DNA of 64,000 nucleotides from Fibrobacterota bacterium (GTDB lineage Bacteria; Fibrobacterota; Fibrobacteria; UBA11236): positions 1-64,000 of the forward strand of contig JAEKLQ010000042.1 of NCBI GenBank assembly GCA_019509785.1, read 5' to 3'. The notes beneath the pieces are model-generated. The model did no database searches. It worked only from the letters and a program-made list of their open reading frames with translations, and was not told the origin of the DNA. Shown here in pieces: positions 1 through 64,000 of the stretch. Position 1 is the stretch's first letter. Each line of letters opens with the position of its first letter. The position numbers and the translations under genes were made by a program.

Positions 1-734
1 ACGTCCCGGATACGGCTTTCCGCATCCTGCGTGTTGTAAATCTGGTTGCCCAGATTGCTGATGGCGAACTCCAGGCGGTTCACGTAGGCGCCCATGTCCG
101 AACGCATGGTATTCACCGACTTGATGGCCGTGTCGATGAGCGACAAAGTGGCCAACGCCCCCGAAGCCGTCGATACCGACGTGGTGGTGGCGTTCATGCC
201 CAAGGCGCCCAAGGTCATGGCGCTCACCGTGATCGACATGCGGTCGGTGGTCGCGCTCGAGCCCGCGCCGATATGCAATACCGAAGCCTGCCCGCCGGTG
301 GCGCCGAAGGAGCCCGCGGCCCCGTCCAGCAAGGTCATGCCGTTATAAGCCGCCGAATTCGAGATTCGGCTGATTTCGCTCATCAGCTGTCCGAATTCCT
401 TATCGGTATAAGAACGTTCGGTGGTGGTCATGGTGTCGGTGGAGCTCTGGATGGAGAGCTCGCGCATGCGCTGGAGGATATTGTTGATTTCCCCCGCCGA
501 ACCTTCGGCGATTTGCACCAGGGCGATACCGTCTTCGGCATTACTCTTGGCGCGGCCCATGCCGCGGATCTTGCTGCGCATCGACTCGGAAACCGAGAGG
601 CCGGCGGCATCGTCCGAGGCGCGGTTGATCCGCATACCGGTCGAAAGTTTCTCAAGGGACTTGGCGAGGGAGTTCTGCTGGGTTTCCAGCGCCCCCTGGC
701 CGATCATCGACGAAATATTATGATTAATACGCAA
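1..734 (-). CDS. fliC: flagellin, C-terminus cut by window edge
   Basis: Flagellin, the secreted subunit of the flagellar filament. About 244 residues are visible; roughly 40 C-terminal residues lie beyond position 1 if it matches its 284-aa neighbour. The N-terminus reads L/M-R-I-N-H-N-I-S as in the complete flagellin next door and carries the usual D0/D1 coiled coil (ERSYTDKEFGQLM region). No ATG lies at the right place: the codon aligned with the neighbour's ATG is TTG at 734-732, behind a GGAGG ribosome site, so I use a TTG start. A sigma-28-type promoter lies upstream. It is a paralogue of the 982-1836 gene in the same orientation. Confidence 0.93.
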   Translation of the reverse strand, partial: MRINHNISSMIGQGALETQQNSLAKSLEKLSTGMRINRASDDAAGLSVSESMRSKIRGMGRAKSNAEDGIALVQIAEGSAGEINNILQRMRELSIQSSTDTMTTTERSYTDKEFGQLMSEISRISNSAAYNGMTLLDGAAGSFGATGGQASVLHIGAGSSATTDRMSITVSAMTLGALGMNATTTSVSTASGALATLSLIDTAIKSVNTMRSDMGAYVNRLEFAISNLGNQIYNTQDAESRIRD

Positions 735-810
735 GAGGAAACCTCCGTGTTGAACCCTACCCGCTCAGGCATCCCTGCCCGGTATTTCTATGTGGCTTCG
801 CCCACTAGGT

Positions 811-839
811 TTATCGGCAAGGATCGGCAGGGACTTTAA
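811..839 (-). promoter_or_regulatory. sigma-28 (FliA-type) promoter of flagellin 1
   Basis: Read on the minus strand, the site has TAAAG followed 15 bases later by GCCGATAA, matching the flagellar sigma-28 consensus (TAAA, 15-16 bases, GCCGATAA). It ends about 77 bases before the TTG start. This supports class-3 flagellar control. I see no equally good match upstream of the second flagellin. Confidence 0.8.
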
Positions 840-925
840 TTTTTCCCCGATTTTTTTTCGCGGCCCGTTTTAGCCCGTTGATACCGGCCTAAAGGACAGC
901 GACATGGAAGATTAGGGGGAAACGG

Positions 926-953
926 AAAAGGCCGCGTCCTGGGACGCGGCCTT
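926..953 (-). terminator. rho-independent terminator of flagellin 2
   Basis: A 12-bp perfect stem (AAGGCCGCGTCC against GGACGCGGCCTT) is followed on the minus strand by TTTTCC. It lies 28 bases past the stop of the 982-1836 flagellin, separating the two flagellin transcripts. Confidence 0.88.
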
Positions 954-981
954 CTCACCCGACGGGAGGTGCGGGATTTGG

Positions 982-1836
982 TTACCCTTTGAGCAGGCTG
1001 AGCACGCCTTGCGGGACCTGATTGGCCTGCGCCAACATCGAAGTCGCGCTCTGGCTGAGGATTTGCGCGCGGGTGAACTCCGTGGTCTCCTGCGCGAAGT
1101 CCACGTCGCGTATGCGGCTCTCGGCGTCCTGCGTGTTATAGACCTGGTTGGACAAGTTGCTGATGGCGAACTCCAGGCGGTTCACGTACGCGCCCATATC
1201 GGAACGCATGGTATTCACCGACCGGATGGCGACATCGATAAGCGACAGCGAGGATAAGGCGCCCGCCGAGGTGGAAACCGAGGTCGTCGTGGGGCTCATG
1301 CCCAGGGCTCCCAGGGTCATGGCACTGATGGTGATGCTGATGCGGTCGATGGCATTGCTGGATCCCGCGCCGATATGCAGCACCGAAGCCTGGCCTCCCG
1401 AGACGCCGAAGGATCCCGCGTCACCGTCAAGCAGGGTCATTCCATTATAGGAAGCCGAGCTCGAAATACGGGTGATTTCGTTCATCAACTGGCCGAACTC
1501 CTTATCCGTATAAGAACGTTCGGTGGTGGTCATGGTGTCGGTGGAGCTCTGGATGGAGAGCTCGCGCATGCGCTGGAGGATGTTGTTGATTTCCCCCGTG
1601 GCGCCTTCCGCGATTTGCAAGAGCGCGATGCCGTCTTCGGCGTTGCTCTTGGCGCGGCCCATGCCGCGGATCTTGCTACGGAGCGACTCGGAGACCGAGA
1701 GGCCGGCGGCGTCGTCCGAAGCGCGGTTGATCCGCATGCCGGTCGACAGTTTTTCCAGGGACTTGCTCAAGGAGTTCTGCTGGGTTTCCAGAGCACCCTG
1801 GCCGATCATCGAAGAGATATTATGATTAATGCGCAT
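982..1836 (-). CDS. fliC: flagellin
   Basis: Complete 284-residue flagellin, short compared with enterobacterial forms and lacking an obvious large D2/D3 insert. The N-terminal D0/D1 helices carry the typical MRINHNISSM start and the ASDDAAGLSVSE stretch. The C-terminal helices end in the conserved SMLAQANQVPQ region, which folds back on the N-terminus in the filament. The ATG start has GGTTCG/GAGG-like bases just upstream. Very similar to the truncated flagellin at 1-734, so the pair is a recent tandem duplication. A strong terminator follows. Confidence 0.97.
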   Translation of the reverse strand: MRINHNISSMIGQGALETQQNSLSKSLEKLSTGMRINRASDDAAGLSVSESLRSKIRGMGRAKSNAEDGIALLQIAEGATGEINNILQRMRELSIQSSTDTMTTTERSYTDKEFGQLMNEITRISSSASYNGMTLLDGDAGSFGVSGGQASVLHIGAGSSNAIDRISITISAMTLGALGMSPTTTSVSTSAGALSSLSLIDVAIRSVNTMRSDMGAYVNRLEFAISNLSNQVYNTQDAESRIRDVDFAQETTEFTRAQILSQSATSMLAQANQVPQGVLSLLKG

Positions 1837-2162
1837 GAGACGAACCTCCGTGTTTTCATTTCGCTCAGCTGCTTCCTTGCAGCTTCGCGGCTCCGCGTTT
1901 TTGCGGCCCCGCTTTTCGCGGGCCCCGGGACTCCCTCCCGGCTTGCATCTCTTTCTTCGGATAATTTTTCCCCGGAGTTGAGGACTTTTTTCCGCATAAG
2001 TCCAACCCCCGCGGCAACTTAACGCAAGACCTAAAGCGGATTGAAAGCCTTTTCGCGAAATAATTTCCCGGAAACCGCGAAATCGCCTCCGTAACGCTCG
2101 GGTTACGTGGCGGGAATTGGAGCGGAAGTTGAAGGGGTTTGTCGGAAAGAAAATCGGTAGTC
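1837..2162. other. flagellin 2 upstream region, no gene seen
   Basis: About 325 bases between flagellin 2 and the end of the leftward sugar-dehydrogenase operon. It should hold the flagellin 2 promoter, but I found no convincing sigma-28, sigma-54 or sigma-70 match. The short reading frames here have no ribosome site or recognisable product. Confidence 0.5.
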
Positions 2163-2213
2163 CCCTTAGCGCGCTGCCTGACAGCTCGCTAAGGGCCGCG
2201 GGAATTCCCGCGG
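2163..2213 (-). terminator. paired hairpins after the sugar-dehydrogenase gene
   Basis: An 18-bp perfect palindrome (CCGCGGGAATTCCCGCGG, 2196-2213) begins five bases after the stop at 2218. It is followed by a second stem of 9 bp (CCCTTAGCG with CGCTAAGGG, 2163-2195). The T-run after them is broken by other bases, so termination is inferred from position and stem strength. Confidence 0.5.
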
Positions 2214-2217
2214 ACGG

Positions 2218-3963
2218 TTAGTAAAACCGGACGCGCAACAGTCCCGCGCCCAATTGACGGGGGAATTCCAGCTTCAAATCGCCGGAAACGCCCTGGCGGG
2301 CGTAACTCCAGACCTTGCGTCCCGACAGATCGTAGGCGTCCAGGCCTGCGGCGTCGGCGGGCAAATCGATGGGCTGTAAGCCGGAAACCAGGGTGCTGGC
2401 CACGGTCCCTTGCGGGCGCGCGGATCTGGCTAAGGACGTCACCGGCGCGCAGGCGTCGTTGATGGTGCCGGTATAATCGATGCGGGCGAGAGCGGCGTTG
2501 TTATCCCCGTAACCGCTCTGGCTGTACTGCAGCACGTACAAGGAACCGTCCTTGGGTCCGTACAGCGCGGCGATATCGCTGTTCTTGCCCACGACGGCGA
2601 GGTCGTAAAACTTGTTCAGTTTCCCGTCCGCGGTGAAGTCGATGAACTTATGCACGCCGCGGGACCAATCCCAGATGAACATGCGGCCGTCGTATTGGGG
2701 CGGGAACTTGGTGGTAGAGACCAAGGTCTTGTCGTACCGGTACATGGGGCCGCCCATGGCGGTCTCGGCGCCCTGTCCCATCTGCGGCCAGTCGGTGGAA
2801 TTACTGATCGAATACCAGATGAACGGGGCCCGTGACGGCGGCAGCTTATTGACGCCGGTATTGTTGGGTGAATTGTTCACCGGCTTGGAGCAGTCGTATT
2901 TGTCCCCGATCGTGCCCGGATCCGAGGTACTCGTGTAGGTCACGGCATTGTACGCGAATTGGTTGCCGTTGCAATAGGGCCAACCGTAATAGCCGGGATC
3001 CATGGCGATATTGAATTCGTCATGCCCGGAGCGGCCGCGATTGGCCACGCTCTGATCGGCATCCGGGCCGACCTCGCCCCAGATCAGCCAACCGGTCTGA
3101 TCATCCACCGTGAAGCGGTAGGGATTGCGCATGCCCATGGCGTAGATTTCGGGCTTTACCTTGGTCAATTCATCCGCGGTCCAGAACGTGGACATCGCGT
3201 CCTTGAAGTTGCCTTTCGGGATGGTATACCACGAGCCGTTGGTAAGGGTCGCTTCCGGATGGATGCGGCTGATCTTTCCGCGCAGATCGTTGGTGTTGGC
3301 CGCCGACTTCTGGGCGTCGGAACCGGGATCGGGCGTATAGACGGGAGCGAAGCCGGCGTTGTGGGTATCATGCGGATTGGAGTCGTCGCCGGAACTGAGC
3401 CACAGATTCCCTTTCTTATCGAACCACATGCCGCCGCCGTCATGGTAAATCCCGTTCTTCCAACGCGGAATGCGCAAGATCTCGGTCTTGGTGGAGGCGT
3501 CCATCAAGTCCCCGTTCACCTTATAGCGCCAAAGCACCTGGGCGCGATTGGTAGTCGAGGGATCGTTGGCCAGCACGTAGAGGAAGCCGCTGGTAGCGAA
3601 ATCGGGCGGGATCGCCACGCCCAAAAGACCGTTCTCATTATCGAAGTTGACGGGAACGTTTCCAGCCTTTACGGGCGTGGCCTGCCCGGGCTTGTAAACC
3701 TGGATATTGCCGCTGACCATTTCACCGATGAAGATACGGCCGTCGGGTGCGGCTGCCATGTGGACGGGATGGTCCAAGGTGGACGAAGCGAGCACGACCG
3801 TCCGCTTGAAATCGGAGGCCGCGGGCTCCGGGCACGACTGGGCCCCGCCACGGTTCGGCCAAACCAGGCATGCCAATGCCGCCAACGCCAGTACCCGTGT
3901 TGCCTGCAAGCTATTCCTTCCCGTGGCCTCGGGGCGAACGCCCTTTTTCCGAATCGTCTGCAT
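2218..3963 (-). CDS. secreted glucose/sorbosone dehydrogenase-like beta-propeller
   Basis: A 581-residue exported protein of the glucose/sorbosone dehydrogenase (GSDH) family, whose members are six-bladed propellers, many binding PQQ and oxidising sugars. The start is the ATG at 3963 behind GGGAAGAG; the frame stays open upstream but overlaps the previous gene. A signal peptide (residues about 15-45, ending GGAQ) is followed by the propeller with motifs such as FIGEMVSGNIQVY, GLLGVAIPPDF, YHDGGGMWFD and GMRNPYRFTVD. The last 70 residues contain a YDLSGRKVW stretch resembling Por/T9SS sorting domains. Last gene of a three-gene operon. Enzyme activity and substrate are not predictable. Confidence 0.85.
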   Translation of the reverse strand: MQTIRKKGVRPEATGRNSLQATRVLALAALACLVWPNRGGAQSCPEPAASDFKRTVVLASSTLDHPVHMAAAPDGRIFIGEMVSGNIQVYKPGQATPVKAGNVPVNFDNENGLLGVAIPPDFATSGFLYVLANDPSTTNRAQVLWRYKVNGDLMDASTKTEILRIPRWKNGIYHDGGGMWFDKKGNLWLSSGDDSNPHDTHNAGFAPVYTPDPGSDAQKSAANTNDLRGKISRIHPEATLTNGSWYTIPKGNFKDAMSTFWTADELTKVKPEIYAMGMRNPYRFTVDDQTGWLIWGEVGPDADQSVANRGRSGHDEFNIAMDPGYYGWPYCNGNQFAYNAVTYTSTSDPGTIGDKYDCSKPVNNSPNNTGVNKLPPSRAPFIWYSISNSTDWPQMGQGAETAMGGPMYRYDKTLVSTTKFPPQYDGRMFIWDWSRGVHKFIDFTADGKLNKFYDLAVVGKNSDIAALYGPKDGSLYVLQYSQSGYGDNNAALARIDYTGTINDACAPVTSLARSARPQGTVASTLVSGLQPIDLPADAAGLDAYDLSGRKVWSYARQGVSGDLKLEFPRQLGAGLLRVRFY

Positions 3964-3991
3964 AACTTCTCTTCCCTTCACTCCACCGTTG

Positions 3992-5659
3992 TCACAATCC
4001 AAAGGCCGGAAAAACCGATGCGGGCATCTGATTTTCGAAGCTGAGTTTGGCCCATTCCGCATCCCGCGCTACGGAATGGATCTCGGCCTCGTCCAACACC
4101 CCCGAAAACTCGAAACCAGGCCGGCCACTGCCGTGCCTGCCCATGGTCACGTTGAGCGGGAACTGAGGGCCGACGGCGCCCGTTACCGGGATTTGCCCCA
4201 CCTCATGCCCATCCAAGTACACCCGCAAAAAGGAACCATCGAAGGTTCCCATGATCGAATGCCAACGACCGTCCAGAACGGTGGGCGTTTTCGCAATAAG
4301 ATAGTTCCAGGTCGACGGGATTGTCGGCTGTGGTTTAACGGTCCAATACCAAAACTGCAACCCGGAATCCCGCAGGACCCTGATTCCATAATTGTCGCCC
4401 GCGCTTAGGATTTCCCCGCCTTGGAGCCCCAACTTCTTGCCGCTCGCTTTGATCCAGGCCGATAGAGTGAAAGTATTGGAAACCCTTAAACCGCTCCATG
4501 GCCGCGGGGAGAGGATATAATCCCCGGAATCGAGACCATGACCAGCGCCGATGTTCCCTTCGCGCGAGGTGTTGGCGATGTGGTCATCGCCATCGCTCCC
4601 TGCGCCGGTGACATCTTTATATAGCGCATTAGCAACCGTGTCGGGGGCTTCCTCGCCCAGATGCCAAACCCCCGCGAAACCGGCCAGGGTATCGAAGACG
4701 GTGCGGATGCGCATGGCTCCGGCCGCCGGGGTGGGGCCCCAATGCATGGAGATGTACTGATCGGCCTGGCCCGCGTGCAAGGTATCGAGGCGGACCCAGA
4801 CCGCGGCCTTTCCCGCCACCGGATCCCAGCTCTCGATCTCGCGCGCCAAAGGCGTCCCGTCGGCGGCGGAGAAGCGAAGATCGGATCCGCCGGAGCCCGC
4901 TTGCGAAAAGTCGAAAGCCGGGGCCGCGAGACGGACCAGCAAGGGGAAGTCGCGCAAGTCGTGGGATAAGGCGGTCGCGCCCGTGGCGGTATTGAGCAGG
5001 ACCTTGCGGGAGTACGGCCAAAGCGCGTAGGCGTCTACGGGCGAGACTTCCGCCTTGCGCACCAGCACGTTCTTCGCGAGCAAAAGGGCCGGGCCTCCGA
5101 GCCCCCTGGCGCAAGCGACGGTGGGAACCGTTCCGGCTGGCACGGAATCGATCCTCACCATTCCGGCGAGGCGCAATTCCGAATCGATGCGCGCGCGAAG
5201 CAAGGTGCCGGGCAAGTAAATCCAACCCGAGTCCGAATCCAATGTCTCCGGCATGGGGACGGATAAGCTTCCTGTCGCATGCAAGGTATCCGCGGGGACC
5301 TTTACCGAATCGGATCCCAGGCGCACGCCCCAGACGGCAAGGCGCCCACGGCCCGCTCCGTCGTGCGCCAGGACGTTGTATTCGCCTGGGGCCAAGCTGA
5401 GGAAGCGGTATCGGCCTTGGGAATCCGTCGTGACCTTAAGGGAGTCCGGTACGGGTCCGGCCGTCAGGGGATTATAGTCCGAAGGCAAGATGATCACCTC
5501 GGCCCCGGCTACCGGTACGCTGTCTTCCCCCAGCACCACGCCCGATACCCGGGCATTGCCGGCTTCGGTCGCATCGCCTCCCGAGGCCAAGCGGTCTATG
5601 CAGGCCGCCAATCCCAGGGCGGCCGCGAGGGCTCCCGCGATGAATGCCCAGCGCTTCAC
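3992..5659 (-). CDS. lipoprotein with carboxypeptidase-regulatory, DUF2341 and LamG domains
   Basis: A 555-residue outer-surface or periplasmic lipoprotein. The signal peptide ends in the lipobox LAAC (Cys 20). A carboxypeptidase-regulatory-like beta-sandwich follows (about 35-115, VSGVVLGEDSVPVAGAEV), then a DUF2341 domain (about 210-320, WPYSRKVLL to MHWGP) and a concanavalin-like LamG domain (about 340-555). LamG and DUF2341 pairs are common in carbohydrate-binding surface proteins. The start is GTG at 5659, overlapping the upstream TGA as GTGA, so it is translationally coupled to the TIGR02147 gene. Likely role: binding polysaccharide or another surface ligand; no catalytic residues are seen. 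Confidence 0.85.
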   Translation of the reverse strand: MKRWAFIAGALAAALGLAACIDRLASGGDATEAGNARVSGVVLGEDSVPVAGAEVIILPSDYNPLTAGPVPDSLKVTTDSQGRYRFLSLAPGEYNVLAHDGAGRGRLAVWGVRLGSDSVKVPADTLHATGSLSVPMPETLDSDSGWIYLPGTLLRARIDSELRLAGMVRIDSVPAGTVPTVACARGLGGPALLLAKNVLVRKAEVSPVDAYALWPYSRKVLLNTATGATALSHDLRDFPLLVRLAAPAFDFSQAGSGGSDLRFSAADGTPLAREIESWDPVAGKAAVWVRLDTLHAGQADQYISMHWGPTPAAGAMRIRTVFDTLAGFAGVWHLGEEAPDTVANALYKDVTGAGSDGDDHIANTSREGNIGAGHGLDSGDYILSPRPWSGLRVSNTFTLSAWIKASGKKLGLQGGEILSAGDNYGIRVLRDSGLQFWYWTVKPQPTIPSTWNYLIAKTPTVLDGRWHSIMGTFDGSFLRVYLDGHEVGQIPVTGAVGPQFPLNVTMGRHGSGRPGFEFSGVLDEAEIHSVARDAEWAKLSFENQMPASVFPAFGL

Positions 5660-6498
5660 GGCTTGGCCCCCATCCCGACCGGGAAGAATTGGAAGCTCAT
5701 CTGATACACGCGATCGGCGCCTTCGGCGGAAAGGGCGATATCCATCATCTCCTTGCGGAAGGCCTGAATGCGCGCCTTGATCTTGTGGAACTCGGGCTCA
5801 CCGAGCCCTAAGGTAAGGGCGGAGATGTCGCGCCCCTCCCTGGGTCCCGTATCCAGGGCGTTCTCGGCCACGCGCAAAACCTGCTTATGGTAATTGAGCA
5901 CGTTCAAGGCGGCCACTTCGTCGCCGGTGGAGATGATCGCGCTGGACTGCGTCCATTTGCCTTCGGCGTCGCGGGAGATGAGTCCCAGCTTCTCCAACAA
6001 CTTGACCGAGCTCTTGGCCTCGCGGGCGGGGATGGGAGGCACCAGGCACCGCGCCAGGCGGGCGTAATCGGGCTCCCCGTCGGGCCCCAGGCCTAAATCG
6101 ACTTTCGCGATCAAAGAGCGGATCACGGGATGATACCACTTGGTGAAATACTCGTATTGCTCTTCGCCGATGCGGGCGATCTTGAGCTTGCGTTTCAGGC
6201 CCAGCATGCGCGCGTAGTAATGATCCTTGGTCCCGGCGGTGCGCGCCTGGGTGAAGGGAACCAGCAATTCGAAATATTCCGTCTCGGCCTGGTTCAGCCT
6301 GATGGCCTTCGCCACGCGCGCCGTCGTCCCCGCGGAAAGATTCTTGGTGCCCTTGATGAGATGCAGCAGCCATGAGGTCGAATTCATCTCCGCCAACCGG
6401 GAAAAGTCGCGATAGGTAAACCCTTCCTGCGACTTGCGTTCCTCGTAGTAGTCTTTCAGAAAGACCCTGTAATTAGTGTATTCGAAGATGCTTTTCAC
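5656..6498 (-). CDS. TIGR02147 family putative regulator
   Basis: A 280-residue member of TIGR02147, a family first described as a large paralog set in Fibrobacter succinogenes and usually treated as a DNA-binding regulator. The N-terminus KSIFEYTNYRVFLKDYYEE is diagnostic, followed by a short helical DNA-binding-like region and the conserved C-terminal helices. I place the start at GTG 6498 because the family N-terminus begins there, although no strong ribosome site precedes it and the open frame extends further upstream. It leads an operon with the LamG lipoprotein and the propeller, and is divergent from nirK across a 195-base gap containing a repeated element. Confidence 0.88.
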   Translation of the reverse strand: MKSIFEYTNYRVFLKDYYEERKSQEGFTYRDFSRLAEMNSTSWLLHLIKGTKNLSAGTTARVAKAIRLNQAETEYFELLVPFTQARTAGTKDHYYARMLGLKRKLKIARIGEEQYEYFTKWYHPVIRSLIAKVDLGLGPDGEPDYARLARCLVPPIPAREAKSSVKLLEKLGLISRDAEGKWTQSSAIISTGDEVAALNVLNYHKQVLRVAENALDTGPREGRDISALTLGLGEPEFHKIKARIQAFRKEMMDIALSAEGADRVYQMSFQFFPVGMGAKP

Positions 6499-6500
6499 GT

Positions 6501-6647
6501 TTTGGATGCGATTCGGTAAACAGATCCCAGGCCCCAAAGGTAACGGAAAAGCGGGAAAAGTCAAGCTGAACCTTGGCCAGGAATTGCAACGACCTGGATC
6601 CCCCCGGCCCAGTCGCCGCCTATTTTGGATTCTTTCGGTAAACAAGA
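6501..6647. promoter_or_regulatory. two-copy element between the TIGR02147 gene and nirK
   Basis: The pattern TTTGGAT, three or four bases, TTCGGTAAACA occurs at 6501-6522 and again at 6624-6644, same orientation. One copy sits just upstream of the TIGR02147 start and the other about 50 bases before the nirK start. The layout suits a regulator acting on both divergent genes; which protein binds is unknown. Confidence 0.45.
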
Positions 6648-6693
6648 ATGTTACCGGCCGCATAACATAACTTTGCAGCGAGGAGGCACCATA

Positions 6694-8151
6694 ATGCTCA
6701 AAATCCCGATTCCGCGAAGGCGGGCCAGGGCTATGGAGTGGGCGGGAGCCGCCGCCCTCGCCACGGCGTTGGCGCTCGTCGCATGCGATACGGAGAAGGA
6801 CCGCGCCCAGCCCGCATCCGAGGAAGCCATTACCGGTTCCGAGGAGGCCGTTTTGACTTCCGCGCCTTCCGTGCCTCCCCCCGTCGCCCGCAATCATCCC
6901 GCCAAAATCGTCGTCCATCTCGAGGTCAAGGAAACGGTCAAGACCCTTTCGCCGGGGGTCCAGTACACCTTCTGGACCTTCGGCGGCGACGTGCCGGGCA
7001 AGTTCATCCGCATCCGCCAAGGCGATGAGGTCGAATTCCATCTAAGCAACCATCCCGACAACAAGATGCCCCACAACATCGATCTGCACGCGGTGTCGGG
7101 CCAGGGCGGCGGCGCGGCGGCGTCGGTCACCGCGCCCGGGCACTCGTCGCAATTCTCCTTCAAGGCCATGAACCCCGGGCTCTTCGTATACCATTGCGCC
7201 ACGGCGCCGGTGGGAATGCATATCGCCAACGGAATGTACGGCATGATCCTGGTGGAACCGAAAGGGGGGTTCCCCAAGGTTGATCATGAGTATTACGTGA
7301 TGCAAAGCGAGTTCTATACGGCCGGGAAGTACGGCGAAGAAGGCTTGCAGCCATTCTCCATGGAAAAGGCCATCAAGGAAGAACCCGATTACGTGGTCTT
7401 CAACGGCTCCGTCGGCGCGCTCCTCGACGACAAGGCCCTCACCGCCAAGGCCGGCGAGACGGTGCGTTTGTTCGTCGGCAATATCGGGCCGAATCTGATC
7501 TCTTCCTTCCACGTCATCGGGGAGATCTTCGATAACGTGTACGGCGAAGCCGGAACGATCGTCAACCACAACGTGCAGACCACCTTGATACCGGCGGGAG
7601 GCGCCGCCATCGTCGAGTTCAAGGTGGATGTGCCCGGCACCTATATCATGGTGGATCATTCCATCTTCCGGGCGTTCAACCAAGGGGCATTGGGAATGCT
7701 CAAGGCCAGCGGCGACGGTAACAATGAGATCTACTCGGGCAAGCAATTCGACGAGGTGTATCGGCCCGAAGGCAGCGCGATCCAATCCCTCGGCGGGACC
7801 CCGGCGATGCCGCCTGCCAAGCTGGACCATGCGCAACTGATGGAGCGGGGCGGCCGCATCTTCATCCAAATCTGCGCCGCCTGCCACCAACCCCAGGGGC
7901 AGGGCCTGCCGGGGGCCTTCCCTCCCCTGGCCCTTTCCGATTTCCTGATGGCCGACAAGCAACGCGCCATCGGCATCGTCAAGAACGGGTTGCAAGGGGA
8001 GGTCGTCGTAAAGGGGGTCAAGTACAATGGCGTGATGCCCAAACTCAATCTGGACGCGGCGGACATCGCCTCCGCGCTAACCTTCGTCCGTAACAGCTTC
8101 GGCAACGCGGGCGGGGACGTGACCATCGCGGAAGTCAACGCGGCCAAGTAA
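6694..8151 (+). CDS. nirK: copper nitrite reductase NirK with C-terminal cytochrome c
   Basis: A 485-residue lipoprotein (lipobox ALVAC, Cys 31) reducing nitrite to nitric oxide in the periplasm. Two cupredoxin domains hold all expected ligands: type 1 copper by His127, Cys168, His176 and Met181; type 2 copper by His132, His167 and His322; catalytic Asp130 and His273. A class I cytochrome c domain follows (haem motif CAACH at 394-398, axial Met448 in NGVMPKL), giving a built-in electron donor. The start is the ATG at 6694 behind GAGGAGGC; the open frame extends upstream without a ribosome site. The next gene encodes a copper-chaperone fusion, consistent with copper loading. Confidence 0.96.
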
Positions 8152-8187
8152 AGGGCTGATGCGCGCGGCGTGGATGGGAGTATGCGG

Positions 8188-9483
8188 ATGGGAATGCGGG
8201 TAACCTTCCTGTTACTGGCGGCAGGCGTCGCCTGGACGGCTCCGCGGCGGGAAATACCGGCGGGATGGTACCGGAATCCCTTCCGCCCCCCGCCCTCGGA
8301 TAGCGCCATTAAAAGATCCGGGGACGGCCTCGAGGATGGCATGAAGGTCGCGCCCTTCCGGTTGGACGAGCGGGCGGTGACTACGGCCGGATTCCTCGCC
8401 TTCGTCAAGACCCATCCCGAATGGGCGAAATCGCGGGCGCAAGCGCCCTTCGTCGATTCCATGTACCTGGCCTCCTGGCTCGGCGATCGGGAGCCTCCCC
8501 CGGGGCGCTTCGCGGAACCGGTCACCGAGGTTTCCTGGTTCGCGGCCAAGGCCTATTGCGAGGCCGCCGGCGGACGGTTGCCAGCCACGGATGAATGGGA
8601 ACGCGTCGCCGCCGCGCTTCCCGCCGGCCAGGATTCCATCGCTCGGAACCGCCGCATTCTCGCTTGGTACGGTCGACCGGCTTCCGCGGACGCCGGGGCC
8701 TCCCGAGGTTCGCGGGATGCCTTCGGCATCCGGGATCTCTACGGACGCGTCTGGGAATGGACCGCGGATTTCAACGCCATTCGGCCCGGCGCGGAAGCGG
8801 ATAAAGCCTTCTGCGGCGCGGCGGGGCAGGCGACCGCGCGCGGCGCCGATTACGCCGCCTATATGCGCTACTCCTTCCGCTCCAGTTTGCGGCCCGACTA
8901 CGCCGTAAGCTCGCTGGGCTTCCGATGCGCCGACGGCGCGGCCCGGCGTATCGCTCCGCTGCCGCCCGCGGACTTGCCCGCCGGTTCCTTGTACTTGCTG
9001 CGCTCGGAATGGGAAGACGACATCGGGAGGCGGCAGGCGTTGGCGGCCTTTCGCGGCAAGGCCCGCATCCTCACCTTGTTCTTCTCCCATTGCCAATCCA
9101 CCTGCCCCATGGTCCTGGGCACATTGAAAGGCCTGGCCGAAGCATTGCCGAAGGGTTGGGAGGCCCGCGCCGGCATCGTCATGGCCACCTTGGATCCGGG
9201 CCGCGACGGGGCCGCCGCTTTGGCGGAATTCCGCCGCCGCATGTCCTTATCGCCCGAAGGTTACGTACTGCTGCATGGCCAGGAAGAGGATACGCGCGAA
9301 TTGGCCATGGCCTTGGGCGCCGCCTACCGGAAGTCGGAAGCCAACGGGGGCATCGAACATGAGGCCGTGATCGCCGTTCTGGATCCCGAAGGCCGGGTGG
9401 CCCACCGCCACGATGGCACGGTGGACGCGGCGACATTGTCCCGGGAACTTATGGCGGCGGCGGGCGAATCTTTAAGTCCCTAA
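8188..9483 (+). CDS. SUMF1/FGE-like domain fused to SCO1-type copper chaperone
   Basis: A 431-residue exported fusion. Residues 1-19 form a signal peptide. Residues about 25-250 are a formylglycine-generating-enzyme-like (SUMF1) fold, with TEVSWFAAKAYCEAAGGRLPATDEWE, split here by me as TEVSWFAAKAYCEAAG then GRLPATDEWE, the DLYGRVWEWT motif and SSLGFRCA. The paired active-site cysteines of true FGE enzymes are not where expected (YAAYMRYSFRSS instead), so sulfatase activation is unlikely. Residues about 265-431 are a SCO1/SenC thioredoxin fold with Cu ligands Cys302, Cys306 (CQSTC) and His391. Immediately after nirK, so it probably delivers copper to NirK or NosZ. I chose ATG 8188 for its GGGAG spacing; ATG 8182 is possible. 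Confidence 0.87.
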   Translation: MGMRVTFLLLAAGVAWTAPRREIPAGWYRNPFRPPPSDSAIKRSGDGLEDGMKVAPFRLDERAVTTAGFLAFVKTHPEWAKSRAQAPFVDSMYLASWLGDREPPPGRFAEPVTEVSWFAAKAYCEAAGGRLPATDEWERVAAALPAGQDSIARNRRILAWYGRPASADAGASRGSRDAFGIRDLYGRVWEWTADFNAIRPGAEADKAFCGAAGQATARGADYAAYMRYSFRSSLRPDYAVSSLGFRCADGAARRIAPLPPADLPAGSLYLLRSEWEDDIGRRQALAAFRGKARILTLFFSHCQSTCPMVLGTLKGLAEALPKGWEARAGIVMATLDPGRDGAAALAEFRRRMSLSPEGYVLLHGQEEDTRELAMALGAAYRKSEANGGIEHEAVIAVLDPEGRVAHRHDGTVDAATLSRELMAAAGESLSP

Positions 9484-9968
9484 CGGGATGGCTTCTCGGC
9501 TGCGGGCGGCCGAAGGCTTTGGGACTTGCGGCTGCGGCCCGCTGGCGCCGCGCCGGAAGCGGCCGGGCCGAAGCTGGCCAAGGTGGTCGTACGCGCCCAG
9601 TCGACGAAAGACTCGTTGAGCTTGTTCCAGGTGGGGTGCATCGGGCAGGGCTTTTCGCTACGGCATTGCCCCCAGCCGAATACGCAGCTGCCCGCTTTGG
9701 CATCGTAACCGACGACTCCCAGGATATCCATATAGCTGATGGCCTCCGCCGGCCGCGCGAGCCGGAACCCGCCGCCATGGCCTTTGGCGGAAACGACCAA
9801 GCCGGCGTCTACCATGCGCCGCATGATTTTCCATAGGTAAGCGAGCGGTACCGCCGTGCTCTCCGCGAGTTCGTTGGCCCGCATAGGCCCTTGGTCCGAA
9901 CGCAGGGCGAGGCTGGACATCGCCCGCAAGGCGTATTCGGCGGTCTGGGTGAGGTTGATTGAAATCAT
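9480..9968 (-). CDS. Rrf2-family regulator, NsrR/IscR-like
   Basis: A 162-residue Rrf2 regulator: winged helix in residues 1-75 (LTQTAEYALRAM, GGGFRLARP) and three cysteines C95, C102 and C108 (spacing C-x6-C-x5-C) that could hold an iron-sulfur cluster, as in NsrR (nitric oxide) or IscR. A 30-residue basic, proline-rich tail is extra relative to the family. The stop overlaps the end of the SUMF1-SCO1 gene tail to tail by four bases. It lies inside the denitrification cluster, so a nitric-oxide or redox sensor controlling nirK-linked genes is plausible. Probably co-transcribed with the 47-residue membrane protein upstream. Confidence 0.87.
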   Translation of the reverse strand: MISINLTQTAEYALRAMSSLALRSDQGPMRANELAESTAVPLAYLWKIMRRMVDAGLVVSAKGHGGGFRLARPAEAISYMDILGVVGYDAKAGSCVFGWGQCRSEKPCPMHPTWNKLNESFVDWARTTTLASFGPAASGAAPAGRSRKSQSLRPPAAEKPSR

Positions 9969-10013
9969 GCTGCGGCCCAGGCTGCGCGATGACGAGCGCT
10001 GGAGCGGTCGCGA

Positions 10014-10157
10014 TCAGATGCGCTTCGCGCCGGCTTTACGCCCGCCCGCCAGGGCCAGTCCCAGGAGGAGCGATTCGATCAGGAACAATCCCGCCGCGCC
10101 CATGGCGGCCCAGTGGTGCATCGAGGTGAGAATTCGGGGTGCGGTCGAAAGATCCAT
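10014..10157 (-). CDS. small single-pass membrane protein (47 aa)
   Basis: A short reading frame with a good ribosome site: GGAGGC ends four bases before ATG 10157. The product is 47 residues, beginning MDLSTAPRILTS, with one hydrophobic helix (about 16-40, AAGLFLIESLLLGLALAGG) and a basic tail. It ends 45 bases before the Rrf2 start and is probably in the same transcript. I recognise no family. It may be a small membrane partner of a respiratory complex or a regulator-linked peptide, but that is a guess. Confidence 0.55.
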   Translation of the reverse strand: MDLSTAPRILTSMHHWAAMGAAGLFLIESLLLGLALAGGRKAGAKRI

Positions 10158-10221
10158 ATTGCCTCCGGCAGACTGCCATGTCCATAGATTACATCCGTCG
10201 CCCGCGGGGACTTAAGTTTTC

Positions 10222-10242
10222 CTTGGGACAAAATGTCGCAAG
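10222..10242. promoter_or_regulatory. 21-bp dyad between Rrf2 operon and CopD-like gene
   Basis: Arms CTTGGGACA and TGTCGCAAG flank a central AAA; eight of nine positions pair. It lies just upstream of the CopD-like gene and 65 bases upstream of the small membrane protein gene on the other strand. A candidate operator, possibly for the Rrf2 protein. The right arm is nearly repeated in the dyad at 43721-43735. Confidence 0.55.
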
Positions 10243-10251
10243 GGGGGAAGT

Positions 10252-10752
10252 TTGCGATTGGTTTATCTTGCGAATGTTTACGTGCACATCCTGTCAGCCA
10301 TGGTCTGGATCGGCGGATCGGCCTTCATCGCTTTGGTCATCGCCCCGCTCATGCGCCGGAGCGGCGGAAAGGACGACAGCGCCTTGCGCGCCGCCGCCGT
10401 GCGCTTCCGGACCGTGGGCTGGATCAGTTTGGGGATACTGGTCGCGACCGGGGCCGGCAACCTGGCCTTGCGCGGCATCGGCCTTTCCGATCTGCTGACC
10501 GGCGCCGCCTTCCGCGGCTCCGCGGGCCATGCGCTGGCGTGCAAATTGATCCTGGTGGCCATCATGCTCGCCATCAGCGGATTCCACGACTTCCGTTGGG
10601 GACCCGCCGCGGTGCGGGCCATCCAGTCCGATCCCGGATCCGCCGCGGCCGTGCGCGGGCGCCGGCTGGCCGGTCGCATCGGCCGTTTCGTTTTCCTGCT
10701 CGGGCTTCTCATCGTGGCGGCCGCCGTCATTTTTACGCGCGGGGGCCTCTGA
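10252..10752 (+). CDS. CopD/DUF4149-like integral membrane protein
   Basis: A 166-residue four-helix membrane protein (helices near residues 4-32, 52-72, 92-112 and 142-162) beginning with VYLANVYVHILSAMVWIGG. The conserved early His and the WIGG motif recall the CopD copper-resistance or related small b-type-haem membrane families. The likely start is TTG 10252 or TTG 10258 behind AGGGGGGAAG; there is no ATG in the right place. Its location in a copper-enzyme cluster supports a metal or redox role without proving it. Confidence 0.7.
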   Translation: MRLVYLANVYVHILSAMVWIGGSAFIALVIAPLMRRSGGKDDSALRAAAVRFRTVGWISLGILVATGAGNLALRGIGLSDLLTGAAFRGSAGHALACKLILVAIMLAISGFHDFRWGPAAVRAIQSDPGSAAAVRGRRLAGRIGRFVFLLGLLIVAAAVIFTRGGL

Positions 10753-10795
10753 TTCCAAGTACCCGGGACCGGCTCTGGCGCCGGGCCGTGGCTGC

Positions 10796-11332
10796 TTACT
10801 TGTAGTCGTTCAAGAACTTGACGATCATGTCCGCTTCGGCGTCGTAGGCCGAGGCGGCCTTCATAACCTCGTACTGCGCGACCAATGCGCCGTTACTGGA
10901 CAAGCTGACCCGGTAGCGGATATGCCCAGCGCCATAGTTCTTCGGGGTCCCGGGATCGGAAACGTGGGCGTTCCACTTGCTCATGAAAGACGCGCTTCTC
11001 GCGAATCGGACCAGATCGGCCGTCATCACCAGCGGCGGCCCGTTCGGCGTGGTGAAGACGCCAGGCAAGCGCAGGCCAAGCGCCTTGGTCATTTCCGCGT
11101 TGGCTTCCGCCGCGCCCGCCAAATAGCTGTCCTCCGTGGTGGTTCCATCGCCGGCCCCCGATACGGTCCCCAAGGTAATGCTACCGAATGTTCCCAGATG
11201 CGGGGTCGGGGCCTGGAGGACCGTATAGGTGGTCTTGCCCCCATTCGGAGCGCTGGCGCAAGCGAAGAACATCCCCGTGAGCGCCAGCAAGCCTAGGCGC
11301 CGAACCGATACAAGTCCTCTATCAGATGCCAT
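10796..11332 (-). CDS. uncharacterised lipoprotein
   Basis: A 178-residue lipoprotein with signal peptide and lipobox FFAC (around Cys 25), ATG behind TGGAGAA. The mature part has an alternating beta pattern with SITLGTVSGAG and a C-terminal acidic helix ending FLNDYK. I recognise no catalytic motif and cannot assign a family. It faces the nos operon across the 300-base region holding the sigma-54 promoter, and converges with the CopD-like gene. Confidence 0.75.
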   Translation of the reverse strand: MASDRGLVSVRRLGLLALTGMFFACASAPNGGKTTYTVLQAPTPHLGTFGSITLGTVSGAGDGTTTEDSYLAGAAEANAEMTKALGLRLPGVFTTPNGPPLVMTADLVRFARSASFMSKWNAHVSDPGTPKNYGAGHIRYRVSLSSNGALVAQYEVMKAASAYDAEADMIVKFLNDYK

Positions 11333-11451
11333 CGATTTTCTCCAATGTTTAAGCGGGAGGTAAAGGTTAGTTAATGCGGACGCCGAAAGATCCCGATGTC
11401 CTATCCCCTCGCGGGAGCCCTCTGATCGGTTGTCACCCGGACCCGGCTGCT

Positions 11452-11466
11452 CTGCCAGAATGGCAG
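11452..11466. promoter_or_regulatory. upstream dyad of nos operon (candidate activator site)
   Basis: Perfect 6-bp arms CTGCCA and TGGCAG around GAA. It ends 84 bases before the -24 element at 11550, a typical enhancer position for a sigma-54 activator. CTCTGCCAGAATGGCA is matched 14 of 16 by the dyad at 27743-27758, which has the same 84-base offset from its own sigma-54 promoter. Confidence 0.65.
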
Positions 11467-11549
11467 GGCCGCAAGCCCTCCGTCCCCCGATTTACCGGGC
11501 CCCTATCCGAATTCTCAATGGATACGCAGGTCCGCTAAGAGCCATCGCA

Positions 11550-11565
11550 TGGCATCGCGGTTGCT
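11550..11565 (+). promoter_or_regulatory. sigma-54 promoter of the nos operon
   Basis: TGGCAT, five bases, TTGCT: GG and GC are ten bases apart as required for -24/-12 promoters, with 10 of 11 consensus positions matched. It lies 77 bases before the cytochrome c start. An imperfect 22-base direct repeat (TCAATGGATAyGCrGGTnCG type, 11513-11534 and 11573-11594) brackets it. Confidence 0.75.
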
Positions 11566-11641
11566 TATGTCCTTTCAATGGATATGCGGGTACGGAATGG
11601 CCCGCGCGGCAGAGGCCGCGGAAACGGAAGGATAGATGGTT

Positions 11642-12103
11642 ATGCGTAAGGCTGGATGGATCGGTTTGGGCGCGCTGGTTTTGACGGGTGGATTGGCCCT
11701 TTCGGGCTGCAATAAGAAGGAGGCCTCCGCCGGAGGCCAAGGCAACGGAGCGGCGGCGGCGCCGAGCACGGCCCTATCCAAAGGCGTCGGTCCGATCCAA
11801 GCGATCGAGGTGGGTGCGCTGGACGAGGCCCTGGTGGCCAAGGGGCAGAAAATCTTTTCCGGCACGTGTTCGGCTTGCCACAAGCTCGATCAACGCTATG
11901 TCGGCCCGGCATTAGGCGGCGTCACCAAACGACGCGCGCCGGAATGGATCATGAACATGGTCCTCAACCCCACGGGCATGACCCAACAGGACCCCACCGC
12001 CAAGGCGTTGCTCGGCGAATACATGACCCAGATGTCGGTCAACGCCACGCAAGAGGATGCCCGCGCGGTCCTCGAATTCTTCCGCAAGAACGATGGCATT
12101 TAA
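11642..12103 (+). CDS. monohaem cytochrome c lipoprotein leading the nos operon
   Basis: A 153-residue lipoprotein (lipobox LSGC) with one class I haem site, CSACH, and conserved QRYVGPALGGVTKRR and WIMNMVLNPTGMTQ stretches, the latter offering the axial Met. ATG 11642 is chosen because GGAAGGA lies nine bases upstream; ATG 11636 is possible. It stands directly before nosZ, as small c-type cytochromes do in clade II nos clusters, so electron delivery to NosZ is the likely role. Highly similar to the cytochrome at 27940-28392, including the promoter architecture. Confidence 0.92.
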   Translation: MRKAGWIGLGALVLTGGLALSGCNKKEASAGGQGNGAAAAPSTALSKGVGPIQAIEVGALDEALVAKGQKIFSGTCSACHKLDQRYVGPALGGVTKRRAPEWIMNMVLNPTGMTQQDPTAKALLGEYMTQMSVNATQEDARAVLEFFRKNDGI

Positions 12104-12128
12104 ACAGAAGTAAGGGAAAGGAACATAG

Positions 12129-14117
12129 ATGCGTAAACAACCGTCCATCCGCCCTCTCCTCCCGGGACTTGCCGCAATCGCGGCTTTAGCCCTCCTGGGA
12201 TGCGAGAAGCAAGTCGCCCGCAAGGCCGCTCCCGGCATCGCCGGCGACGCCGCCGAGAGGGTCTACGTGGCTCCCGGCACCCATGATGAATTGTATGGCT
12301 TCTTCTCGGGGGGCTTTAGCGGGCAATTGTCCGTGGTGGGCCTGCCCTCGGGCCGCACCTTGCGGGTCATCCCCGTCTTTTCGCAGAACCCGGAGAACGG
12401 TTACGGTTTTTCCGAGGAGACCAAGGCCCTCCTCAATACCAGTTTCGGCTTCGTGCCCTGGGACGATGCGCATCATCCCGAGCTTTCGCAAACCAACGGC
12501 GAGGCCGACGGCCGCTTCATCTTCATCAACGGCAACAATACGCCGCGCATCGCGCGCATCGATCTGCGCACCTTCGAGACGGTGGAAACCATCGAGATCC
12601 CCAACAGCGCGGGCAACCATAGTTCGCCTTTCACCACCGAGAACTCCGAATACCTGGTGGCGGGCACGCGCTTCTCCGTTCCCATCCCCCAGGCCAGCAT
12701 GACCATCAAGGATTTCAAGAAGGAATTCAAGGGCGCCATCTCCTTCATTTCGGTGGACAAGGTAAGCGGGCGCATGGCGGTGGCCTTCCAGGTACTGATG
12801 CCCGGATACGATTACGACAAAGCGCATTGCGGCAAAGGCCCGTCCAAGGATTGGGCCTTCTTCACCACCTACGATACCGAGCAGGCCCACACCCTCTTGG
12901 AAGTCAACGCCTCCCAACGCGACAAGGACTACATCGCCGCCATCAACTGGAAGAAGGCGGAGGCCTGCGTGGCGGCGGGCAAAGGCCATGAGGTGGCCGG
13001 CTTGCATTACGACAATTACCTGGACGAAAAGACCCAGACCGCGGTGAGCGAGGTGCGCAAGACGACCAAGATGATCACCCCCGCCGAATGCCCGGACATG
13101 GTCTATTACCTCCCGACCCCGAAGTCCCCGCATGGCGTGGACGTGGATCCCACGGGCGAATACATCGTGGGCGCGGGAAAGCTCGCCAGCCTCATCCCCG
13201 TGCATTCCTTCAGCAAGATGATCAAGGCCATCGCGGCCAAGGCCTACGACGGCGAAGCCGGAGGCATCCCGGTGCTGAAATACGATCAGGTGATCGCCGG
13301 CGAGGTGGACAAGCCGGGCCTGGGCCCGCTCCACACCGAATTCGACGGCAAGGGCTTCGCCTACACCTCCATGTTCCTGTCCTCGGAAATCGTGAAGTGG
13401 AAGCTGGGCACTTGGGAAATCGTGGATCGCATCCCCTGCTACTACGCCATCGGCCATCTGATGATCCCGCTCGGGGATACCAAGAAGCCCTACGGCAAGT
13501 ACGTCATCGCCCTGAACAAGATCACCAAGGATCGTTACCTGCCCACCGGCCCCGAGCTGACGCAATCGTCCCAGATCATCGACATCTCGGGCGAGAAGAT
13601 GCGTCTCTTGGCCGAGTTCCCCACCAACGGGGAGCCGCATTACGCCCAGGCCATCCCGGCCAACATGGTGGAGCCCAATAGCGTCAAGATCTACAAGCTG
13701 GAGGATAACCATCATCCCGACGCCATCCATTCCGAGAAGGAGGCGCGAGTGGTACGGCAAGGCAAGGCGCTGCACATCTACGCCTCGGTCATCCGCAGCC
13801 ATTTCGTGCCCGACAACATCGAAGGCGCGCAATTGGGCGATACCCTCTACTTCCACGTCACCAATCTGGAACAGGATTGGGACGTGCCCCATGGCTTCGC
13901 GATGATGGGCGCCCAGACCGCCGAGCTGCTGGTCATGCCCGGCCAAACCCGCACCCTGAAGATCGTGGCCAACCGGGCGGGCGTGATTCCATTCTACTGC
14001 ACCGATTTCTGCTCGGCCCTGCACCAGGAAATGCAAGGCTACATCCGCGTCTCGCCTCCCGGGGAAAAGGTCGACTTGACCTGGTCCACCGGCAAAGAGG
14101 ACGCGCCCGGGACCTGA
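12129..14117 (+). CDS. nosZ: nitrous-oxide reductase, clade II-type, lipoprotein signal
   Basis: A 662-residue periplasmic reductase of N2O to N2. Instead of a long Tat leader it has a short Sec leader with lipobox LLGC (Cys 25), as in clade II enzymes, and is probably membrane-tethered. The N-terminal seven-bladed propeller binds CuZ, with the histidine-rich WDDAHHPELSQ region and further His ligands. The C-terminal cupredoxin binds CuA through Cys624, Cys628, His632 and Met635 (CTDFCSALHQEM) and a preceding His in VPHGFAMM. ATG follows AAGGAAC. Second gene of the operon; maturation genes follow directly. Confidence 0.97.
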   Translation: MRKQPSIRPLLPGLAAIAALALLGCEKQVARKAAPGIAGDAAERVYVAPGTHDELYGFFSGGFSGQLSVVGLPSGRTLRVIPVFSQNPENGYGFSEETKALLNTSFGFVPWDDAHHPELSQTNGEADGRFIFINGNNTPRIARIDLRTFETVETIEIPNSAGNHSSPFTTENSEYLVAGTRFSVPIPQASMTIKDFKKEFKGAISFISVDKVSGRMAVAFQVLMPGYDYDKAHCGKGPSKDWAFFTTYDTEQAHTLLEVNASQRDKDYIAAINWKKAEACVAAGKGHEVAGLHYDNYLDEKTQTAVSEVRKTTKMITPAECPDMVYYLPTPKSPHGVDVDPTGEYIVGAGKLASLIPVHSFSKMIKAIAAKAYDGEAGGIPVLKYDQVIAGEVDKPGLGPLHTEFDGKGFAYTSMFLSSEIVKWKLGTWEIVDRIPCYYAIGHLMIPLGDTKKPYGKYVIALNKITKDRYLPTGPELTQSSQIIDISGEKMRLLAEFPTNGEPHYAQAIPANMVEPNSVKIYKLEDNHHPDAIHSEKEARVVRQGKALHIYASVIRSHFVPDNIEGAQLGDTLYFHVTNLEQDWDVPHGFAMMGAQTAELLVMPGQTRTLKIVANRAGVIPFYCTDFCSALHQEMQGYIRVSPPGEKVDLTWSTGKEDAPGT

Positions 14118-14159
14118 AGCGGTCGGGGGCGTTCTGCGAACGCCCTCTGACGCCCGCCA

Positions 14160-15260
14160 ATGAAAGTCAGGCGACTTATGATCATCCTAGCGAACCACAG
14201 GAACGAAAGCGGCGCCCAGACCGGGCGGTCCTGGGGCGCGACACTCCTCCTCGTTGCGGCGGGGCTTTGCCTCGCCCTTTCCATCCTCTTCCCGATCTGG
14301 CGCATCACCTTGGAGGCCCCGCAGTATCCGGAAGGCCTGGGGATGTATATCCATGCGCGCACCATCGACGGCTTGAATCCCCACGACCTGGAAACCATCA
14401 ATGAACTGAACCATTACATCGGCATGAAGAAGATCGTGCCCTCGGCCATCCCCGAGCTGCGTTTCATCTCCCCGCTCATCCTCGCCTTCGCGGCCCTCTC
14501 CCTGCTGGCCGCGTTCCGGCCCCGGGCTTGGTCGACCGGGCTCTTGTTGGCCGCGCTGTCGGGCGCCGGCGCGGTAGGCATGTACGATTTCTGGCGCTGG
14601 GAATACGATTACGGGCACAACCTGAACCCAATGGCGGCCATCAAGGTGCCGGGCATGAGTTACCAGCCGCCTCTGCTCGGCGAAGCCCATCTGCTCAACT
14701 TCGTTTCGCAATCCTGGCCGGCTATAGGGGGCTGCCTGCTTTTCGAAGCGGGAATCCTCATCGCCCTTTCGCTGGCGCTGTCTCTCGCGCGCGATCGCGG
14801 TTGGCGCTTGTTACCCCGCTTCGGCCGCGCGGCGCGCGGCGTTTCCATCGCCGCCCTTGGCCTCCTGTTCGCCACGGGTTGCGGATCGCGAGGACCCGTC
14901 CCCTTCCAATGGGGCGAGGATGCCTGCCGCTTCTGCAAGATGATCCTGGCGGAAAAGGGCTTCGCCGCCCAGCGCATCAATTCCAAAGGCAAGGTCTACA
15001 AGTACGACTCCATCGAATGCCTGTTGGCGGATCTCAAAGCGAATCCTCCCCAGGCGGGCGAGCGCCTATACGTGAGCGATCGCAGCCGGCCCGAAGCGCC
15101 TTTGGCCGAAGCAGGGACCGTACATTACTTGCGGGGCGGATCCCTGGCGAGCCCGATGGGGCAGTCGCTGGCCGCCTTCGCATCCGAGGATTCCGTCCGG
15201 GCCTGGCAAGCCCGCTTGGGCGGGGACAGGTTGGAATGGGATCGGCTGCGCATTCGGTGA
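14160..15260 (+). CDS. NosB-like membrane protein fused to NosL
   Basis: A 366-residue fusion. Residues about 25-220 contain five or so membrane helices and match the position and character of the membrane protein (NosB) that follows nosZ in clade II clusters. Residues about 240-366 are NosL, the copper chaperone for NosZ, with metal motif C256-x2-C259-x-M261 (CRFCKMILAEKGFAAQ). A lipobox-like LLFATGC precedes the NosL part (Cys 241), as though a separate lipoprotein gene had been joined in frame. Start ATG 14160 or 14178; neither has a strong ribosome site. It overlaps nosD by GTGA. Confidence 0.85.
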   Translation: MKVRRLMIILANHRNESGAQTGRSWGATLLLVAAGLCLALSILFPIWRITLEAPQYPEGLGMYIHARTIDGLNPHDLETINELNHYIGMKKIVPSAIPELRFISPLILAFAALSLLAAFRPRAWSTGLLLAALSGAGAVGMYDFWRWEYDYGHNLNPMAAIKVPGMSYQPPLLGEAHLLNFVSQSWPAIGGCLLFEAGILIALSLALSLARDRGWRLLPRFGRAARGVSIAALGLLFATGCGSRGPVPFQWGEDACRFCKMILAEKGFAAQRINSKGKVYKYDSIECLLADLKANPPQAGERLYVSDRSRPEAPLAEAGTVHYLRGGSLASPMGQSLAAFASEDSVRAWQARLGGDRLEWDRLRIR

Positions 15261-16558
15261 TCGCCGTCGCGATTATTTCCGTTATTACGTCAGCCGCCGC
15301 CGCCGATACCCTCTCGGTCGGGGCCGGGCACCCTTTCTCGCGCATCGCCGATGCCCTGGCGCGGGCCCATGACGGCGACGTCATCTCGGTTGGGGCGGGA
15401 AGTTATCCGGATACGGGACTGGTGATAAGCAAACGGGTTTCCCTCGAAGGCCATGGCTGGCCGGTGCTGGACGCCCGCGGGGGCGGAACCTTGATCGACA
15501 TCCGCGCGGACGGGGCGAAGGTTTCGGGAATGGTTTTGCGCGGCGTGGGCACCAGCTATATGAAGGAAGTGGGCGGCGTGTGGATCACGGGCGCGGCCGA
15601 CGTCACCGTGGCTGGCAACCGCTTCGAGAAGGACTTCTTCGGCGTCTATGGGGCGCAGGCGCGGCGGGCCCGCATCGAAGGGAACTCCTTCACGGGATTG
15701 GGCGGTAAGGAATCGTCCAACGGCAACGGAGTGCATTTCTGGAAAAGCGATAGCGTACGGGTGATCGGGAATTCCATCCGCGGGCACCGCGACGGCATCT
15801 ACCTGGAATTCACCGGCAACAGCGAAGTGACGGGGGATACTTGCGAAGGCAACGTCCGCTACGGATTGCATTTCATGTATTCCCATGGCAACCGTTACCT
15901 GGGCAATCTTTTCCGCCGCAACGGATCCGGTGTAGCCGTGATGTATTCTCGCGACGTGGACATGCGCGGGAACCGCTTCGAAGAGAATTGGGGCGCAGCC
16001 AGCTACGGGCTTCTGCTCAAGTCCATTTCGGGAAGCCGCATCGAGGATAACCGCTTCGTTCGCAATACCGTGGCGGTTTTCCAGGAGGGCAGCAGCCGCA
16101 TCGAAATGCGCGGCAACCTGTTCCGGGCCAATGGTTGGGCCCTGCGCATCGTGGCCGACTGCGATTCCAGCCGTTTCGAGGGCAATCGCTTCGAGGGGAA
16201 CACCTTCGACGTGGCTTACAACGCGAGCCCGGACAATACCAACGTCTTTTCCGGCAACGTTTGGGACAAATACCAAGGCTGGGACCTGGACAAGGATGGC
16301 ATCGGGGACGTTCCCCACCGGCCCGTCGAGCTTTTCCCCACCCTCATGCAAGAGCATCCCCAGGCCATGGTGCTGCTCCGCAGCCACTTCGTGACCTTGC
16401 TGAACGTGCTGGAACGCATGTTCCCCACCTTGTCGCCCGCCTCCCTGCAGGACGAACGGCCGATCATGCCTTCGGCCCGGCCTCGGCCCGTCGTCCCCGG
16501 GTCGGCCGCACCGTCGGCTTCTGGTCGGGGCGGATCCTCCGCCATGGAGGCATCATGA
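15257..16558 (+). CDS. nosD: NosD, periplasmic beta-helix copper-site maturation protein
   Basis: A 433-residue protein with signal peptide and a right-handed parallel beta-helix built of NosD/CASH repeats (GNRFEKDFFGVY, GNSIRGHRDGIYLEFT, GLHFMYSHGN, GVAVMYSRDV). NosD works with NosF and NosY to assemble the CuZ sulfide-copper centre. GTG 15257 is the start because it overlaps the previous stop (GTGA) and is followed directly by the signal peptide; the open frame upstream is the antiframe of nosL. About 50 Pro/Ser/Arg-rich residues at the C-terminus are extra. Confidence 0.93.
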   Translation: MIAVAIISVITSAAAADTLSVGAGHPFSRIADALARAHDGDVISVGAGSYPDTGLVISKRVSLEGHGWPVLDARGGGTLIDIRADGAKVSGMVLRGVGTSYMKEVGGVWITGAADVTVAGNRFEKDFFGVYGAQARRARIEGNSFTGLGGKESSNGNGVHFWKSDSVRVIGNSIRGHRDGIYLEFTGNSEVTGDTCEGNVRYGLHFMYSHGNRYLGNLFRRNGSGVAVMYSRDVDMRGNRFEENWGAASYGLLLKSISGSRIEDNRFVRNTVAVFQEGSSRIEMRGNLFRANGWALRIVADCDSSRFEGNRFEGNTFDVAYNASPDNTNVFSGNVWDKYQGWDLDKDGIGDVPHRPVELFPTLMQEHPQAMVLLRSHFVTLLNVLERMFPTLSPASLQDERPIMPSARPRPVVPGSAAPSASGRGGSSAMEAS

Positions 16559-17289
16559 AAGGAGCCCTATCCATCGGCAAAGGCCCGGTCCTGGAAGCGC
16601 GCGGCTTGTCCAAGGCTTACGGCAAAAAACGGGTGCTGCGCGGCTTCGACCTGGAAGCCGCGGCGGGATCGGTCACCGCCATCCTGGGCCCGAACGGCAG
16701 CGGCAAGACCACCTTCATGCGTTGCCTGCTGGGCCTGCACGTATTCCAGGAAGGATCCATCTCGGTCCTGGGCGAAGATGTCCGGCGCGGCTCCGCCTAC
16801 CGGCGCCACATCGGATACATGCCGCAGGTCCCCAGCTTCCCCGAGAACCTGAGCGTACGCGAAATCGCCGAGCTGGTCTCCCGCGTGCGCGGCGTGAAGC
16901 CCGATTTCGCCCGCGGCGGCGGCTTGGGCGTGGAAGAGTTCCTCGATCAAAAGTGGAAGACCCTGTCGGGCGGCATGAAGCAGAAGGTGAACGCGTCCTT
17001 GGCGGTGGCCTTCGACGCGCCTTTGCTGGTCCTCGACGAACCGACGGCCAGCCTCGATCCGGCTTCGCGCCTCAAGCTCGTGGATCTGTTGCGCGCTGAA
17101 AAGGCACGCGGGAAATGCATCCTCCTCTCCACCCACGTTCTGGGCGACCTATGGGAACTGGCCGATCGCCTGGCCTTCCTGCGCGAGGGGCAAGTACGCG
17201 TCCTGAAGGCGGATTCCATCCCCGGTATGGCTACCGATATCGGGCTATTCGAACGCAGCGTCGCCGCTGAATTGGAGTCGGCATCGTGA
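16555..17289 (+). CDS. nosF: NosF, ABC transporter ATPase
   Basis: A 244-residue ABC ATPase with Walker A GPNGSGKT, signature LSGGMKQK, Walker B LLVLDEPTASLD and the H-loop STH. It energises NosY for NosZ maturation. The start is ATG 16555 behind GGAGG, overlapping the nosD stop as ATGA; the longer open frame upstream is not used. Coupled to nosY by a GTGA overlap. Confidence 0.95.
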   Translation: MKGALSIGKGPVLEARGLSKAYGKKRVLRGFDLEAAAGSVTAILGPNGSGKTTFMRCLLGLHVFQEGSISVLGEDVRRGSAYRRHIGYMPQVPSFPENLSVREIAELVSRVRGVKPDFARGGGLGVEEFLDQKWKTLSGGMKQKVNASLAVAFDAPLLVLDEPTASLDPASRLKLVDLLRAEKARGKCILLSTHVLGDLWELADRLAFLREGQVRVLKADSIPGMATDIGLFERSVAAELESAS

Positions 17290-18068
17290 TCGCCGTCCTG
17301 CGCTTCTGCCTCAAGGACCTGCTCCGCAGCCGCTTCATCGCGGCCTATTTCCTGTTCCATTTGGCCGCCGGCTTCGCCCTCATGCGCTACGCGCCCACCG
17401 CCTCGGCCGGGTTCGGCGCCCTGCTCAGCCTCATCCTGTTCCTGGGCCCCTTGTGCTCCATCGTATTCGGCACCCTCTACTTCTACCAGGCCCGCGGCTT
17501 CCAGGAATTGATGTTGGCCCAGCCCGTGGGACGCGGAGCCCTGCTAGCGGGCCAAGGCCTGGCCCTCGCCATCGCCTTCTGCTCCGCTTTCGGCCTAGGT
17601 CTGGGGATCTCCACCTTAGCCGCGGGATTCCATGGCAGCGGCGATGTCATGCTCTTGGTCCTGTTCCTCGTCGGCGGGACGTTGCTGCACCTCTGCTTTC
17701 TCGCCCTCGCCTTCCTCATCGCCCTATCGGTGGACGATCGCCTCAAAGGCTTTTCCACCAGCCTGGTGGTCTGGCTGGTCCTGGTCTTCCTGTACGATGG
17801 GGCTTTGCTGGCGATCATCACCGCCCTGTCGGATTATCCACTGGACCGCTTTACCATCGGGGCCATCCTCTTGAACCCGGTCGATCTGGAACGCATCCTG
17901 GTCTTGATGCAATTGGATGCTTCCGCCTTGCTGGGATATACGGGAGCGGTTTTCCGCCGATTCTTCGGGACCTCGCTGGGAATCGGGGCCGCCCTGCTGG
18001 CGATGACGGCATGGGTGGCCGCGCCCACGGGCCTCTTTTTCCTTCGGTTGCGCAAAAAGGATTTCTGA
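17286..18068 (+). CDS. nosY: NosY, ABC-2 type permease
   Basis: A 260-residue inner-membrane protein with about six helices, the permease partner of NosF. It shows the characteristic order of small first loop (FQELMLAQPVGR) and long hydrophobic segments, ending FFLRLRKKDF. The GTG start overlaps the nosF stop. Last gene of the operon; no strong terminator follows, only a 12-bp palindrome (GTACCGCGGTAC, 18084-18095) before the next gene. Confidence 0.93.
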   Translation: MIAVLRFCLKDLLRSRFIAAYFLFHLAAGFALMRYAPTASAGFGALLSLILFLGPLCSIVFGTLYFYQARGFQELMLAQPVGRGALLAGQGLALAIAFCSAFGLGLGISTLAAGFHGSGDVMLLVLFLVGGTLLHLCFLALAFLIALSVDDRLKGFSTSLVVWLVLVFLYDGALLAIITALSDYPLDRFTIGAILLNPVDLERILVLMQLDASALLGYTGAVFRRFFGTSLGIGAALLAMTAWVAAPTGLFFLRLRKKDF

Positions 18069-18105
18069 TTACATTGGCGTTCGGTACCGCGGTACAATCC
18101 ATCGA

Positions 18106-19161
18106 ATGGGTGAACGCATGCGTATGAACCTTCTCGGCCATGTTCTCTCCGCGATGGCAGCGTCGTTTTCTTTAGGGCGAGGCCAATGGCAAAACACGCA
18201 TCTTCCCTTCAACGGCGACGTTCCCGCCTTGCTCAGCGTTGGAACCGAATTGTACGCGGCGACCGGCGGAGGAGGCGTTTACCGCTCATCGGATAACGGC
18301 GATACTTGGGTCCGTTCGGATTCCGGCTTGACGAGCGAACATGTACTGTGCTTGGCCGCCAGCGGACCGGATTTATTCGCGGGAACCCTGGATGGAGGGG
18401 TCTTCTTTTCCTCCAACCAGGGGGCCAGTTGGAATCAAAGGGATTCCGGAATGCCGGGGCATACGGAGATCAACGCCTTAGCGGTCAGCGGCGACTATAT
18501 ATTCGCAGGCGCGTATGGTTCGGGGATTTTCCGATCCTCCGATAAAGGTCGTAACTGGACCCTCGTGGATACGCGGATTTCTTCGCAGCGCGCCTTTTTG
18601 GTTACGGGGACCGGTTTATTCGTGGCCTCCCCCAGCGGGATATACCGCTCCGCCGATGAAGGATTGCATTGGACCGTAATCGACAGCGGTTTGGGCGAAC
18701 GCTACGCGGAATCCTTGGCGGCGGTCGGCTCACGCCTGTTCGCCGGCACTACCGACGCAGCCTATATCTCCCTGGACAATGGGGACGATTGGACAAACAA
18801 GAGCGAAGGGCTCTCGCTAACGTACACCGCGGTTCCCAGCCTCCTGGCGGTGGGAGAAAACCTCATCGCCGGTACGCCCATCGGCGTTTATCGTTCCGGC
18901 GACTATGGAAATAGTTGGGAGGGTATCAACTCAGGTTTCACAACCATCAATTATATCGAGTCCTTGGCCGCGATTGGCGGCTTCCTGTTCGCTTCCGTCT
19001 CTAACAGCACCCTCGATAACGGCGTTTGGAGAATGACGGTCCCGACCACGGCGATTTCCGCCCGGTCCCGTTCCCATGCTGGCAAGGGATCGCGAGCCGT
19101 TTTGCGTACAAGGGAAGGCGCCTATTCGGTCCTCGGAAGAAGGGCGGATCCCCACCCCTGA
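18106..19161 (+). CDS. BNR/sortilin-type beta-propeller protein
   Basis: A 351-residue exported protein made of about seven propeller blades with BNR-like turns (SSDNGDTW, SSNQGASW, SSDKGRNW, SADEGLHW, SLDNGDDW, SGDYGNSW). Such propellers mediate binding or are glycosidase-like; no sialidase catalytic arginines are evident. The last 35 residues include GAYSVLGRRADPHP, which resembles the start of a Por/T9SS sorting domain that stops early, so the C-terminus may be truncated. The start is uncertain among ATG 18106, 18118 and 18124. A 12-bp palindrome lies upstream. Confidence 0.72.
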   Translation: MGERMRMNLLGHVLSAMAASFSLGRGQWQNTHLPFNGDVPALLSVGTELYAATGGGGVYRSSDNGDTWVRSDSGLTSEHVLCLAASGPDLFAGTLDGGVFFSSNQGASWNQRDSGMPGHTEINALAVSGDYIFAGAYGSGIFRSSDKGRNWTLVDTRISSQRAFLVTGTGLFVASPSGIYRSADEGLHWTVIDSGLGERYAESLAAVGSRLFAGTTDAAYISLDNGDDWTNKSEGLSLTYTAVPSLLAVGENLIAGTPIGVYRSGDYGNSWEGINSGFTTINYIESLAAIGGFLFASVSNSTLDNGVWRMTVPTTAISARSRSHAGKGSRAVLRTREGAYSVLGRRADPHP

Positions 19162-19182
19162 AATGAGAAACCATTATATGCC

Positions 19183-19212
19183 TTGACAAGCATATGAACC
19201 ATCTAGTATATT
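19183..19212 (+). promoter_or_regulatory. promoter of ArsR 1, predicting a leaderless mRNA
   Basis: TTGACA at 19183-19188 and TATATT at 19207-19212, 18 bases apart. The ATG of the next gene is at 19219, seven bases after the -10, where transcription should begin. No ribosome site is present. The repeat CTAGTAT (19203-19209 and 19214-19220) overlaps the -10 and start and may be the operator. Confidence 0.7.
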
Positions 19213-19218
19213 CCTAGT

Positions 19219-19551
19219 ATGGTATCTTCATTCGCCATTCTCGCGGAACCGAACCGCCGGACCATCCTTAGCTTATTGGCTTCCTCGGAGCGTTCGGTCG
19301 GCGAGATCGAACACCACCTACGCATGCCCCAGACCTCCGTATCCAAGCACCTGCGCGTACTGCGGGACGCAGGGTTCGTGGAGGCCCGCATCGAAGCCCA
19401 ACGCCGCGTCTACCGTATCCGGCCCGAACCGCTCAAAGAGGTCGACGCCTGGCTGGCGCCGTTCCGGGCCTTATGGTCGGCCCACGTGGATGCGCTCGAA
19501 CGCCACCTCGACAACATGGATAAGCCATCCAGGAAAGGAAAGAAAAGATGA
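19219..19551 (+). CDS. ArsR-family regulator 1
   Basis: A 110-residue winged-helix regulator: AILAEPNRRTILSLL helix, recognition helix QTSVSKHLRVL and wing AQRRVYRI. No paired cysteines of metal-sensing ArsR/SmtB members; this is the ArsR type usually paired with AHSA1/SRPBCC proteins. Its ATG sits at the predicted transcription start, so the mRNA is probably leaderless. It is coupled to the following AHSA1 gene by ATGA overlap, and likely autoregulates. The lysine-rich C-terminus (RKGKKR) is shared with ArsR 2. Confidence 0.9.
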   Translation: MVSSFAILAEPNRRTILSLLASSERSVGEIEHHLRMPQTSVSKHLRVLRDAGFVEARIEAQRRVYRIRPEPLKEVDAWLAPFRALWSAHVDALERHLDNMDKPSRKGKKR

Positions 19552-20114
19552 GCAACCGAGAAGCGTACGCCCCCGGACCCGCGGCCGGCGCCGAGATCCG
19601 GAAGGAGGCTGAGGTTTGGACCCTCGTCCTCACCCGTGATCTACGCCACCCTCCGGCTAAGGTGTGGACGGCCCTGACGGAACCCGGACATCTCCGCGAA
19701 TGGGCGCCTTTCGATTCCGACCGCAGCCTCGCCGCCATCGGTCCCGCGAAACTTACGACGGTGGGAGCCCCCACCCCTATGATCTCGGAGAGCCAGGTGA
19801 CGCGGGCGGACGCGCCCAAGCTCCTCGAATTCACCTGGGGCGGGGCCAATGTCCGGTGGGAGCTGGAAGCGCATGGAAACGGCGGGACCCGGCTCAAGCT
19901 CTGGCATAACATCAATCGCGGCTTCATTTCGATGGGCGCGGCGGGCTGGCACATCTGCTTGGAGGTACTGGACCGGATGCTCGCGGGCGATCCGGTCGGC
20001 CGCACCGTCGGCCCCAAAGCCATGCAGGTCGACGGCTGGCAACGCCTGCTCGGCGATTACTCGAAGCTCCTGGGCGTGGAAGCGCCCAGTTGGCCGCCCC
20101 AAAGCAAACCCTGA
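19548..20114 (+). CDS. AHSA1/SRPBCC-domain protein 1
   Basis: A 188-residue START-like (AHSA1, Aha1 C-terminal) fold protein with the family opening VLTRDLRHPPAKVWTALTEP and the later EFTWGGANVRWEL. These helix-grip proteins bind small hydrophobic ligands or act as chaperone-like factors; ligand unknown. It overlaps the ArsR stop (ATGA). The ArsR-AHSA1 pairing is widespread and suggests the ArsR protein controls it. Confidence 0.88.
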   Translation: MSNREAYAPGPAAGAEIRKEAEVWTLVLTRDLRHPPAKVWTALTEPGHLREWAPFDSDRSLAAIGPAKLTTVGAPTPMISESQVTRADAPKLLEFTWGGANVRWELEAHGNGGTRLKLWHNINRGFISMGAAGWHICLEVLDRMLAGDPVGRTVGPKAMQVDGWQRLLGDYSKLLGVEAPSWPPQSKP

Positions 20115-20154
20115 ATCCTCGATTCGCTTATAACCATTACCGACTAGGAGCATC

Positions 20155-20520
20155 ATGAACGTTCTATTGTGGATCCTGCAAATCATTCTCGCGCTGCACA
20201 CCATCATGGGGGCGGTATGGAAGTTCTCCCATTCCGAACAAAGCGTACCTTCATTGAAAGCGATTCCGCATGGGCTCTGGATGGGCTTGATTGCCGTCGA
20301 GCTGGCCTGCGCGGCGGCCCTGGTGCTGCCGTTGCTCCTGAAATCCATGGGAAATTTGGCGCCTACGGCGGCGCTGGTCATCGCCGCGGAGATGGCGCTC
20401 TTCTCGGTGGTGCACCTGATGTCCGGGGATACCAACCACGGACAGCTCATCTATTGGGTCGTGGTGGCGGCCTTCTGCGCGTTCATCGCCTACGGCAGGC
20501 TGGCTCTGAAGCCGATATAG
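20155..20520 (+). CDS. DoxX-like four-helix membrane protein
   Basis: A 121-residue membrane protein with four helices (about 2-22, 42-62, 70-90, 98-117), similar in size and topology to DoxX-like proteins often found beside ArsR-AHSA1 pairs. ATG follows TAGGAG. Third gene of the small stress-type operon. Function unknown. Confidence 0.75.
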   Translation: MNVLLWILQIILALHTIMGAVWKFSHSEQSVPSLKAIPHGLWMGLIAVELACAAALVLPLLLKSMGNLAPTAALVIAAEMALFSVVHLMSGDTNHGQLIYWVVVAAFCAFIAYGRLALKPI

Positions 20521-20527
20521 ATCGGAG

Positions 20528-20558
20528 GGCCCCCGCGGCGGAATCCGTTCGCGGGGCC
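20528..20558. terminator. GC-rich hairpin between convergent genes
   Basis: GGCCCC(C)GCG pairs with CGCGGGGCC around a 12-base loop, with one bulged C, between the DoxX-like gene and the convergent AHSA1 gene. No T-run on either side, so its terminator role is a guess from position. Confidence 0.3.
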
Positions 20559-20616
20559 TGGGCCCGGTAGCGTGGCCCGGGACCGACGCCCGATGTCGGC
20601 TCCCCGGCCCTCCCGG

Positions 20617-21063
20617 CTACTTCTTCCTCTTCGTCGCTTTCTTCCCGGAAGCCTTCCCGAAGCTCTTGGGGAACTTATCCAGGAAATAGTTCCATCCCCC
20701 CTCGTGCCCACGGCCGCCTTCATCGTCCGGAAGGCCGGAATGCAGCAAGGTCATCAGGGTTTCCGCTCCCTTTTTCTTGAAGGTCACGATCACGTTCGAT
20801 TCTTCCCCGTTCGTGTACCGCGACATCCACGTATTCTCGATGCGGACACCGCGCACCATCTTCGTGAAGCGCCCATAGTGGGCCGTTCCGGTGATGAGCC
20901 AGTAAAATAATCCATCCACTTGCGGATCCAGAAGCAGCTTATCGCCCTCGTACCAGGGGGTGCCGGGGACTTTCGGATTCAACCAGGCATCGAATACTTC
21001 GCCAGGGGGCGCAGGGATGGTCCGCTCTACCTTGACTTCGATGGTCTTCTTCGGCTTCGTCAT
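20617..21063 (-). CDS. AHSA1/SRPBCC-domain protein 2
   Basis: A 148-residue AHSA1-type protein (VERTIPAPPGEVFDAWLNP, then VIVTFKKKGAETLMTLLHSGLP), with a lysine-rich tail. ATG overlaps the ArsR 2 stop (ATGA). It is only distantly similar to the AHSA1 protein at 19548, so the two ArsR-AHSA1 pairs are probably independent acquisitions or an old duplication rather than a recent copy. Confidence 0.88.
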   Translation of the reverse strand: MTKPKKTIEVKVERTIPAPPGEVFDAWLNPKVPGTPWYEGDKLLLDPQVDGLFYWLITGTAHYGRFTKMVRGVRIENTWMSRYTNGEESNVIVTFKKKGAETLMTLLHSGLPDDEGGRGHEGGWNYFLDKFPKSFGKASGKKATKRKK

Positions 21064-21395
21064 GGCTTCTTCTCCTTCTTGGTTTTCTTTTCCTGGAAAT
21101 GTTGTTCGAAACGGTCGAGGCGCGCGTTCCAGAAACGCTCATACCTATGCATCCATACCGCGACTTCCCGGAGGGGATCGCCTTGGAACGAAATGAAGAC
21201 TTCCCGCCCCTCTTTCCTGCGTTCGATAAGGCCGGCCCTTTCGAGCAGCTTCAAATGCTTGGTGACGGCGTTCAGGGCCGTGTCGAACGATTTGGCGACG
21301 TCGGTGAACCGGGCCGGCCCATTGGCCAGTTGCCCGATAATGGCGCGTCGCGTCGGGTGCGAGAGGGCGGTCAGAACATCGGTAAGTCGATCCAC
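21060..21395 (-). CDS. ArsR-family regulator 2
   Basis: A 111-residue winged-helix regulator (LTALSHPTRRAIIGQL, recognition helix LNAVTKHLKLLERAG). The open frame runs 12 codons further upstream from a TTG, but that stretch contains the promoter itself, so I place the start at GTG 21395. GTG lies seven bases after a perfect -10, predicting a leaderless mRNA as for ArsR 1. Coupled to AHSA1 2. No metal-binding cysteines are visible. Confidence 0.87.
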   Translation of the reverse strand: MDRLTDVLTALSHPTRRAIIGQLANGPARFTDVAKSFDTALNAVTKHLKLLERAGLIERRKEGREVFISFQGDPLREVAVWMHRYERFWNARLDRFEQHFQEKKTKKEKKP

Positions 21396-21402
21396 ATCCG
21401 TT

Positions 21403-21431
21403 ATTATACCTAAAGGTGTAATATTTGGCAA
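21403..21431 (-). promoter_or_regulatory. promoter of ArsR 2, predicting a leaderless mRNA
   Basis: On the minus strand TTGCCA (21431-21426) and TATAAT (21408-21403) are 17 bases apart, an almost ideal sigma-70-type promoter. The GTG start begins seven bases beyond the -10, and no ribosome site fits. An inverted element ACACCTTTAGGT-like lies in the spacer. Confidence 0.78.
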
Positions 21432-21454
21432 GGGAATTCGCAGGGCCTTGATGC

Positions 21455-21937
21455 CTACTTAAGCCTTTGCTCCACCCACCGCTTGGTCGCGTCGACCTGT
21501 TCCTTGGGCAGCTGCGCCCCCGCCAGCATCGATTCCACGGTCAGGCTACGCAGATGCGATCGCCAGGCTTCATCGGCATCGTACATGGCCTGCGCGATGG
21601 AGCAGGGTTTTCCCGTCCCGCGCTTGCCCACGCGGCATGGGCTGTTCATACGGATCTCCGTACAGGCGAAGGTGACCCTACGGCCTTCGACCGCCTCGAC
21701 GATGTCGAGAAAGGTGATGGCCGCGACGGGCTTGGCCAAACGATAGCCGCCCGCGGGACCCAGGGTGGATTCGACCAAACCGGCCGCGGAAAGGCGTTGC
21801 AAGGCCTTGCCCAGGTATTCCTTGGGCACGCCGTGGAACTCGGCAAGATCCTTCGCGGCCAGGTATTTCCCCTGGGGCAGGCCCGCCAGCATGCTGCAGC
21901 AATGGAGGGCCCATTCCACCTGGTTCTTGAGGACCAT
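21455..21937 (-). CDS. Rrf2-family regulator 2
   Basis: A 160-residue Rrf2 regulator: helix-turn-helix in residues 1-75 (VPKEYLGKALQRLSAAGLV, GGYRLAKP) and three cysteines C92, C101 and C112, spaced C-x8-C-x10-C, wider than IscR or NsrR, so redox sensing without a classical cluster is possible. Its ATG overlaps the last base of the AhpD-like stop (TGATG), so the two are coupled. The strong palindrome upstream of the operon is probably its own operator. Confidence 0.9.
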   Translation of the reverse strand: MVLKNQVEWALHCCSMLAGLPQGKYLAAKDLAEFHGVPKEYLGKALQRLSAAGLVESTLGPAGGYRLAKPVAAITFLDIVEAVEGRRVTFACTEIRMNSPCRVGKRGTGKPCSIAQAMYDADEAWRSHLRSLTVESMLAGAQLPKEQVDATKRWVEQRLK

Positions 21938-22416
21938 CAGGCGAGGCCGGCTTTGCCCAACCCGTAGGCGGCGGCGTCGGAACCCGGCGTCTTCCGGAAG
22001 CTAACCGCGAGCCGGTTCCAGCTATTGATGACCGCGAGGGCGAAGGTGAGATCGGAAATCTCCTGTTCGGAAAGCTGGGCGCGCACGCTTTCGTAAACCG
22101 CATCGGGGACGCCTTCCGCGCCCAGGAGGGTCACGGCTTCGGTCCACTCGAATACGGCACGCTCCTTGGGGCTGAAGAGCGGGGATTCCCGCCAGACCGC
22201 CACGTGGTACAGACGCAATTCCCGCTCGCCGCGGATCTTGGCTTCCTTCACGTGCATATCCACGCAGAAGGCGCAGCCGTTGATCTGCGAGGCGCGGAGG
22301 TCGGCGAGATGGATGAGGTTTAGCGGGATCGAGGCCTGTTTCACGGCCTGGCTCAATTCCGAGAGCATCTTGCCGAGACGAGGCGAGGTGGCGAAATAGT
22401 CGAGTCTGGGTTGCAT
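21937..22416 (-). CDS. AhpD/carboxymuconolactone-decarboxylase-like protein
   Basis: A 159-residue all-helical protein with the AhpD redox motif C48-AF-C51 and His55 (NGCAFCVDMH), the signature of alkylhydroperoxidase-like members of the CMD family. It probably detoxifies peroxide or reactive species in the cytoplasm. ATG follows GGAGG. First gene of an operon with Rrf2 regulator 2; a sigma-70 promoter with an overlapping perfect dyad lies upstream. Confidence 0.92.
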   Translation of the reverse strand: MQPRLDYFATSPRLGKMLSELSQAVKQASIPLNLIHLADLRASQINGCAFCVDMHVKEAKIRGERELRLYHVAVWRESPLFSPKERAVFEWTEAVTLLGAEGVPDAVYESVRAQLSEQEISDLTFALAVINSWNRLAVSFRKTPGSDAAAYGLGKAGLA

Positions 22417-22432
22417 GGGGCCTCCGGGGTGA

Positions 22433-22472
22433 TATTACGGATAAATTATATCCGTAATAGGCCGACTGTCAA
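22433..22472 (-). promoter_or_regulatory. promoter and 27-bp perfect operator of the AhpD-Rrf2 operon
   Basis: On the minus strand TTGACA (22472-22467), 16 bases, TATAAT (22450-22445). A perfect dyad with 11-base arms TATTACGGATA and TATCCGTAATA around five bases covers 22433-22459, centred on the -10. A repressor bound there would block polymerase; Rrf2 regulator 2 is the obvious candidate. Confidence 0.85.
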
Positions 22473-22480
22473 CCGCTATT

Positions 22481-22981
22481 CTATTCGCAGCCGCGGCAGG
22501 GGCTGGCGTTGGCGTTACCATTTGCGGGTCGTGGACCGACCGACGCGCCGATGCCTGCGACGGCTTCGGTTTTCTTTCGCGCGACCGCCTCATCCAAGAT
22601 ACCGCATCCCTCGTCAAAGCATCTGTCGATGCAGCGCGCGAGGACATCCGCCAGAAGCGTTTTCAATTCCTGGAGCTCCTCGATCTTACGGTCGATGACC
22701 ACGAGCTTGGCTTTGGCCTCCGCGACCCATTTCCCCTGGCTGAGCTTTCCATCGACCTGCAATGCCAGCATGTCCCGGATTTCCGAGAGGGTGAATCCCA
22801 ATGCTTTCGCCCTTTGGATGACAAGCAGGGTCGAAACCACGCTCTCGGGGTAATTCTTGTAGTTGTTGGAAAAGAATCCCTGGCGGACGGATTTTTCCGG
22901 ACGGATCAGGTCTTCCTTCTCGTAAAAGCGGATGGTGTCCCTGGATAGGCCGGTTCTTTTGGAAAGCTCGCCGATCAGCAT
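22481..22981 (-). CDS. MerR-family metal-type regulator
   Basis: A 166-residue MerR regulator: winged helix LSKRTGLSRDTIRFYEKEDL, dimerisation coiled coil about 85-115, then C117-x3-C121-x4-C126. C117 and C126 match the positions of two of the mercury ligands of MerR, but the third (Cys82) is not there. The tail (ARKKTEAVAG to CRGCE) adds two more cysteines. Start ATG 22981 is chosen because GGGGG precedes it; the frame extends to 23002. Divergent from the MerF-like fusion it likely controls through the spacer dyad at 23002-23015. Confidence 0.88.
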   Translation of the reverse strand: MLIGELSKRTGLSRDTIRFYEKEDLIRPEKSVRQGFFSNNYKNYPESVVSTLLVIQRAKALGFTLSEIRDMLALQVDGKLSQGKWVAEAKAKLVVIDRKIEELQELKTLLADVLARCIDRCFDEGCGILDEAVARKKTEAVAGIGASVGPRPANGNANASPCRGCE

Positions 22982-22994
22982 GATAAAAGCCCCC

Positions 22995-23025
22995 TTGACC
23001 ATGGAGTATACTCCACGCCTTATCT
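22995..23025 (+). promoter_or_regulatory. MerR-type long-spacer promoter
   Basis: TTGACC (22995-23000) and TTATCT (23020-23025) are 19 bases apart, the over-long spacing of MerR-activated promoters. The spacer contains the perfect 14-bp palindrome TGGAGTATACTCCA (23002-23015). It points at the fusion gene at 23080. Confidence 0.85.
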
Positions 23026-23079
23026 TGTTCCTTAGGATACAAATCGGAAAAGTTTTCCGATATAGCGAAGGAGCGAATC

Positions 23080-23760
23080 ATGAAAACCATGGGAATGAAA
23101 GCCGGCGTAGGCGGCGCGACGGTGGGGATCTTGGGGCTGGCGATTTGCTGCTTGGCTCCGGGACTTGGCATCGCGGCAGCGGCCGGAGTAGGCGCGGGAT
23201 TGGGTTTCTGGACCGAGTCCGCCTTTGTAGGCATAGCCGTCGCGTCCCTGGGCCTTTTGGCGTTCATGGGCTATAGCAAGATGCAATCGAAATTCAAAAT
23301 GCGGCGCCAGCCGGCGTCCGCCGCGAAGACGGAAGCGTTCCCCATCGCTTGCGATCCCTCGGTCTTCCCGATGGAGAAACGGCTGGAACACGTGGAGCTT
23401 GCCAAGGACATATTGCTTCGGTGGCCCAAGAGGAAGGAAGAACTGGAGGACGGATACTTGTTCCATTACGAAGGCGACGAGGAGATGTTCCTCGCCTTGG
23501 CGCGATGGGCCGCCGACGAGCATCGCTGTTGCCCCTGGGGCGCCTATGCGATTGAGGCAGGCCCATCCGCGGCGGGGAAACCGGGCGCCATCAAACTACG
23601 CTGGGGAGGAAGCCAAGACGGCAAAGCCTTCCTTACGGACGCGCTCAAATTCATGGAGGATCTCGGAGGGGACGCGCCGCCCGAATCCATCCTCAATCCG
23701 GATCGCAAACTGACCCGCGCTTCCTTCCAAGGGAAACCCAAAGCCCGCTGCGGCTGTTGA
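23080..23760 (+). CDS. MerF/MerT-like membrane domain fused to a CC-motif soluble domain
   Basis: A 226-residue fusion. Residues 8-70 form two membrane helices, the first with the paired cysteines ICCLAPG typical of small mercury importers (MerF/MerT). Residues about 85-210 form a soluble domain with a central DEHRCCPW motif, found also in standalone uncharacterised proteins. The last residues CGC add another cysteine pair. ATG follows AAGGAGCG. Controlled by a MerR-type promoter, so a thiol-reactive metal or metalloid is the likely inducer; no reductase gene (merA) is nearby, so the soluble domain may act as the acceptor. Confidence 0.78.
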   Translation: MKTMGMKAGVGGATVGILGLAICCLAPGLGIAAAAGVGAGLGFWTESAFVGIAVASLGLLAFMGYSKMQSKFKMRRQPASAAKTEAFPIACDPSVFPMEKRLEHVELAKDILLRWPKRKEELEDGYLFHYEGDEEMFLALARWAADEHRCCPWGAYAIEAGPSAAGKPGAIKLRWGGSQDGKAFLTDALKFMEDLGGDAPPESILNPDRKLTRASFQGKPKARCGC

Positions 23761-23796
23761 AAGGAAGGAATGCGCGAAGGCCGCCGGCCCCGAACC

Positions 23797-24339
23797 TTAG
23801 GGCGAAGGGCGAATCCGGCCGATTGGCAGGGGCCGCGATTTGCGGCCCGACAAGGAATAACCCTCGCGTCGCCACGGGAAGATTCCGCGTGCGCTAGCGT
23901 TCCGCCTTGCGGACTGAGCCTGGAGGTTTCCGCGCAGTCCGGTAGGATGCCTGGCTTTATCCTGCTCCCCGCATTCCCCCCAGTAGGCGGTCGAATCGAA
24001 GACCTCGAACCGATCATAATAGGCCACGCCCTTTTCGCTCCCGGTGATGACGATGGCTCCGGAATTGGGCATGTATTGGATGGCATTCATGCCGTTCATG
24101 GGCGTGGTGATGGAGTCTTTCACGATCGCGAAGGCGAAGCCGCTTTTACCGTCGAGGGAGCAGTAATACCCGCTGTCGCCGGTGATGCGGAGATAGCGGG
24201 CGTAGTCGGCATCGGGATTTTGCGTCCAGGCCCAATAGCCTCGGGGGATATAGCCGGACGACGCGGCGCGGGAGGAATGGGCGAGGGCCAGGATGCAGAG
24301 CGAGGCGATCAGGCGGCCGAGTGAGATTTGGTTTCGCAT
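23797..24339 (-). CDS. secreted protein of unknown function
   Basis: A 180-residue protein with a signal peptide (about 1-27, LCILALAHSSRA) and an aromatic-rich mature part (YIPRGYWAWTQNPDADYARYL). ATG 24339 is preceded by GGAAGGAAC; the open frame upstream is not supported. After about residue 125 the composition becomes arginine-rich and low-complexity (QSARRNASARG), which looks like out-of-frame reading, so the gene may carry a frameshift near its end. No family recognised. Confidence 0.6.
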   Translation of the reverse strand: MRNQISLGRLIASLCILALAHSSRAASSGYIPRGYWAWTQNPDADYARYLRITGDSGYYCSLDGKSGFAFAIVKDSITTPMNGMNAIQYMPNSGAIVITGSEKGVAYYDRFEVFDSTAYWGECGEQDKARHPTGLRGNLQAQSARRNASARGIFPWRREGYSLSGRKSRPLPIGRIRPSP

Positions 24340-24463
24340 ACTGTTCCTTCCAGAGCTCCGACGCGGCTTCATGGTTCGACGCAAGGACATCCCATAAGGT
24401 AATCGAACCTGATTCCCCAGGGGCGTTGCCGGCGCAGGCCACGCCCGGCGGGGCCGAAGCGAG

Positions 24464-24690
24464 TTGGACGCCATTGCCAAGGAAAACCTGGTCGAGATCC
24501 GGAAATTGGATTGTTATAAATGCCTGCTGAATTACGTGGAGACGGAAAATGGGCTTAGCGTCCTGGAGGCTTATGAAAGGCCGGAGGAAATCAAGGGCCT
24601 GGGCATAACGGCCCGATACCGGATCGCCATCCTCATCCCTCCGGAAAGGCTCGACGCTTACAAATTCTTAGAGAACGTATACCGGAACAA
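24464..24690 (+). pseudogene. fragment of a STAS/SpoIIAA-like-type small protein
   Basis: An open frame of 93 codons (to 24745) with no ATG and no ribosome site; the first possible start is a TTG. The first 75 residues look like real protein (LGITARYRIAILIPPERL, YKFLENVYRN), resembling the end of a small-protein family whose members continue with an arginine-glycine strand. After residue about 75 the frame runs into the antisense of the GH8 gene and becomes low-complexity. I read it as a remnant cut at both ends. Confidence 0.4.
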
Positions 24691-27105
24691 CACCGCCGCC
24701 GCGCTCTTCCCGCCCTCCGCTTCCGCCAGCACGATGCCTCTGTAGGCCGCCGGCGCCGTCCACGCCGCGATGCCGTACGCATCCGCGCGGGAACGGCCAA
24801 GCACCTTTCCATCCAAGCCCAGCCAGCGCACCTGCATGGAAGGGGTGGTCCGAAACTCCAGCCGGCTCCCGTGGCGAATCAACCGCGGGCCCTGGAACCG
24901 GGCGGGCCGGGGCTGAACGCTGATGGGCGGATCGCCCGTGCGGGGAACGGCCGGGGCCGGCGCGGCGTACATGCTGGCCATGTCTCCGCCGACCAGGAAT
25001 TCGTCCAGGGTGACGGAACCGGTGAGTGCCTTGGGGTTCTTGTCATATTGGATGTGCCAGCGGAAGGCCTCGCCCTTGGACGGGTCGGCGGCGCCGGAGC
25101 GGGTTCCCAACCGGCCGTGGAAATCCTTCAGGTTGTGTTCGTAAACCTTCCACGTGGTCCCTAAGGTGTCGAGGACCCCGAAGTAGTTGTCATCGCCGAT
25201 ATCCGATTGCACCAGATGGAAATCGATCACCGTGGGCTGGGCGGCCTTGGCCCGGTAACGCACCTTGTCCACGAATGCGAGGCCCGGCCATCCGCCCTTG
25301 CTCCATTCCAATCCGCAATACTGGTAGCCGCCCGTGCCGAGATCGAAACTCCAGGTCAGCACGCGCTCGTTGGCCGGACCCGAAGGCGCCAGCGGCCCCA
25401 ACTTGGCGGTCCCGCCCGCATGGGCGTTGTCGAAGGGACCCCAAGCGCCGAGATTGGGCGACAGGGTGGGCGCGGAAAAATCATCGATCATGAGCCAGGC
25501 GTTATCCACGCGCAGATCCCGTTGATGCGAGAGCCAGACCCAGTGGACATCGTCCGGTTTCCCGGGGAGGCTCGCGATCACCTCGCACCAGCCCTGCGGG
25601 AAGGGCTTGCCGGCCGCGTCCATGCCGTTCCAATCCAGGGAAATGCTATCGCTGCGATCCGAGTAGGACCATTCCGTGTTGCTGGGGTAATGTCGGATGG
25701 CCACTTTCCAGCTGGCGCGCTTGTTCAGGCCGGCCGCGATATGCAGGGGGCCGATTTGGAAATCGAGGACTTCGGGAGAAACCGTGGGCGCGGTTTTCCA
25801 GGCCAGGGGAAGATTGGGAAGCGGGTCGTCCAGATCGTCCCATATGTTGGAGAAGCGCCCGGCCATTACGGCCCCGCCGAACCAGGCCAGGAATTGTTCG
25901 AAGTAGCCTTCGTTGGGCGTGGAGCCGGTACGATCGGGAATAGCCAGGTCGGCCGGAAGCCCCCAGGTATCGGCGCCATCCGGGAGGAAGGCGAGCAGCG
26001 CCTCGGACCAGGGTTTCGCGGCGTCCGGGCCCAGGGAGGAGAAGGCCGCGCAGCTCCACATGCCGACGGTCAACTCGCTGTATTCACGGCGAGAACGCTT
26101 TTGCCCATCCCCCAGGCTGAAGGTATCGGTAACCGGCAGTATCAGACCGTCCATGGTATAGAAGTTCGCGCGCTCGGGTGATTGGATGAATGCGGCCGCC
26201 GCATCCAGCCAGCGCTTGGCGCGCGGCTCGCCGAACCACAACCAGTCCAGGGCCAACCGCCATTGCACGCGGATGCCGTCCTTATAGCAAGCCTGCCCTT
26301 TGCGGAAGGCGTTGTAGCCGAGCGAACCGTCGAAGAAGGCGCCGGTGGGCACCATCCAGTCCGGGAGGAGGCCCTTGTCGGCGCCGGGGCTGGCGAAGAG
26401 GGTGAGGTAGCATTGATCGATCAGGCCCTTCCAGTTATGGGCCGGATCGACCTTGGCGAAAATGCGGTAGCTGGCGGGCGAGAAATAACCCGGATTGACG
26501 AAGTCCTTCCCGCCCCAGCCGCCGCCGGGAGCCAGGTAGCGGCCGTCCGCCACGGCGGAACCCCAGATGGAATTGATGATCTCCAAGGCCCGGGTCCGGT
26601 AAGCCGCGCCCTTGGGGCCGGTATGCGGTTGCCATACGCCTTTGCGCGAGAGCGAATCGGCGAAGAGGAGCATGAGGGCGATGTCCTCGTCGGCGTCGGT
26701 GGCCATTCCCGAACCGATGACGCCGCCCTTGGCGCCGACGCGCCAGTCGTAGCATTTGGATCCCGTGTTCCACATGGCGGTTTCGGCCGCGTCCCAGATC
26801 CGGTTGAAGGTCGCTTGGTCGTTGGAGTAGAGAGACGTGATCATCCCGTAGGATTCAGCCTCGGAGACGGCATCGCCCGGCTCCTCGGAATTGGGGCGAT
26901 GGACCAGGCCGTCCGTATAGGGATCGATATTGCGCTTGATCATGCCGCGATGGGTGCGGGTCAGGGCGGAATCCAGGCGGGCGTCGGCGATGCGGGGCAA
27001 TTGGCTGACGGTGGGGCCGAAAGCGGATGCGGCCTGGGCAAAAGCAATCAAGGCCAGGGATAGCCCGGGCGCCAGGGATAGTCTCATGGGTGGATTAGTG
27101 GGCAT
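24658..27105 (-). CDS. glycoside hydrolase family 8 enzyme, secreted
   Basis: An 815-residue exported enzyme. The signal peptide ends near residue 29 (QAASAFG). The GH8 domain (about 35-420) has the catalytic acid in SEAESYGM (Glu82) and the aspartate-rich ATDADEDIALML motif; family members hydrolyse cellulose, xylan, lichenan or chitosan. Residues about 520-730 look like a carbohydrate-binding beta-sandwich (LTWSFDLGTGGYQYCGLEW). The C-terminus (MQVRWLGLDGKVLGR, YRGIVLAEAEGG) resembles a Por/T9SS sorting domain. ATG 27105 or 27087; neither has a ribosome site. Only 49 bases separate it from the divergent lipoprotein gene. Confidence 0.9.
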   Translation of the reverse strand: MPTNPPMRLSLAPGLSLALIAFAQAASAFGPTVSQLPRIADARLDSALTRTHRGMIKRNIDPYTDGLVHRPNSEEPGDAVSEAESYGMITSLYSNDQATFNRIWDAAETAMWNTGSKCYDWRVGAKGGVIGSGMATDADEDIALMLLFADSLSRKGVWQPHTGPKGAAYRTRALEIINSIWGSAVADGRYLAPGGGWGGKDFVNPGYFSPASYRIFAKVDPAHNWKGLIDQCYLTLFASPGADKGLLPDWMVPTGAFFDGSLGYNAFRKGQACYKDGIRVQWRLALDWLWFGEPRAKRWLDAAAAFIQSPERANFYTMDGLILPVTDTFSLGDGQKRSRREYSELTVGMWSCAAFSSLGPDAAKPWSEALLAFLPDGADTWGLPADLAIPDRTGSTPNEGYFEQFLAWFGGAVMAGRFSNIWDDLDDPLPNLPLAWKTAPTVSPEVLDFQIGPLHIAAGLNKRASWKVAIRHYPSNTEWSYSDRSDSISLDWNGMDAAGKPFPQGWCEVIASLPGKPDDVHWVWLSHQRDLRVDNAWLMIDDFSAPTLSPNLGAWGPFDNAHAGGTAKLGPLAPSGPANERVLTWSFDLGTGGYQYCGLEWSKGGWPGLAFVDKVRYRAKAAQPTVIDFHLVQSDIGDDNYFGVLDTLGTTWKVYEHNLKDFHGRLGTRSGAADPSKGEAFRWHIQYDKNPKALTGSVTLDEFLVGGDMASMYAAPAPAVPRTGDPPISVQPRPARFQGPRLIRHGSRLEFRTTPSMQVRWLGLDGKVLGRSRADAYGIAAWTAPAAYRGIVLAEAEGGKSAAAVLFRYTFSKNL

Positions 27106-27154
27106 CTGGGCGGCCCGGTTTCGGGATTTCCAAGGAAATGCCTACTTTTGCACC

Positions 27155-27709
27155 ATGAAAATCCTCTTGATGCTCATTCCGGCGACCTTCCTCCTGGCTT
27201 GCGCCTCCGCCGTCATTAAAGAACCCGTACAGGTTTCCCAAGGGATCACCCTTATGGAAGGCTATCCCGGCGGAAGGCTTACCTTCGCGCAGGACGAAAT
27301 GAAAGAGGCCAAGGAAAAGGAAGGGAAAAAGCTCCTGGATTACGTGAATCCGAATTACCGGGATACGAGCCTCAATATCTACGCGGGTACGAAGGTCCGG
27401 CGGCTCTATTTCGATAATGGCCGCGGCAGCCAGGTTTACCTCATGAAAATCCTGCGCAATGGCTCGGTGGTCCAGGAATGCGACGAGCCGGAATTCGCCG
27501 AATCCAAATCCGGAGGCGGAGGCACCTTCATTCCAGGCAAACCCGGGACGGCGGCGACGTTCATACCGGGAAGTTCGGAGGAGGTGATCAAACCCGTCCA
27601 TGATATCCGCTGCATCCTGAAAGGCAGGCAGGATACCCTCGATCTGGAATTGTTCGATGGGAACGGATTGTACGCCAAATATCGGGTCGTTGAGATGGCG
27701 GTAAAATAG
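27155..27709 (+). CDS. uncharacterised lipoprotein
   Basis: A 184-residue lipoprotein (lipobox LLAC, Cys 16). The mature part is predicted mixed alpha/beta with a lysine-rich helix (EMKEAKEKEGKK) and a glycine-rich repeat GGGGTFIPGKPGTAATFIPG in which TFIPG occurs twice. No family recognised. ATG 27155 is the natural start; the longer open frame upstream overlaps the GH8 gene on the other strand. Confidence 0.75.
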   Translation: MKILLMLIPATFLLACASAVIKEPVQVSQGITLMEGYPGGRLTFAQDEMKEAKEKEGKKLLDYVNPNYRDTSLNIYAGTKVRRLYFDNGRGSQVYLMKILRNGSVVQECDEPEFAESKSGGGGTFIPGKPGTAATFIPGSSEEVIKPVHDIRCILKGRQDTLDLELFDGNGLYAKYRVVEMAVK

Positions 27710-27744
27710 CCGTACCCGGAGACTGCCAGGGCGACCGTGCTCCT

Positions 27745-27759
27745 CTGCCAGAGTGACAA
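27745..27759. promoter_or_regulatory. upstream dyad of the cytochrome-kinase-regulator operon
   Basis: CTGCCA, GAG, TGACAA: the core GCCA and TGAC fits the form GnCA, three bases, TGnC seen upstream of nos. It ends 84 bases before the -24 element at 27843, exactly as at the nos promoter, so it is a candidate binding site for the NtrC-type protein. Confidence 0.6.
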
Positions 27760-27842
27760 TACCGACCTCCCTTCCGTCGGGAAACCCTCCTCGAATCCGT
27801 ACTTACGGGCCTTTCCGCCCCCTCCCTGATCTTCCCAGCGTG

Positions 27843-27858
27843 TGGCACCGGTGTTGCT
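27843..27858 (+). promoter_or_regulatory. sigma-54 promoter of the cytochrome-kinase-regulator operon
   Basis: TGGCAC, five bases, TTGCT: a full match to the -24/-12 consensus with GG and GC ten bases apart. It lies 82 bases before the cytochrome start and would make the NtrC-type regulator gene autoregulated. Confidence 0.85.
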
Positions 27859-27939
27859 TTCCAATCCTGGAGGGGCTTGCGGAGTTCCGCGGCCCGCATG
27901 GGGAAAATCAGGAACCGCTAGGAAAGGGTGGATACGCGT

Positions 27940-28392
27940 ATGCTAAAGAGGGGGAAGCGTTGGTTTATCCTGGCGGCGGCGGCGAGCTTGATTCCGTTGG
28001 CCTGCAACAAAAAAGAGGCCCCCGCCGGCGGAGGCTCCCAAGACGCGCCCGCGGCCCTCTCCAAAGGGGTCGGGCCCATCCAGTCGGTTTCCGTAGGCGC
28101 GGTGGACGAAGCCCTGGTCGCAAAGGGCCAGCAGATCTTCACGACTACTTGCGCGGCCTGCCATAAGCTCGATCAACGTTTGGTGGGGCCGGCCCTGGGG
28201 GGCGTGACCAAGCGCCGTTCGCCGGAATGGATCATGAACATGGTGCTCAACTCCGCCGTCATGACCCAGCAGGACGCGGATGCCAAGGCCCTGTTCGAAG
28301 AGTACAAGGTGCAGATGTTGTTACCGAGCCCGCTCAAGGAAGAAGACGCGCGGGCGGTGCTGGAGTTCCTCCGCAAGGGCGACGGGACTTGA
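27940..28392 (+). CDS. monohaem cytochrome c lipoprotein 2
   Basis: A 150-residue lipoprotein (lipobox LAC) with one haem site CAACH and the same GPALGGVTKRR and WIMNMVLN motifs as the cytochrome that heads the nos operon. The two share most of the sequence from SKGVGPIQ onward. ATG 27940 has GGAAAGGG upstream; a GTG at 27928 is also in frame. Followed after six bases by the histidine kinase, so a cytochrome and a signalling pair share one operon, which could link electron flow to gene control. Confidence 0.9.
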   Translation: MLKRGKRWFILAAAASLIPLACNKKEAPAGGGSQDAPAALSKGVGPIQSVSVGAVDEALVAKGQQIFTTTCAACHKLDQRLVGPALGGVTKRRSPEWIMNMVLNSAVMTQQDADAKALFEEYKVQMLLPSPLKEEDARAVLEFLRKGDGT

Positions 28393-28398
28393 CCAGCC

Positions 28399-29403
28399 AT
28401 GCGCGATAGGCTGCGGCGGATGCTAGGGCGGAAATTCCCCTCCATCCGCCTCAAGTTCACGTTATCCATGTCGGCAGCCATCCTGCTCTGCGGGGTCCTG
28501 GCGTTCCTGGCCGCGTGCCCCTTTCTGAGGCATGCTTCCGCCGCCGGCGACGCGCAGCAACGGTTGGTCGAGTTCCAATGCATCATCGCGGGCCTGATCC
28601 TGGTTTTGATCGGGGCGACGATCGCCGTTTCCCTGGTCTTCTCGAAATTCATCTCGAACCCCATCCACATGGCCACCCAAGGCAAAATCCTGGAGACGGA
28701 AAGGTTGGCCAGCATGGGGACCTTGGCTACGGGCCTGGCGCACGAAATCAACAACCCCATCGCGGGCATCCAGATGTGCCTGCGGCGGATCCGGAAAGGG
28801 CGCAATCTCGATCCCCGGCAGGAGGAATACCTGCTGCTGATTTCCGAAGCTACCGATCATATCAAGTGCGTGGTGCAGGATCTCCTCGCCTACGCGCAGG
28901 AGAAGGATCAGGAAAAGACGGAGACCGACCTGCGTTCCGTGCTCGCCGATGCCGCCAAGCTGGTGCAGCCCCGGCTGAACCGCAACCAAATCCTTTTGCA
29001 TTTGAGGGTGCCCTCCTTCCCCTGCGAAATCCCGGGAGTCAAATCGCGCTTGGTGCAGGTGATCGTGAACGGGATCATCAACTCCATCGACGCCATCGGC
29101 GACGACGGGAACATCTGGGTGAGCCTTCGGAAACACGCGACGGGATTTTGCATCGCGGTGGAGGACGACGGCCCCGGCATCGCGCCGGACATCGCCGCCA
29201 AAGCCTTCGAACCCTTCTTTACGACCAAGGGGAAGAAAGGCACGGGCCTGGGATTGTACGTCTCCTTCGGGATCATCCTCGCCCATCACGGGCGCATCGA
29301 GTTCCGGGCCCGTAAAGCGGGCCGGGGCGCCCTCCTCGCCGTCGAATTTCCCGACCGCCAGAGAGCCGGAGGGGCGCTTGCGCATTCTCATAGCCGAGGA
29401 TGA
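28399..29403 (+). CDS. sensor histidine kinase
   Basis: A 334-residue kinase with two membrane helices (about 22-42 and 60-82) and only about 15 periplasmic residues between them, so it probably senses in the membrane or through a partner. HisKA with phospho-His115 (GLAHEINNPIAG) and HATPase_c with N, D/G and F/G boxes (NGIINSIDAI, EDDGPGIAP, GKKGTGLGLY). It resembles NtrB/ZraS-type kinases. The end overlaps the regulator gene by 26 bases, so they form a two-component pair. Confidence 0.92.
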   Translation: MRDRLRRMLGRKFPSIRLKFTLSMSAAILLCGVLAFLAACPFLRHASAAGDAQQRLVEFQCIIAGLILVLIGATIAVSLVFSKFISNPIHMATQGKILETERLASMGTLATGLAHEINNPIAGIQMCLRRIRKGRNLDPRQEEYLLLISEATDHIKCVVQDLLAYAQEKDQEKTETDLRSVLADAAKLVQPRLNRNQILLHLRVPSFPCEIPGVKSRLVQVIVNGIINSIDAIGDDGNIWVSLRKHATGFCIAVEDDGPGIAPDIAAKAFEPFFTTKGKKGTGLGLYVSFGIILAHHGRIEFRARKAGRGALLAVEFPDRQRAGGALAHSHSRG

Positions 29404-30754
29404 GAAAAGCCTCCGCCTGGCGCTGGAGGACGAGCTGCGCGAAGCCGGCTTCAAGGTCGAGGTGGCGTCCAGCGGCGAGGAAGCGATCGCCAAGCTCGCG
29501 GCCGCGGAATACGATCTGGTGGTCTGCGATCTGATCATGGACGGGATCGGGGGTAAGGAGGTCTTGGACCACGTGAAGGCCCGCCATCCCGGCACGGCCT
29601 TCGTGCTGATGACGGCGCATGCGACCATCCAATCGGCCATCGAGATCCTGAAGCGGGGCGCGATGGATTATCTGCGCAAGCCCTTCGAGATCGAGGAACT
29701 CCTGAAAATCATCAGCCAGGTGAAGGAGACCATCCGGGTGAGGGGCAAAGCGGCCGGGAGCGCGGAGGCATGGCCGGGCTCGCGCAGCTTCGGCAACATG
29801 TTCGGCCGCTCGCGGGCCATCCGCGAAACCTTCCAGCTCGCATCCGTCGTGGCCGGCACCGACGCCGCCGTGATGATCATCGGGGAGACCGGCACGGGCA
29901 AGAACATGCTGGCGGAAGCGATCCACTACGAGAGCAACCGTCGCAACCATGCTTACATCACCGTGAGTTGCGCCGCCCTGTCGCGGGAATTGCTGGAATC
30001 GGAATTGTTCGGGCACGAGAAAGGGGCCTTCACGGGATCGGCGCGGCAAAGGAAGGGCCGTTTCGAATTGGCCCATAAAGGCACGCTATTCCTCAACGAG
30101 GTGGACGACATCCCCATGGAAACGCAAGGGAGATTGTTGAACTTCATCCAGACCGGGAAATTCGAACGCGTCGGCGGGGAAGACACCTTGCATACCGACG
30201 TGCGCATCATCGCCGCCACCAAAAAGGATCTCCTTAAGCAGGTGGAACGGGGGCTGTTCCGGCAGGATCTCTACTATCGCCTGAACGTGTTGCAGATCCG
30301 CCTGCCGCCCCTGCGCGAGCGCCCCGAAGACGTCCCCATGCTGGTCGAGTTCTTCCTGCGCAAGTATTCCCTGGACCGCAAACTGAGCGTGTCCCCGGAA
30401 ATCATGGACATCCTAAAAGGCTACCCCTGGGAAGGCAACGTTCGCGAGCTCGAGCAAGTGGTGGAGCGGCTGGTCCTTCTCAACCGGGACGGGGCCATCG
30501 ATCGCTCCGCCCTGCCCGCGGCCATCCTCGAATCGGCCGAGCATGCGCCGGGCTTCGGCTGGGGGCGCAGTTCCTTGCCCGACTATATGGACCGGATGGA
30601 AGAGTCGCTGCTGAAGGACGCGCTATGCAAGTGCGGGGGTAACAAACGCGATACGGCGGCCTTGCTGAAGATCCCCCTCCCCACCCTGAAAAGCAAGCTG
30701 GCCAAGTTCCACCTGGGCAAATCGGAGGAAGGGGATAACGGCGAAGTCCTTTGA
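29378..30754 (+). CDS. NtrC-type sigma-54 response regulator with altered Walker B
   Basis: A 458-residue regulator: receiver (1-115; phospho-Asp51, Thr79, Lys101), AAA+ domain (about 140-375) and a Fis-type DNA-binding helix pair (about 415-450). Walker A GETGTGKN (169-176), the sigma-54 contact loop GAFTGS instead of GAFTGA (216-221), and Walker B LFLNE with Asn240 in place of the usual Asp. Arg fingers in the later part look intact. The start is TTG 29378 with GGAGG five bases upstream. Likely activator of the sigma-54 promoters found in this window; whether the altered ATPase works normally is unclear. Confidence 0.92.
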   Translation: MRILIAEDEKSLRLALEDELREAGFKVEVASSGEEAIAKLAAAEYDLVVCDLIMDGIGGKEVLDHVKARHPGTAFVLMTAHATIQSAIEILKRGAMDYLRKPFEIEELLKIISQVKETIRVRGKAAGSAEAWPGSRSFGNMFGRSRAIRETFQLASVVAGTDAAVMIIGETGTGKNMLAEAIHYESNRRNHAYITVSCAALSRELLESELFGHEKGAFTGSARQRKGRFELAHKGTLFLNEVDDIPMETQGRLLNFIQTGKFERVGGEDTLHTDVRIIAATKKDLLKQVERGLFRQDLYYRLNVLQIRLPPLRERPEDVPMLVEFFLRKYSLDRKLSVSPEIMDILKGYPWEGNVRELEQVVERLVLLNRDGAIDRSALPAAILESAEHAPGFGWGRSSLPDYMDRMEESLLKDALCKCGGNKRDTAALLKIPLPTLKSKLAKFHLGKSEEGDNGEVL

Positions 30755-30809
30755 AACAATCCGTCCCCTTCGGGCATCATAAGCAGACATCCCGAAAATC
30801 GGAGGACGA

Positions 30810-32171
30810 ATGCCAATGCCTAAACCCGCGCCCTTTTTTGCCCTATCCCTGCTCGGCAGGCTTCCCATTCTCGCCGCCTTGGCCTGGGCGGGGGAAGCGG
30901 GCGCCCAGCAAACCATCACCAAGACCATATCGACCTCCCCTGATCTTATCGCCGCCTTCGCCGTAGCCGATCAGAACCCTGCGAATACCTATGTGCTGAA
31001 CCTTACCTGGCGGAGGGATGCCAGCGGCGCCACCGTCCTATGGAAACCCCAAAGCCCGGTTACCCTGACCAAGGGAAAGGTACAGGTTGTCGGCTCGACT
31101 TCGCATTTGAACCCGGATCGGTACGTTTTCGACGGGGAAGGGAAACGGCAGCTTTTCGTAGTGCAGGCGGCCTCGGGCTTTAAGCCGACTTTGACGTTGA
31201 GCGGCCTTACCGTCCAGCACGGCAAGAGCACTTCATCCGGAGGCGGGCTACAAGCGTTCGACGCCTGGGATATACAGATTTATTGGTGCATTTTCGCCAA
31301 TAACGCGTCCAACACCTTGGGCGGCGGGATTTTCATGCAGAACGTGCATAATTTCTACATGGTGCACTCCGAAGTCGATTTCAACCTGAACGGTCAGTAC
31401 CCTGATTTCTGCGGCAACGGCCAAATGGGGGGCGGCGGCGGCATTTTCATGGGGAGCGGCGCCAATACCGATCTTCATTACGCGGCCATCCACTGGTCCA
31501 CCGTTTTCCAGAATACGGCTTGCCGTGGCGGAGGGATAATGGCGAACGGGCCGATCCAACTGACCATGACCAATAATTCCATTATCGAAAACAAAGCGGC
31601 GCAATTCGGCGGAGGTATGTACCTGAACTTCAGTACCGCCTTTACCCAATTGTACTTCAATACCATCGCGGGGAATCATGCCGGGGTCCTCAATCAGACC
31701 GTATCGGGATATCCCCGCACCGCCGGAGGAGTGGCTTTCTCCGATTACACCGGTGATAACCTCTGGACCGGGAACGTGATCGCGTCGAATTTCGTCGACT
31801 TCCCCCAAACCGACAACGGGGCGCCCGCGTATCGAACCGACGATTGCTATACGCTATCGGGAGCCAGGAACGGCAGGCCGTACAACAATTTCCTTGGTCT
31901 CCTCTCCAATTGCACCCAACTGGGTTCGTTCGGCGCCTGGGGGATCGGAAGCGCGATGAATCCCGCCAATCCTAAACTCACGGGCCCGAATTTGCCGGTC
32001 AATGCCAATGGTTTCAGCATGTACGTCTACTCGCCGGCATCGGACAGCCCGTTGCGCGGCAACTACCATTCCTCCGGTTCCGGGTACGTTTGCCCCGCGG
32101 ATGATGAAATGGGCACCCGCCGTCCGGTCACCGGAAGTTGCGATATAGGCGCGATCGAATACAAGCCCTAG
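30810..32171 (+). CDS. secreted parallel beta-helix protein
   Basis: A 453-residue exported protein (signal peptide to about residue 33, GEAGAQ) made of a right-handed beta-helix: repeats such as GGGLQAFDAWDIQIY, GGGIFMQNVHN, GGGGGIFMGSG, GGGIMANGPI and GGGMYLNFST stack one strand per turn. It ends in CDIGAIEYKP, the common choice-of-anchor Q ending. Proteins of this type are surface or polysaccharide-associated; catalytic residues of pectate lyases are not evident. ATG behind GGAGGAC. It converges with the NrfD gene with only eight bases between stops. Confidence 0.8.
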   Translation: MPMPKPAPFFALSLLGRLPILAALAWAGEAGAQQTITKTISTSPDLIAAFAVADQNPANTYVLNLTWRRDASGATVLWKPQSPVTLTKGKVQVVGSTSHLNPDRYVFDGEGKRQLFVVQAASGFKPTLTLSGLTVQHGKSTSSGGGLQAFDAWDIQIYWCIFANNASNTLGGGIFMQNVHNFYMVHSEVDFNLNGQYPDFCGNGQMGGGGGIFMGSGANTDLHYAAIHWSTVFQNTACRGGGIMANGPIQLTMTNNSIIENKAAQFGGGMYLNFSTAFTQLYFNTIAGNHAGVLNQTVSGYPRTAGGVAFSDYTGDNLWTGNVIASNFVDFPQTDNGAPAYRTDDCYTLSGARNGRPYNNFLGLLSNCTQLGSFGAWGIGSAMNPANPKLTGPNLPVNANGFSMYVYSPASDSPLRGNYHSSGSGYVCPADDEMGTRRPVTGSCDIGAIEYKP

Positions 32172-32179
32172 CCCCGTAT

Positions 32180-33757
32180 TCAGGCATGCCGGGCGGCGTG
32201 CGCCCGGGTCGCCGGGTGGCGCGGCTTCACCTCGGGAACGATCTCGTAAACGATGGAGGAGATGAAGCACGTCATGATCCCGGCGATGAAGATGACGGGG
32301 CTGAAGGGCAGGAGCGGATCCAGTTTCGCATTGGTGCCGAAGCGGGCGGAAAGCAGGAACCCGACCACCACCAGGGTTAGCCCGACGACCAGGGTAAGGC
32401 CGAAGAGGAGCAGGCGTCTTACGTGGCTGGCCTTGCTCTCCTGCAGGTCTATCTGCAATAATGGCTCCTCGTGGTCAACCGTATGCAGAGGCAGGATCGG
32501 GAACACCTTCAGGAAGGTAAGGTAAGCCATGGCGCCGGCGGCTGTCAGTCCCAATACCACGCCGCATTCCACCAAAGTGGGGAAATAATAGCCGTGCCGG
32601 TAAGGCAGCAGGGTGCCGTGGGTTTGCGAAGGGATCACGATGATGAAACGTTTGGCGACGGCGGCGACGTTCACGAGCACGCCCGCCAGCACATGCAGGC
32701 CGATGCTGGTCCGTCCGCGCACGTACTGGAAGAACAGCAGAAAGAAGGACGCCAGCAGGCAACCGACCGCGGTCCAGAAATATCCGGAGTAGACCCCGGA
32801 CACGATCTCATGGGCCACTTCCTTGTCCATGGCCGGGCCGGCGTAATGGGCCGTCAGCTCTTCGACGATGATGAAATAGATGTACACCACGCACAGGATC
32901 ATCAGCATGATGCCCAGCCACTTGAAGCTTTTCTCGGTGATGGTCGCCTTCAGGTCCAGGAAATGCCTGAGCGCGGCGGCGATGATGAGGATGATGCCGG
33001 TGCCGGAAATCCCCGCCATGACCACGAATCCTGGCGCCTGCAGGGCGCTATACCACCCCGGCCGGCTGGACTGGATTCCGAAGATGAAGCCTAAGGTGGA
33101 GTGGGCCGTGATGAGCAAGGGCAGGATGAGCAGGGAAAGCCAGAAGCTGGAGTTGGCGTGGCGGTTGAACGCGTCGGGGGTGGAATTGAATCCCATCGCC
33201 CATATCCGGTAGAACAGGCGCAAGGGCCAGAACTTGGTCCGTTCGGCGAGATAGGCGGCGTCCGGACGGCCGGAGAGGAAGAAATACACGACGCTGGCGA
33301 ACAGGTAGCCGGAAATGACCAAGGTGAAGGTCCCGAAGAACGGGGACATGACGCGCGCGTAGCGGGGCAGGTTCAAGAGGCCGCTCAGGGGGCGCCCGAG
33401 ATCGGCCAGGATGCAGCAAGCCCCCAAGGACAGGGCGATGATGGTCAAGAGCTCCGCCATGCGGGCCAGGGGTTTCAGATCCTGGATCCCGAAAAGCCGG
33501 ATCATGGCCGAGATGGAAATGCCCGCGAAGCTCACGCCGATGAAGAAGACCACGAATACGATGTAGAGCCCCCAGGAGGCGCCCCCCACCCCGATGGTAC
33601 GGAGGCCGCCGACGGTTTCGCCATCGATCACCTGCCGCGAATAGGAATAGACGCCGAAGGCGAAGACGAGGAAAAGCGCTACCATGGTCGCGATCCAGGC
33701 GGGGCCGAACTTGCCGAGGCCTAGGCGGGTGGGCTTGGAGGATCCTTCGATGAACAT
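32180..33757 (-). CDS. NrfD/PsrC-type integral membrane subunit
   Basis: A 525-residue protein with about ten membrane helices of the NrfD/PsrC/HybB family, the quinone-binding membrane anchor of CISM complexes (polysulfide reductase, Qrc, alternative complex III). Start ATG 33757, five bases after the Fe-S gene stop; the open frame extends upstream into that gene. Conserved features include WGLYIVFVVFFIGVSF and FAGISISAM near the second helix and a long loop GFNSTPDAFNRHANSSFW. Last gene of the operon. Quinol oxidation at the periplasmic side with transfer to the Fe-S subunit is inferred. Confidence 0.88.
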   Translation of the reverse strand: MFIEGSSKPTRLGLGKFGPAWIATMVALFLVFAFGVYSYSRQVIDGETVGGLRTIGVGGASWGLYIVFVVFFIGVSFAGISISAMIRLFGIQDLKPLARMAELLTIIALSLGACCILADLGRPLSGLLNLPRYARVMSPFFGTFTLVISGYLFASVVYFFLSGRPDAAYLAERTKFWPLRLFYRIWAMGFNSTPDAFNRHANSSFWLSLLILPLLITAHSTLGFIFGIQSSRPGWYSALQAPGFVVMAGISGTGIILIIAAALRHFLDLKATITEKSFKWLGIMLMILCVVYIYFIIVEELTAHYAGPAMDKEVAHEIVSGVYSGYFWTAVGCLLASFFLLFFQYVRGRTSIGLHVLAGVLVNVAAVAKRFIIVIPSQTHGTLLPYRHGYYFPTLVECGVVLGLTAAGAMAYLTFLKVFPILPLHTVDHEEPLLQIDLQESKASHVRRLLLFGLTLVVGLTLVVVGFLLSARFGTNAKLDPLLPFSPVIFIAGIMTCFISSIVYEIVPEVKPRHPATRAHAARHA

Positions 33758-33762
33758 ACGGG

Positions 33763-34659
33763 TCAGCCTTCCTTTCCCTCGTTGAGGAGGGGCTTTTCCT
33801 TGCCCAGGAAGAAGACCTTGGGACGGGTTCCCAATTCTTCCAGCAAGCGCTGGGCCCTGGGACTGGCGGCCATGCGCGAGACCAGGCTTTCGGGATCGTT
33901 CAGATCCCCGAAGATGATGGCCTCCGTCGGGCACGATTGCGCGCAGGCGGGCAGCAGCCTTACGTCCTTGTCGGTGATCTCACGACCATCGATCTTGGCC
34001 TGTTCCTTCAGGTTCTTGATGCGATGCACGCAGAAGGTGCATTTCTCCACCACGCCTTCGGGCCGGGTAGCCACGTCGGGGTTCAGGGCCTGCTGATAGG
34101 TTTCCGGGAACTCCGGCTCGGTCCAGTTGAAATAACGGCGGGAGTAGGGACAGGCGACCTGGCAGTAGCGGCAACCGATGCATCGATCCCAAACCTGCGC
34201 CACGATGCCTTCTTCGGTCTGGAAGGTGGCGTTCACCGGGCAGACCTTCACGCACGGGGGATTATCGCAATGCATGCAAGGGGTGGGGCGCATCTGATCT
34301 TCGGCCCCGGCTTCGCCATTGATGGGGAGCATGGTCATCCAACTGATATCCGTGCCGGCTTTGCGGTGCGAATCCCCAGTGGTCGGAACGTTGTTCTCCA
34401 CCTTGCAGGCCACCACGCAGGCGCCGCATCCCGAGCAGAGATCGAGATCGATGGCCATGCCCCATTTCGGGACCTTGCCCGTGCGGGTGTTGATGTATCC
34501 CTTTTTCCCGTCCGGCTTGATTTCGGGGGAGGCCGCGGCAGCCGCCTTGGCCATGCCCGCCAGGGGAAGGGCCGCCAGCATCTTGAGGAAGGACTTGCGG
34601 TCCATGCCTCCCAGCTTCTCCCCTTCCGTCGAATTCGTTTTCCGGTTGAACATTTTCAT
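33763..34659 (-). CDS. four-cluster ferredoxin-type subunit (DmsB/PsrB/NrfC-like)
   Basis: A 298-residue iron-sulfur protein with four cluster motifs: CSGCGACVVAC, CMHCDNPPCVKVC, CIGCRYCQVAC and CTFC with CAQSC. The N-terminus (MDRKSFLKMLAALPLAGM) resembles a Tat leader without the twin arginine (Asp-Arg-Lys), so it may travel with the Tat-exported partner. Start ATG 34659 overlaps the stop of the molybdopterin-type gene (ATGA). It links the large subunit to the NrfD anchor. Confidence 0.92.
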   Translation of the reverse strand: MKMFNRKTNSTEGEKLGGMDRKSFLKMLAALPLAGMAKAAAAASPEIKPDGKKGYINTRTGKVPKWGMAIDLDLCSGCGACVVACKVENNVPTTGDSHRKAGTDISWMTMLPINGEAGAEDQMRPTPCMHCDNPPCVKVCPVNATFQTEEGIVAQVWDRCIGCRYCQVACPYSRRYFNWTEPEFPETYQQALNPDVATRPEGVVEKCTFCVHRIKNLKEQAKIDGREITDKDVRLLPACAQSCPTEAIIFGDLNDPESLVSRMAASPRAQRLLEELGTRPKVFFLGKEKPLLNEGKEG

Positions 34660-37055
34660 GCCTTTGCGATGCGGACGCGGGTGATGCGATTGGAGACGAT
34701 GCCGCTCAAGGGATCGAAGTGCGCGGCCATGATATGTTTGGGATTTTCCCCGCGGCCCTTGGCGAACCGGCCCATCTGGGTATGCCCCCGGCCCAACGCC
34801 ATCAGGACCACGTCGGGGGAGATTTTCTCGCGCAGCATGGCGTAAGCCTTGATCTTGCCGAGCGGGGATTCCACCCATAGGGGATCTCCCTGCCGCAGGC
34901 CCACCCGCGCGGCGGTCTCCGCGTTGATCTCGGCCCAGGATAGCCAGCTCTCCGTTCCGGTCAGGCCTTTTTGCAGGCCCGCCAGTTCCACCAGCAATGG
35001 GATGTTCTCCCCGCTGCCCTCGGCATAGGTGATGTCCTTATAGGCGAAGAGCAGCAGCGGGAAATCCTTTTCCGCGCCTTCGAAGACGGCGGGCTCGGAA
35101 TGCGGGAGGCAGGCCTCGGCCAACGCTCCCTTGCCCAGGGATTTGAGGTAAGCCTCGGGAGCGAGCTTGTTGAGGGCCGCGGAACCCGCGATCTTGGCCT
35201 CCGCCGCCGAGGAATAGAATTCGAATTTACCGGAAGAGGTGCGGAAGGCGGCCTTCCAATTCTCGGCCGGCGAAGGATCGTCGTTCCAACAACCCACCTT
35301 GGCCAGCTTCTTGAGGAAATCCGCCGGATCGTCTTCCACGATGGAGCCGCGTTTGGCGCGGGCGATACCGGAGAGGCGTTCCTCCATGGCCGCCCGGAAA
35401 TCCTTCCAAGGAAACGCCTCCGCTACCGTACCTCCCAGGTTACGGGCGATCCCAAAAATGGCGTCGCCCGAGTGCTTGGTGCCGTAGAGCGGTTCGACCA
35501 CGGGCTTGCGGATGCCGATGGTGGCCCGGAAACCCAGGGGAGGGGGCAAAGCCTCTTCCCAGCGTTCCAAGTAGGTATGATCGGGAAGGATCAGATCGGA
35601 TTCGTACGCGCTCTCGTCCATGAAGGGGGAGAAGCTGACGATGAAGGGGATCTTGGCGAAGGCCTGGCGGAACCGTTCCGGATTATTCCGGCTGAAGAGC
35701 GGATTCGCGTAGTAGAGGAACAGGGCTTCCGCCGGGTAAGGAGTTTCCGCCAATACGGATTCGGGAAAAGCGTCCGCGACCGATGAGGAGAAGGGGAAGC
35801 GCTCCTTGCCCCGCCCGTCCAAGGATGGTTTCGCCAGCCCCGCGGCGGCGATATCGTCCGGTTTCAGGCCGGCCCAATCGGCCAAGGGCAGATCCCGCCT
35901 GGCTACGATGCCTCCCGGCCTTTCCAGATTCCCGAGCAAAGCGTTCAAAGCCAAAACGGCGCGGGCGATCTCGAGCCCGTTCGACGTGGAGAGAGAACGC
36001 GCGTCCACCACCACCACCGAAGGCCTCGAGACGTGCAATTGCTCCGCCAGGCGGAGGATGCGCTCCTCGGGAATGCCGGTGCGCTCGGCGGTCGCCGCGG
36101 GGGTGTAGGCCTTGAGGACTTCCTGGAAGCGATCGAAGCCTACGGTATGGGCTTCGATGAAGGCTTTGTCGTGCCATCCCTGCTCCACCAGGATATGGGC
36201 GAGGCCCAAGGCGAGCACGTCGTAGGTACCCATCTTGCGCAACCGGATCCAATCATCGGCGATCTTGGCGGTGGCGGTGAAGTTGGGATCCACGTGGGTG
36301 ATGAAAGAGCGGCGGGTGGGATTCCCCCGACGGAACGCGCCGGTGCCGCGGGCGAAATGGATGCCGTTGCAGGTGGATTCGAAAATGCCCGAACCCAGGC
36401 TCAATAGGAAGGACGTGTGGTCGGCGTCGTAACCGGGAATTTCCGGCACGCCCATCATCAGGTCCATCGCCTGCACCAGGGCGCCTTCCCCGGCGGCCAG
36501 GGGATCGAAAAAATTAGGGGTTCCGTAGGCCGCGCAGAAGCGTTCCAACGTCTCTTTCATGAAGCCGCGCGGCCGGCCGCAGAGTACGGCGAGCTTATGG
36601 GCCTCGCCCCGGGAACGCAGCGAACCCAGGCGCTTGGCCGTTTCGGCCAAGGCTTCATCCCAGGAGATCGGTTTCCATTTGCCTTCCCCGCGCGCGCCTT
36701 CGCGCAGGAGCGGGCCTTTGATGCGGTCCGGATCGTAGAGGGTGAAGAGACCAGTCTGGCCTTTGGGCCCCAGCTTGCCGTCCACCTGGACGGATTGGGG
36801 GTTGCCGTTGATCTTCACGGCGCGGCCTTCGACCACCCGCACCATGATGCCGCAGTTGACCGGGCATTGGGCGCAAGAGGAGGCGATGTTTTTTTCCTCG
36901 CCTATGTACCATCCGTCCGCTCCGGGGACGGGGGGCTTATCGCGGGGCAGGGCGAATTCATCTTTCTTTTTGAAGCAGCCGGCGAGCAATCCCGCCGCGC
37001 CTACGGCGCCGGATATCTTGAGGAATTTCCTGCGACCGCTTTCCTTGGTGTCCAT
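34656..37055 (-). CDS. molybdopterin-oxidoreductase-family subunit, probably without active Mo site
   Basis: A 799-residue member of the molybdopterin oxidoreductase family with a Tat leader (GRRKFLKISG) and lipobox LLAGC (Cys 27), so a lipid-anchored periplasmic subunit. The N-terminal cluster motif has Cys61, Cys64 and Cys68, but the fourth cysteine is Gly96 (KLGPKG). At the place where the Mo-binding Cys, Ser or Sec would sit (GTPNFFDPLAAGEGAL) no such residue is evident. This recalls QrcB and ActB, which are non-catalytic Mo-family proteins in menaquinone:cytochrome oxidoreductases. Third gene of the five-gene operon. Confidence 0.87.
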   Translation of the reverse strand: MDTKESGRRKFLKISGAVGAAGLLAGCFKKKDEFALPRDKPPVPGADGWYIGEEKNIASSCAQCPVNCGIMVRVVEGRAVKINGNPQSVQVDGKLGPKGQTGLFTLYDPDRIKGPLLREGARGEGKWKPISWDEALAETAKRLGSLRSRGEAHKLAVLCGRPRGFMKETLERFCAAYGTPNFFDPLAAGEGALVQAMDLMMGVPEIPGYDADHTSFLLSLGSGIFESTCNGIHFARGTGAFRRGNPTRRSFITHVDPNFTATAKIADDWIRLRKMGTYDVLALGLAHILVEQGWHDKAFIEAHTVGFDRFQEVLKAYTPAATAERTGIPEERILRLAEQLHVSRPSVVVVDARSLSTSNGLEIARAVLALNALLGNLERPGGIVARRDLPLADWAGLKPDDIAAAGLAKPSLDGRGKERFPFSSSVADAFPESVLAETPYPAEALFLYYANPLFSRNNPERFRQAFAKIPFIVSFSPFMDESAYESDLILPDHTYLERWEEALPPPLGFRATIGIRKPVVEPLYGTKHSGDAIFGIARNLGGTVAEAFPWKDFRAAMEERLSGIARAKRGSIVEDDPADFLKKLAKVGCWNDDPSPAENWKAAFRTSSGKFEFYSSAAEAKIAGSAALNKLAPEAYLKSLGKGALAEACLPHSEPAVFEGAEKDFPLLLFAYKDITYAEGSGENIPLLVELAGLQKGLTGTESWLSWAEINAETAARVGLRQGDPLWVESPLGKIKAYAMLREKISPDVVLMALGRGHTQMGRFAKGRGENPKHIMAAHFDPLSGIVSNRITRVRIAKA

Positions 37056-37071
37056 CAGCGTCCGCCCCTTC

Positions 37072-37647
37072 TCATTTGTGGCAAGTGGTGCATTCCCACT
37101 CCGCCTGCTTCTGCTTGTGGCATGCCGTGCATTTGGACATGGTGAGGTAATTGATGTCGGGGACGGTCACCGGTTGGTTCACCTTGCGCATGTCCCGATG
37201 GCAATCCCAGCATTTCATCTTGCCCAAGGCGATATGCGCCCGGTGCGAGAAATAGACGTGGCCGGGCAACCTATCGACCACGACCCACGGGATTTCCTTG
37301 CCGCTTTCCAGGTACTCGCGCACCTTGGGCTCTTCGGGATCCTTACCTTGCGGCTCGGAGTGGCAATCCTTGCAGTCCTTGAGCTTGGGAAGGGTGGCAT
37401 GCACCCCCTTCTCCGCGAACTTGTGGCAGTCCTTGCAATCCATATCCTCGGCCTTGATATGGACCGCATGATCGAATCGCAAGGGCTGCTTGACTGGATC
37501 GGGCGCGAGCCCCAGCCGCGAGGCTATCGATGCCCCGGGCCCCGATGCGGCGGCGCCCGGCGTGGCGCCCTTATCGCAGCTGAGGAGAGCTACGGTCAGG
37601 GCGGCCAAGGCCATGCCTGCGGCGAGAAGGCTTTTCCAGGATGACAT
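37072..37647 (-). CDS. pentahaem cytochrome c lipoprotein
   Basis: A 191-residue lipoprotein (lipobox LLSC) with five CxxCH haem sites (CKDCH twice, CWDCH, CTACH, CTTCH) and His-rich partners (FDHAVHIKAED, FSHRAHIALGK) for bis-His ligation, as in cytochrome c7/ActA/QrcA-type subunits. It immediately precedes the molybdopterin-family gene and should carry electrons from the complex into the periplasm. Confidence 0.92.
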   Translation of the reverse strand: MSSWKSLLAAGMALAALTVALLSCDKGATPGAAASGPGASIASRLGLAPDPVKQPLRFDHAVHIKAEDMDCKDCHKFAEKGVHATLPKLKDCKDCHSEPQGKDPEEPKVREYLESGKEIPWVVVDRLPGHVYFSHRAHIALGKMKCWDCHRDMRKVNQPVTVPDINYLTMSKCTACHKQKQAEWECTTCHK

Positions 37648-37678
37648 GTCCGACTTCCTTCCCGGCTGCGGGGATCGC

Positions 37679-38080
37679 TTATTTCTTCTTGGGGACGTCG
37701 AACTTCAGATCCGATGCGAGCCATTCGGTGATCACCTTCAGATCGTCCTCGGAGCCCTTGTACTTCTTCTTATGCTTGTGGCCCTCGACCTCGACTTCCT
37801 TTTTCAGCCATTTGGCGAACCAGGCCGCATCGTGGTCCTTGCCGACCGCGGAAAGATCCGGTGGATCGATTTTCTTGCCGTTCTCATCCAAGACGGCGTC
37901 GTCGTCATCGCCATCCGACTTGACCTTGGTGATCTTGAGGGCGTCGATGGAATGGCATTGCGTGCATTTGCCCTGCTTGAACAGCTTAAGCCCGGCGGCG
38001 TCCTCCGCCTTCACGGGCGCGGCCGTCGCGCAGAGCAAGGCGATTCCCATCCCCATCGATGCCAGCGTTAACTTCAACAT
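37679..38080 (-). CDS. monohaem cytochrome c
   Basis: A 133-residue exported cytochrome (signal peptide to APVKAED) with one haem site CTQCH and an unusually acidic loop (SDGDDDDAVLDENG) followed by a lysine-rich helix (GHKHKKKYKGSEDD). ATG 38080 follows GGAGAGGACAGGA; the open frame upstream is not used. First gene of the CISM operon. The charged loops may guide docking to partner cytochromes. Confidence 0.88.
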   Translation of the reverse strand: MLKLTLASMGMGIALLCATAAPVKAEDAAGLKLFKQGKCTQCHSIDALKITKVKSDGDDDDAVLDENGKKIDPPDLSAVGKDHDAAWFAKWLKKEVEVEGHKHKKKYKGSEDDLKVITEWLASDLKFDVPKKK

Positions 38081-38657
38081 ATTCCTGTCCTCTCCTTCCG
38101 CCGGTTCCCGGCTACCACGAATAGCGTTGCTTCGATTCCGCGCTGTCGGGTTTCCCCGTCGTAATCCCAACTAGAGCAAACTTGGATCCAATAATCGGAA
38201 CGGCATTCGGAAGCGGACCGGTGGCGCTGGCTGGACCGGATTCAAGGTTGCGATCGCGCGCTAGGGCGGTAAACCAGGGGTTGTTCCTGAATTATTGGCA
38301 GCGAAGTCGGGGTCCATTTTGCCAAAGTTGCATTTGGGCCCTCCCCGACCCCGGGGAGAAGGAACGGCTGCGACTCCGGTGCGCACCTCTGTTTTCCCGT
38401 TGAAATTTCCCTGCGCGGCCGAAGAGCGGTCTGTCGCGAACGGAAGGGCGGAGCGGAATTCCTTGCGGCTTCCCCGCGATCTCACCTCCTCCTAATCGCG
38501 AAAATTCAGGATATCGGGATGAGTTCCCATCGGGCCGAAGATGAGAAATCATCCGAATCTCCCCATCCGGCCCTCGCGCTAAAACCCAATTCCAAGCGGT
38601 GTTCGAGTGCGTCGCGAAGCCCCGCATTAAGCTCGTAGGAACGAGGCGGAAACGGCT
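38081..38657. other. divergent control region between CISM and porin-cytochrome operons
   Basis: About 580 bases with no supported gene; the reading frames here are arginine- and proline-rich and lack ribosome sites. It contains a weak match to the shared dyad (TCCA, TTT, TGCC, 38313-38323). I see no clear promoter for the leftward CISM operon. Confidence 0.5.
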
Positions 38658-38673
38658 TGGCATAGCAATCGCT
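38658..38673 (+). promoter_or_regulatory. possible sigma-54 promoter of the porin-cytochrome operon
   Basis: TGGCAT, five bases, TCGCT: GG and GC are correctly ten bases apart, with one mismatch in the -12 (TCGC for TTGC). It is 34 bases before the porin ATG. No good activator dyad lies at the expected distance, so this is weaker than the three other cases. Confidence 0.45.
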
Positions 38674-38707
38674 TTCTATCGGCGGCAACCAAGGAAGGAG
38701 TAACGGT

Positions 38708-39916
38708 ATGCCATCGCGACCCTTGAGCACAGCCCTACTCATTCTCGCATCCGTCTCGGCCGCCGCGCGGGCCGACTACGTGAACGGCGCGGTATCCCTG
38801 GGCGGATATGTCCTCGACGCCAAGGACGCTCCCCACGACGGCAACGTCTACCAAATGGAGCGCATCAACGTATCGGCCCTTAAGAACGGCGTCGCCCTGC
38901 GCGCTTCCTACGGGTATTCCGATTTCTACGACAAACGCCCCAATACCTACATGAACTCGAACCGCCTCGCTTTGGCCAACGCCAGCTATACCCCGGCGAA
39001 CATGGGCTGGCTCAGCGTGGCGGCGGGCCGCGACTTCGAACCCATGATTTTCCGCTCCCTCTACTATGACGGGGGCGACTTGCGGCTCCGTTACAACGGA
39101 ATCGCGACGGCCGAACTGTTCGGAGGCTACGGAGTCCCGACCGTTTACCAAGAGAACGTGGTCGATTTCGATGGCGATAAGGCGCTCATCGGCGGCAAGC
39201 TCACCTTCGCCCCCATCTCGGCCCTGGCGATCCGCCTGGACGGCCTGGTCAACGGGACCACGGACGATGGCACGCTGGGAGAGGAAGTACAAGGCAGCCT
39301 GGGCGACCGCGTCACCTTGAACGCGAGCTCGGCGTTCCGCCTGGATTCATCGAACTTCTCCCAGGCGGAGATAGCGGCCGTAGCACGGGTACGCAGCCAC
39401 GACGAAGCCCAGATACGCTACGGCATGATCGACAACCGGATCGACTCCACCCGTACCTACGACTACTTCGTGAACCCCGAACACCAGTACCTGATGGCGG
39501 GATACACCCTGGCCGTGAACGAAGAGGCCAGCCTGGCCGTCGATTACGGCCTCATCCAGTACCGGAGATCGGGCGGGCAAAGTTTCGACGCCCGGCTCAA
39601 CGCCTACGGGGCTTTCCTCAAGGTGGGCAAGGAAATCGGGACCATCCCCAAGGCCCTGGACATGCGGCTCGGCTACGGCGGCACCTTCCAGAGCCGATAC
39701 CGGATCGACGTCTCTGCCGGCTACGTGAACTACGACGTGGACGACCAGAATACGGACCTGCGCGCCTACGACTTTTCCCTGCAACCCACCCTCCTCTTGC
39801 CCCGCGGCCTGGAAATCACCGCGGCCTATGAATTACTCCACAACCGCCTTTACGACCGCGACCATCGGTTCTTCTTCGGCGTAAAGGAAAACTTCCACCG
39901 GGGGCTCTCCAAATGA
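38708..39916 (+). CDS. outer-membrane beta-barrel of a porin-cytochrome conduit
   Basis: A 402-residue protein with signal peptide (to ARADYVNG) and alternating amphipathic strands through the whole length, ending HRFFFGVKENFHRG, typical of an outer-membrane barrel. The size fits the barrels of Geobacter-type porin-cytochrome complexes rather than the larger MtrB. ATG has AAGGAAGGAG upstream. It overlaps the nonahaem gene by ATGA and is followed by two haem lipoproteins, so it is probably the sheath through which a cytochrome crosses the outer membrane. A general porin remains possible. Confidence 0.78.
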   Translation: MPSRPLSTALLILASVSAAARADYVNGAVSLGGYVLDAKDAPHDGNVYQMERINVSALKNGVALRASYGYSDFYDKRPNTYMNSNRLALANASYTPANMGWLSVAAGRDFEPMIFRSLYYDGGDLRLRYNGIATAELFGGYGVPTVYQENVVDFDGDKALIGGKLTFAPISALAIRLDGLVNGTTDDGTLGEEVQGSLGDRVTLNASSAFRLDSSNFSQAEIAAVARVRSHDEAQIRYGMIDNRIDSTRTYDYFVNPEHQYLMAGYTLAVNEEASLAVDYGLIQYRRSGGQSFDARLNAYGAFLKVGKEIGTIPKALDMRLGYGGTFQSRYRIDVSAGYVNYDVDDQNTDLRAYDFSLQPTLLLPRGLEITAAYELLHNRLYDRDHRFFFGVKENFHRGLSK

Positions 39917-40677
39917 AGCGGATGACCTGGTCCCTCGCTGCGGCCTTGCCGACCCTGCTCTTAGGCTTGGCCCGGGGCGAAGAGGCCCACCAATTCTCCC
40001 ACACCCAGCACGTGGTGAAGGAAGAATTGCAATGCTCCGATTGCCACGCCAAAACGATGAACTCCACCACCTTGGCGGGGGCCCGCGTGGGCCTTACCCT
40101 CCAGGCCTGCGAGAAATGCCATAGCGATGATTCCGCCTTCGCCACGCCGAAGCCGATCGTCATGAAGGATTCCGCCTTCCGGATCGTCCGGATGGAAGAC
40201 CCGACCCTCAAGTTCGATCATAAGGCCCACGTCACGGCGAAGGTCCAATGCACGGCCTGCCACGGCCAATTGGTCGCGGGCGATTCCTCCGCCCAAGGCG
40301 CGCCGAAGGTGAACCTGCTGACCATGAAGAACTGCATGGAATGCCATATGCAGAAGGCCGAGGTCGCGTGCCTAAGCTGCCATACCAAGACGGAAAAGCC
40401 CCTGACCCACATGAGCGCGGTCTGGCTGAAGAGCCAGGGCCACGGGCTGCAAGCGAACCTGGGCAAGGACTGCTCCATGTGCCACGACCAGGGAGCGGTC
40501 ACCACCTGCGAGGAGTGCCATGCCGGCACCGACGCCCGCAAGGTGCATGGCCTCAATTACCGCTTCAACCATGGCGCGGACGTGCGGTTCCACAAGATGG
40601 ATTGCGCGACCTGCCATGCCCCTCTCGATCAATTCTGCGCGGATTGCCATGAAGGCAAGGGAAAGGCAGCGAGGTGA
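39913..40677 (+). CDS. periplasmic nonahaem cytochrome c
   Basis: A 254-residue exported cytochrome with nine CxxCH sites (CSDCH, CEKCH, CTACH, CMECH, CLSCH, CSMCH, CEECH, CATCH, CADCH) and regularly spaced extra histidines (FSHTQHVV, FDHKAHV, FNHGADV) for bis-His ligation. It is similar in role and size to MtrA/OmaB, the periplasmic cytochrome that inserts in the barrel. The start overlaps the barrel stop (ATGA). One haem per about 28 residues makes a continuous wire likely. Confidence 0.93.
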   Translation: MKRMTWSLAAALPTLLLGLARGEEAHQFSHTQHVVKEELQCSDCHAKTMNSTTLAGARVGLTLQACEKCHSDDSAFATPKPIVMKDSAFRIVRMEDPTLKFDHKAHVTAKVQCTACHGQLVAGDSSAQGAPKVNLLTMKNCMECHMQKAEVACLSCHTKTEKPLTHMSAVWLKSQGHGLQANLGKDCSMCHDQGAVTTCEECHAGTDARKVHGLNYRFNHGADVRFHKMDCATCHAPLDQFCADCHEGKGKAAR

Positions 40678-40682
40678 ACGTC

Positions 40683-41438
40683 ATGCGAATGCAATTGACC
40701 CAGCCGTTGACATGCGCGCTTCTGATGTTGGCGGCCTGTAGCAGGATGGACGATACCGCGAAACCGGCCGAATCGTGCGACCTGTGCCACACGGCCCCCT
40801 TAAGCCGGGATGCGGTGCATCGTATGCACTTGAGCGTCCGCGCCGTGGCCGATTTCCCCTTCGCCGACACTTCCGCGGCCGCCAAGATGGGATTCGTGCA
40901 AAGCGCCACCGATACGACTTACCGTATCAAGGCGGATCCCGGCTTCAAGTTCGTGAGCGACAGCGCCAAGAACCAGGCAATGCTCGATCAGCAGACCCGG
41001 CTTCTCGGCTACGGCATCCAATGCTCGGACTGCCATAAGGGAGTCGACGCCGGATACGTCCGCAACGACGACGCGACCCACCGGAACGGGAAAAAGGATC
41101 CGTCCTTCAACGAGGATGCCTTGCTCGCGAAGCACTACGATGCCTCGGACACGGCCCATTACCTGGCCTCGGCCCCGCGCATGTCCTTCGATGGAACGAA
41201 TTGCAGCAACATCGCCTGCCACGGAGCGGGCCGTAAGTCGCTCAAGAAGGTCGAATGGCGGACCACCGCAGCGCTCAGCGATACCCTGTCTTGCATGGCC
41301 TGCCACGACACCCGCAATCATAACGTGGGCGTGAGCTGCGAACAGTGCCATCTGGACGTGACCCTGGATGGCAAAACCATCCATAACTTCCGGAAGCATC
41401 TCAATGACACGATCAGCTACGGGATCCGGAAACTCTGA
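40683..41438 (+). CDS. pentahaem cytochrome c lipoprotein with a CX4CH site
   Basis: A 251-residue lipoprotein (lipobox MLAAC) with haem sites CDLCH, CSDCH, CMACH, CEQCH and a CX4CH site (CSNIACH), the mix found in Geobacter-type CxxxxCH/CxxCH cytochromes. ATG 40683 is preceded by GAGGTGA at ideal distance; GTG 40674 is also in frame and overlaps the previous stop. Likely on the outer-membrane surface or inner leaflet next to the barrel. Confidence 0.88.
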   Translation: MRMQLTQPLTCALLMLAACSRMDDTAKPAESCDLCHTAPLSRDAVHRMHLSVRAVADFPFADTSAAAKMGFVQSATDTTYRIKADPGFKFVSDSAKNQAMLDQQTRLLGYGIQCSDCHKGVDAGYVRNDDATHRNGKKDPSFNEDALLAKHYDASDTAHYLASAPRMSFDGTNCSNIACHGAGRKSLKKVEWRTTAALSDTLSCMACHDTRNHNVGVSCEQCHLDVTLDGKTIHNFRKHLNDTISYGIRKL

Positions 41439-41475
41439 TGCAGGTCGAACGGTTTCCTTACAGGAGAAGCGAACA

Positions 41476-42849
41476 ATGAAAAAGCTACTGGTATTGATTC
41501 TCGCAGGGGTGACCGCGATGATCCTCCTGACCGGATGTAACGTCAAAGACGGCGTCGCGGGGCCTCCAGGCAAGGACGGCACCAACGGCGCCAACGGCGC
41601 GGACGCGAGCTTGTCCTGCCTCAAATGCCATACCGATTCCAACTTCGCGGTGAAGACAGATCAGTACAACTTTTCCAAACATTCCTTCGGGAACACCCGC
41701 GCCCGTGGCGAGGCGAACCGGTTCTGCGCCCGGTGCCATACCAACGAGGGTTTCCAGGAGATTACCTGGAACGGCATGCCGTGGGCGGCCGCCGAAATCC
41801 CCGATGGCACTAAGATCCAGTGCGAGACCTGCCATAAGATGGCGGGATTCGATTTCTCGCAGGACACCATCAACGCCATATTGCGGACCACCGATCCCGT
41901 GAAGCTGAATTACAACAATCAATTCACCCTGGCCGGGTGGACCACCCAGAAGGCCACCGACTTCGCGCAGGGCGGCTCCAAGGTGAACAACCTTTGCATC
42001 ACCTGCCACCAGATCCGAGGCTCCACCTCCTTCGAGTACACGGATACGGCCGCGGGCAAGCTCGTGACCAAGTCTTTCACGCAGATGGCGTACTTCCCGT
42101 TGGGAACGGCCATCCTCCCCGGCGACACCGCGACCGTCGCCAAAGGCAACCTCAAGCAGCCCACCGATTCCGTCGCCTACATGGCGGGCCGGAGCTTCTC
42201 GGTGCATGACGGCAACCAATCCAACGTCTTCTACGGCATCAACGGCTACGACTTCGGTTCGCCCATCTCCACCGCGCCCCGGCACCATGGGAAAGACGAC
42301 TGCACCGAATGCCATATGAACGCGTGGGATTCGACGACCCATACCGGCGGCCACTCCCTGATCATGAACGTCAAGGATGAGGCCTGCGCCGCCTGCCATA
42401 CGAACCTGGAGGATACGTTGAAATTGACCCAGGCCGTCGTCGCCGCCAAGATCACCGAATTGGGCGAAGCCATGGTGAAGCGGAAGATGGCCAAGAAGTC
42501 CACCAACGCCACCACCGGCGTGGTCTCCTACACCATCCTCGCCACCCACGATTTCTACGGCAAGCTGTACTCCAACAACCCGGCCGACTCCGCGGTGACT
42601 TATGCCGGCTTGACCACAGCCAACAAGACCGATACCGCGCTGGCCATCATCAAGTACATCAATATGGTTACCTATGCGAAGGACCCCGACCTGAAAAACC
42701 GTATCGGCCGCAAGTGGACCTACGGCGAATTGGGCGCGGCCTACAACTTCGGGTTCATCAACTCTGAGCTGACGAAGGGCGCCCACAACGACGAGTACAC
42801 GAGGAAGCTCTTGCAAGCCTCCATCGATTGGCTCGCCGCGCACCCTTAA
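41476..42849 (+). CDS. hexahaem cytochrome c lipoprotein with collagen-like linker
   Basis: A 457-residue lipoprotein (lipobox LLTGC) with a short collagen-like linker (GPPGKDGTNGANGAD) straight after the anchor and six CxxCH sites (CLKCH, CARCH, CETCH, CITCH, CTECH, CAACH) in the first 300 residues. The C-terminal 150 residues are haem-free. The linker would hold the haem head away from the membrane, consistent with a cell-surface terminal cytochrome such as OmcB/MtrC, though sequence alone does not show surface exposure. ATG behind AGGAGAAGC. A strong terminator follows. Confidence 0.9.
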   Translation: MKKLLVLILAGVTAMILLTGCNVKDGVAGPPGKDGTNGANGADASLSCLKCHTDSNFAVKTDQYNFSKHSFGNTRARGEANRFCARCHTNEGFQEITWNGMPWAAAEIPDGTKIQCETCHKMAGFDFSQDTINAILRTTDPVKLNYNNQFTLAGWTTQKATDFAQGGSKVNNLCITCHQIRGSTSFEYTDTAAGKLVTKSFTQMAYFPLGTAILPGDTATVAKGNLKQPTDSVAYMAGRSFSVHDGNQSNVFYGINGYDFGSPISTAPRHHGKDDCTECHMNAWDSTTHTGGHSLIMNVKDEACAACHTNLEDTLKLTQAVVAAKITELGEAMVKRKMAKKSTNATTGVVSYTILATHDFYGKLYSNNPADSAVTYAGLTTANKTDTALAIIKYINMVTYAKDPDLKNRIGRKWTYGELGAAYNFGFINSELTKGAHNDEYTRKLLQASIDWLAAHP

Positions 42850-42906
42850 GGGAAGCCTCCCTCCCCGGCCCTTTCCTGGAGGGCATACGGGGAGCCTCGA
42901 GGAGGG

Positions 42907-42939
42907 AAGCCCCGGCCGAGGTATTCGGCCGGGGCTTTT
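42907..42939 (+). terminator. rho-independent terminator of the porin-cytochrome operon
   Basis: A 12-bp perfect stem (AGCCCCGGCCGA with TCGGCCGGGGCT) and 5-base loop followed by TTTTG, 57 bases after the hexahaem stop and just before the convergent membrane-protein gene. Confidence 0.93.
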
Positions 42940-42948
42940 TGTTGACCA

Positions 42949-43473
42949 TTACCCTTGCGACTTGGCGGATTTCAGGGCACGTTCGACCCGGGTCTCTTCA
43001 TCCGGTTGGCCCTCGTCGAGACGATTGAAGTCGCCCCGCAGCGCCTTCAAGGCGATGCGTTCGCGGTTGATTTCGCGCTGCGTACGGATGCCCAGGCGGC
43101 GCATGAACAATACCGGCGGGGCCCACCCGAACAGGGCGAAGGCCAGCAACATGGCCCCGGCTATGGCGGACATCGCGGTAAGCCTGCGATGTATGGTCGT
43201 TCCGAGTATCAACCCCACCCATACGAAGCTTCCGGCGCCGGCCATCAGGGCCCGCTCGACCGGCCATTCGGAATCCAATTCCATGAGACGGCGGCTGATG
43301 GCGGACGGATCCGATTTCGCATACTTGCGGACCGATTCGCGGATCCCCTTGTCGATGCGCTCCAAGTCCTGCTTAAAGGTAAGGCGTCGAATGCGATCCG
43401 GTTCGGGTTCTACAGATGCGTCTTCGAGTCGGTTGAAAGATCCCTGGTTCTGGGCAGGCGAGTTCGATGGCAT
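42949..43473 (-). CDS. two-helix membrane protein of unknown function
   Basis: A 174-residue protein with a charged N-terminal helix (about 25-70), two membrane helices (about 77-95 and 100-120) and a basic cytoplasmic tail (REINRERIALKALRGDFNRL). ATG follows AAGGGGGACC. It converges on the hexahaem gene. I recognise no family; the layout suggests a small inner-membrane protein with both ends in the cytoplasm. Confidence 0.7.
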   Translation of the reverse strand: MPSNSPAQNQGSFNRLEDASVEPEPDRIRRLTFKQDLERIDKGIRESVRKYAKSDPSAISRRLMELDSEWPVERALMAGAGSFVWVGLILGTTIHRRLTAMSAIAGAMLLAFALFGWAPPVLFMRRLGIRTQREINRERIALKALRGDFNRLDEGQPDEETRVERALKSAKSQG

Positions 43474-43790
43474 GGGTCCCCCTTTTTTTTGGCTCCCCTG
43501 AAAATCGGTAATGCGGGGCCGGTAGGGTAGCGAATCCCAGCCAGTTCACGTCCTGACCCGGGAATTGGGCCGCCCCGTCTCGCCTCCTTGCCGATGCTGC
43601 TTCCGGTCCGCTTCTTGCTCAATCCTGAAGGAGGTCAGGCAGACAATGGGATATCATGGCGCAAAACCCTTTTTCCGAACCCGGTCCGCCCTCCTTATTG
43701 ATTTCGACTTATTGGCGGCCGCGCCATTTTGGCGCAAGCCCTGAAATAATGTCAGGAACGTCGGCTTAATCCCGGAGAAAGCGAACCGAA
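43474..43790. other. control region upstream of cytochrome c maturation genes
   Basis: About 317 bases without a gene. It holds the dyad at 43721-43735 and a half-site TGGCGCAA (43667-43674). A sigma-54-like pair with a poor -24 (CGGTCC, five bases, TTGCT, 43604-43619) is also present. No clear sigma-70 promoter. Confidence 0.5.
43721..43735. promoter_or_regulatory. dyad upstream of cytochrome c maturation operon
   Basis: Perfect 6-bp arms GCGCCA and TGGCGC around TTT. The right half continues as TGGCGCAAG, matching TGTCGCAAG of the dyad at 10222-10242 in eight of nine positions, so both may be bound by the same protein. It is 56 bases before the ATG at 43791. Confidence 0.5.
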
Positions 43791-44585
43791 ATGAACACCA
43801 GCGACAAAAACTCCGCCCGCAAACGGCCCGCCCGCATCAGCAATGCCGCCCGACTGCGCATCTTCATCGGCGCCGGCCTGTTCCTGTCGGCCGCCATCCT
43901 GGTCACGAGCTGCCGGGAAGACACCAAGAAGCACAGCTTTACCGAGGTGAAGGGTTTCAACACGCCGGTGCAGAGCCAGGATATCTCCCTGCCCGCCACG
44001 CCTTCCGAAGCCCCCCCGGACATCCCGGCCCATGCCGGCTTGGCCGGGAAGATGGGCGACGGCGCGGCGATTCCCGATATCCCCGCCCATGCCGGCCTGG
44101 CCAGCAAGGCTGCCGCCGGCGCCGCCGCGCCCGCAGCCGCATCCGCCGAAGCGTCGGCCCATCTCGCCTGGCAATTGCCGAAGGGCTGGACCGCCCAGCC
44201 GGGTTCGGGCATGTACTACGCGATCATCAAGACCTCGTCCGATGCCTCCGCCAGCGAAATCGGGGTGCTCTCCCTGCCCGGCGAAGCGGGAGGGTTGCAG
44301 GCGAACGCGGAGCGGTGGATGGGCCAACTGGGCCTGAAGAACTCGGCGGATGAAGTTTCATCCCTGCTCTCCAATTCCCGCCGCTTCAAGAGCACGGGTA
44401 ACCTGGACGTTACCCTGCTCGATTTCGCTTCCGCCGTGAAGGGGGACGACGCCTCCAGCATGATGGTCGCCATCGCCAAGCCGGCCGGCGACTCTTACTT
44501 CATCAAGATGGTCGGGAAGAAATCGGTGTTGGCCAAGCACCGGCAGGAATTCGCCTCCCTCTGCAACACGCTGGTGTACGAATGA
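43791..44585 (+). CDS. lipoprotein heading the cytochrome c maturation operon
   Basis: A 264-residue lipoprotein (lipobox VTSC, about Cys 41) with a low-complexity linker containing the duplicated unit PDIPAHAGLA (about residues 80-110) and an Ala-rich stretch, then a folded domain (about 125-264, LAWQLPKGWTAQPGSGMYYA). The domain recalls small lipoproteins found next to resB in other phyla, but no function is known. ATG behind GGAGAAAG. It overlaps resB by ATGA. Confidence 0.78.
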   Translation: MNTSDKNSARKRPARISNAARLRIFIGAGLFLSAAILVTSCREDTKKHSFTEVKGFNTPVQSQDISLPATPSEAPPDIPAHAGLAGKMGDGAAIPDIPAHAGLASKAAAGAAAPAAASAEASAHLAWQLPKGWTAQPGSGMYYAIIKTSSDASASEIGVLSLPGEAGGLQANAERWMGQLGLKNSADEVSSLLSNSRRFKSTGNLDVTLLDFASAVKGDDASSMMVAIAKPAGDSYFIKMVGKKSVLAKHRQEFASLCNTLVYE

Positions 44586-45775
44586 ACGTCCCCATCCCCC
44601 GCCCCGGCCTGCGGGGCATGTTGCCTAGGCTCGCTTCCTTGCGCATCTCCGTGATCTGCATCGCGCTCCTTTTCATACTCACGGCCTGGGGCACGGTCTA
44701 CCAGGCCGAGCACGGCCTGTATGCGTCCCAGACGCGCTTCTTCCATTCCTGGTTCTTCCTGGTTTGGGGGGTGATCCCCTTTCCGGGGGCGCAAGCCGTC
44801 ATCCTCGCGTTGTTCGTGAACCTATTGGCTTCCATGGTCTTCCGGGTGAAATATTCGCTCGGGAACCTCGGCAACGTCGTGACCCATGCCGGCATCCTGT
44901 TCCTGCTGGTCGGCTCATTCATCACCTACCACTACGCGCAGGAATCCTACCTGCCGTTGGCGGAAAAGGAAGTCTCCAACGTCTCCCTCGATCGACGCGT
45001 CTGGGAGCTCGCCGCCTGGCAGGAGGCCGGGGCCGAGAGGAAGGTAACCGCCGTGGAACTGGGCCCGGACCAGGCGGGCCGGGAAATCGATTTCAGCGAG
45101 TACGGCCTCAAGGCGGTCGTCTCCAACTATTACCGCAATTGCAAGCTGGAGGAAGGCGCGGGCGCGCAGGCCGGATCAGTCAAACTCTCCCCCCGAAGCC
45201 CGGCCCAGGATCCGGAGGACAATACCGCCGGCGCCGTTCTTCGGGTCGGGAAGACGGATGGGAGCGAGCAAGAAGTCCTTCTCTACGGGGGACAGGACGA
45301 GCCCGTGCGGGTGGCGTCCGGCAACGGCGCGGTCCGCATCGCCTTGCGCCAGCAACGGCATCCGCTACCGATGACGATAAGGCTATTGGACGTGCGCAAA
45401 AAAGATTACCCCGGCACCGGCATCGCCCGCAGTTACGAAAGCGACGTTGAAGTCGAGAGCGATGGCGTGACCTTCAAGACGCGCATCTACATGAATCATC
45501 CTCTCCACTACAAGGGCTTCATCTTCTACCAATCCTCGTACGCCGCGAACGCGCAGGGCAGGGAAACCTCCGTCTTCGCCGTAGTGGAGAACCGGGGCCG
45601 GCTCGTCCCTTACATCTCCGGCGGACTGGTATTCGGGGGCATGGTCCTGCATTTCCTGATGATGCTTTTCGGATACGGGAGCCGCCCGGGGGGCAAGGGC
45701 TCCGCGGACTTGAACGGTTCCGCGGCCTCGACCCGACGCGGCCAGGGCACCCGCAAACTCGAGGTCATGAAATGA
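44582..45775 (+). CDS. resB: ResB/Ccs1-like cytochrome c maturation protein
   Basis: A 397-residue inner-membrane protein of System II cytochrome c biogenesis. Helices at about 22-42, 62-90 and 98-118 and a large periplasmic domain, then the diagnostic HYKGFIFYQSSY motif and a last helix (about 345-365). With CcsA it exports haem and attaches it to apocytochromes. It overlaps both neighbours by ATGA, so the three are coupled. Confidence 0.93.
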   Translation: MNVPIPRPGLRGMLPRLASLRISVICIALLFILTAWGTVYQAEHGLYASQTRFFHSWFFLVWGVIPFPGAQAVILALFVNLLASMVFRVKYSLGNLGNVVTHAGILFLLVGSFITYHYAQESYLPLAEKEVSNVSLDRRVWELAAWQEAGAERKVTAVELGPDQAGREIDFSEYGLKAVVSNYYRNCKLEEGAGAQAGSVKLSPRSPAQDPEDNTAGAVLRVGKTDGSEQEVLLYGGQDEPVRVASGNGAVRIALRQQRHPLPMTIRLLDVRKKDYPGTGIARSYESDVEVESDGVTFKTRIYMNHPLHYKGFIFYQSSYAANAQGRETSVFAVVENRGRLVPYISGGLVFGGMVLHFLMMLFGYGSRPGGKGSADLNGSAASTRRGQGTRKLEVMK

Positions 45776-47715
45776 AAATTGGAAACTTCCTAGCGGCCCT
45801 GGCTGTCCCGCTCTTGGCCGCTTTCACGCTTGGCGCCGCCGCCGATGTCCCGCTGGACGCCTTCAAAGCCCTTCCCATCATGGATGGCGGCCGGGTCAAG
45901 CCGCTGGACACCTATGCCCGCGCGACCTTGCTTCAACTCAGCTCCAAAAGCAGCTACCACGGCAAACCCGCCATCGCCTGGCTGGCCAAGCTGATGTTCG
46001 ATCCGCGGGGGGCCGTGGACGATAAGGTTTTCCGCATCAACAATCCCGAAGTCGCCTATTCCTTGGGGATAGAACCCCAGTCCGACAGCCGCTATGCTTT
46101 CGCCCAATTGGGCCCGGCCATCGACAAGCTCTTCGAACTCGCCGAGGCGGCGTCCCGGGTGGATGAGAAACAGCGCACGCCGGTGGAGTCCGAGCTGCTC
46201 CGGGTAGCGAACAACATGAACCTGTACGTCGCGGACATGAACGCGTTTTCCTTCTGCTTCCCGAGCCCGGAATTCCGGGTCGATACGGCCACGGCCCGGG
46301 CCTTGGGCCTGGAAGCGAAGACCGGGCCCTACAGCTATATGGATCTTCGCTCGCATATGGGGGCCATCGGCATGATGGTGCGGCCCCTGATGGGCGGGGA
46401 AGGCGGACCGGGCGGCGGTCCTTTCGCCGGCCCGAGCGGCGGCCACGGAAAGGATCCCGCCTCCTGGACTCCCGCCGAGCAGGAAGCCATGCGCCTGTTC
46501 CAGACCTTCGCCAACTGGAGCGAACATTATCGCCAATACGTTTTCCCGCTCGTCCCTCCCGGCGAAGGCCGCGAGGAAATGTGGCAAAGCCCTTGGGACC
46601 TGGTCTCGCGGCCCAATATGGATTCGGCCTACCGGGCCGCGGTGGCCGATCTCGGAACCATGGGGCGAAGTTACGCGGCGGGACGGCCGGACGAGTTCAA
46701 TCAGGCCGTGATCCGCTTCGCCGGCTTCGTGGCGGCCCGGAACCATGGCGCGTCTAAGGAGAATTCGCGCAACCTGGAGCTGTTCTATAACGCTTTGGCC
46801 CCTTTCTATCTCGCGAAGATCCTCTATGGCTTCGCCATCCTCGCGTCCTTGATCGCGATCATGGCCATGCGGCGTTGGACCTATTGGCCGGGGGTCGCGC
46901 TCTTGGCCGCCGGCGTCGCCGTCCATGCGACGGGCATCGGCCTCCGGGTCGCCATCGGCGGACGGGCGCCCATCACCAACCTGTTCGAGACCTTCCTTTT
47001 CGTGGCCTGCGTGGGGGCCATGCTCGGCCTGGCCCTGGAGTTCTACAACCGCAAGGCTTTCGGGATCCTGGTGGGATCGATAACCGGGTTCCTGGTGCTC
47101 ATGCTCTCCGGCCGTTACGATACCGACGGCGATACCATCGGCGTATTGGTGGCGGTGCTGAACTCGAATTTCTGGCTTTCCACCCACGTCGTCACCATCA
47201 GCCTGGGATACGCGGGCTTTTGCATGGCCGGGGTGCTGGGCCATCTTTTCATCATCCAGAAGATCGTCAACGATCTGAACCAGGAAAAGCTGGACGCCTT
47301 GACCCGCATGACCTACGGCGTGCTCGCCTTCGGGCTCATCTTCGCCCTGATCGGAACCGTGTTGGGCGGGGTCTGGGCGGATCAGTCCTGGGGACGCTTC
47401 TGGGGCTGGGATCCGAAGGAGAACGGGGCTTTGATGATCGTACTCTGGGGCATCTTGCTGTTTCACGCCAAGCCGGCCCGCCTTATCGAGGATTTGGGAA
47501 TGGCGGTAGGTTCGGTGCTGGGCATTATCGTGGTCATGATGGCGTGGTTCGGGATCAATCTGCTCGGGGTGGGCCTGCATTCCTACGGCTTCACCTCGGG
47601 AGTGGCCACGGCCCTCTCGACCTATGTCGCCCTCGAAACCGTCTTTTTGGCCGGGTCCTTGTACCTGATCAAGCGCAAAGAGATAAACCAGCGCCTTTTA
47701 AGCCACCCTTCTTGA
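45772..47715 (+). CDS. ccsA: CcsA/ResC-like haem transporter of cytochrome c maturation
   Basis: A 647-residue protein. The N-terminal 330 residues include a signal anchor and a large periplasmic region; the C-terminal part has eight or so membrane helices with the haem-handling tryptophan-rich motif WGRFWGWDPKEN (about 540-551) and conserved histidines. It attaches haem with ResB. The operon is needed for the more than 25 haem sites coded in this window. Its stop lies in the first copy of a 17-base tandem repeat. Confidence 0.94.
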   Translation: MKIGNFLAALAVPLLAAFTLGAAADVPLDAFKALPIMDGGRVKPLDTYARATLLQLSSKSSYHGKPAIAWLAKLMFDPRGAVDDKVFRINNPEVAYSLGIEPQSDSRYAFAQLGPAIDKLFELAEAASRVDEKQRTPVESELLRVANNMNLYVADMNAFSFCFPSPEFRVDTATARALGLEAKTGPYSYMDLRSHMGAIGMMVRPLMGGEGGPGGGPFAGPSGGHGKDPASWTPAEQEAMRLFQTFANWSEHYRQYVFPLVPPGEGREEMWQSPWDLVSRPNMDSAYRAAVADLGTMGRSYAAGRPDEFNQAVIRFAGFVAARNHGASKENSRNLELFYNALAPFYLAKILYGFAILASLIAIMAMRRWTYWPGVALLAAGVAVHATGIGLRVAIGGRAPITNLFETFLFVACVGAMLGLALEFYNRKAFGILVGSITGFLVLMLSGRYDTDGDTIGVLVAVLNSNFWLSTHVVTISLGYAGFCMAGVLGHLFIIQKIVNDLNQEKLDALTRMTYGVLAFGLIFALIGTVLGGVWADQSWGRFWGWDPKENGALMIVLWGILLFHAKPARLIEDLGMAVGSVLGIIVVMMAWFGINLLGVGLHSYGFTSGVATALSTYVALETVFLAGSLYLIKRKEINQRLLSHPS

Positions 47716-47733
47716 AAAGCCACCCTTCCTGAA
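47700..47733 (+). repeat. 17-base tandem duplication at the ccsA stop
   Basis: AAGCCACCCTTCTTGAA is followed at once by AAGCCACCCTTCCTGAA with one base difference; the ccsA stop TGA lies in the first copy. A recent slippage event is the simplest reading. Confidence 0.8.
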
Positions 47734-48052
47734 AATCGCCGGCGTCGGGCCACCTTGGCTCGCTACGCCGGAAACCCAACGGAATAGCGACATTTCGGGG
47801 AAGTAGCGCGTCCAAACCTCGGGCGAGGCGGAACCGGGTCGCTTTTTCCCAATTTTCATACCCGCATGAGCTCAAAGTTTTGAAACAACCACGAGTCTGC
47901 AAATGACCCATGCCCGATAGGCGGCGGCCAAGCGGGGATGATGCGAGGATCCGGATTGCTACTTTTCCATGATGGCCTTTCCCGCGTCGGGGAGAATCCG
48001 CCTAAGCCGTCGCGAATGCCCAATTGCGGCATCGAACAAAGGGACAACGTAA
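47734..48052. other. adhesin upstream region, no gene seen
   Basis: About 320 bases. No supported reading frame, sigma-54 element or strong dyad. The adhesin promoter is presumably here but I could not identify it. Confidence 0.5.
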
Positions 48053-51000
48053 ATGTGGCTATGGAATAAGCTTTCCCGCCTTTCCAATTTCGGAATGTTG
48101 GGGATCGTCACGCTCGTGATTTTTTGGGCCTGCCAGGTTACCCAGGACACCGGGCACACCTATTTGAACATCGCCGTGGATAGCTCCTTCACGAAATACG
48201 ACAAGGTGACGGTCGTGGTGAAAGACAACCTGACCGGCGCGCTGGATACGGTTTTCGATAAGCATCTGACCGCCATAAGCCAGTTGAGCAAAATCCCGGA
48301 TGATAACTACCAGGGCCAAAAGGTCAGCATCACGATTACCGGTTTCCGGAACGGGCAAATCGCCTATCAAGAAGTGCGTCAGTACGACGGACAGAATCCC
48401 GGCAGTACCACGGTCGTCGTCGTCGACTCGGTGGTGGCGGTGGACTCGGTGCGGTTATCGGCCCATAGCCTCATCCTGAAAAAAGGCGGGCCTGCCAAGG
48501 AGATTTCCGCCGCGGTGCATCCCGCGAACGCCATCCAGGGCGTCCTATGGAATTCGACCGACGAGAACATCGCCACCGTCGCGCCGAAGGCCGGCGACGC
48601 CACCCATGCCCTCGTAACGCCGGTGGCCTTGGGCCCGGTCATGATCGTCGTAACTTCGCAAAAGGATCCGACCAAAACCGATACGCTACAGGTTACCGTC
48701 GTGGATAGCGGGGTCCAGGCTTCCTCCAACGCCAACCTCTCCGCCCTGACGATTTCGGCAGGCACTTTGGACAATCCGGCCTTTAGCCCGCAAGCCCGCG
48801 TTTCCGGGACGACCGTCGCCAATTCGATCGCCACCATCGCCATAACGGCCACGGCGGAGGATCCCGCCGCCCATCTGATCATCAACGGGGCAGCGGCGGC
48901 ATCCGGCGTTCCCTCCGCTCCCATCGCCCTGAGTGTCGGCGTGGATTCGATTTTCGTGGTGGTGACGGCCCAGGACGGCACCCTGAAAACCTACGCGCTC
49001 GCCATCACCCGGACGGCCAGCTCCGCATCGAACAACTTGCTCTATGCTTTGACCGTCTCGACCGGGCCGCTGACCAATCCCGTCTTCAACTCCAATAACC
49101 GGGTCTCCGGAGCCATCGTCCCCAATAGCGTGGATTCCATTACGGTGATCGCGACCTTGGCGGATACCCTCGCCCGCCTGACCATCAATGGAACGGCGAC
49201 ACCCACCGGAACGCCCTCGAGCCGCATTCCCCTGGCCGTGGGCTTGGACTCCATCTACGTCGTGGTCACGGCGCAGGACGGCACCCAGCGGACCTATGCC
49301 ATCGGGATCACCCGCGCCGCCGCCAATGCCCATGCCAACGCGAATCTGGCGGCCCTGATCGTGTCCGCCGGCCCGTTGAACGCTCCCGCCTTCAGCCCCG
49401 CGACCCGGGTTTCGGGAGCGGCGGTGGCGAACAGCGTCTCGTCCACCACGGTTACCGCGACGGTGGCCGATACCACCGCCCGCATCAGCATCAACGGAAT
49501 CCCGGTGGCATCGGGAGCGGCGTCCGGGGCCATTGCCCTGGACGTGGGCGTGGATTCGATCTTCGTCCTGGTCACCGCCCAGGATGCCTCGCAAAAAACC
49601 TATGTGATCGCCCTGACGCGGGCGGGGGCGCCCGGCGGCAACGGCAAGCTGGCGACGCTGACCGCGTCGGCTGGCGCCTTGAACGCCCCGGCCTTCAACC
49701 CGGACAGCCGCGTATCGGGCGCGGCGGTGGCGAACAGCGTCACCTCCACCACGGTGACGGCTACGGTGGCGGATACGAGCGCGCGCCTCACCATCGGCAC
49801 GACCCCGACGGGCGGGACCGCGACGGCTTCCGGCGTGGCCTCGGCGGCCATACCCCTGGCGGTGGGCGTGGATTCCATCTACGTCGTCGTGACCGCGCAG
49901 GATGGCTCCAAGAACACCTACGTCGTCGCCATCACGCGGGCGGCGCCGGGCATCAGCAACAACGCGAAATTGTCCGCCTTGACGGTCTCCGCGGGAACCT
50001 TGAATGCGCCCGCCTTCAACGCCGCGAACCGGGTCTCGGGCGCCGCGGTGGCGAATACCGTCACGTCCACGACCGTGACCGCGACGGTGGCGGACACGAC
50101 GGCGCGGCTGACCATCAATGGGGTCGCGACGGCCTCGGGCGCCGCCTCTGCGGCCATACCGCTGGCCGTAGGCGTGGATTCGATCCTGATCGTGGTGACC
50201 GCGCAGGATGGATCGAAGAACACTTATGCGATCGGGATTACGCGCTCGGCGCCTAACGCCAGCTCTAACGCCAATTTGTCCGCCTTGATAATTTCGGCGG
50301 GAACCTTGAATGCGCCTGCCTTCAGCGCCGCGACCCGGGTCTCGGGCGCGGCGGTGGCCAACAGCGTCTCGTCGACGACGGTGACGGCGACCGTGGCGGA
50401 CACGACGGCGCGCGTCACCATCAACGGCGTTAGTACGGCCTCGGGCGTGGCTTCGGCGACGATACCCCTGGCCGTGGGCGTGGACTCGATCTTCATCGTG
50501 GTAACGGCCCAGGATGCCACCCAGAAGACCTACGCAATCGGCATCACCCGGGCGAAAAGCGCGAATGCGAATTTGTCGGCCTTGATCGTTTCCGCCGGGA
50601 CATTGAACGCTCCGGCTTTCAGCGCCGCCAGCCGGGTATCGGGCGCGGCGGTGGCGAACAGCGTCTCCTCCACTACGGTGACGGCTACGCTGGCGGATAC
50701 GAGCGCGCGCTTGACGATCGGCTCGGCGCCGACCGGCGGGACCGCGACGGCATCGGGCGTAGCCTCGGCGGCCTTGCCTCTGGCCGTGGGCGTGGATTCC
50801 ATCTACGTCGTGGTGACGGCGCAGGACGGCACCAAGAACACCTACGCTATCGGCATCACGCGGGCGAAAAGCTCCAACGCCAAATTGTCCGCCCTAACCC
50901 TTTCTGCCGGAGCTTTGACCAACCCGGTCTTCGATCCGACCAAGCGCGTGTCCGGGATGGCGGTGGCGAACAGCGTCGCCTCCACTACGGTGACAGCTAC

Positions 51001-52336
51001 TCTTGCAGACACGAGCGCGCGCCTGACCATCGGCACGACCCCGACGGGCGGGACCGCAACGGCTTCCGGCACGGCTTCGGCGGCCATACCCTTGGCCGTG
51101 GGCGTGGATTCCATCTACGTGGTCGTGACCGCGCAGGACGGCACCAAGAATACCTACGCCATCGGCATCACCAAGTCCGCGTCATCGGACGCTACCTTGG
51201 CCACCTTGGCGGTCACTCCCGGCAGCATCACGCCCGCGCTTACCGCGGGGACCACGGCCTATACGGTCAATTACACCACGGACTCCACGATTTCGGTGAA
51301 GGCCACCCCGTCGCAAACGGGAGCCGTCATGACTTGGAACGGGACTGCGCTGACGGCGGGGGCCTTCAGCACGGCGATTAAGGTGGGCTATGGATCTACA
51401 CCATTTAATTTGGTGGTAACGGCACCGGATGGCGTCACCAAGCTGACTTACGTCGTGACGGTCATCCGGGTTGACAATGTCCCGCCCAACGCTCCATCCG
51501 TCACTCCGATGTCCGCCAGGGTTTACCTGGCCACACCCAGATGGCTCTGGGCTTCCGGGGGCAACGGCGGAACCGGGAACTACCGGTATAAGTTCGACAA
51601 CCCGGACCTTTCCTCAGGAGCGACCCTCGTGACGGGTACTTCCGTTACTCCCACCCTTCTGGATGGACCGCACACGATATACGTTCAGGAGCAAGACGCG
51701 GCCATGAACTGGTCCCAATCGGGAAGCGCTTCGACCTTCGTGATGTTCGGGCCCGCATCCTGGTATAAATTTGATAATTCCGATTACACCGATCACGGGT
51801 TCAACAAGAACAACGGGACCGCCACGTCGGGAATTACCTTGGTTAGGAGCCCTGGCGGAACTCCGAATGGCGCAGCCCAATTCGACGGGATCGGGGCCCT
51901 CATCAATCTCGGAATCCCGAACTTTCCCACTACCGACGATAGCATTACGCTTTCCTGTTGGATGTTGACAGATATCAATTCGAGCGGCTACGCCTTTTGG
52001 GGCCAGCTTTCCGTACTGGGAAATACGAATCCGGATGAGGTTGTTGGGGTGGTTTCCGCGGACGGCATCGGAAGCCGAATCGCCGAATACCCCCTCGCTA
52101 CCCCCCAAACCTGGATCCATGTAGCTGTCACGTTCAATGGAAAGGGAATGGCCGTTTTCGTCAATGGCATCAATGACGTAGGAGTCGCCGATTACATCGG
52201 AAGTCCGTTCGTGGTATCCAGCACTATTGGAGGCGGGAATGGTCGCTATTGGATCGGCACCTTGGACGACGTCCGGATATACAACCGGGTTCTGAGCGCC
52301 GCGGAAATCTCGGCACTTTCGAATAGCCCCCCATGA
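48053..52336 (+). CDS. giant lipoprotein adhesin with cadherin-like repeats and LamG domain
   Basis: A 1427-residue protein. A lipobox IFWAC (Cys 27) is followed by a short domain (about 35-120), a Big2-like immunoglobulin domain (about 125-220, VRLSAHSLILKKGGPAKEI), eight near-identical cadherin-like beta-sandwich repeats (about 226-1040, each 97-104 residues, with LSALTVSAGTLNAPAF and VGVDSIYVVVTAQDG cores), a ninth divergent repeat (to about 1140), a linker domain and a C-terminal LamG domain (about 1245-1420). The design is a long stalk presenting a carbohydrate-binding head. Adhesion to polysaccharide or cells is inferred. Confidence 0.9.
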   Translation: MWLWNKLSRLSNFGMLGIVTLVIFWACQVTQDTGHTYLNIAVDSSFTKYDKVTVVVKDNLTGALDTVFDKHLTAISQLSKIPDDNYQGQKVSITITGFRNGQIAYQEVRQYDGQNPGSTTVVVVDSVVAVDSVRLSAHSLILKKGGPAKEISAAVHPANAIQGVLWNSTDENIATVAPKAGDATHALVTPVALGPVMIVVTSQKDPTKTDTLQVTVVDSGVQASSNANLSALTISAGTLDNPAFSPQARVSGTTVANSIATIAITATAEDPAAHLIINGAAAASGVPSAPIALSVGVDSIFVVVTAQDGTLKTYALAITRTASSASNNLLYALTVSTGPLTNPVFNSNNRVSGAIVPNSVDSITVIATLADTLARLTINGTATPTGTPSSRIPLAVGLDSIYVVVTAQDGTQRTYAIGITRAAANAHANANLAALIVSAGPLNAPAFSPATRVSGAAVANSVSSTTVTATVADTTARISINGIPVASGAASGAIALDVGVDSIFVLVTAQDASQKTYVIALTRAGAPGGNGKLATLTASAGALNAPAFNPDSRVSGAAVANSVTSTTVTATVADTSARLTIGTTPTGGTATASGVASAAIPLAVGVDSIYVVVTAQDGSKNTYVVAITRAAPGISNNAKLSALTVSAGTLNAPAFNAANRVSGAAVANTVTSTTVTATVADTTARLTINGVATASGAASAAIPLAVGVDSILIVVTAQDGSKNTYAIGITRSAPNASSNANLSALIISAGTLNAPAFSAATRVSGAAVANSVSSTTVTATVADTTARVTINGVSTASGVASATIPLAVGVDSIFIVVTAQDATQKTYAIGITRAKSANANLSALIVSAGTLNAPAFSAASRVSGAAVANSVSSTTVTATLADTSARLTIGSAPTGGTATASGVASAALPLAVGVDSIYVVVTAQDGTKNTYAIGITRAKSSNAKLSALTLSAGALTNPVFDPTKRVSGMAVANSVASTTVTATLADTSARLTIGTTPTGGTATASGTASAAIPLAVGVDSIYVVVTAQDGTKNTYAIGITKSASSDATLATLAVTPGSITPALTAGTTAYTVNYTTDSTISVKATPSQTGAVMTWNGTALTAGAFSTAIKVGYGSTPFNLVVTAPDGVTKLTYVVTVIRVDNVPPNAPSVTPMSARVYLATPRWLWASGGNGGTGNYRYKFDNPDLSSGATLVTGTSVTPTLLDGPHTIYVQEQDAAMNWSQSGSASTFVMFGPASWYKFDNSDYTDHGFNKNNGTATSGITLVRSPGGTPNGAAQFDGIGALINLGIPNFPTTDDSITLSCWMLTDINSSGYAFWGQLSVLGNTNPDEVVGVVSADGIGSRIAEYPLATPQTWIHVAVTFNGKGMAVFVNGINDVGVADYIGSPFVVSSTIGGGNGRYWIGTLDDVRIYNRVLSAAEISALSNSPP
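48727..51186 (+). repeat. eight tandem ~300-bp coding repeats in the adhesin
   Basis: Eight head-to-tail units of about 290-312 bases encode the near-identical beta-sandwiches. Units 4, 7 and 8 share a seven-residue insertion (PTGGTAT region) lacking in units 5 and 6, showing that units have been copied and reshuffled. High nucleotide identity makes copy-number change and assembly error likely. Confidence 0.9.
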
Positions 52337-52346
52337 TTGAGGCCAC

Positions 52347-52390
52347 CCCTCGCGAATGATCGCGAGGGACGTTGTCAGGGAAACGTCCCT
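52347..52390 (+). promoter_or_regulatory. two mutually exclusive hairpins before the malic enzyme gene
   Basis: Stem 1: CCCTCGCGA with TCGCGAGGG (52347-52368). Stem 2: AGGGACGTT with AACGTCCCT (52365-52390). They share 52365-52368, so only one can form. Stem 1 is followed by no T-run. Either a terminator region for the adhesin or a leader switch for the malic enzyme. Confidence 0.4.
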
Positions 52391-52504
52391 TCGCGGTAAG
52401 CTTGCGCCGGTCCAGGGAGAACCGTGGCATCCTGTCCAAGGATTCCGGGCCGGCCGCCTTCTCCAGGTTGATACCTTTAGGATATCCTCCCGGGAGAAGC
52501 CGCC

Positions 52505-53929
52505 ATGAAGCCACATCCGACCAGTTCCAGCAACGCGATCACCCTCAGGGTGAAATTGTCCAATCATCCCGGCATCCTCGGGCGCCTGACCGCCGCCATC
52601 GGCGAAGCCGAAGGCAACATCGGCGCCGTGGACATCGTTCGGCGGGAAGGCGAATTCCTGATCCGCGATCTCACCGTGGAAACCGCCGGCCCCGACCACG
52701 CCGACGCCATCGCCGCGCGCGTCCGGGAGATCGAGGGCATCCAACTGATGCAGGTCTCGGACCGGACCTTCCTCCTACATCTCGGGGGCAAGATCTCGGT
52801 GACGAGCAAGATCCCGCTCAAGACGCGGGACGAGTTATCCATGGCCTATACGCCGGGCGTGGCTAGGGTTTGCATGGCCATCCATGACAAGCCCGACGCG
52901 GCCTATAACCTCACCATCAAGCGCAACGCGGTGGCGGTCGTATCCGACGGATCGGCGGTGCTCGGGTTGGGGAACCTCGGGCCCTTGGCGGCCATGCCCG
53001 TGATGGAAGGCAAAGCCATGCTGTTCAAAACGTTCGGCGGCGTGGACGCGTATCCCATTTGCCTCGACACCCAGGACCCCGAGCGCATCATCGACGCCGT
53101 GCGGGCCATCGCGCCCGGATTCGGCGGCATCAACCTGGAGGACATCTCGGCGCCGCGTTGCTTCCAGATCGAGAAGGCCCTGCGCGCGTCCCTGGACATT
53201 CCCGTATTCCACGACGACCAGCACGGCACCGCCGTGGTGCTCACCGCCGCCTTCCTGAACGCGCTTGCCGTCACCGGCAAGAAGGCGGAGGACCTCAAGG
53301 TGGTGGTCTTAGGGGTGGGCGCGGCGGGGACGGCTTGCAGCCTTATGCTGCATAAGGTCGGCGTCCGCAACCTGATCGGGTGCGACCGCCAAGGCGCCAT
53401 TTACCGCGGCCGGGCGAACCTGTCCCCGGACAAGGCGGAGTTCGCGGAATGGACCAATCCGGACGACGAGAAAGGGAACATTTCGGAATTGCTGGCGGGC
53501 GCGGACGTCTTCATCGGCTTGTCCGGACCGAACCTCATCACCTTAGCTGACTTGAAGTCCATGCGCAAAGATCCCTTCGTCTTCGCTATGTCGAATCCCG
53601 ATCCGGAGATCGATCCGGAAGAGGCCCTGAAAGTCGCCTCGGTCGTAGCCACGGGACGCAGCGATTTCCCCAACCAGGTCAACAACGTGCTTTGCTTTCC
53701 CGGCATCTTCCGGGGCGCCCTCGATTGCCGGGCCAGGGACATCAATGAAGAGATGAAAATGGCGGCGGCCCGGGCCATCGCCGAGGTTATTCCCCGCGCG
53801 TCCCTGCAAACCGATTACGTCATTCCCAGCGTGTTCGACGCCAACGTGGTGCCGGCGGTCGCGAAAGCGGTGATCCGCGCCGCGCAGGAGACGGGGGTCG
53901 CCCGCAGGGTCATCGAGAACGCGGAATAA
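52505..53929 (+). CDS. malic enzyme with N-terminal ACT domain
   Basis: A 474-residue cytoplasmic malate dehydrogenase (decarboxylating), malate to pyruvate and CO2. Residues 10-85 are an ACT domain (LRVKLSNHPGILGRLTAAIG), usually an amino-acid-binding control module. The malic enzyme N-terminal domain (about 95-225) has the catalytic Tyr in MAYTPGVARV and Lys in IKRNAVAVVSDG; the NAD-binding domain has GVGAAGTAC (about 277-285) and the conserved MSNPDPEI. It is the short prokaryotic type. ATG follows CGGGAG. Confidence 0.94.
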   Translation: MKPHPTSSSNAITLRVKLSNHPGILGRLTAAIGEAEGNIGAVDIVRREGEFLIRDLTVETAGPDHADAIAARVREIEGIQLMQVSDRTFLLHLGGKISVTSKIPLKTRDELSMAYTPGVARVCMAIHDKPDAAYNLTIKRNAVAVVSDGSAVLGLGNLGPLAAMPVMEGKAMLFKTFGGVDAYPICLDTQDPERIIDAVRAIAPGFGGINLEDISAPRCFQIEKALRASLDIPVFHDDQHGTAVVLTAAFLNALAVTGKKAEDLKVVVLGVGAAGTACSLMLHKVGVRNLIGCDRQGAIYRGRANLSPDKAEFAEWTNPDDEKGNISELLAGADVFIGLSGPNLITLADLKSMRKDPFVFAMSNPDPEIDPEEALKVASVVATGRSDFPNQVNNVLCFPGIFRGALDCRARDINEEMKMAAARAIAEVIPRASLQTDYVIPSVFDANVVPAVAKAVIRAAQETGVARRVIENAE

Positions 53930-54008
53930 TCGCCGCACCTGCGGTGTTGTGGAAATTAAACCAGAATAGTTGGTGTCTGGCGAGTAAGCTGGAAGCACGG
54001 CAAGCGAA

Positions 54009-55328
54009 TCAATTCGCGTTACCGGCCGGAACCGCCTTCACGAAATAAGCCCCGGTCGGGAGGCTGCCGGAGGTCCAGACCGGTTGGCCTTCCGCCGAGA
54101 GGTAGCCTTCGGCCACCCGCTTGCCCGAGAGGTTGTGGGCCGCGATGCGCATGGAACGTCCATCCCGCGGCAAAGCGCCCATATTCATGCCGGACCCCAG
54201 GGAGAGGAACAGTCCCTTGGAGACGGCCGGGGCCCTGCGGGAATCCGTGGGCTGTACGGCGACGGTGGCGCTTCCATAACCGGCGGCGGCGATATTGGCT
54301 TGGATGGCGTTGTCGGTCGCATCGGTCGGATACCCGGCCACTATGGCGCCTTCGTAGAAAGTCCCCTCGCTTTGGTTCCCGTTCCCGGTTCTGCAGCAAT
54401 CCCCGCCGCTGCCCAGCACGATGGCCCCTTGCTTCTTCATCGGGTTGTAACCATTGGGGAGCGCCCCATCCCACATCGTGGTCAGAGCTCCCGTTTGGGC
54501 ATTCCCGCCCTTGAGCGCGAAATTCGTGGTGCCATTGTTCTTGAGCATGGCCGTAACGTAGGTGAAGGGCAGGGATACTTCCTTGCTGTTCCAGGACGTG
54601 CTGCTGTTCGACGCGAAGATTCCGTATTCCGGATCCATCTCGACCCAGGGGCCGGTGCCCGATACGCTGCACTTGTAAGCGGAGGATTGGAACCAGCAAC
54701 TGGTGCCGAAGTAGATGGCATCCATGGCCCCGGCCCCCGCGGCCGTGCGAGTGGTTTCGCTATTGCCGTAATCGAAGCAGCACCCGCCGTTGAAATGCTT
54801 TCCGCTCGTCACCATATAGGTGCCTTCCGGCTCCGCCTTCAAGGGCATCCCGGTCGCGTGGCCGTCCCGCCAAAAGCTGTTTTTCGGTTTGATGTAGAGG
54901 GAATACACCTTTTGGCCGTTGAGCATGAAGTTTTCGGTGGAGGCGGCGGTGGGGTCGTCGTTTCCCGCCACCGTAGGCCCGTAAGCCTGGGACTCGAGGT
55001 AATTCCCTTTGCCCGATTGATCATAGACCTCGGTTACGACGCAGGCCGACGTGCAGAACTTGTCTTGGGCGTTGCCATTCGCGGGCCCGCCCGGGGCGAT
55101 GGGCATAATGTCCTGGGTCGCGTTGTCGGAGGTCCGTTTCACCTGATACAGGGGGCCATTGTAGGCGCCATAGAGAGCGCGAACGGTGCTATGGGCCGCG
55201 ACGCATGGCGTCCCGGCCGCCAGGTAGATATCGCAAGGTCCCGTTGCGGCGAATGCGCTATGCCATGCCGGCGCAATGAGGCCCAGGGCCACGGAAATCG
55301 AAATGCCACGCCGGGAAACTTTCAACAC
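54009..55328 (-). CDS. GH54 alpha-L-arabinofuranosidase, secreted, copy 2
   Basis: A 439-residue exported enzyme. Signal peptide to SAFAATG, then the GH54 (ArfB) catalytic domain: GPCDIYLAAGTPCVAAHS, VYDQSGKGNYLESQ, FNGGCCFDYGN with the disulfide-linked cysteines, the nucleophile Glu in WVEMDPEYGIF, and GSGGDCC near the acid Asp. It removes arabinose side chains from hemicellulose. No ArfB arabinose-binding domain follows; instead there is a 60-residue tail with HNLSGKRVAEGYL of Por/T9SS type. Nine bases downstream of copy 1 and about 88 percent similar by eye. Confidence 0.9.
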   Translation of the reverse strand: MLKVSRRGISISVALGLIAPAWHSAFAATGPCDIYLAAGTPCVAAHSTVRALYGAYNGPLYQVKRTSDNATQDIMPIAPGGPANGNAQDKFCTSACVVTEVYDQSGKGNYLESQAYGPTVAGNDDPTAASTENFMLNGQKVYSLYIKPKNSFWRDGHATGMPLKAEPEGTYMVTSGKHFNGGCCFDYGNSETTRTAAGAGAMDAIYFGTSCWFQSSAYKCSVSGTGPWVEMDPEYGIFASNSSTSWNSKEVSLPFTYVTAMLKNNGTTNFALKGGNAQTGALTTMWDGALPNGYNPMKKQGAIVLGSGGDCCRTGNGNQSEGTFYEGAIVAGYPTDATDNAIQANIAAAGYGSATVAVQPTDSRRAPAVSKGLFLSLGSGMNMGALPRDGRSMRIAAHNLSGKRVAEGYLSAEGQPVWTSGSLPTGAYFVKAVPAGNAN

Positions 55329-55337
55329 AGAAACCTC

Positions 55338-56639
55338 CTATCGAACCGCTTTCACGAAATACGCCCCGGTCGGAACGCTGCCGGAGGTCCAGACGGGTTG
55401 GCCTTCCGCCGAGAGGTAGCCCTCGGCCACGCGCTTGCCCGAGAGGTCGTGGGCCGCGATGCGCAGCGAACGTCCATCGCGCGGCAAGTCGCCCAGGTTC
55501 ATGCCGGATCCCAGGGTAAGGAATAATCCTTTGGAGACGGCCGGGGCCCTGCGGGACTCCGTGGGCTGTACGGCGACGGTGGCGCTTCCATAGCCGGCCG
55601 CGGCGATATTGGCTTGGATGGCATCGTCGGTCGCATTGGTCGGGAATCCCGCCACGATCGCGCCTTCGTAGAAGGTCCCTTCGCTTTGGTTGGTGTTGGT
55701 GGCGCAGCAATCCCCGCCGCTGCCCAACACGATCGCGCCTTGCTTCTTCATCGGGTTGTAACCCGGGGGGAGCGTTCCGTCCCACATGGTGGTCAGGGGA
55801 CCGGTTTGGGCATTCCCGCCCTTGAGCGCGAAATTCGTGGTGCCATTGTTTTTGAGCATGGCCGTAACGTAGGTGAAGGGCAGGGATATTTCCTTGCTGT
55901 TCCAGGACGAGCTGGTGTTCGACGCGAAGATTCCGTATTCCGGATCCATCTCGACCCACGGACCGGCGCCCGAGACGCTGCATTTGTAAGCGGCGGAACT
56001 GAACCAGCAGCTGCTCCCGAAGTAGAGGGCGTCCATCATCCCCGCGCCATCGGGCTTGCGGTCGAGTTCGCTATTGCCGTAATCGAAGCAGCACCCGCCG
56101 TTGAAATGCTTTCCGCTCGTCACCATGTAGATGGCTTCCGGATCCGCCTTCAAGGGAACCCCGGTCGTATGTCCATCCCGCCAAAAGCTGTTTCTCGGTT
56201 TGAGGTAGAGGGCATATACCTTTTGGCCGTTGAGCATGAAGTTTTCGGTAGAGGCGGCGGTGGGATCGTCCACGCCGGCCACCGTGGGACCTTTGGCTTG
56301 GGACTCGAGGTAATTCCCTTTGCCCGATTGATCATAGACCTCGGTTATGACGCAGGCCGTCTTGCAGAATAAGTCTTGGGCGCCGCCATCCGCCGGTCCG
56401 CCCGGGGCGATGGGCTTAATGTCCTGGGTCATGTTGTCGGCCGTCCGTTTCACCTGATACAGGGGGCCATTGTAGGCGGCGTAGAGCGCGCGCACGGTGC
56501 TATGGGCCGCGATGCAAGGCGTTCCCGCCGCCAGATAGATGTCGCACGGTCCCGTCGCGGCGGATGCGATCCGGCACGCCGGCAGAAGGAGGCCCAGTGT
56601 CACCGAAATCGAAATCCCGCGCCGAACGAATCCCAACAC
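55338..56639 (-). CDS. GH54 alpha-L-arabinofuranosidase, secreted, copy 1
   Basis: A 433-residue paralogue of the next gene, with the same leader, GH54 catalytic domain (WVEMDPEYGIF nucleophile region, FNGGCCFDYGN) and C-terminal sorting-type tail (HDLSGKRVAEGYL to YFVKAVR). First of the tandem pair; the nine-base gap to copy 2 contains that gene's ribosome site, so both are on one transcript. The strong similarity over the full length points to recent duplication; subtle differences in the region after FWRDGH could change substrate preference. Confidence 0.9.
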   Translation of the reverse strand: MLGFVRRGISISVTLGLLLPACRIASAATGPCDIYLAAGTPCIAAHSTVRALYAAYNGPLYQVKRTADNMTQDIKPIAPGGPADGGAQDLFCKTACVITEVYDQSGKGNYLESQAKGPTVAGVDDPTAASTENFMLNGQKVYALYLKPRNSFWRDGHTTGVPLKADPEAIYMVTSGKHFNGGCCFDYGNSELDRKPDGAGMMDALYFGSSCWFSSAAYKCSVSGAGPWVEMDPEYGIFASNTSSSWNSKEISLPFTYVTAMLKNNGTTNFALKGGNAQTGPLTTMWDGTLPPGYNPMKKQGAIVLGSGGDCCATNTNQSEGTFYEGAIVAGFPTNATDDAIQANIAAAGYGSATVAVQPTESRRAPAVSKGLFLTLGSGMNLGDLPRDGRSLRIAAHDLSGKRVAEGYLSAEGQPVWTSGSVPTGAYFVKAVR

Positions 56640-57088
56640 ATGAACCTCCTGAATGAACGAAACGCACGCGCCACAATTCGAGCGGCGACGACGCTGCGTA
56701 TGATTCCTGAATCCCGACTACTTCAAAGTTCGCCAGTCCCACCCGCCGAACGAGTAGCTAATCTACGCGCGATGGGAATATCAGACTCGCCGAATTTCCA
56801 TACTGCCGATGTAGGGACTTTGGCCGGAAAAAAGCCCCGATCGGCCGGTTTGTTCTACATGGAGACGAATAAATACAACTTCAACCGCACCCGGGCCTAA
56901 ATGAAGCGTTCGCGGCGCAGACTGCAAGGCTACCCAGCTGCCGGGCGCGGAATGCTTGAGGCTACATGAGATGATTTCGCGGTAATCGAAGAATATTGAA
57001 GTTAATTTACACGCGGCCTCTCCCGGCCGAAGAATCCAAAAGCAGGCGGCCGAGGGGAAGTTCGGCCCGGATCATCAAGGAGCAACGG
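56640..57088. other. divergent upstream region of GH54 operon and lipoprotein gene
   Basis: About 450 bases. The ribosome site of the GH54 gene (AGGAGG, 56643-56648 region) and that of the lipoprotein gene (AAGGAGC) mark its ends. I see no clear promoter, dyad or gene. Base composition is less GC-rich around 56700-56880 than in the neighbours, which may mean A/T-rich promoters. Confidence 0.45.
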
Positions 57089-57679
57089 ATGAATGTTATG
57101 GGACTGACCAAGAAATTTGCGGCCGCCGGACTTTTCGCCGGATGCATTCTGTCGACGGGCGTTTCGTTAACCGGATGCCTTAGCGACGACACCAAGGACC
57201 CGGCGAAGCCGGCAACTTCAACCTGGAGCGCAGATTCCATTGTCCATGTCGGGGCGCAAGGGAATGCGACTCTCGGGAGCGCCATCGACCTCGATGCCAA
57301 GAAGGTCATGCTTTCCGCCGCAGCCAATGCCGCGCAGAGCACGATCGATCTCGTCTTCTTCTTTTCGGACGGGGATTTGTACCTCGGGAGTCCCGTGTAT
57401 GCCAAAACCCTCCCCGAAGTTCCGCTCGCCGCCAATTATGACTTGACCAAGATCAAAGATACCCAGATGACGAAGGCGAGCACCAAGCCGGATAGCCTCT
57501 CCCTCACCATATCCAACTTCGCGACCAGTCCGCAAACGAATAATGCCGTCGTTTCCGGAGGCGGATCTTTCCTGGTCAAAACCGGCGAGGGAAGATACGC
57601 CTACATCTCCGTCGACAATATCCAAGGAGCGGGGAATACCGCCTCCGCAGACATTACCCTTTCGCTGATCGGACCCTGA
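57089..57679 (+). CDS. lipoprotein of unknown function
   Basis: A 196-residue lipoprotein (lipobox LTGC, about Cys 30) with a beta-rich mature part (TWSADSIVHVGAQGNATLGSAIDLD written here in part as TWSADSIVHVGAQGN). ATG 57089 has AAGGAGC upstream; the open frame upstream of it is not supported. This general form, a short lipoprotein starting with an N-terminal spacer and a single beta-domain, is common among Fibrobacterota secreted proteins but I cannot assign a family. Confidence 0.72.
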   Translation: MNVMGLTKKFAAAGLFAGCILSTGVSLTGCLSDDTKDPAKPATSTWSADSIVHVGAQGNATLGSAIDLDAKKVMLSAAANAAQSTIDLVFFFSDGDLYLGSPVYAKTLPEVPLAANYDLTKIKDTQMTKASTKPDSLSLTISNFATSPQTNNAVVSGGGSFLVKTGEGRYAYISVDNIQGAGNTASADITLSLIGP

Positions 57680-57696
57680 TTAGCCATCGCCCCGCA

Positions 57697-57714
57697 CGCG
57701 GGTGGTTACCCGCG
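57697..57714. terminator. hairpin between convergent genes
   Basis: CGCGGGT pairs with ACCCGCG around GGTT, between the lipoprotein gene and the convergent nrdJ. No T-run, so a terminator role is inferred from position only. Confidence 0.35.
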
Positions 57715-57733
57715 CGCGGCATTCGGCTGCATG

Positions 57734-60700
57734 TTATGAGCAGCCGCTCGTAGTCCCGCAGTCCTCGCAAACTATGCAAGTCCCGTTGCGCCTGACCCGC
57801 ACCGATCCGCACGAAGCGCAGCTCTCGCCGGTATAGCCCGCGCGTCGCGCTTGGTCGCGCGCCCTGGCGGTCCCTTCGGCGCTTTCCGGCGCCGCGCTCC
57901 CGGCGGGAACCGGCACCGCTTCCGGCGACGCTTTTCCGGCAGCCTCGCTACGAGCCGCAACGGCATCTCCATTCACGATCGGCCCGGCCTTCGCTTCCCC
58001 CGCCCCGTGCGTTCCGGGCGCGATGGGCTTCACGTGCAGGAAGTCGGTTTGGCCCAGGTAATGGTGGCCCACCACCCGGAAGATGAAATCCAGGAGGCTG
58101 GTGCAATTCTTGATGTGCTCATGGCCCTCCACCGGTCCCGCGGGCTCGAAACGCGTGAAGGTGAAGGTGTCCACCAATTCTTCCAGCGGCACGCCGTATT
58201 GCAATGCCTTGGACGCGAGTACGGCGAAGCAATTGAGGATGCCCCGGTAACCGGCGCCCTCCTTGTACATGTCGATGAAAATCTCGCCCAGGGATCCATC
58301 CGGATATTCGCCCGTGCGCAGGAAAAGCTTGTGCCCGGATACGGTGGCCTCCTGCACGAAACCTCCGCGCCGCGTGGGAAGGCGGCGGCGTTGGATGGGG
58401 AAAGGCGTCTCCTCGGCCGGGCCGGCATGGGTTACCGCGGGCGCGGGAGCCTTGATCGGGATGCCGGGGTTCCCGACCGCGGCCGATGCGGCCGGGCGGG
58501 TAGCGGCCGCGTTCGGGCGCGCCACCACGGAGGCATGGCGGACCTTGGAAGACAGCGGCTGCGACAACTTGCTTCCGTCGCGGTAGACCGCCACCGCCTT
58601 CAACATCATTTCCCAAGCCATGGCGTATACGTCGCGGACCTGCGCCACGGTGGCGTCGGCCGGGAGGTTCACGGTTTTGGAGATGGCCCCGGACAGGAAA
58701 GGTTGGGCCGCCGCCATCAGGCGCAAGTGGCCGAGCGGGGACACGCTGCGGGTGCCCCGCCCGCAGGGGTTGGCGCAGGCGAATACGGCGTAATGCTCTT
58801 CGGCCAGGCCCGGCGCGCCTTCGGCGGTTTGCGCTCCGCAGACGATGAGATCGGCCGCGTCGATCTGATCCGGCGTGAATCCGAGCGCCTCCAGGATCGC
58901 CCGGCCGCCGGCCTCGATGGCGGCTCGGGGAACCCCGATGGCGGACAAGAAGGCCGCATCCAGGGCCGGAGGCGCGAAGGCGTCGGCGAGGGACAGGCAA
59001 CGGGGCAGGGCCGCCTCCATGGCGTCGATCTGCGCGGGGCCGAAACCGATCGAGGCCAACGCGGTCGGATCGATGAAGGGCGCATTCCGCAGGGTCCCCG
59101 AGCCCAGGCAGTATTCCACGATGGTCGCGATTTCCTTCGGGCCGTATCCCAATTGACGCAGGGCCACCGGCAGGGATCGGTTCACGATCTTGAGGTACCC
59201 TCCGCCCGCCAGCTTCTTGAATTTGACGAGCGAAAAATCGGGTTCGATGCCGGTGGTATCGCAGTCCATCAGCAGCCCGATGGTCCCCGTGGGCGCCAAG
59301 ACGGTAACTTGCGCGTTACGGAAACCCGCCTGTTTCCCTTGCTCCAGCGCCGCCTCCCATACCGATGCCGCCGCTTCCGCGAGATCGGCCGGGCATTCGC
59401 CCCGATCCAGGGGCATGGGCGGGACGTTCAAGCCTGCGTACCCGTCGCGCTCCCCGCGGGCCGCGCGCAGGTGGTTGCCGACCACTTTGAGCATGTCCGA
59501 ACGATTGGCCGCGAAGCGGGGGAAGGGCCCCATGGCCCGGGCCATTTCGGCCGATGCGAGATAGGCTTCGCCCCCGAGCAATGCGGTGATGCCGCCGGTG
59601 AGGGCGGCGGCCCGCGGGCTGTCGTACGGTATTCCCGCGCGCATCAGGAAGGCGCCCAGATTGGCGTAACCCAGCCCCAGGGTCCGATAGTCATAGGTGT
59701 TCCGGGCGATCTCCCGCGAAGGGAACTGGGCCATGCCCACGGAGATATCCAGGATTATCGTCCATACGCGTACGGCGTGGCGGAAATCCTCCACGCGCAA
59801 GGAGCCGTTCGCTTCCTGGAAGCGCACCAGGTTGAGGCTGGCCAGGTTGCAGGCGGTATCGTCCAGGAACATGTATTCGGAGCACGGATTGGAAGCCAGG
59901 ATGGGCCCATCCTCCGGGCAGGTGTGCCAGGCATTGATGGTATCGGAGAATTGCACCCCGGGATCGGCCGACTCCCAAGCGGCCAGCGCGATCTCGTCCC
60001 ACAACTTGCGGGCGGGAATCTTCTTCATGATGCGCCCATCGGTACGGGCCTTGAGCGCCCATTCGGCGCCCTGTTCCACCGCGGCCAGGAAGGCGTCGGG
60101 GACGCGCACGGAATTGTTGGCGTTCTGCCCGCTGACGGTGGCATAGGCTTCGCCTTCGTAACCGGTATCCAATTCCGGCGGGGCGTCGGGCGGAAGGCCC
60201 TGGGCCTCCAGGCCGCGCATCCGTTCGGTCCAGCCGCCGGGCACGCCCGGGCGGGCCTCCGCGCCGGACTCGCGCAAAAGTCGCGCTCCCGCGGCCATGG
60301 CGGCCACCTTCGCTTCCTCCCGGCTCTTCCAGCGGATGAAAGCCTCGATCTCGGGATGATCCAAATCGAGGCAGACCATCTTGGCGGCCCGGCGCGTGGT
60401 GCCGCCGGATTTGATGGCCCCGGCCGCGCGGTCGAATACTTTTAAGAAGGACATCAGGCCCGAAGACCGTCCCCCGCCGGCCAGGGATTCCCCTTCGCCG
60501 CGGATGGCGCTGAAATTGGTGCCCGTGCCCGAGCCGTATTTAAAGATGCGGCCTTCCTTGGCCATAAGCTCATAGAGGCCGCCTTCCCCCAGCAAATCAT
60601 CCTTGACCGATTGGATGAAGCAGGCATGCGGCTGCGGGCGCGTGAAGGCATCGGCCGATTCCTTTAAGCTCCCATCGGCGGGATCGACGTACCAATGGCC

Positions 60701-61108
60701 TTGGGCCTGGCCGGTGATGCCGTATTTCCAGGCCAATCCCGTATTGAACCATTGCGGGGAATTGGGCGCGGCCATCTGATGCAGCAGCATGTGGACGGTT
60801 TCGGCGTAGAAAGCCTCGGCGTCGGCGGGCGAGTCGAAATACCCCAGCTTCTCGCCCCAATGACGCCAGCACCCCGCCACGCGATCGATCACTTGCCGAA
60901 CCGAAGTCTCGCCGCCCGTGGGCGATCCCGGGACCCCGCTCCTCCGCAGGTATTTCTGCGCCAGAATGTCCACGGCCGTCTGCGACCACCCCACCGGGGC
61001 TTCCACCTCGGCTTCCGGCGAGCCGGGAAGGCGCGTCTTGCGAATGTCGTATTGGATCTTCGCGAAGGGATCGTCCCCGGCCGTCGTGAACCGCCTGGCG
61101 AATTTCAT
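57734..61108 (-). CDS. nrdJ: adenosylcobalamin-dependent (class II) ribonucleotide reductase
   Basis: A 1124-residue enzyme making deoxyribonucleotides without oxygen. Conserved parts: PNSPQWFNTG, YGSGTGTNFS, the substrate-site NPCSEYMFLDDTACNLASLN (given in two parts: NPCSEYMFLDD, TACNLASLN), VTVLAPTGTIG and a C-terminal zinc-ribbon-like tail with CASC and CEDC pairs. The start is ATG 61108 behind AAAGGACG; the open frame runs further but lacks a ribosome site. Independence from oxygen suits the anaerobic theme. No cobalamin riboswitch or NrdR box was recognised upstream. Confidence 0.95.
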   Translation of the reverse strand: MKFARRFTTAGDDPFAKIQYDIRKTRLPGSPEAEVEAPVGWSQTAVDILAQKYLRRSGVPGSPTGGETSVRQVIDRVAGCWRHWGEKLGYFDSPADAEAFYAETVHMLLHQMAAPNSPQWFNTGLAWKYGITGQAQGHWYVDPADGSLKESADAFTRPQPHACFIQSVKDDLLGEGGLYELMAKEGRIFKYGSGTGTNFSAIRGEGESLAGGGRSSGLMSFLKVFDRAAGAIKSGGTTRRAAKMVCLDLDHPEIEAFIRWKSREEAKVAAMAAGARLLRESGAEARPGVPGGWTERMRGLEAQGLPPDAPPELDTGYEGEAYATVSGQNANNSVRVPDAFLAAVEQGAEWALKARTDGRIMKKIPARKLWDEIALAAWESADPGVQFSDTINAWHTCPEDGPILASNPCSEYMFLDDTACNLASLNLVRFQEANGSLRVEDFRHAVRVWTIILDISVGMAQFPSREIARNTYDYRTLGLGYANLGAFLMRAGIPYDSPRAAALTGGITALLGGEAYLASAEMARAMGPFPRFAANRSDMLKVVGNHLRAARGERDGYAGLNVPPMPLDRGECPADLAEAAASVWEAALEQGKQAGFRNAQVTVLAPTGTIGLLMDCDTTGIEPDFSLVKFKKLAGGGYLKIVNRSLPVALRQLGYGPKEIATIVEYCLGSGTLRNAPFIDPTALASIGFGPAQIDAMEAALPRCLSLADAFAPPALDAAFLSAIGVPRAAIEAGGRAILEALGFTPDQIDAADLIVCGAQTAEGAPGLAEEHYAVFACANPCGRGTRSVSPLGHLRLMAAAQPFLSGAISKTVNLPADATVAQVRDVYAMAWEMMLKAVAVYRDGSKLSQPLSSKVRHASVVARPNAAATRPAASAAVGNPGIPIKAPAPAVTHAGPAEETPFPIQRRRLPTRRGGFVQEATVSGHKLFLRTGEYPDGSLGEIFIDMYKEGAGYRGILNCFAVLASKALQYGVPLEELVDTFTFTRFEPAGPVEGHEHIKNCTSLLDFIFRVVGHHYLGQTDFLHVKPIAPGTHGAGEAKAGPIVNGDAVAARSEAAGKASPEAVPVPAGSAAPESAEGTARARDQARRAGYTGESCASCGSVRVRRNGTCIVCEDCGTTSGCS

Positions 61109-61314
61109 GCTGCGTCCTTTCACCGCCGCGGGTGCGGCGTATTCCCCGGCTGCGCCTGCAAGGCGCGGGCCAAGGATCGAAAGGCGAATGCGAAGCGGAT
61201 TAGAAGGAAACGTGCCCGATTGGAAATACGATTGCCGTCTTGGCAAGACGCGATGGCACGGCTGGCCTTAGCCTGCCGTGGCCGGGGTTCGGATCCGGTT
61301 CGGATGCCCGCGAT

Positions 61315-61803
61315 TCAGTAAAAGCCTCGGACGATAATCGTGGTGAGGTAGGAATACCATCCGGATTCGACGGGAGGGATGTAGCAAGTGAGATATGGGT
61401 AAGCGGTAATATTCGCGACGGGGTAAGTCGTCGAATTCGCTGCCTTTGCCGCATACAAGTTGTAGGGGACCGTGGCTATACTCGATGCAAAGGCGGATCC
61501 GTCGTTACCGGTCGTCATGAGAGAGCAAGAAAGCTTATTCGCCGAGCTATTCCGGCTCCAGCCCGTTACATATAACCGGAAAGACGTATAAGGCTGGTCG
61601 GGCAATGTCAGGGGACAGTTTACCGTTATGCCCGTGTTGCTGGAGTTGTAGGGCCCGAACTGACTGTAGTTTAACGTCACTCCTGCCGTAGCATTGAAAC
61701 AGCTGTTGCCGTGGATCAGGCTACTTGCGTAGCCCGTCTGGGATTGGCTCGGCACCCACGCGAGGCCGATGATCAAGAGCGACAAAAACGATAGACCCTT
61801 CAT
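61315..61803 (-). CDS. small secreted protein of unknown function
   Basis: A 162-residue exported protein (signal peptide to about residue 21, VPSQSQ) with asparagine-, serine- and tyrosine-rich beta-type sequence and four cysteines likely in disulfides (HGNSCFNATAG, VNCPLTLPD, LSCSLMTTG, LTCYIPP). Similar small YxSxIHGxxC proteins occur in myxobacteria and other gliders, function unknown. Its GC content is lower than that of the neighbours. Confidence 0.7.
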   Translation of the reverse strand: MKGLSFLSLLIIGLAWVPSQSQTGYASSLIHGNSCFNATAGVTLNYSQFGPYNSSNTGITVNCPLTLPDQPYTSFRLYVTGWSRNSSANKLSCSLMTTGNDGSAFASSIATVPYNLYAAKAANSTTYPVANITAYPYLTCYIPPVESGWYSYLTTIIVRGFY

Positions 61804-61894
61804 TTGATTGCCTTTCCGTTAAATGGATTCATGGACTTACCTCGGGTTAGATGCAATTGAACCCGGATATGTATCATGCCAAGGCAGACCGCGG

Positions 61895-63040
61895 TTAACG
61901 GGCCGGAAAGACGCGGACCAAGGGCAGGAACAAGCGCGCCCACATGCGGATCGCGAAGAGCGCCAAACCCGCGGCAATCGCCAGGTGGAAGGCATGGCGC
62001 GCGGGCCAAATCTCGGTCGCGATGCGCGTCATCATGGATAAGACGATGAGCATGCCGTAGATGCGGACCGGGCGCGCATGCATTCCCATGACTTCCATGC
62101 GCCCGGCATGGGAGGCGAGGACGCGGATGGCGATGGAGAGCGTGAGGCGCATGAAGCCGGAAAGGAAGATGACGTGTTCCCAAGCCAGCATGTATTGCGG
62201 ACGGATGACGGGCATGATCAGGCCCACCGCCATGACCCATAAAGAGATGCGGGCCGCGCGCAAGTAAGGCGGAAGCTTGCCCGGCGTCTTCTGGATGCGG
62301 ATTTCCTTGGCCATGAACCATGCGAAGACGGCCGCCCGAATTGCGTAGGCGATGCGAAGTCCCGCCGTGCCTTCCGTGAACAGCCCTCCGATTTCCACGC
62401 CATAGCTGGCCAATAGGGCGAGGCAAAGGGCGAGCTGGCCGCGAAGGGCCGGAGCCCCGGCCGCGAGAGCGCGGGGATCGATGGGACCCTGGGCGAAAAG
62501 CTTAGGCAACAGGAATCCGCCCACGCCCAAGATCAGGAGGAGCGGAAAAGCCTGGTATTGCAGGAGCGCGCCCGCCCGGAACGCCGGGCCTCCGATGAAG
62601 CCCAATGCGGCCCCCAGATTCAGGACCGTTCCGATGACGTCCGCGCCTAGGGCGGCGGCGATGAAAACGAAGGGGGGCGGAGGTTGTTGCTTGCGTTGCG
62701 GGAAGCGCGCGATCGCGAAGGCCAGGAAGTTGGCGAGCAGGGCGAGATGGAAACCTTGGGCCAGGGCCGGCGCCCCGGCCAAGCCGAAGATGAAGGACAT
62801 GAGGAATCCCTGGATCTGGATCACGGCATGGCCCTGCCCGGGGTAGCCGATGGCCGCGGGCCAGATGGCGTACGGGATCCAGACCCCGATGCCGACCACG
62901 GCCAATAAGGTTCCTAAAGGGAAGAGCAAGCGATAGGGCTCCGACCGTTGCCTAGACCAATCCACATCCGCCAGGAACAGGCGCCTTAGGGCCGGTGTGG
63001 TTGCCGTACCTGGTATAGCCGGCGCTTGCGTATTCATCAT
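61895..63040 (-). CDS. nnrS: NnrS family haem-copper membrane protein
   Basis: A 381-residue protein with about twelve membrane helices and the NnrS features (ALAQGFHLALLANFL, VIRPQYMLAWEHVIFLSGF, MRLTLSIAIRVL), including conserved histidines. NnrS relieves nitric-oxide stress and is typical of denitrifiers. ATG 63040 follows GGAGGACACG; the upstream open frame overlaps the control region. It is divergent from a cytochrome-oxidase-like gene; the three dyads between them may serve both. Confidence 0.92.
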   Translation of the reverse strand: MMNTQAPAIPGTATTPALRRLFLADVDWSRQRSEPYRLLFPLGTLLAVVGIGVWIPYAIWPAAIGYPGQGHAVIQIQGFLMSFIFGLAGAPALAQGFHLALLANFLAFAIARFPQRKQQPPPPFVFIAAALGADVIGTVLNLGAALGFIGGPAFRAGALLQYQAFPLLLILGVGGFLLPKLFAQGPIDPRALAAGAPALRGQLALCLALLASYGVEIGGLFTEGTAGLRIAYAIRAAVFAWFMAKEIRIQKTPGKLPPYLRAARISLWVMAVGLIMPVIRPQYMLAWEHVIFLSGFMRLTLSIAIRVLASHAGRMEVMGMHARPVRIYGMLIVLSMMTRIATEIWPARHAFHLAIAAGLALFAIRMWARLFLPLVRVFPAR

Positions 63041-63080
63041 CGTGTCCTCCGCATTCCAAGATACCCCACCCTTCCGGTTC

Positions 63081-63135
63081 GGGCCATTTTGTCCTTCTGC
63101 CATTTCGCGCCGCCGCGGAGGCCAAAATGGCAAAG
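63081..63135. promoter_or_regulatory. cluster of dyads between nnrS and the bd-like fusion gene
   Basis: Two sites fit GnCA, three bases, TGnC: GCCA-TTT-TGTC (63083-63093) and GCCA-AAA-TGGC (63121-63131); a third, GCCATTTCGCG near 63100, is partial. The centres lie 144 and 106 bases before the -24 element at 63231. Multiple sites in an enhancer position suit an NtrC-type activator; they also sit close to the nnrS start. Confidence 0.55.
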
Positions 63136-63230
63136 CGGCGCCGGCATCGGGAAAGCGGGGTAGCGGACCGGTTACTCCAAATAGGCGGAATTGAAAGGCG
63201 CGGAAGCGGCCCGCGGCGGAATGCGGGGCA

Positions 63231-63246
63231 TGGTGCGGGTTTTGCT
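63231..63246 (+). promoter_or_regulatory. sigma-54 promoter of the bd-like fusion gene
   Basis: TGGTGC, five bases, TTGCT: GG and GC ten bases apart, nine of eleven consensus positions. It lies 79 bases before the TTG start. The upstream dyad cluster repeats the arrangement at the nos and kinase promoters. Confidence 0.65.
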
Positions 63247-63324
63247 TTGCGAATCTTCGGGAATATCCAAATCGGTCCCGGAGGCGCGCCCGCAACGGAC
63301 GCGCGAGGGGGGAAGGATTCTGAG

Positions 63325-64000
63325 TTGCGTATGAACCTGGGAGCGGCCGTTCTCGCGGCCGTCGGGTTAAGCCTTTTCGCCGCGCCCGCACGGGCGCAAG
63401 AAGGCCAGGACCTGATCAAGAAAAGCGACTGCATGGCGTGCCATCAGCCGGAAATCAAGGTGGTCGGCCCTTCCTTCAAGGACATCGCCGGGCGCTATGG
63501 CGCGGCCGACTTGCCCAAGCTCATCGCCAAGGTCAAGCAAGGCGGCGCAGGCAGTTGGGGCGAAGTCCCCATGGCCCCCCACCCCGCCCTATCCGATGCC
63601 GATCTGGGGAAGATGATCGGATGGATCCTTTCCGCCCATGCCTCCGGCGCGAAGACCGCCTCCGCGCCCGGCCCGTCAGCGCCGGCCTCCGCCGCATCCG
63701 AAGCTTCCGCCGCTCCGGCCTCCCCCGGCGCCCCCATTCCCGGCACCGGTCCCGGCTCCCATCCCGACTATCGCCGCTTTCCCGTGATCGGCAGCCGCGT
63801 AGCCATCTGGATCGTGGCCCAACTCCACCTCCTGTTCGCCGCCTTCGTGCTGGCCGTGCCCATGTTCGCCCTCCTCATCGAGTACATCGGTTACCGCACC
63901 AAGGATAAGCGCTACGATCATCTCGCCCACGAATTCACCAAGTTGCTTTCCACCTCCTTCTCCTTCACCGCCTCCCTGGGGGCCATGCTCACCTTCCTCC
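63325..64000 (+). CDS. cytochrome c fused to bd-oxidase-like subunit I, cut by window edge
   Basis: About 225 residues visible, no stop before the window end. A signal peptide (to PARAQEG) is followed by a class I cytochrome c domain (CMACH; axial Met in GEVPMAPHP), an Ala/Pro/Ser-rich linker (about 110-145) and then membrane helices (VAIWIVAQLHLLFAAFVLA, SFSFTASLGAMLTF) resembling the N-terminus of cytochrome bd-type subunit I. The start is TTG 63325, seven bases after GGAAGGA; ATG 63331 is possible but less well spaced. It could reduce oxygen or nitric oxide using an attached cytochrome; the rest of the gene is needed. Confidence 0.75.
   Translation, partial: MRMNLGAAVLAAVGLSLFAAPARAQEGQDLIKKSDCMACHQPEIKVVGPSFKDIAGRYGAADLPKLIAKVKQGGAGSWGEVPMAPHPALSDADLGKMIGWILSAHASGAKTASAPGPSAPASAASEASAAPASPGAPIPGTGPGSHPDYRRFPVIGSRVAIWIVAQLHLLFAAFVLAVPMFALLIEYIGYRTKDKRYDHLAHEFTKLLSTSFSFTASLGAMLTFL

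Follow-up and report, generated by a model that had tools for sequence, protein, structure and literature searches.

Organization of the gene region

The window, i.e. the whole analysed stretch of 64,000 nucleotides, originates from an uncultured bacterium of the phylum Fibrobacterota, whose main known activity is plant-fibre digestion. Two divergent operons were found at 32180-42849. The leftward operon encodes a cytochrome-linked CISM complex, the rightward one a barrel, a 9-haem cytochrome and two lipoprotein cytochromes with 5 and 6 haems. The following genes were identified:

32180..33757, minus strand: NrfD-family integral membrane subunit in the QrcD position, 525 aa (PF03916, E 2.6e-23)
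33763..34659, minus strand: periplasmic four-cluster Fe-S subunit, QrcC-like, with 16 Cys, sufficient for four clusters
34656..37055, minus strand: molybdopterin-oxidoreductase-related lipoprotein, QrcB-like (PF00384, 2.8e-23; Tat motif, lipobox)
37072..37647, minus strand: pentahaem lipoprotein cytochrome, QrcA-like, 5 CXXCH
37679..38080, minus strand: monohaem cytochrome c, candidate periplasmic carrier (PF00034, 22.7 bits, cut-off 21.3)
38708..39916, plus strand: outer-membrane beta-barrel, 402 aa, signal peptide (AlphaFold2 pLDDT 82.2, pTM 0.71)
39913..40677, plus strand: periplasmic 9-haem cytochrome, putative barrel plug, 9 CXXCH, signal peptide-like N-terminus
40674..41438, plus strand: 5-haem lipoprotein cytochrome, candidate outer-membrane or surface protein, 4 CXXCH + CX4CH
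41476..42849, plus strand: lipoprotein cytochrome with 6 haems and a collagen-like linker, candidate for the terminal cytochrome at the surface (PF22113)
43791..44585, plus strand: candidate gene without assigned function; 37% identical copies adjoin ResB in G163 and G155
44582..47715, plus strand: ResB and ResC, system II cytochrome c maturation (PF05140, PF01578)

Nine genes had been claimed for the two operons in the earlier note, and all of them were found with the same strands and coordinates. Likely starts lie inside the listed open reading frames for the Fe-S subunit (34659), NrfD (33757), the monohaem cytochrome (38080) and the 6-haem lipoprotein (41476). The 26 haem motifs claimed for these 10.7 kb were also confirmed (5 + 1 + 9 + 5 + 6). 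The pattern TGYNNNNNNTGYCAY matches 30 times in the window, compared with 2.4 +/- 1.5 expected; 25 of the matches fall within 37078-42399, and the 26th haem motif is CX4CH (CSNIACH). Cytochrome c7 domains were among the domain calls for the cytochromes of the region. The functional unit is larger than 32180-42849. Downstream it includes the gene without assigned function and ResB/ResC (43791-47715), upstream an operon of cytochrome, histidine kinase and NtrC-type regulator (27940-30754). ResB/ResC hold the same position in G163; in G155 they adjoin a Qrc-like operon. Polysaccharide-related genes, including GH8, are also present in the window. All comparison genomes were drafts, mostly MAGs.

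The Qrc-like complex of the leftward operon

Judged by its sequences, the leftward complex is Qrc-like, composed of unfused subunits related to QrcA, QrcB and QrcC, an NrfD subunit and a monohaem cytochrome. Like QrcABCD, it combines an unfused multihaem cytochrome, a molybdopterin-like subunit, which may be cofactor-poor here as well, a four-cluster Fe-S subunit and an NrfD-type anchor. In the profile search, none of the NCBIfam cut-offs was reached: the QrcA-like cytochrome scored 113.8 bits (cut-off 180), the QrcB-like subunit 292.9 bits (cut-off 440) and the Fe-S subunit 273 bits with the QrcC model (cut-off 400), for which the two ActB copies of the genome gave 201-208 bits. Further differences to QrcABCD are five haems instead of six in the QrcA-like cytochrome, the extra monohaem gene, 12 hydrophobic segments of the NrfD subunit (from hydropathy) instead of 10, and the tie to an outer-membrane conduit. 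The monohaem cytochrome is the first gene of the operon, a place kept in G163 and G155. In the QrcB-like subunit of three genomes, the usual Mo-ligand Cys is replaced by Glu/Asp, and the fourth N-terminal Fe-S Cys by Gly; the acidic residue may serve as ligand. QrcD had been reported from Deltaproteobacteria only (PMC8076601).

The operon also resembles ACIII, with which it shares the pentahaem cytochrome, molybdopterin-like and Fe-S domains, an NrfD subunit and a monohaem cytochrome. The PDB relatives of the NrfD subunit are ActC chains of ACIII (E ~1e-25). However, ActB is fused in ACIII and ActD/ActF are present, whereas the leftward operon encodes B and C separately and lacks ActD/ActF. 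Hence, an alternative complex III was ruled out. Two genuine ACIII operons are located elsewhere in the same genome (compare L070, L072, L073).

The barrel and cytochromes of the rightward operon

An outer-membrane conduit was defined as a periplasmic multihaem c-type cytochrome, an integral beta-barrel and one or more outer-membrane redox lipoproteins (PMC6148476). In the rightward operon, the first two parts correspond to the cytochrome with 9 CXXCH and to the barrel, for which structure prediction gave a 22-strand model (pLDDT 82.2) with no plug domain. Candidates for the third are the two lipobox-bearing cytochromes with 5 and 6 haems. The conduit proposed in the earlier note is supported by gene content, domains and the barrel model.

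The family assignment is a different matter. For the barrel, no Pfam or NCBIfam family above cut-off, no match to the MtrB/PioB models of these databases at E <= 0.1 and no sequence match in the PDB were detected. MtrB has 26 strands, compared with 22 modelled here. The 9-haem protein scored 25.8 bits with the DmsE/MtrA-type decahaem model TIGR03508 (cut-off 192.2). Its own predicted model was poor (pLDDT 52) and unfit for a fold search. The description as 'MtrA-like' partner consequently holds for the layout of periplasmic multihaem cytochrome, barrel and surface lipoprotein, which is shared with Shewanella MtrCAB, but not for the protein family. The 6-haem lipoprotein barely passes the model for MtrC/MtrF domains II/IV (PF22113, 30.4 vs 30.0 bits); close relatives were found only in G155 (78%) and G163 (68%). 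For the 5-haem lipoprotein, the conserved third gene of the trio, GSu_C4xC__C2xCH (PF09698) was detected with 24 bits (cut-off 21.7).

The Geobacter conduits OmbB-OmaB-OmcB and ExtABCD are likewise encoded by single operons for a barrel, a periplasmic cytochrome with 8-12 haems and lipoprotein cytochromes, the likeness being one of layout. ExtABCD also has two lipoprotein cytochromes, with 5 and 12 haems. The system described here differs by its 9 + 5 + 6 haems, the linkage to a Qrc-like operon and the phylum.

In the Foldseek search, the 50 best matches of the barrel were all large barrels of a generic kind, including ushers and OprD-type porins, and MtrB was absent there. The porins would agree with an ordinary porin, the cytochromes then serving a soluble periplasmic reductase and no electrons crossing the outer membrane. 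We consider this highly improbable. Relatives of the barrel in the phylum with readable flanks always lie beside an 8-11-haem cytochrome and nearly always also beside a lipoprotein cytochrome. At 39913, the barrel and 9-haem genes share 4 bases in a stop/start overlap, and a second such overlap is found at 40674. Moreover, a 22-strand barrel without plug would form a wide open hole unless filled. The arrangement of 9-haem cytochrome and barrel is kept across phyla: in MAGs of Ignavibacteria, Bacteroidetes, Planctomycetes and Myxococcota, the 9-haem relative follows a non-haem barrel-like open reading frame.

Linkage of the operons and sigma-54 sites

In G163, the genes for the monohaem cytochrome, QrcA, QrcB, QrcC, NrfD, barrel, 9-haem, 5-haem and 6-haem cytochromes, the gene without assigned function, ResB and ResC are contiguous and co-directional. 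NrfD, barrel and 6-haem genes of close similarity occur in G000, G155 and G163 only, three of the ten family genomes; the NrfD subunit is 73% identical to the G163 copy and 58% to the G155 copy. Sites of the sigma-54 type were found at the following positions, together with a possible regulator:

38175..38190, minus strand: -24/-12 site of the leftward operon, TGGATC-N5-TTGCT
38658..38673, plus strand: -24/-12 site of the rightward operon, TGGCAT-N5-TCGCT
27843..27858, plus strand: perfect site TGGCACCGGTGTTGCT before the regulator operon
27940..28392, plus strand: lipoprotein cytochrome with one haem, at the head of the regulator operon
28399..30754, plus strand: histidine kinase and NtrC-type sigma-54-dependent response regulator (HisKA, HATPase_c, Sigma54_activat)

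The core of the leftward site is invariant in four upstream regions of three genomes. For the rightward operon, G163 and G155 carry perfect-consensus sites in the corresponding position. All seven examined operon copies and the regulator operon are preceded by such sites, compared with 2.2% of random 200-bp stretches. A scan of the whole window with two mismatches showed no enrichment (21 vs 24 expected), and the argument is based on position and conservation of the sites, not on window-wide numbers. A related kinase/regulator pair adjoins the conduit of G154.

The contiguity in G163, the co-occurrence and the shared promoter sites support a functional link between the operons, in agreement with the earlier note, and there is good support for a porin-cytochrome conduit that is coupled to a Qrc-like quinone module. 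Two separate neighbouring systems, a Qrc-like complex for periplasmic redox enzymes and an independent conduit, would fit the divergent, distinct transcription units of this genome. They would also fit the second Qrc-like operon of G155, which lies beside ResB/ResC with no barrel adjoining. Given the co-directional cluster of G163, the restriction to the same three genomes and the sites before both operons, this explanation is improbable. No Qrc operon precedes the barrel of G155, where the assembly is broken at that point.

Possible direction of electron flow

We favour, with some reserve, one trans-envelope conduit built by both operons with outward flow. The Qrc-like inner-membrane complex would exchange electrons between menaquinone and the periplasmic pentahaem cytochrome, the quinone chemistry being deduced from its relatives. 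The monohaem cytochrome, direct contact or both could bring them to the 9-haem cytochrome; no multihaem carrier dedicated to this periplasmic step was found. Held within the 22-strand barrel, as the proposed assembly has it, the 9-haem cytochrome would hand electrons to the 5- and 6-haem lipoproteins, presumably exposed at the surface. The nearby NtrC-type regulator probably controls the operons. The least certain step is the outward flow itself, by which the cell would respire anaerobically with an external acceptor whenever oxygen is lacking.

The complex stated in the earlier note to oxidise menaquinol is present, but its direction is not settled by that assignment, since the closest characterised relative, QrcABCD of sulfate reducers, works as an electrogenic cytochrome c3:menaquinone reductase (PMC6303296, PMC13059093). 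Inward flow is thus possible: Fe(II), reduced organics or another cell would act as donor on the outside and feed a Qrc-like complex reducing menaquinone, possibly conserving energy. Qrc-family models score best for the A and C subunits, and in Rhodopseudomonas TIE-1, electrons move inward with the help of conduits of a similar kind (PMC6148476). Of the three haem-copper oxidases of the genome, two are linked to ACIII. With these enzymes, oxygen respiration is covered, a point in favour of outward flow; they could also act as electron sink for inward flow. Nevertheless, the complex stays under all Qrc cut-offs, with five instead of six QrcA haems and extra membrane segments, and the polysaccharide-related genes of the window (GH8) suggest an organotroph in need of electron sinks. 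Inward flow is therefore rather unlikely, and outward flow is preferred, if not by far.

A search for NiFe hydrogenases gave none in the ten family genomes or G154. Hence, H2 via NiFe hydrogenase is not the electron source of the Qrc-like complex, and an H2-driven Qrc as in sulfate reducers was ruled out for this enzyme type.

Distribution in the phylum and significance

Among 168 Fibrobacterota genomes, at least 14 encode conduit-type cytochromes, mostly with a verified adjoining barrel. The type of conduit is already known, and no published example from Fibrobacterota was found in the literature searched; the system can be regarded as a new variant. The earlier view of a trait unfamiliar in this phylum agrees with the literature, but it is no one-off. 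The same outer-membrane trio is joined to the Qrc-like complex in the window and G163, to Rnf operons in G021-G023, and to a periplasmic-type NiFe hydrogenase in G003, G032 and probably G031, with no membrane cytochrome b found alongside. Tentatively, the trio could be a plug-in module, operon-wired to differing electron sources. Where the hydrogenase is attached, electrons from H2 could then leave the cell bypassing the quinone pool; for the window, extracellular respiration would involve a Qrc-type complex.

The sequence data suggest that the source organism is able to exchange electrons of its respiration with its surroundings. The genes make up a defined set for a putative complete path from quinone to cell surface, in which a Qrc-like complex would be the inner gate. 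With the sigma-54 signature, co-regulated conduit genes can be looked for and tested. If true, Fibrobacterota, so far known mostly as fibre degraders, would gain a respiratory mode, and polysaccharide breakdown in anoxic water and sediment would be coupled to minerals, humics or partner cells.

Results

All nine genes described in an earlier note on this DNA were found in the window. The haem pattern TGYNNNNNNTGYCAY matched 30 times, against 2.4 matches expected from shuffled sequence; 25 of these matches lie within the two operons and, together with one CX4CH, reproduce the 26 haem motifs claimed. By domain search, the leftward operon encodes NrfD, an Fe-S protein whose 16 Cys allow four clusters, and a molybdopterin-oxidoreductase-related large subunit with both a Tat motif and a lipobox. 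The pentahaem and 9-haem proteins are of cytochrome c7 type. The score of the 6-haem lipoprotein for MtrC/MtrF domains II/IV was barely above the Pfam cut-off, and no family was assigned to the barrel.

27940-30754: regulator operon with monohaem lipoprotein, histidine kinase and NtrC-type activator
32180-38080, reverse strand: NrfD and QrcC-, QrcB- and QrcA-like (pentahaem) genes, with the monohaem gene first
38708-42849, forward strand: barrel, 9-haem, 5-haem and 6-haem genes
39913: barrel/9-haem junction, 4-base stop-start overlap
40674: 9-haem/5-haem junction, 4-base stop-start overlap

The gene directly after ResC (48053-52336) encodes a protein of 1427 aa that combines nine cadherin-like domains with a LamG-type domain. 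Another cytochrome cluster with several one- and two-haem ORFs occupies the contig tail (L014:3128-11129; about 63130 to 71130 of contig C42). One of its ORFs is a cytochrome c by Pfam, and one begins with an FKCSQCH motif behind a signal peptide.

The barrel was modelled with 22 strands and without a plug domain (AlphaFold2, 14-sequence alignment, mean pLDDT 82); the best 50 Foldseek PDB matches were generic large barrels, namely ushers and OprD-type porins. The model of the 9-haem protein was poor. Barrel homologs are present in 6 of the 168 phylum genomes. Where the flanks can be read, in five genomes, the barrel is followed first by an 8-11-haem cytochrome and next by a lipoprotein cytochrome; the sixth (G155) is cut off by a contig end. 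None of these five barrels stands apart from cytochromes; the earlier note had named homologs occurring solely without them as evidence against a conduit. Strong relatives of the 9-haem protein were detected by profile search in 13 phylum genomes (14 including G155); beyond the phylum, the search detected relatives in MAGs of Ignavibacteria, Bacteroidetes, Kofleriaceae, Polyangiaceae and Planctomycetes, likewise right behind a haem-free barrel-like ORF. Genome G154 (L009:1-10513) carries two barrel-cytochrome sets and a 22-haem protein of 1075 aa.

The gene-order comparison proposed earlier linked one operon to the other. G163 (MAG 'Fibrobacteres bacterium RH-27jun17-228', same family, different genus) carries monohaem, QrcA-, QrcB- and QrcC-like, NrfD, barrel, 9-haem, 5-haem, 6-haem, unknown gene, ResB and ResC consecutively on a single strand. 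Of the ten family genomes searched, just three (the window's genome, G155 and G163) have close relatives of the NrfD (58% identity or more), the barrel and the 6-haem protein; the other seven have NrfD of the alternative complex III (ACIII) type only. G155 also has a second Qrc-like operon without adjoining barrel, divergent from ResB/ResC (L083:1-11008), with two tandem monohaem genes and a sigma-54 site before each. In the class-level relative G145 (L074:5649-8703), genes for a 5-haem cytochrome and an NrfD-like protein of 550 aa form a small operon with no barrel next to it, a pattern that recurs in many genomes of that family.

The best NCBIfam scores were QrcC for the Fe-S subunit (273 bits) and QrcA for the pentahaem subunit (114 bits), and PhsA (312) and QrcB (293) for the large subunit, all below cut-off. 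Only two QrcC-type scores above 200 occur elsewhere in the genome, each inside a fused ActB in a canonical ACIII-cytochrome oxidase operon (L070 on contig C70, L071 on C38). Hence, as judged from sequence, the complex is Qrc-like, and its assignment to ACIII was rejected. A third haem-copper oxidase lies on contig C55. At the position of the usual Mo-ligand Cys, the large subunits of three genomes have Glu, Asp and Glu, and each of them carries Gly in place of the fourth N-terminal Fe-S Cys. These replacements agree with QrcB, described as cofactor-free (PMC13059093, PMC6303296), but the acidic residue may still serve as a ligand. The window's NrfD has 12 hydrophobic segments, in contrast to 10 in QrcD, which as of 2021 had been reported from Deltaproteobacteria only (PMC8076601).

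Sigma-54 sites were scored against TGGCAC-N5-TTGCW with GG and GC fixed and counted from 9/11. Correctly oriented sites lie 13-121 bases upstream of 3/3 barrels, 4/4 monohaem starts of the Qrc operon and the regulator operon, compared with 2.2% of random 200-base strand segments; these eight cases come from three related genomes and are not independent. In upstream alignments TGGATC-N5-TTGCT (monohaem) and TGGCA-N5-TxGC (barrel) are conserved blocks amid diverged DNA. The only perfect match in the window is at the start of the regulator operon. A related regulator and kinase pair adjoins the G154 conduit, and a related regulator is encoded within a few kilobases of the G163 cluster. A glycosyl hydrolase family 8 protein (24658-27105) adjoins the regulator operon.

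Discussion

Electrons would be exchanged between menaquinone and the pentahaem cytochrome via the NrfD and Fe-S subunits, between the pentahaem cytochrome and the 9-haem protein, presumably held in the barrel, with the monohaem cytochrome as optional link, and between the 9-haem protein and the 5- and 6-haem lipoproteins. The parts for the outward flow from quinol proposed earlier are present. The main rival is inward flow to menaquinone through the same conduit, because the known role of Qrc is to reduce menaquinone and comparable conduits run inward in Rhodopseudomonas TIE-1 (PMC6148476). However, three haem-copper oxidases already serve oxygen, polysaccharide-related genes are present and a sink would be needed without oxygen, and for these reasons outward flow is favoured. 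NiFe hydrogenase was absent from all 11 genomes tested, and the NiFe version of the H2-Qrc route known from sulfate reducers was therefore rejected.

In other phylum genomes the trio has different neighbours. In G032 (L078:3058-8763) and G003 (L012:536-5881) small and large NiFe hydrogenase subunits (PF14720, PF00374) immediately precede barrel and 11-haem cytochrome (and lipoprotein cytochrome), the barrel start lying at or overlapping the large-subunit stop; G031 (L081) probably has the same arrangement. This is possibly an H2-to-outside operon. Hox-type hydrogenases are known next to Geobacter conduits (PMC6148476), but a periplasmic-type enzyme wired to the conduit would be a different arrangement. 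In G021, G022 and G023 (L076, L077, L075) barrel, 9-haem, 7-8-haem lipoprotein and 4-haem cytochrome come first and Rnf genes for an Fe-S protein and RnfD (PF03116) after them, a possible ferredoxin-to-outside route.

Porin-cytochrome clusters are known from Geobacter and bacteria of six phyla (PMC4245776). In the openly licensed literature no porin-cytochrome, MtrCAB or multiheme conduit was found for Fibrobacterota, Fibrobacteres or Fibrobacter, in line with the earlier view of an unfamiliar trait. What would be new is not the porin-cytochrome cluster itself but its combination with a Qrc-like operon.
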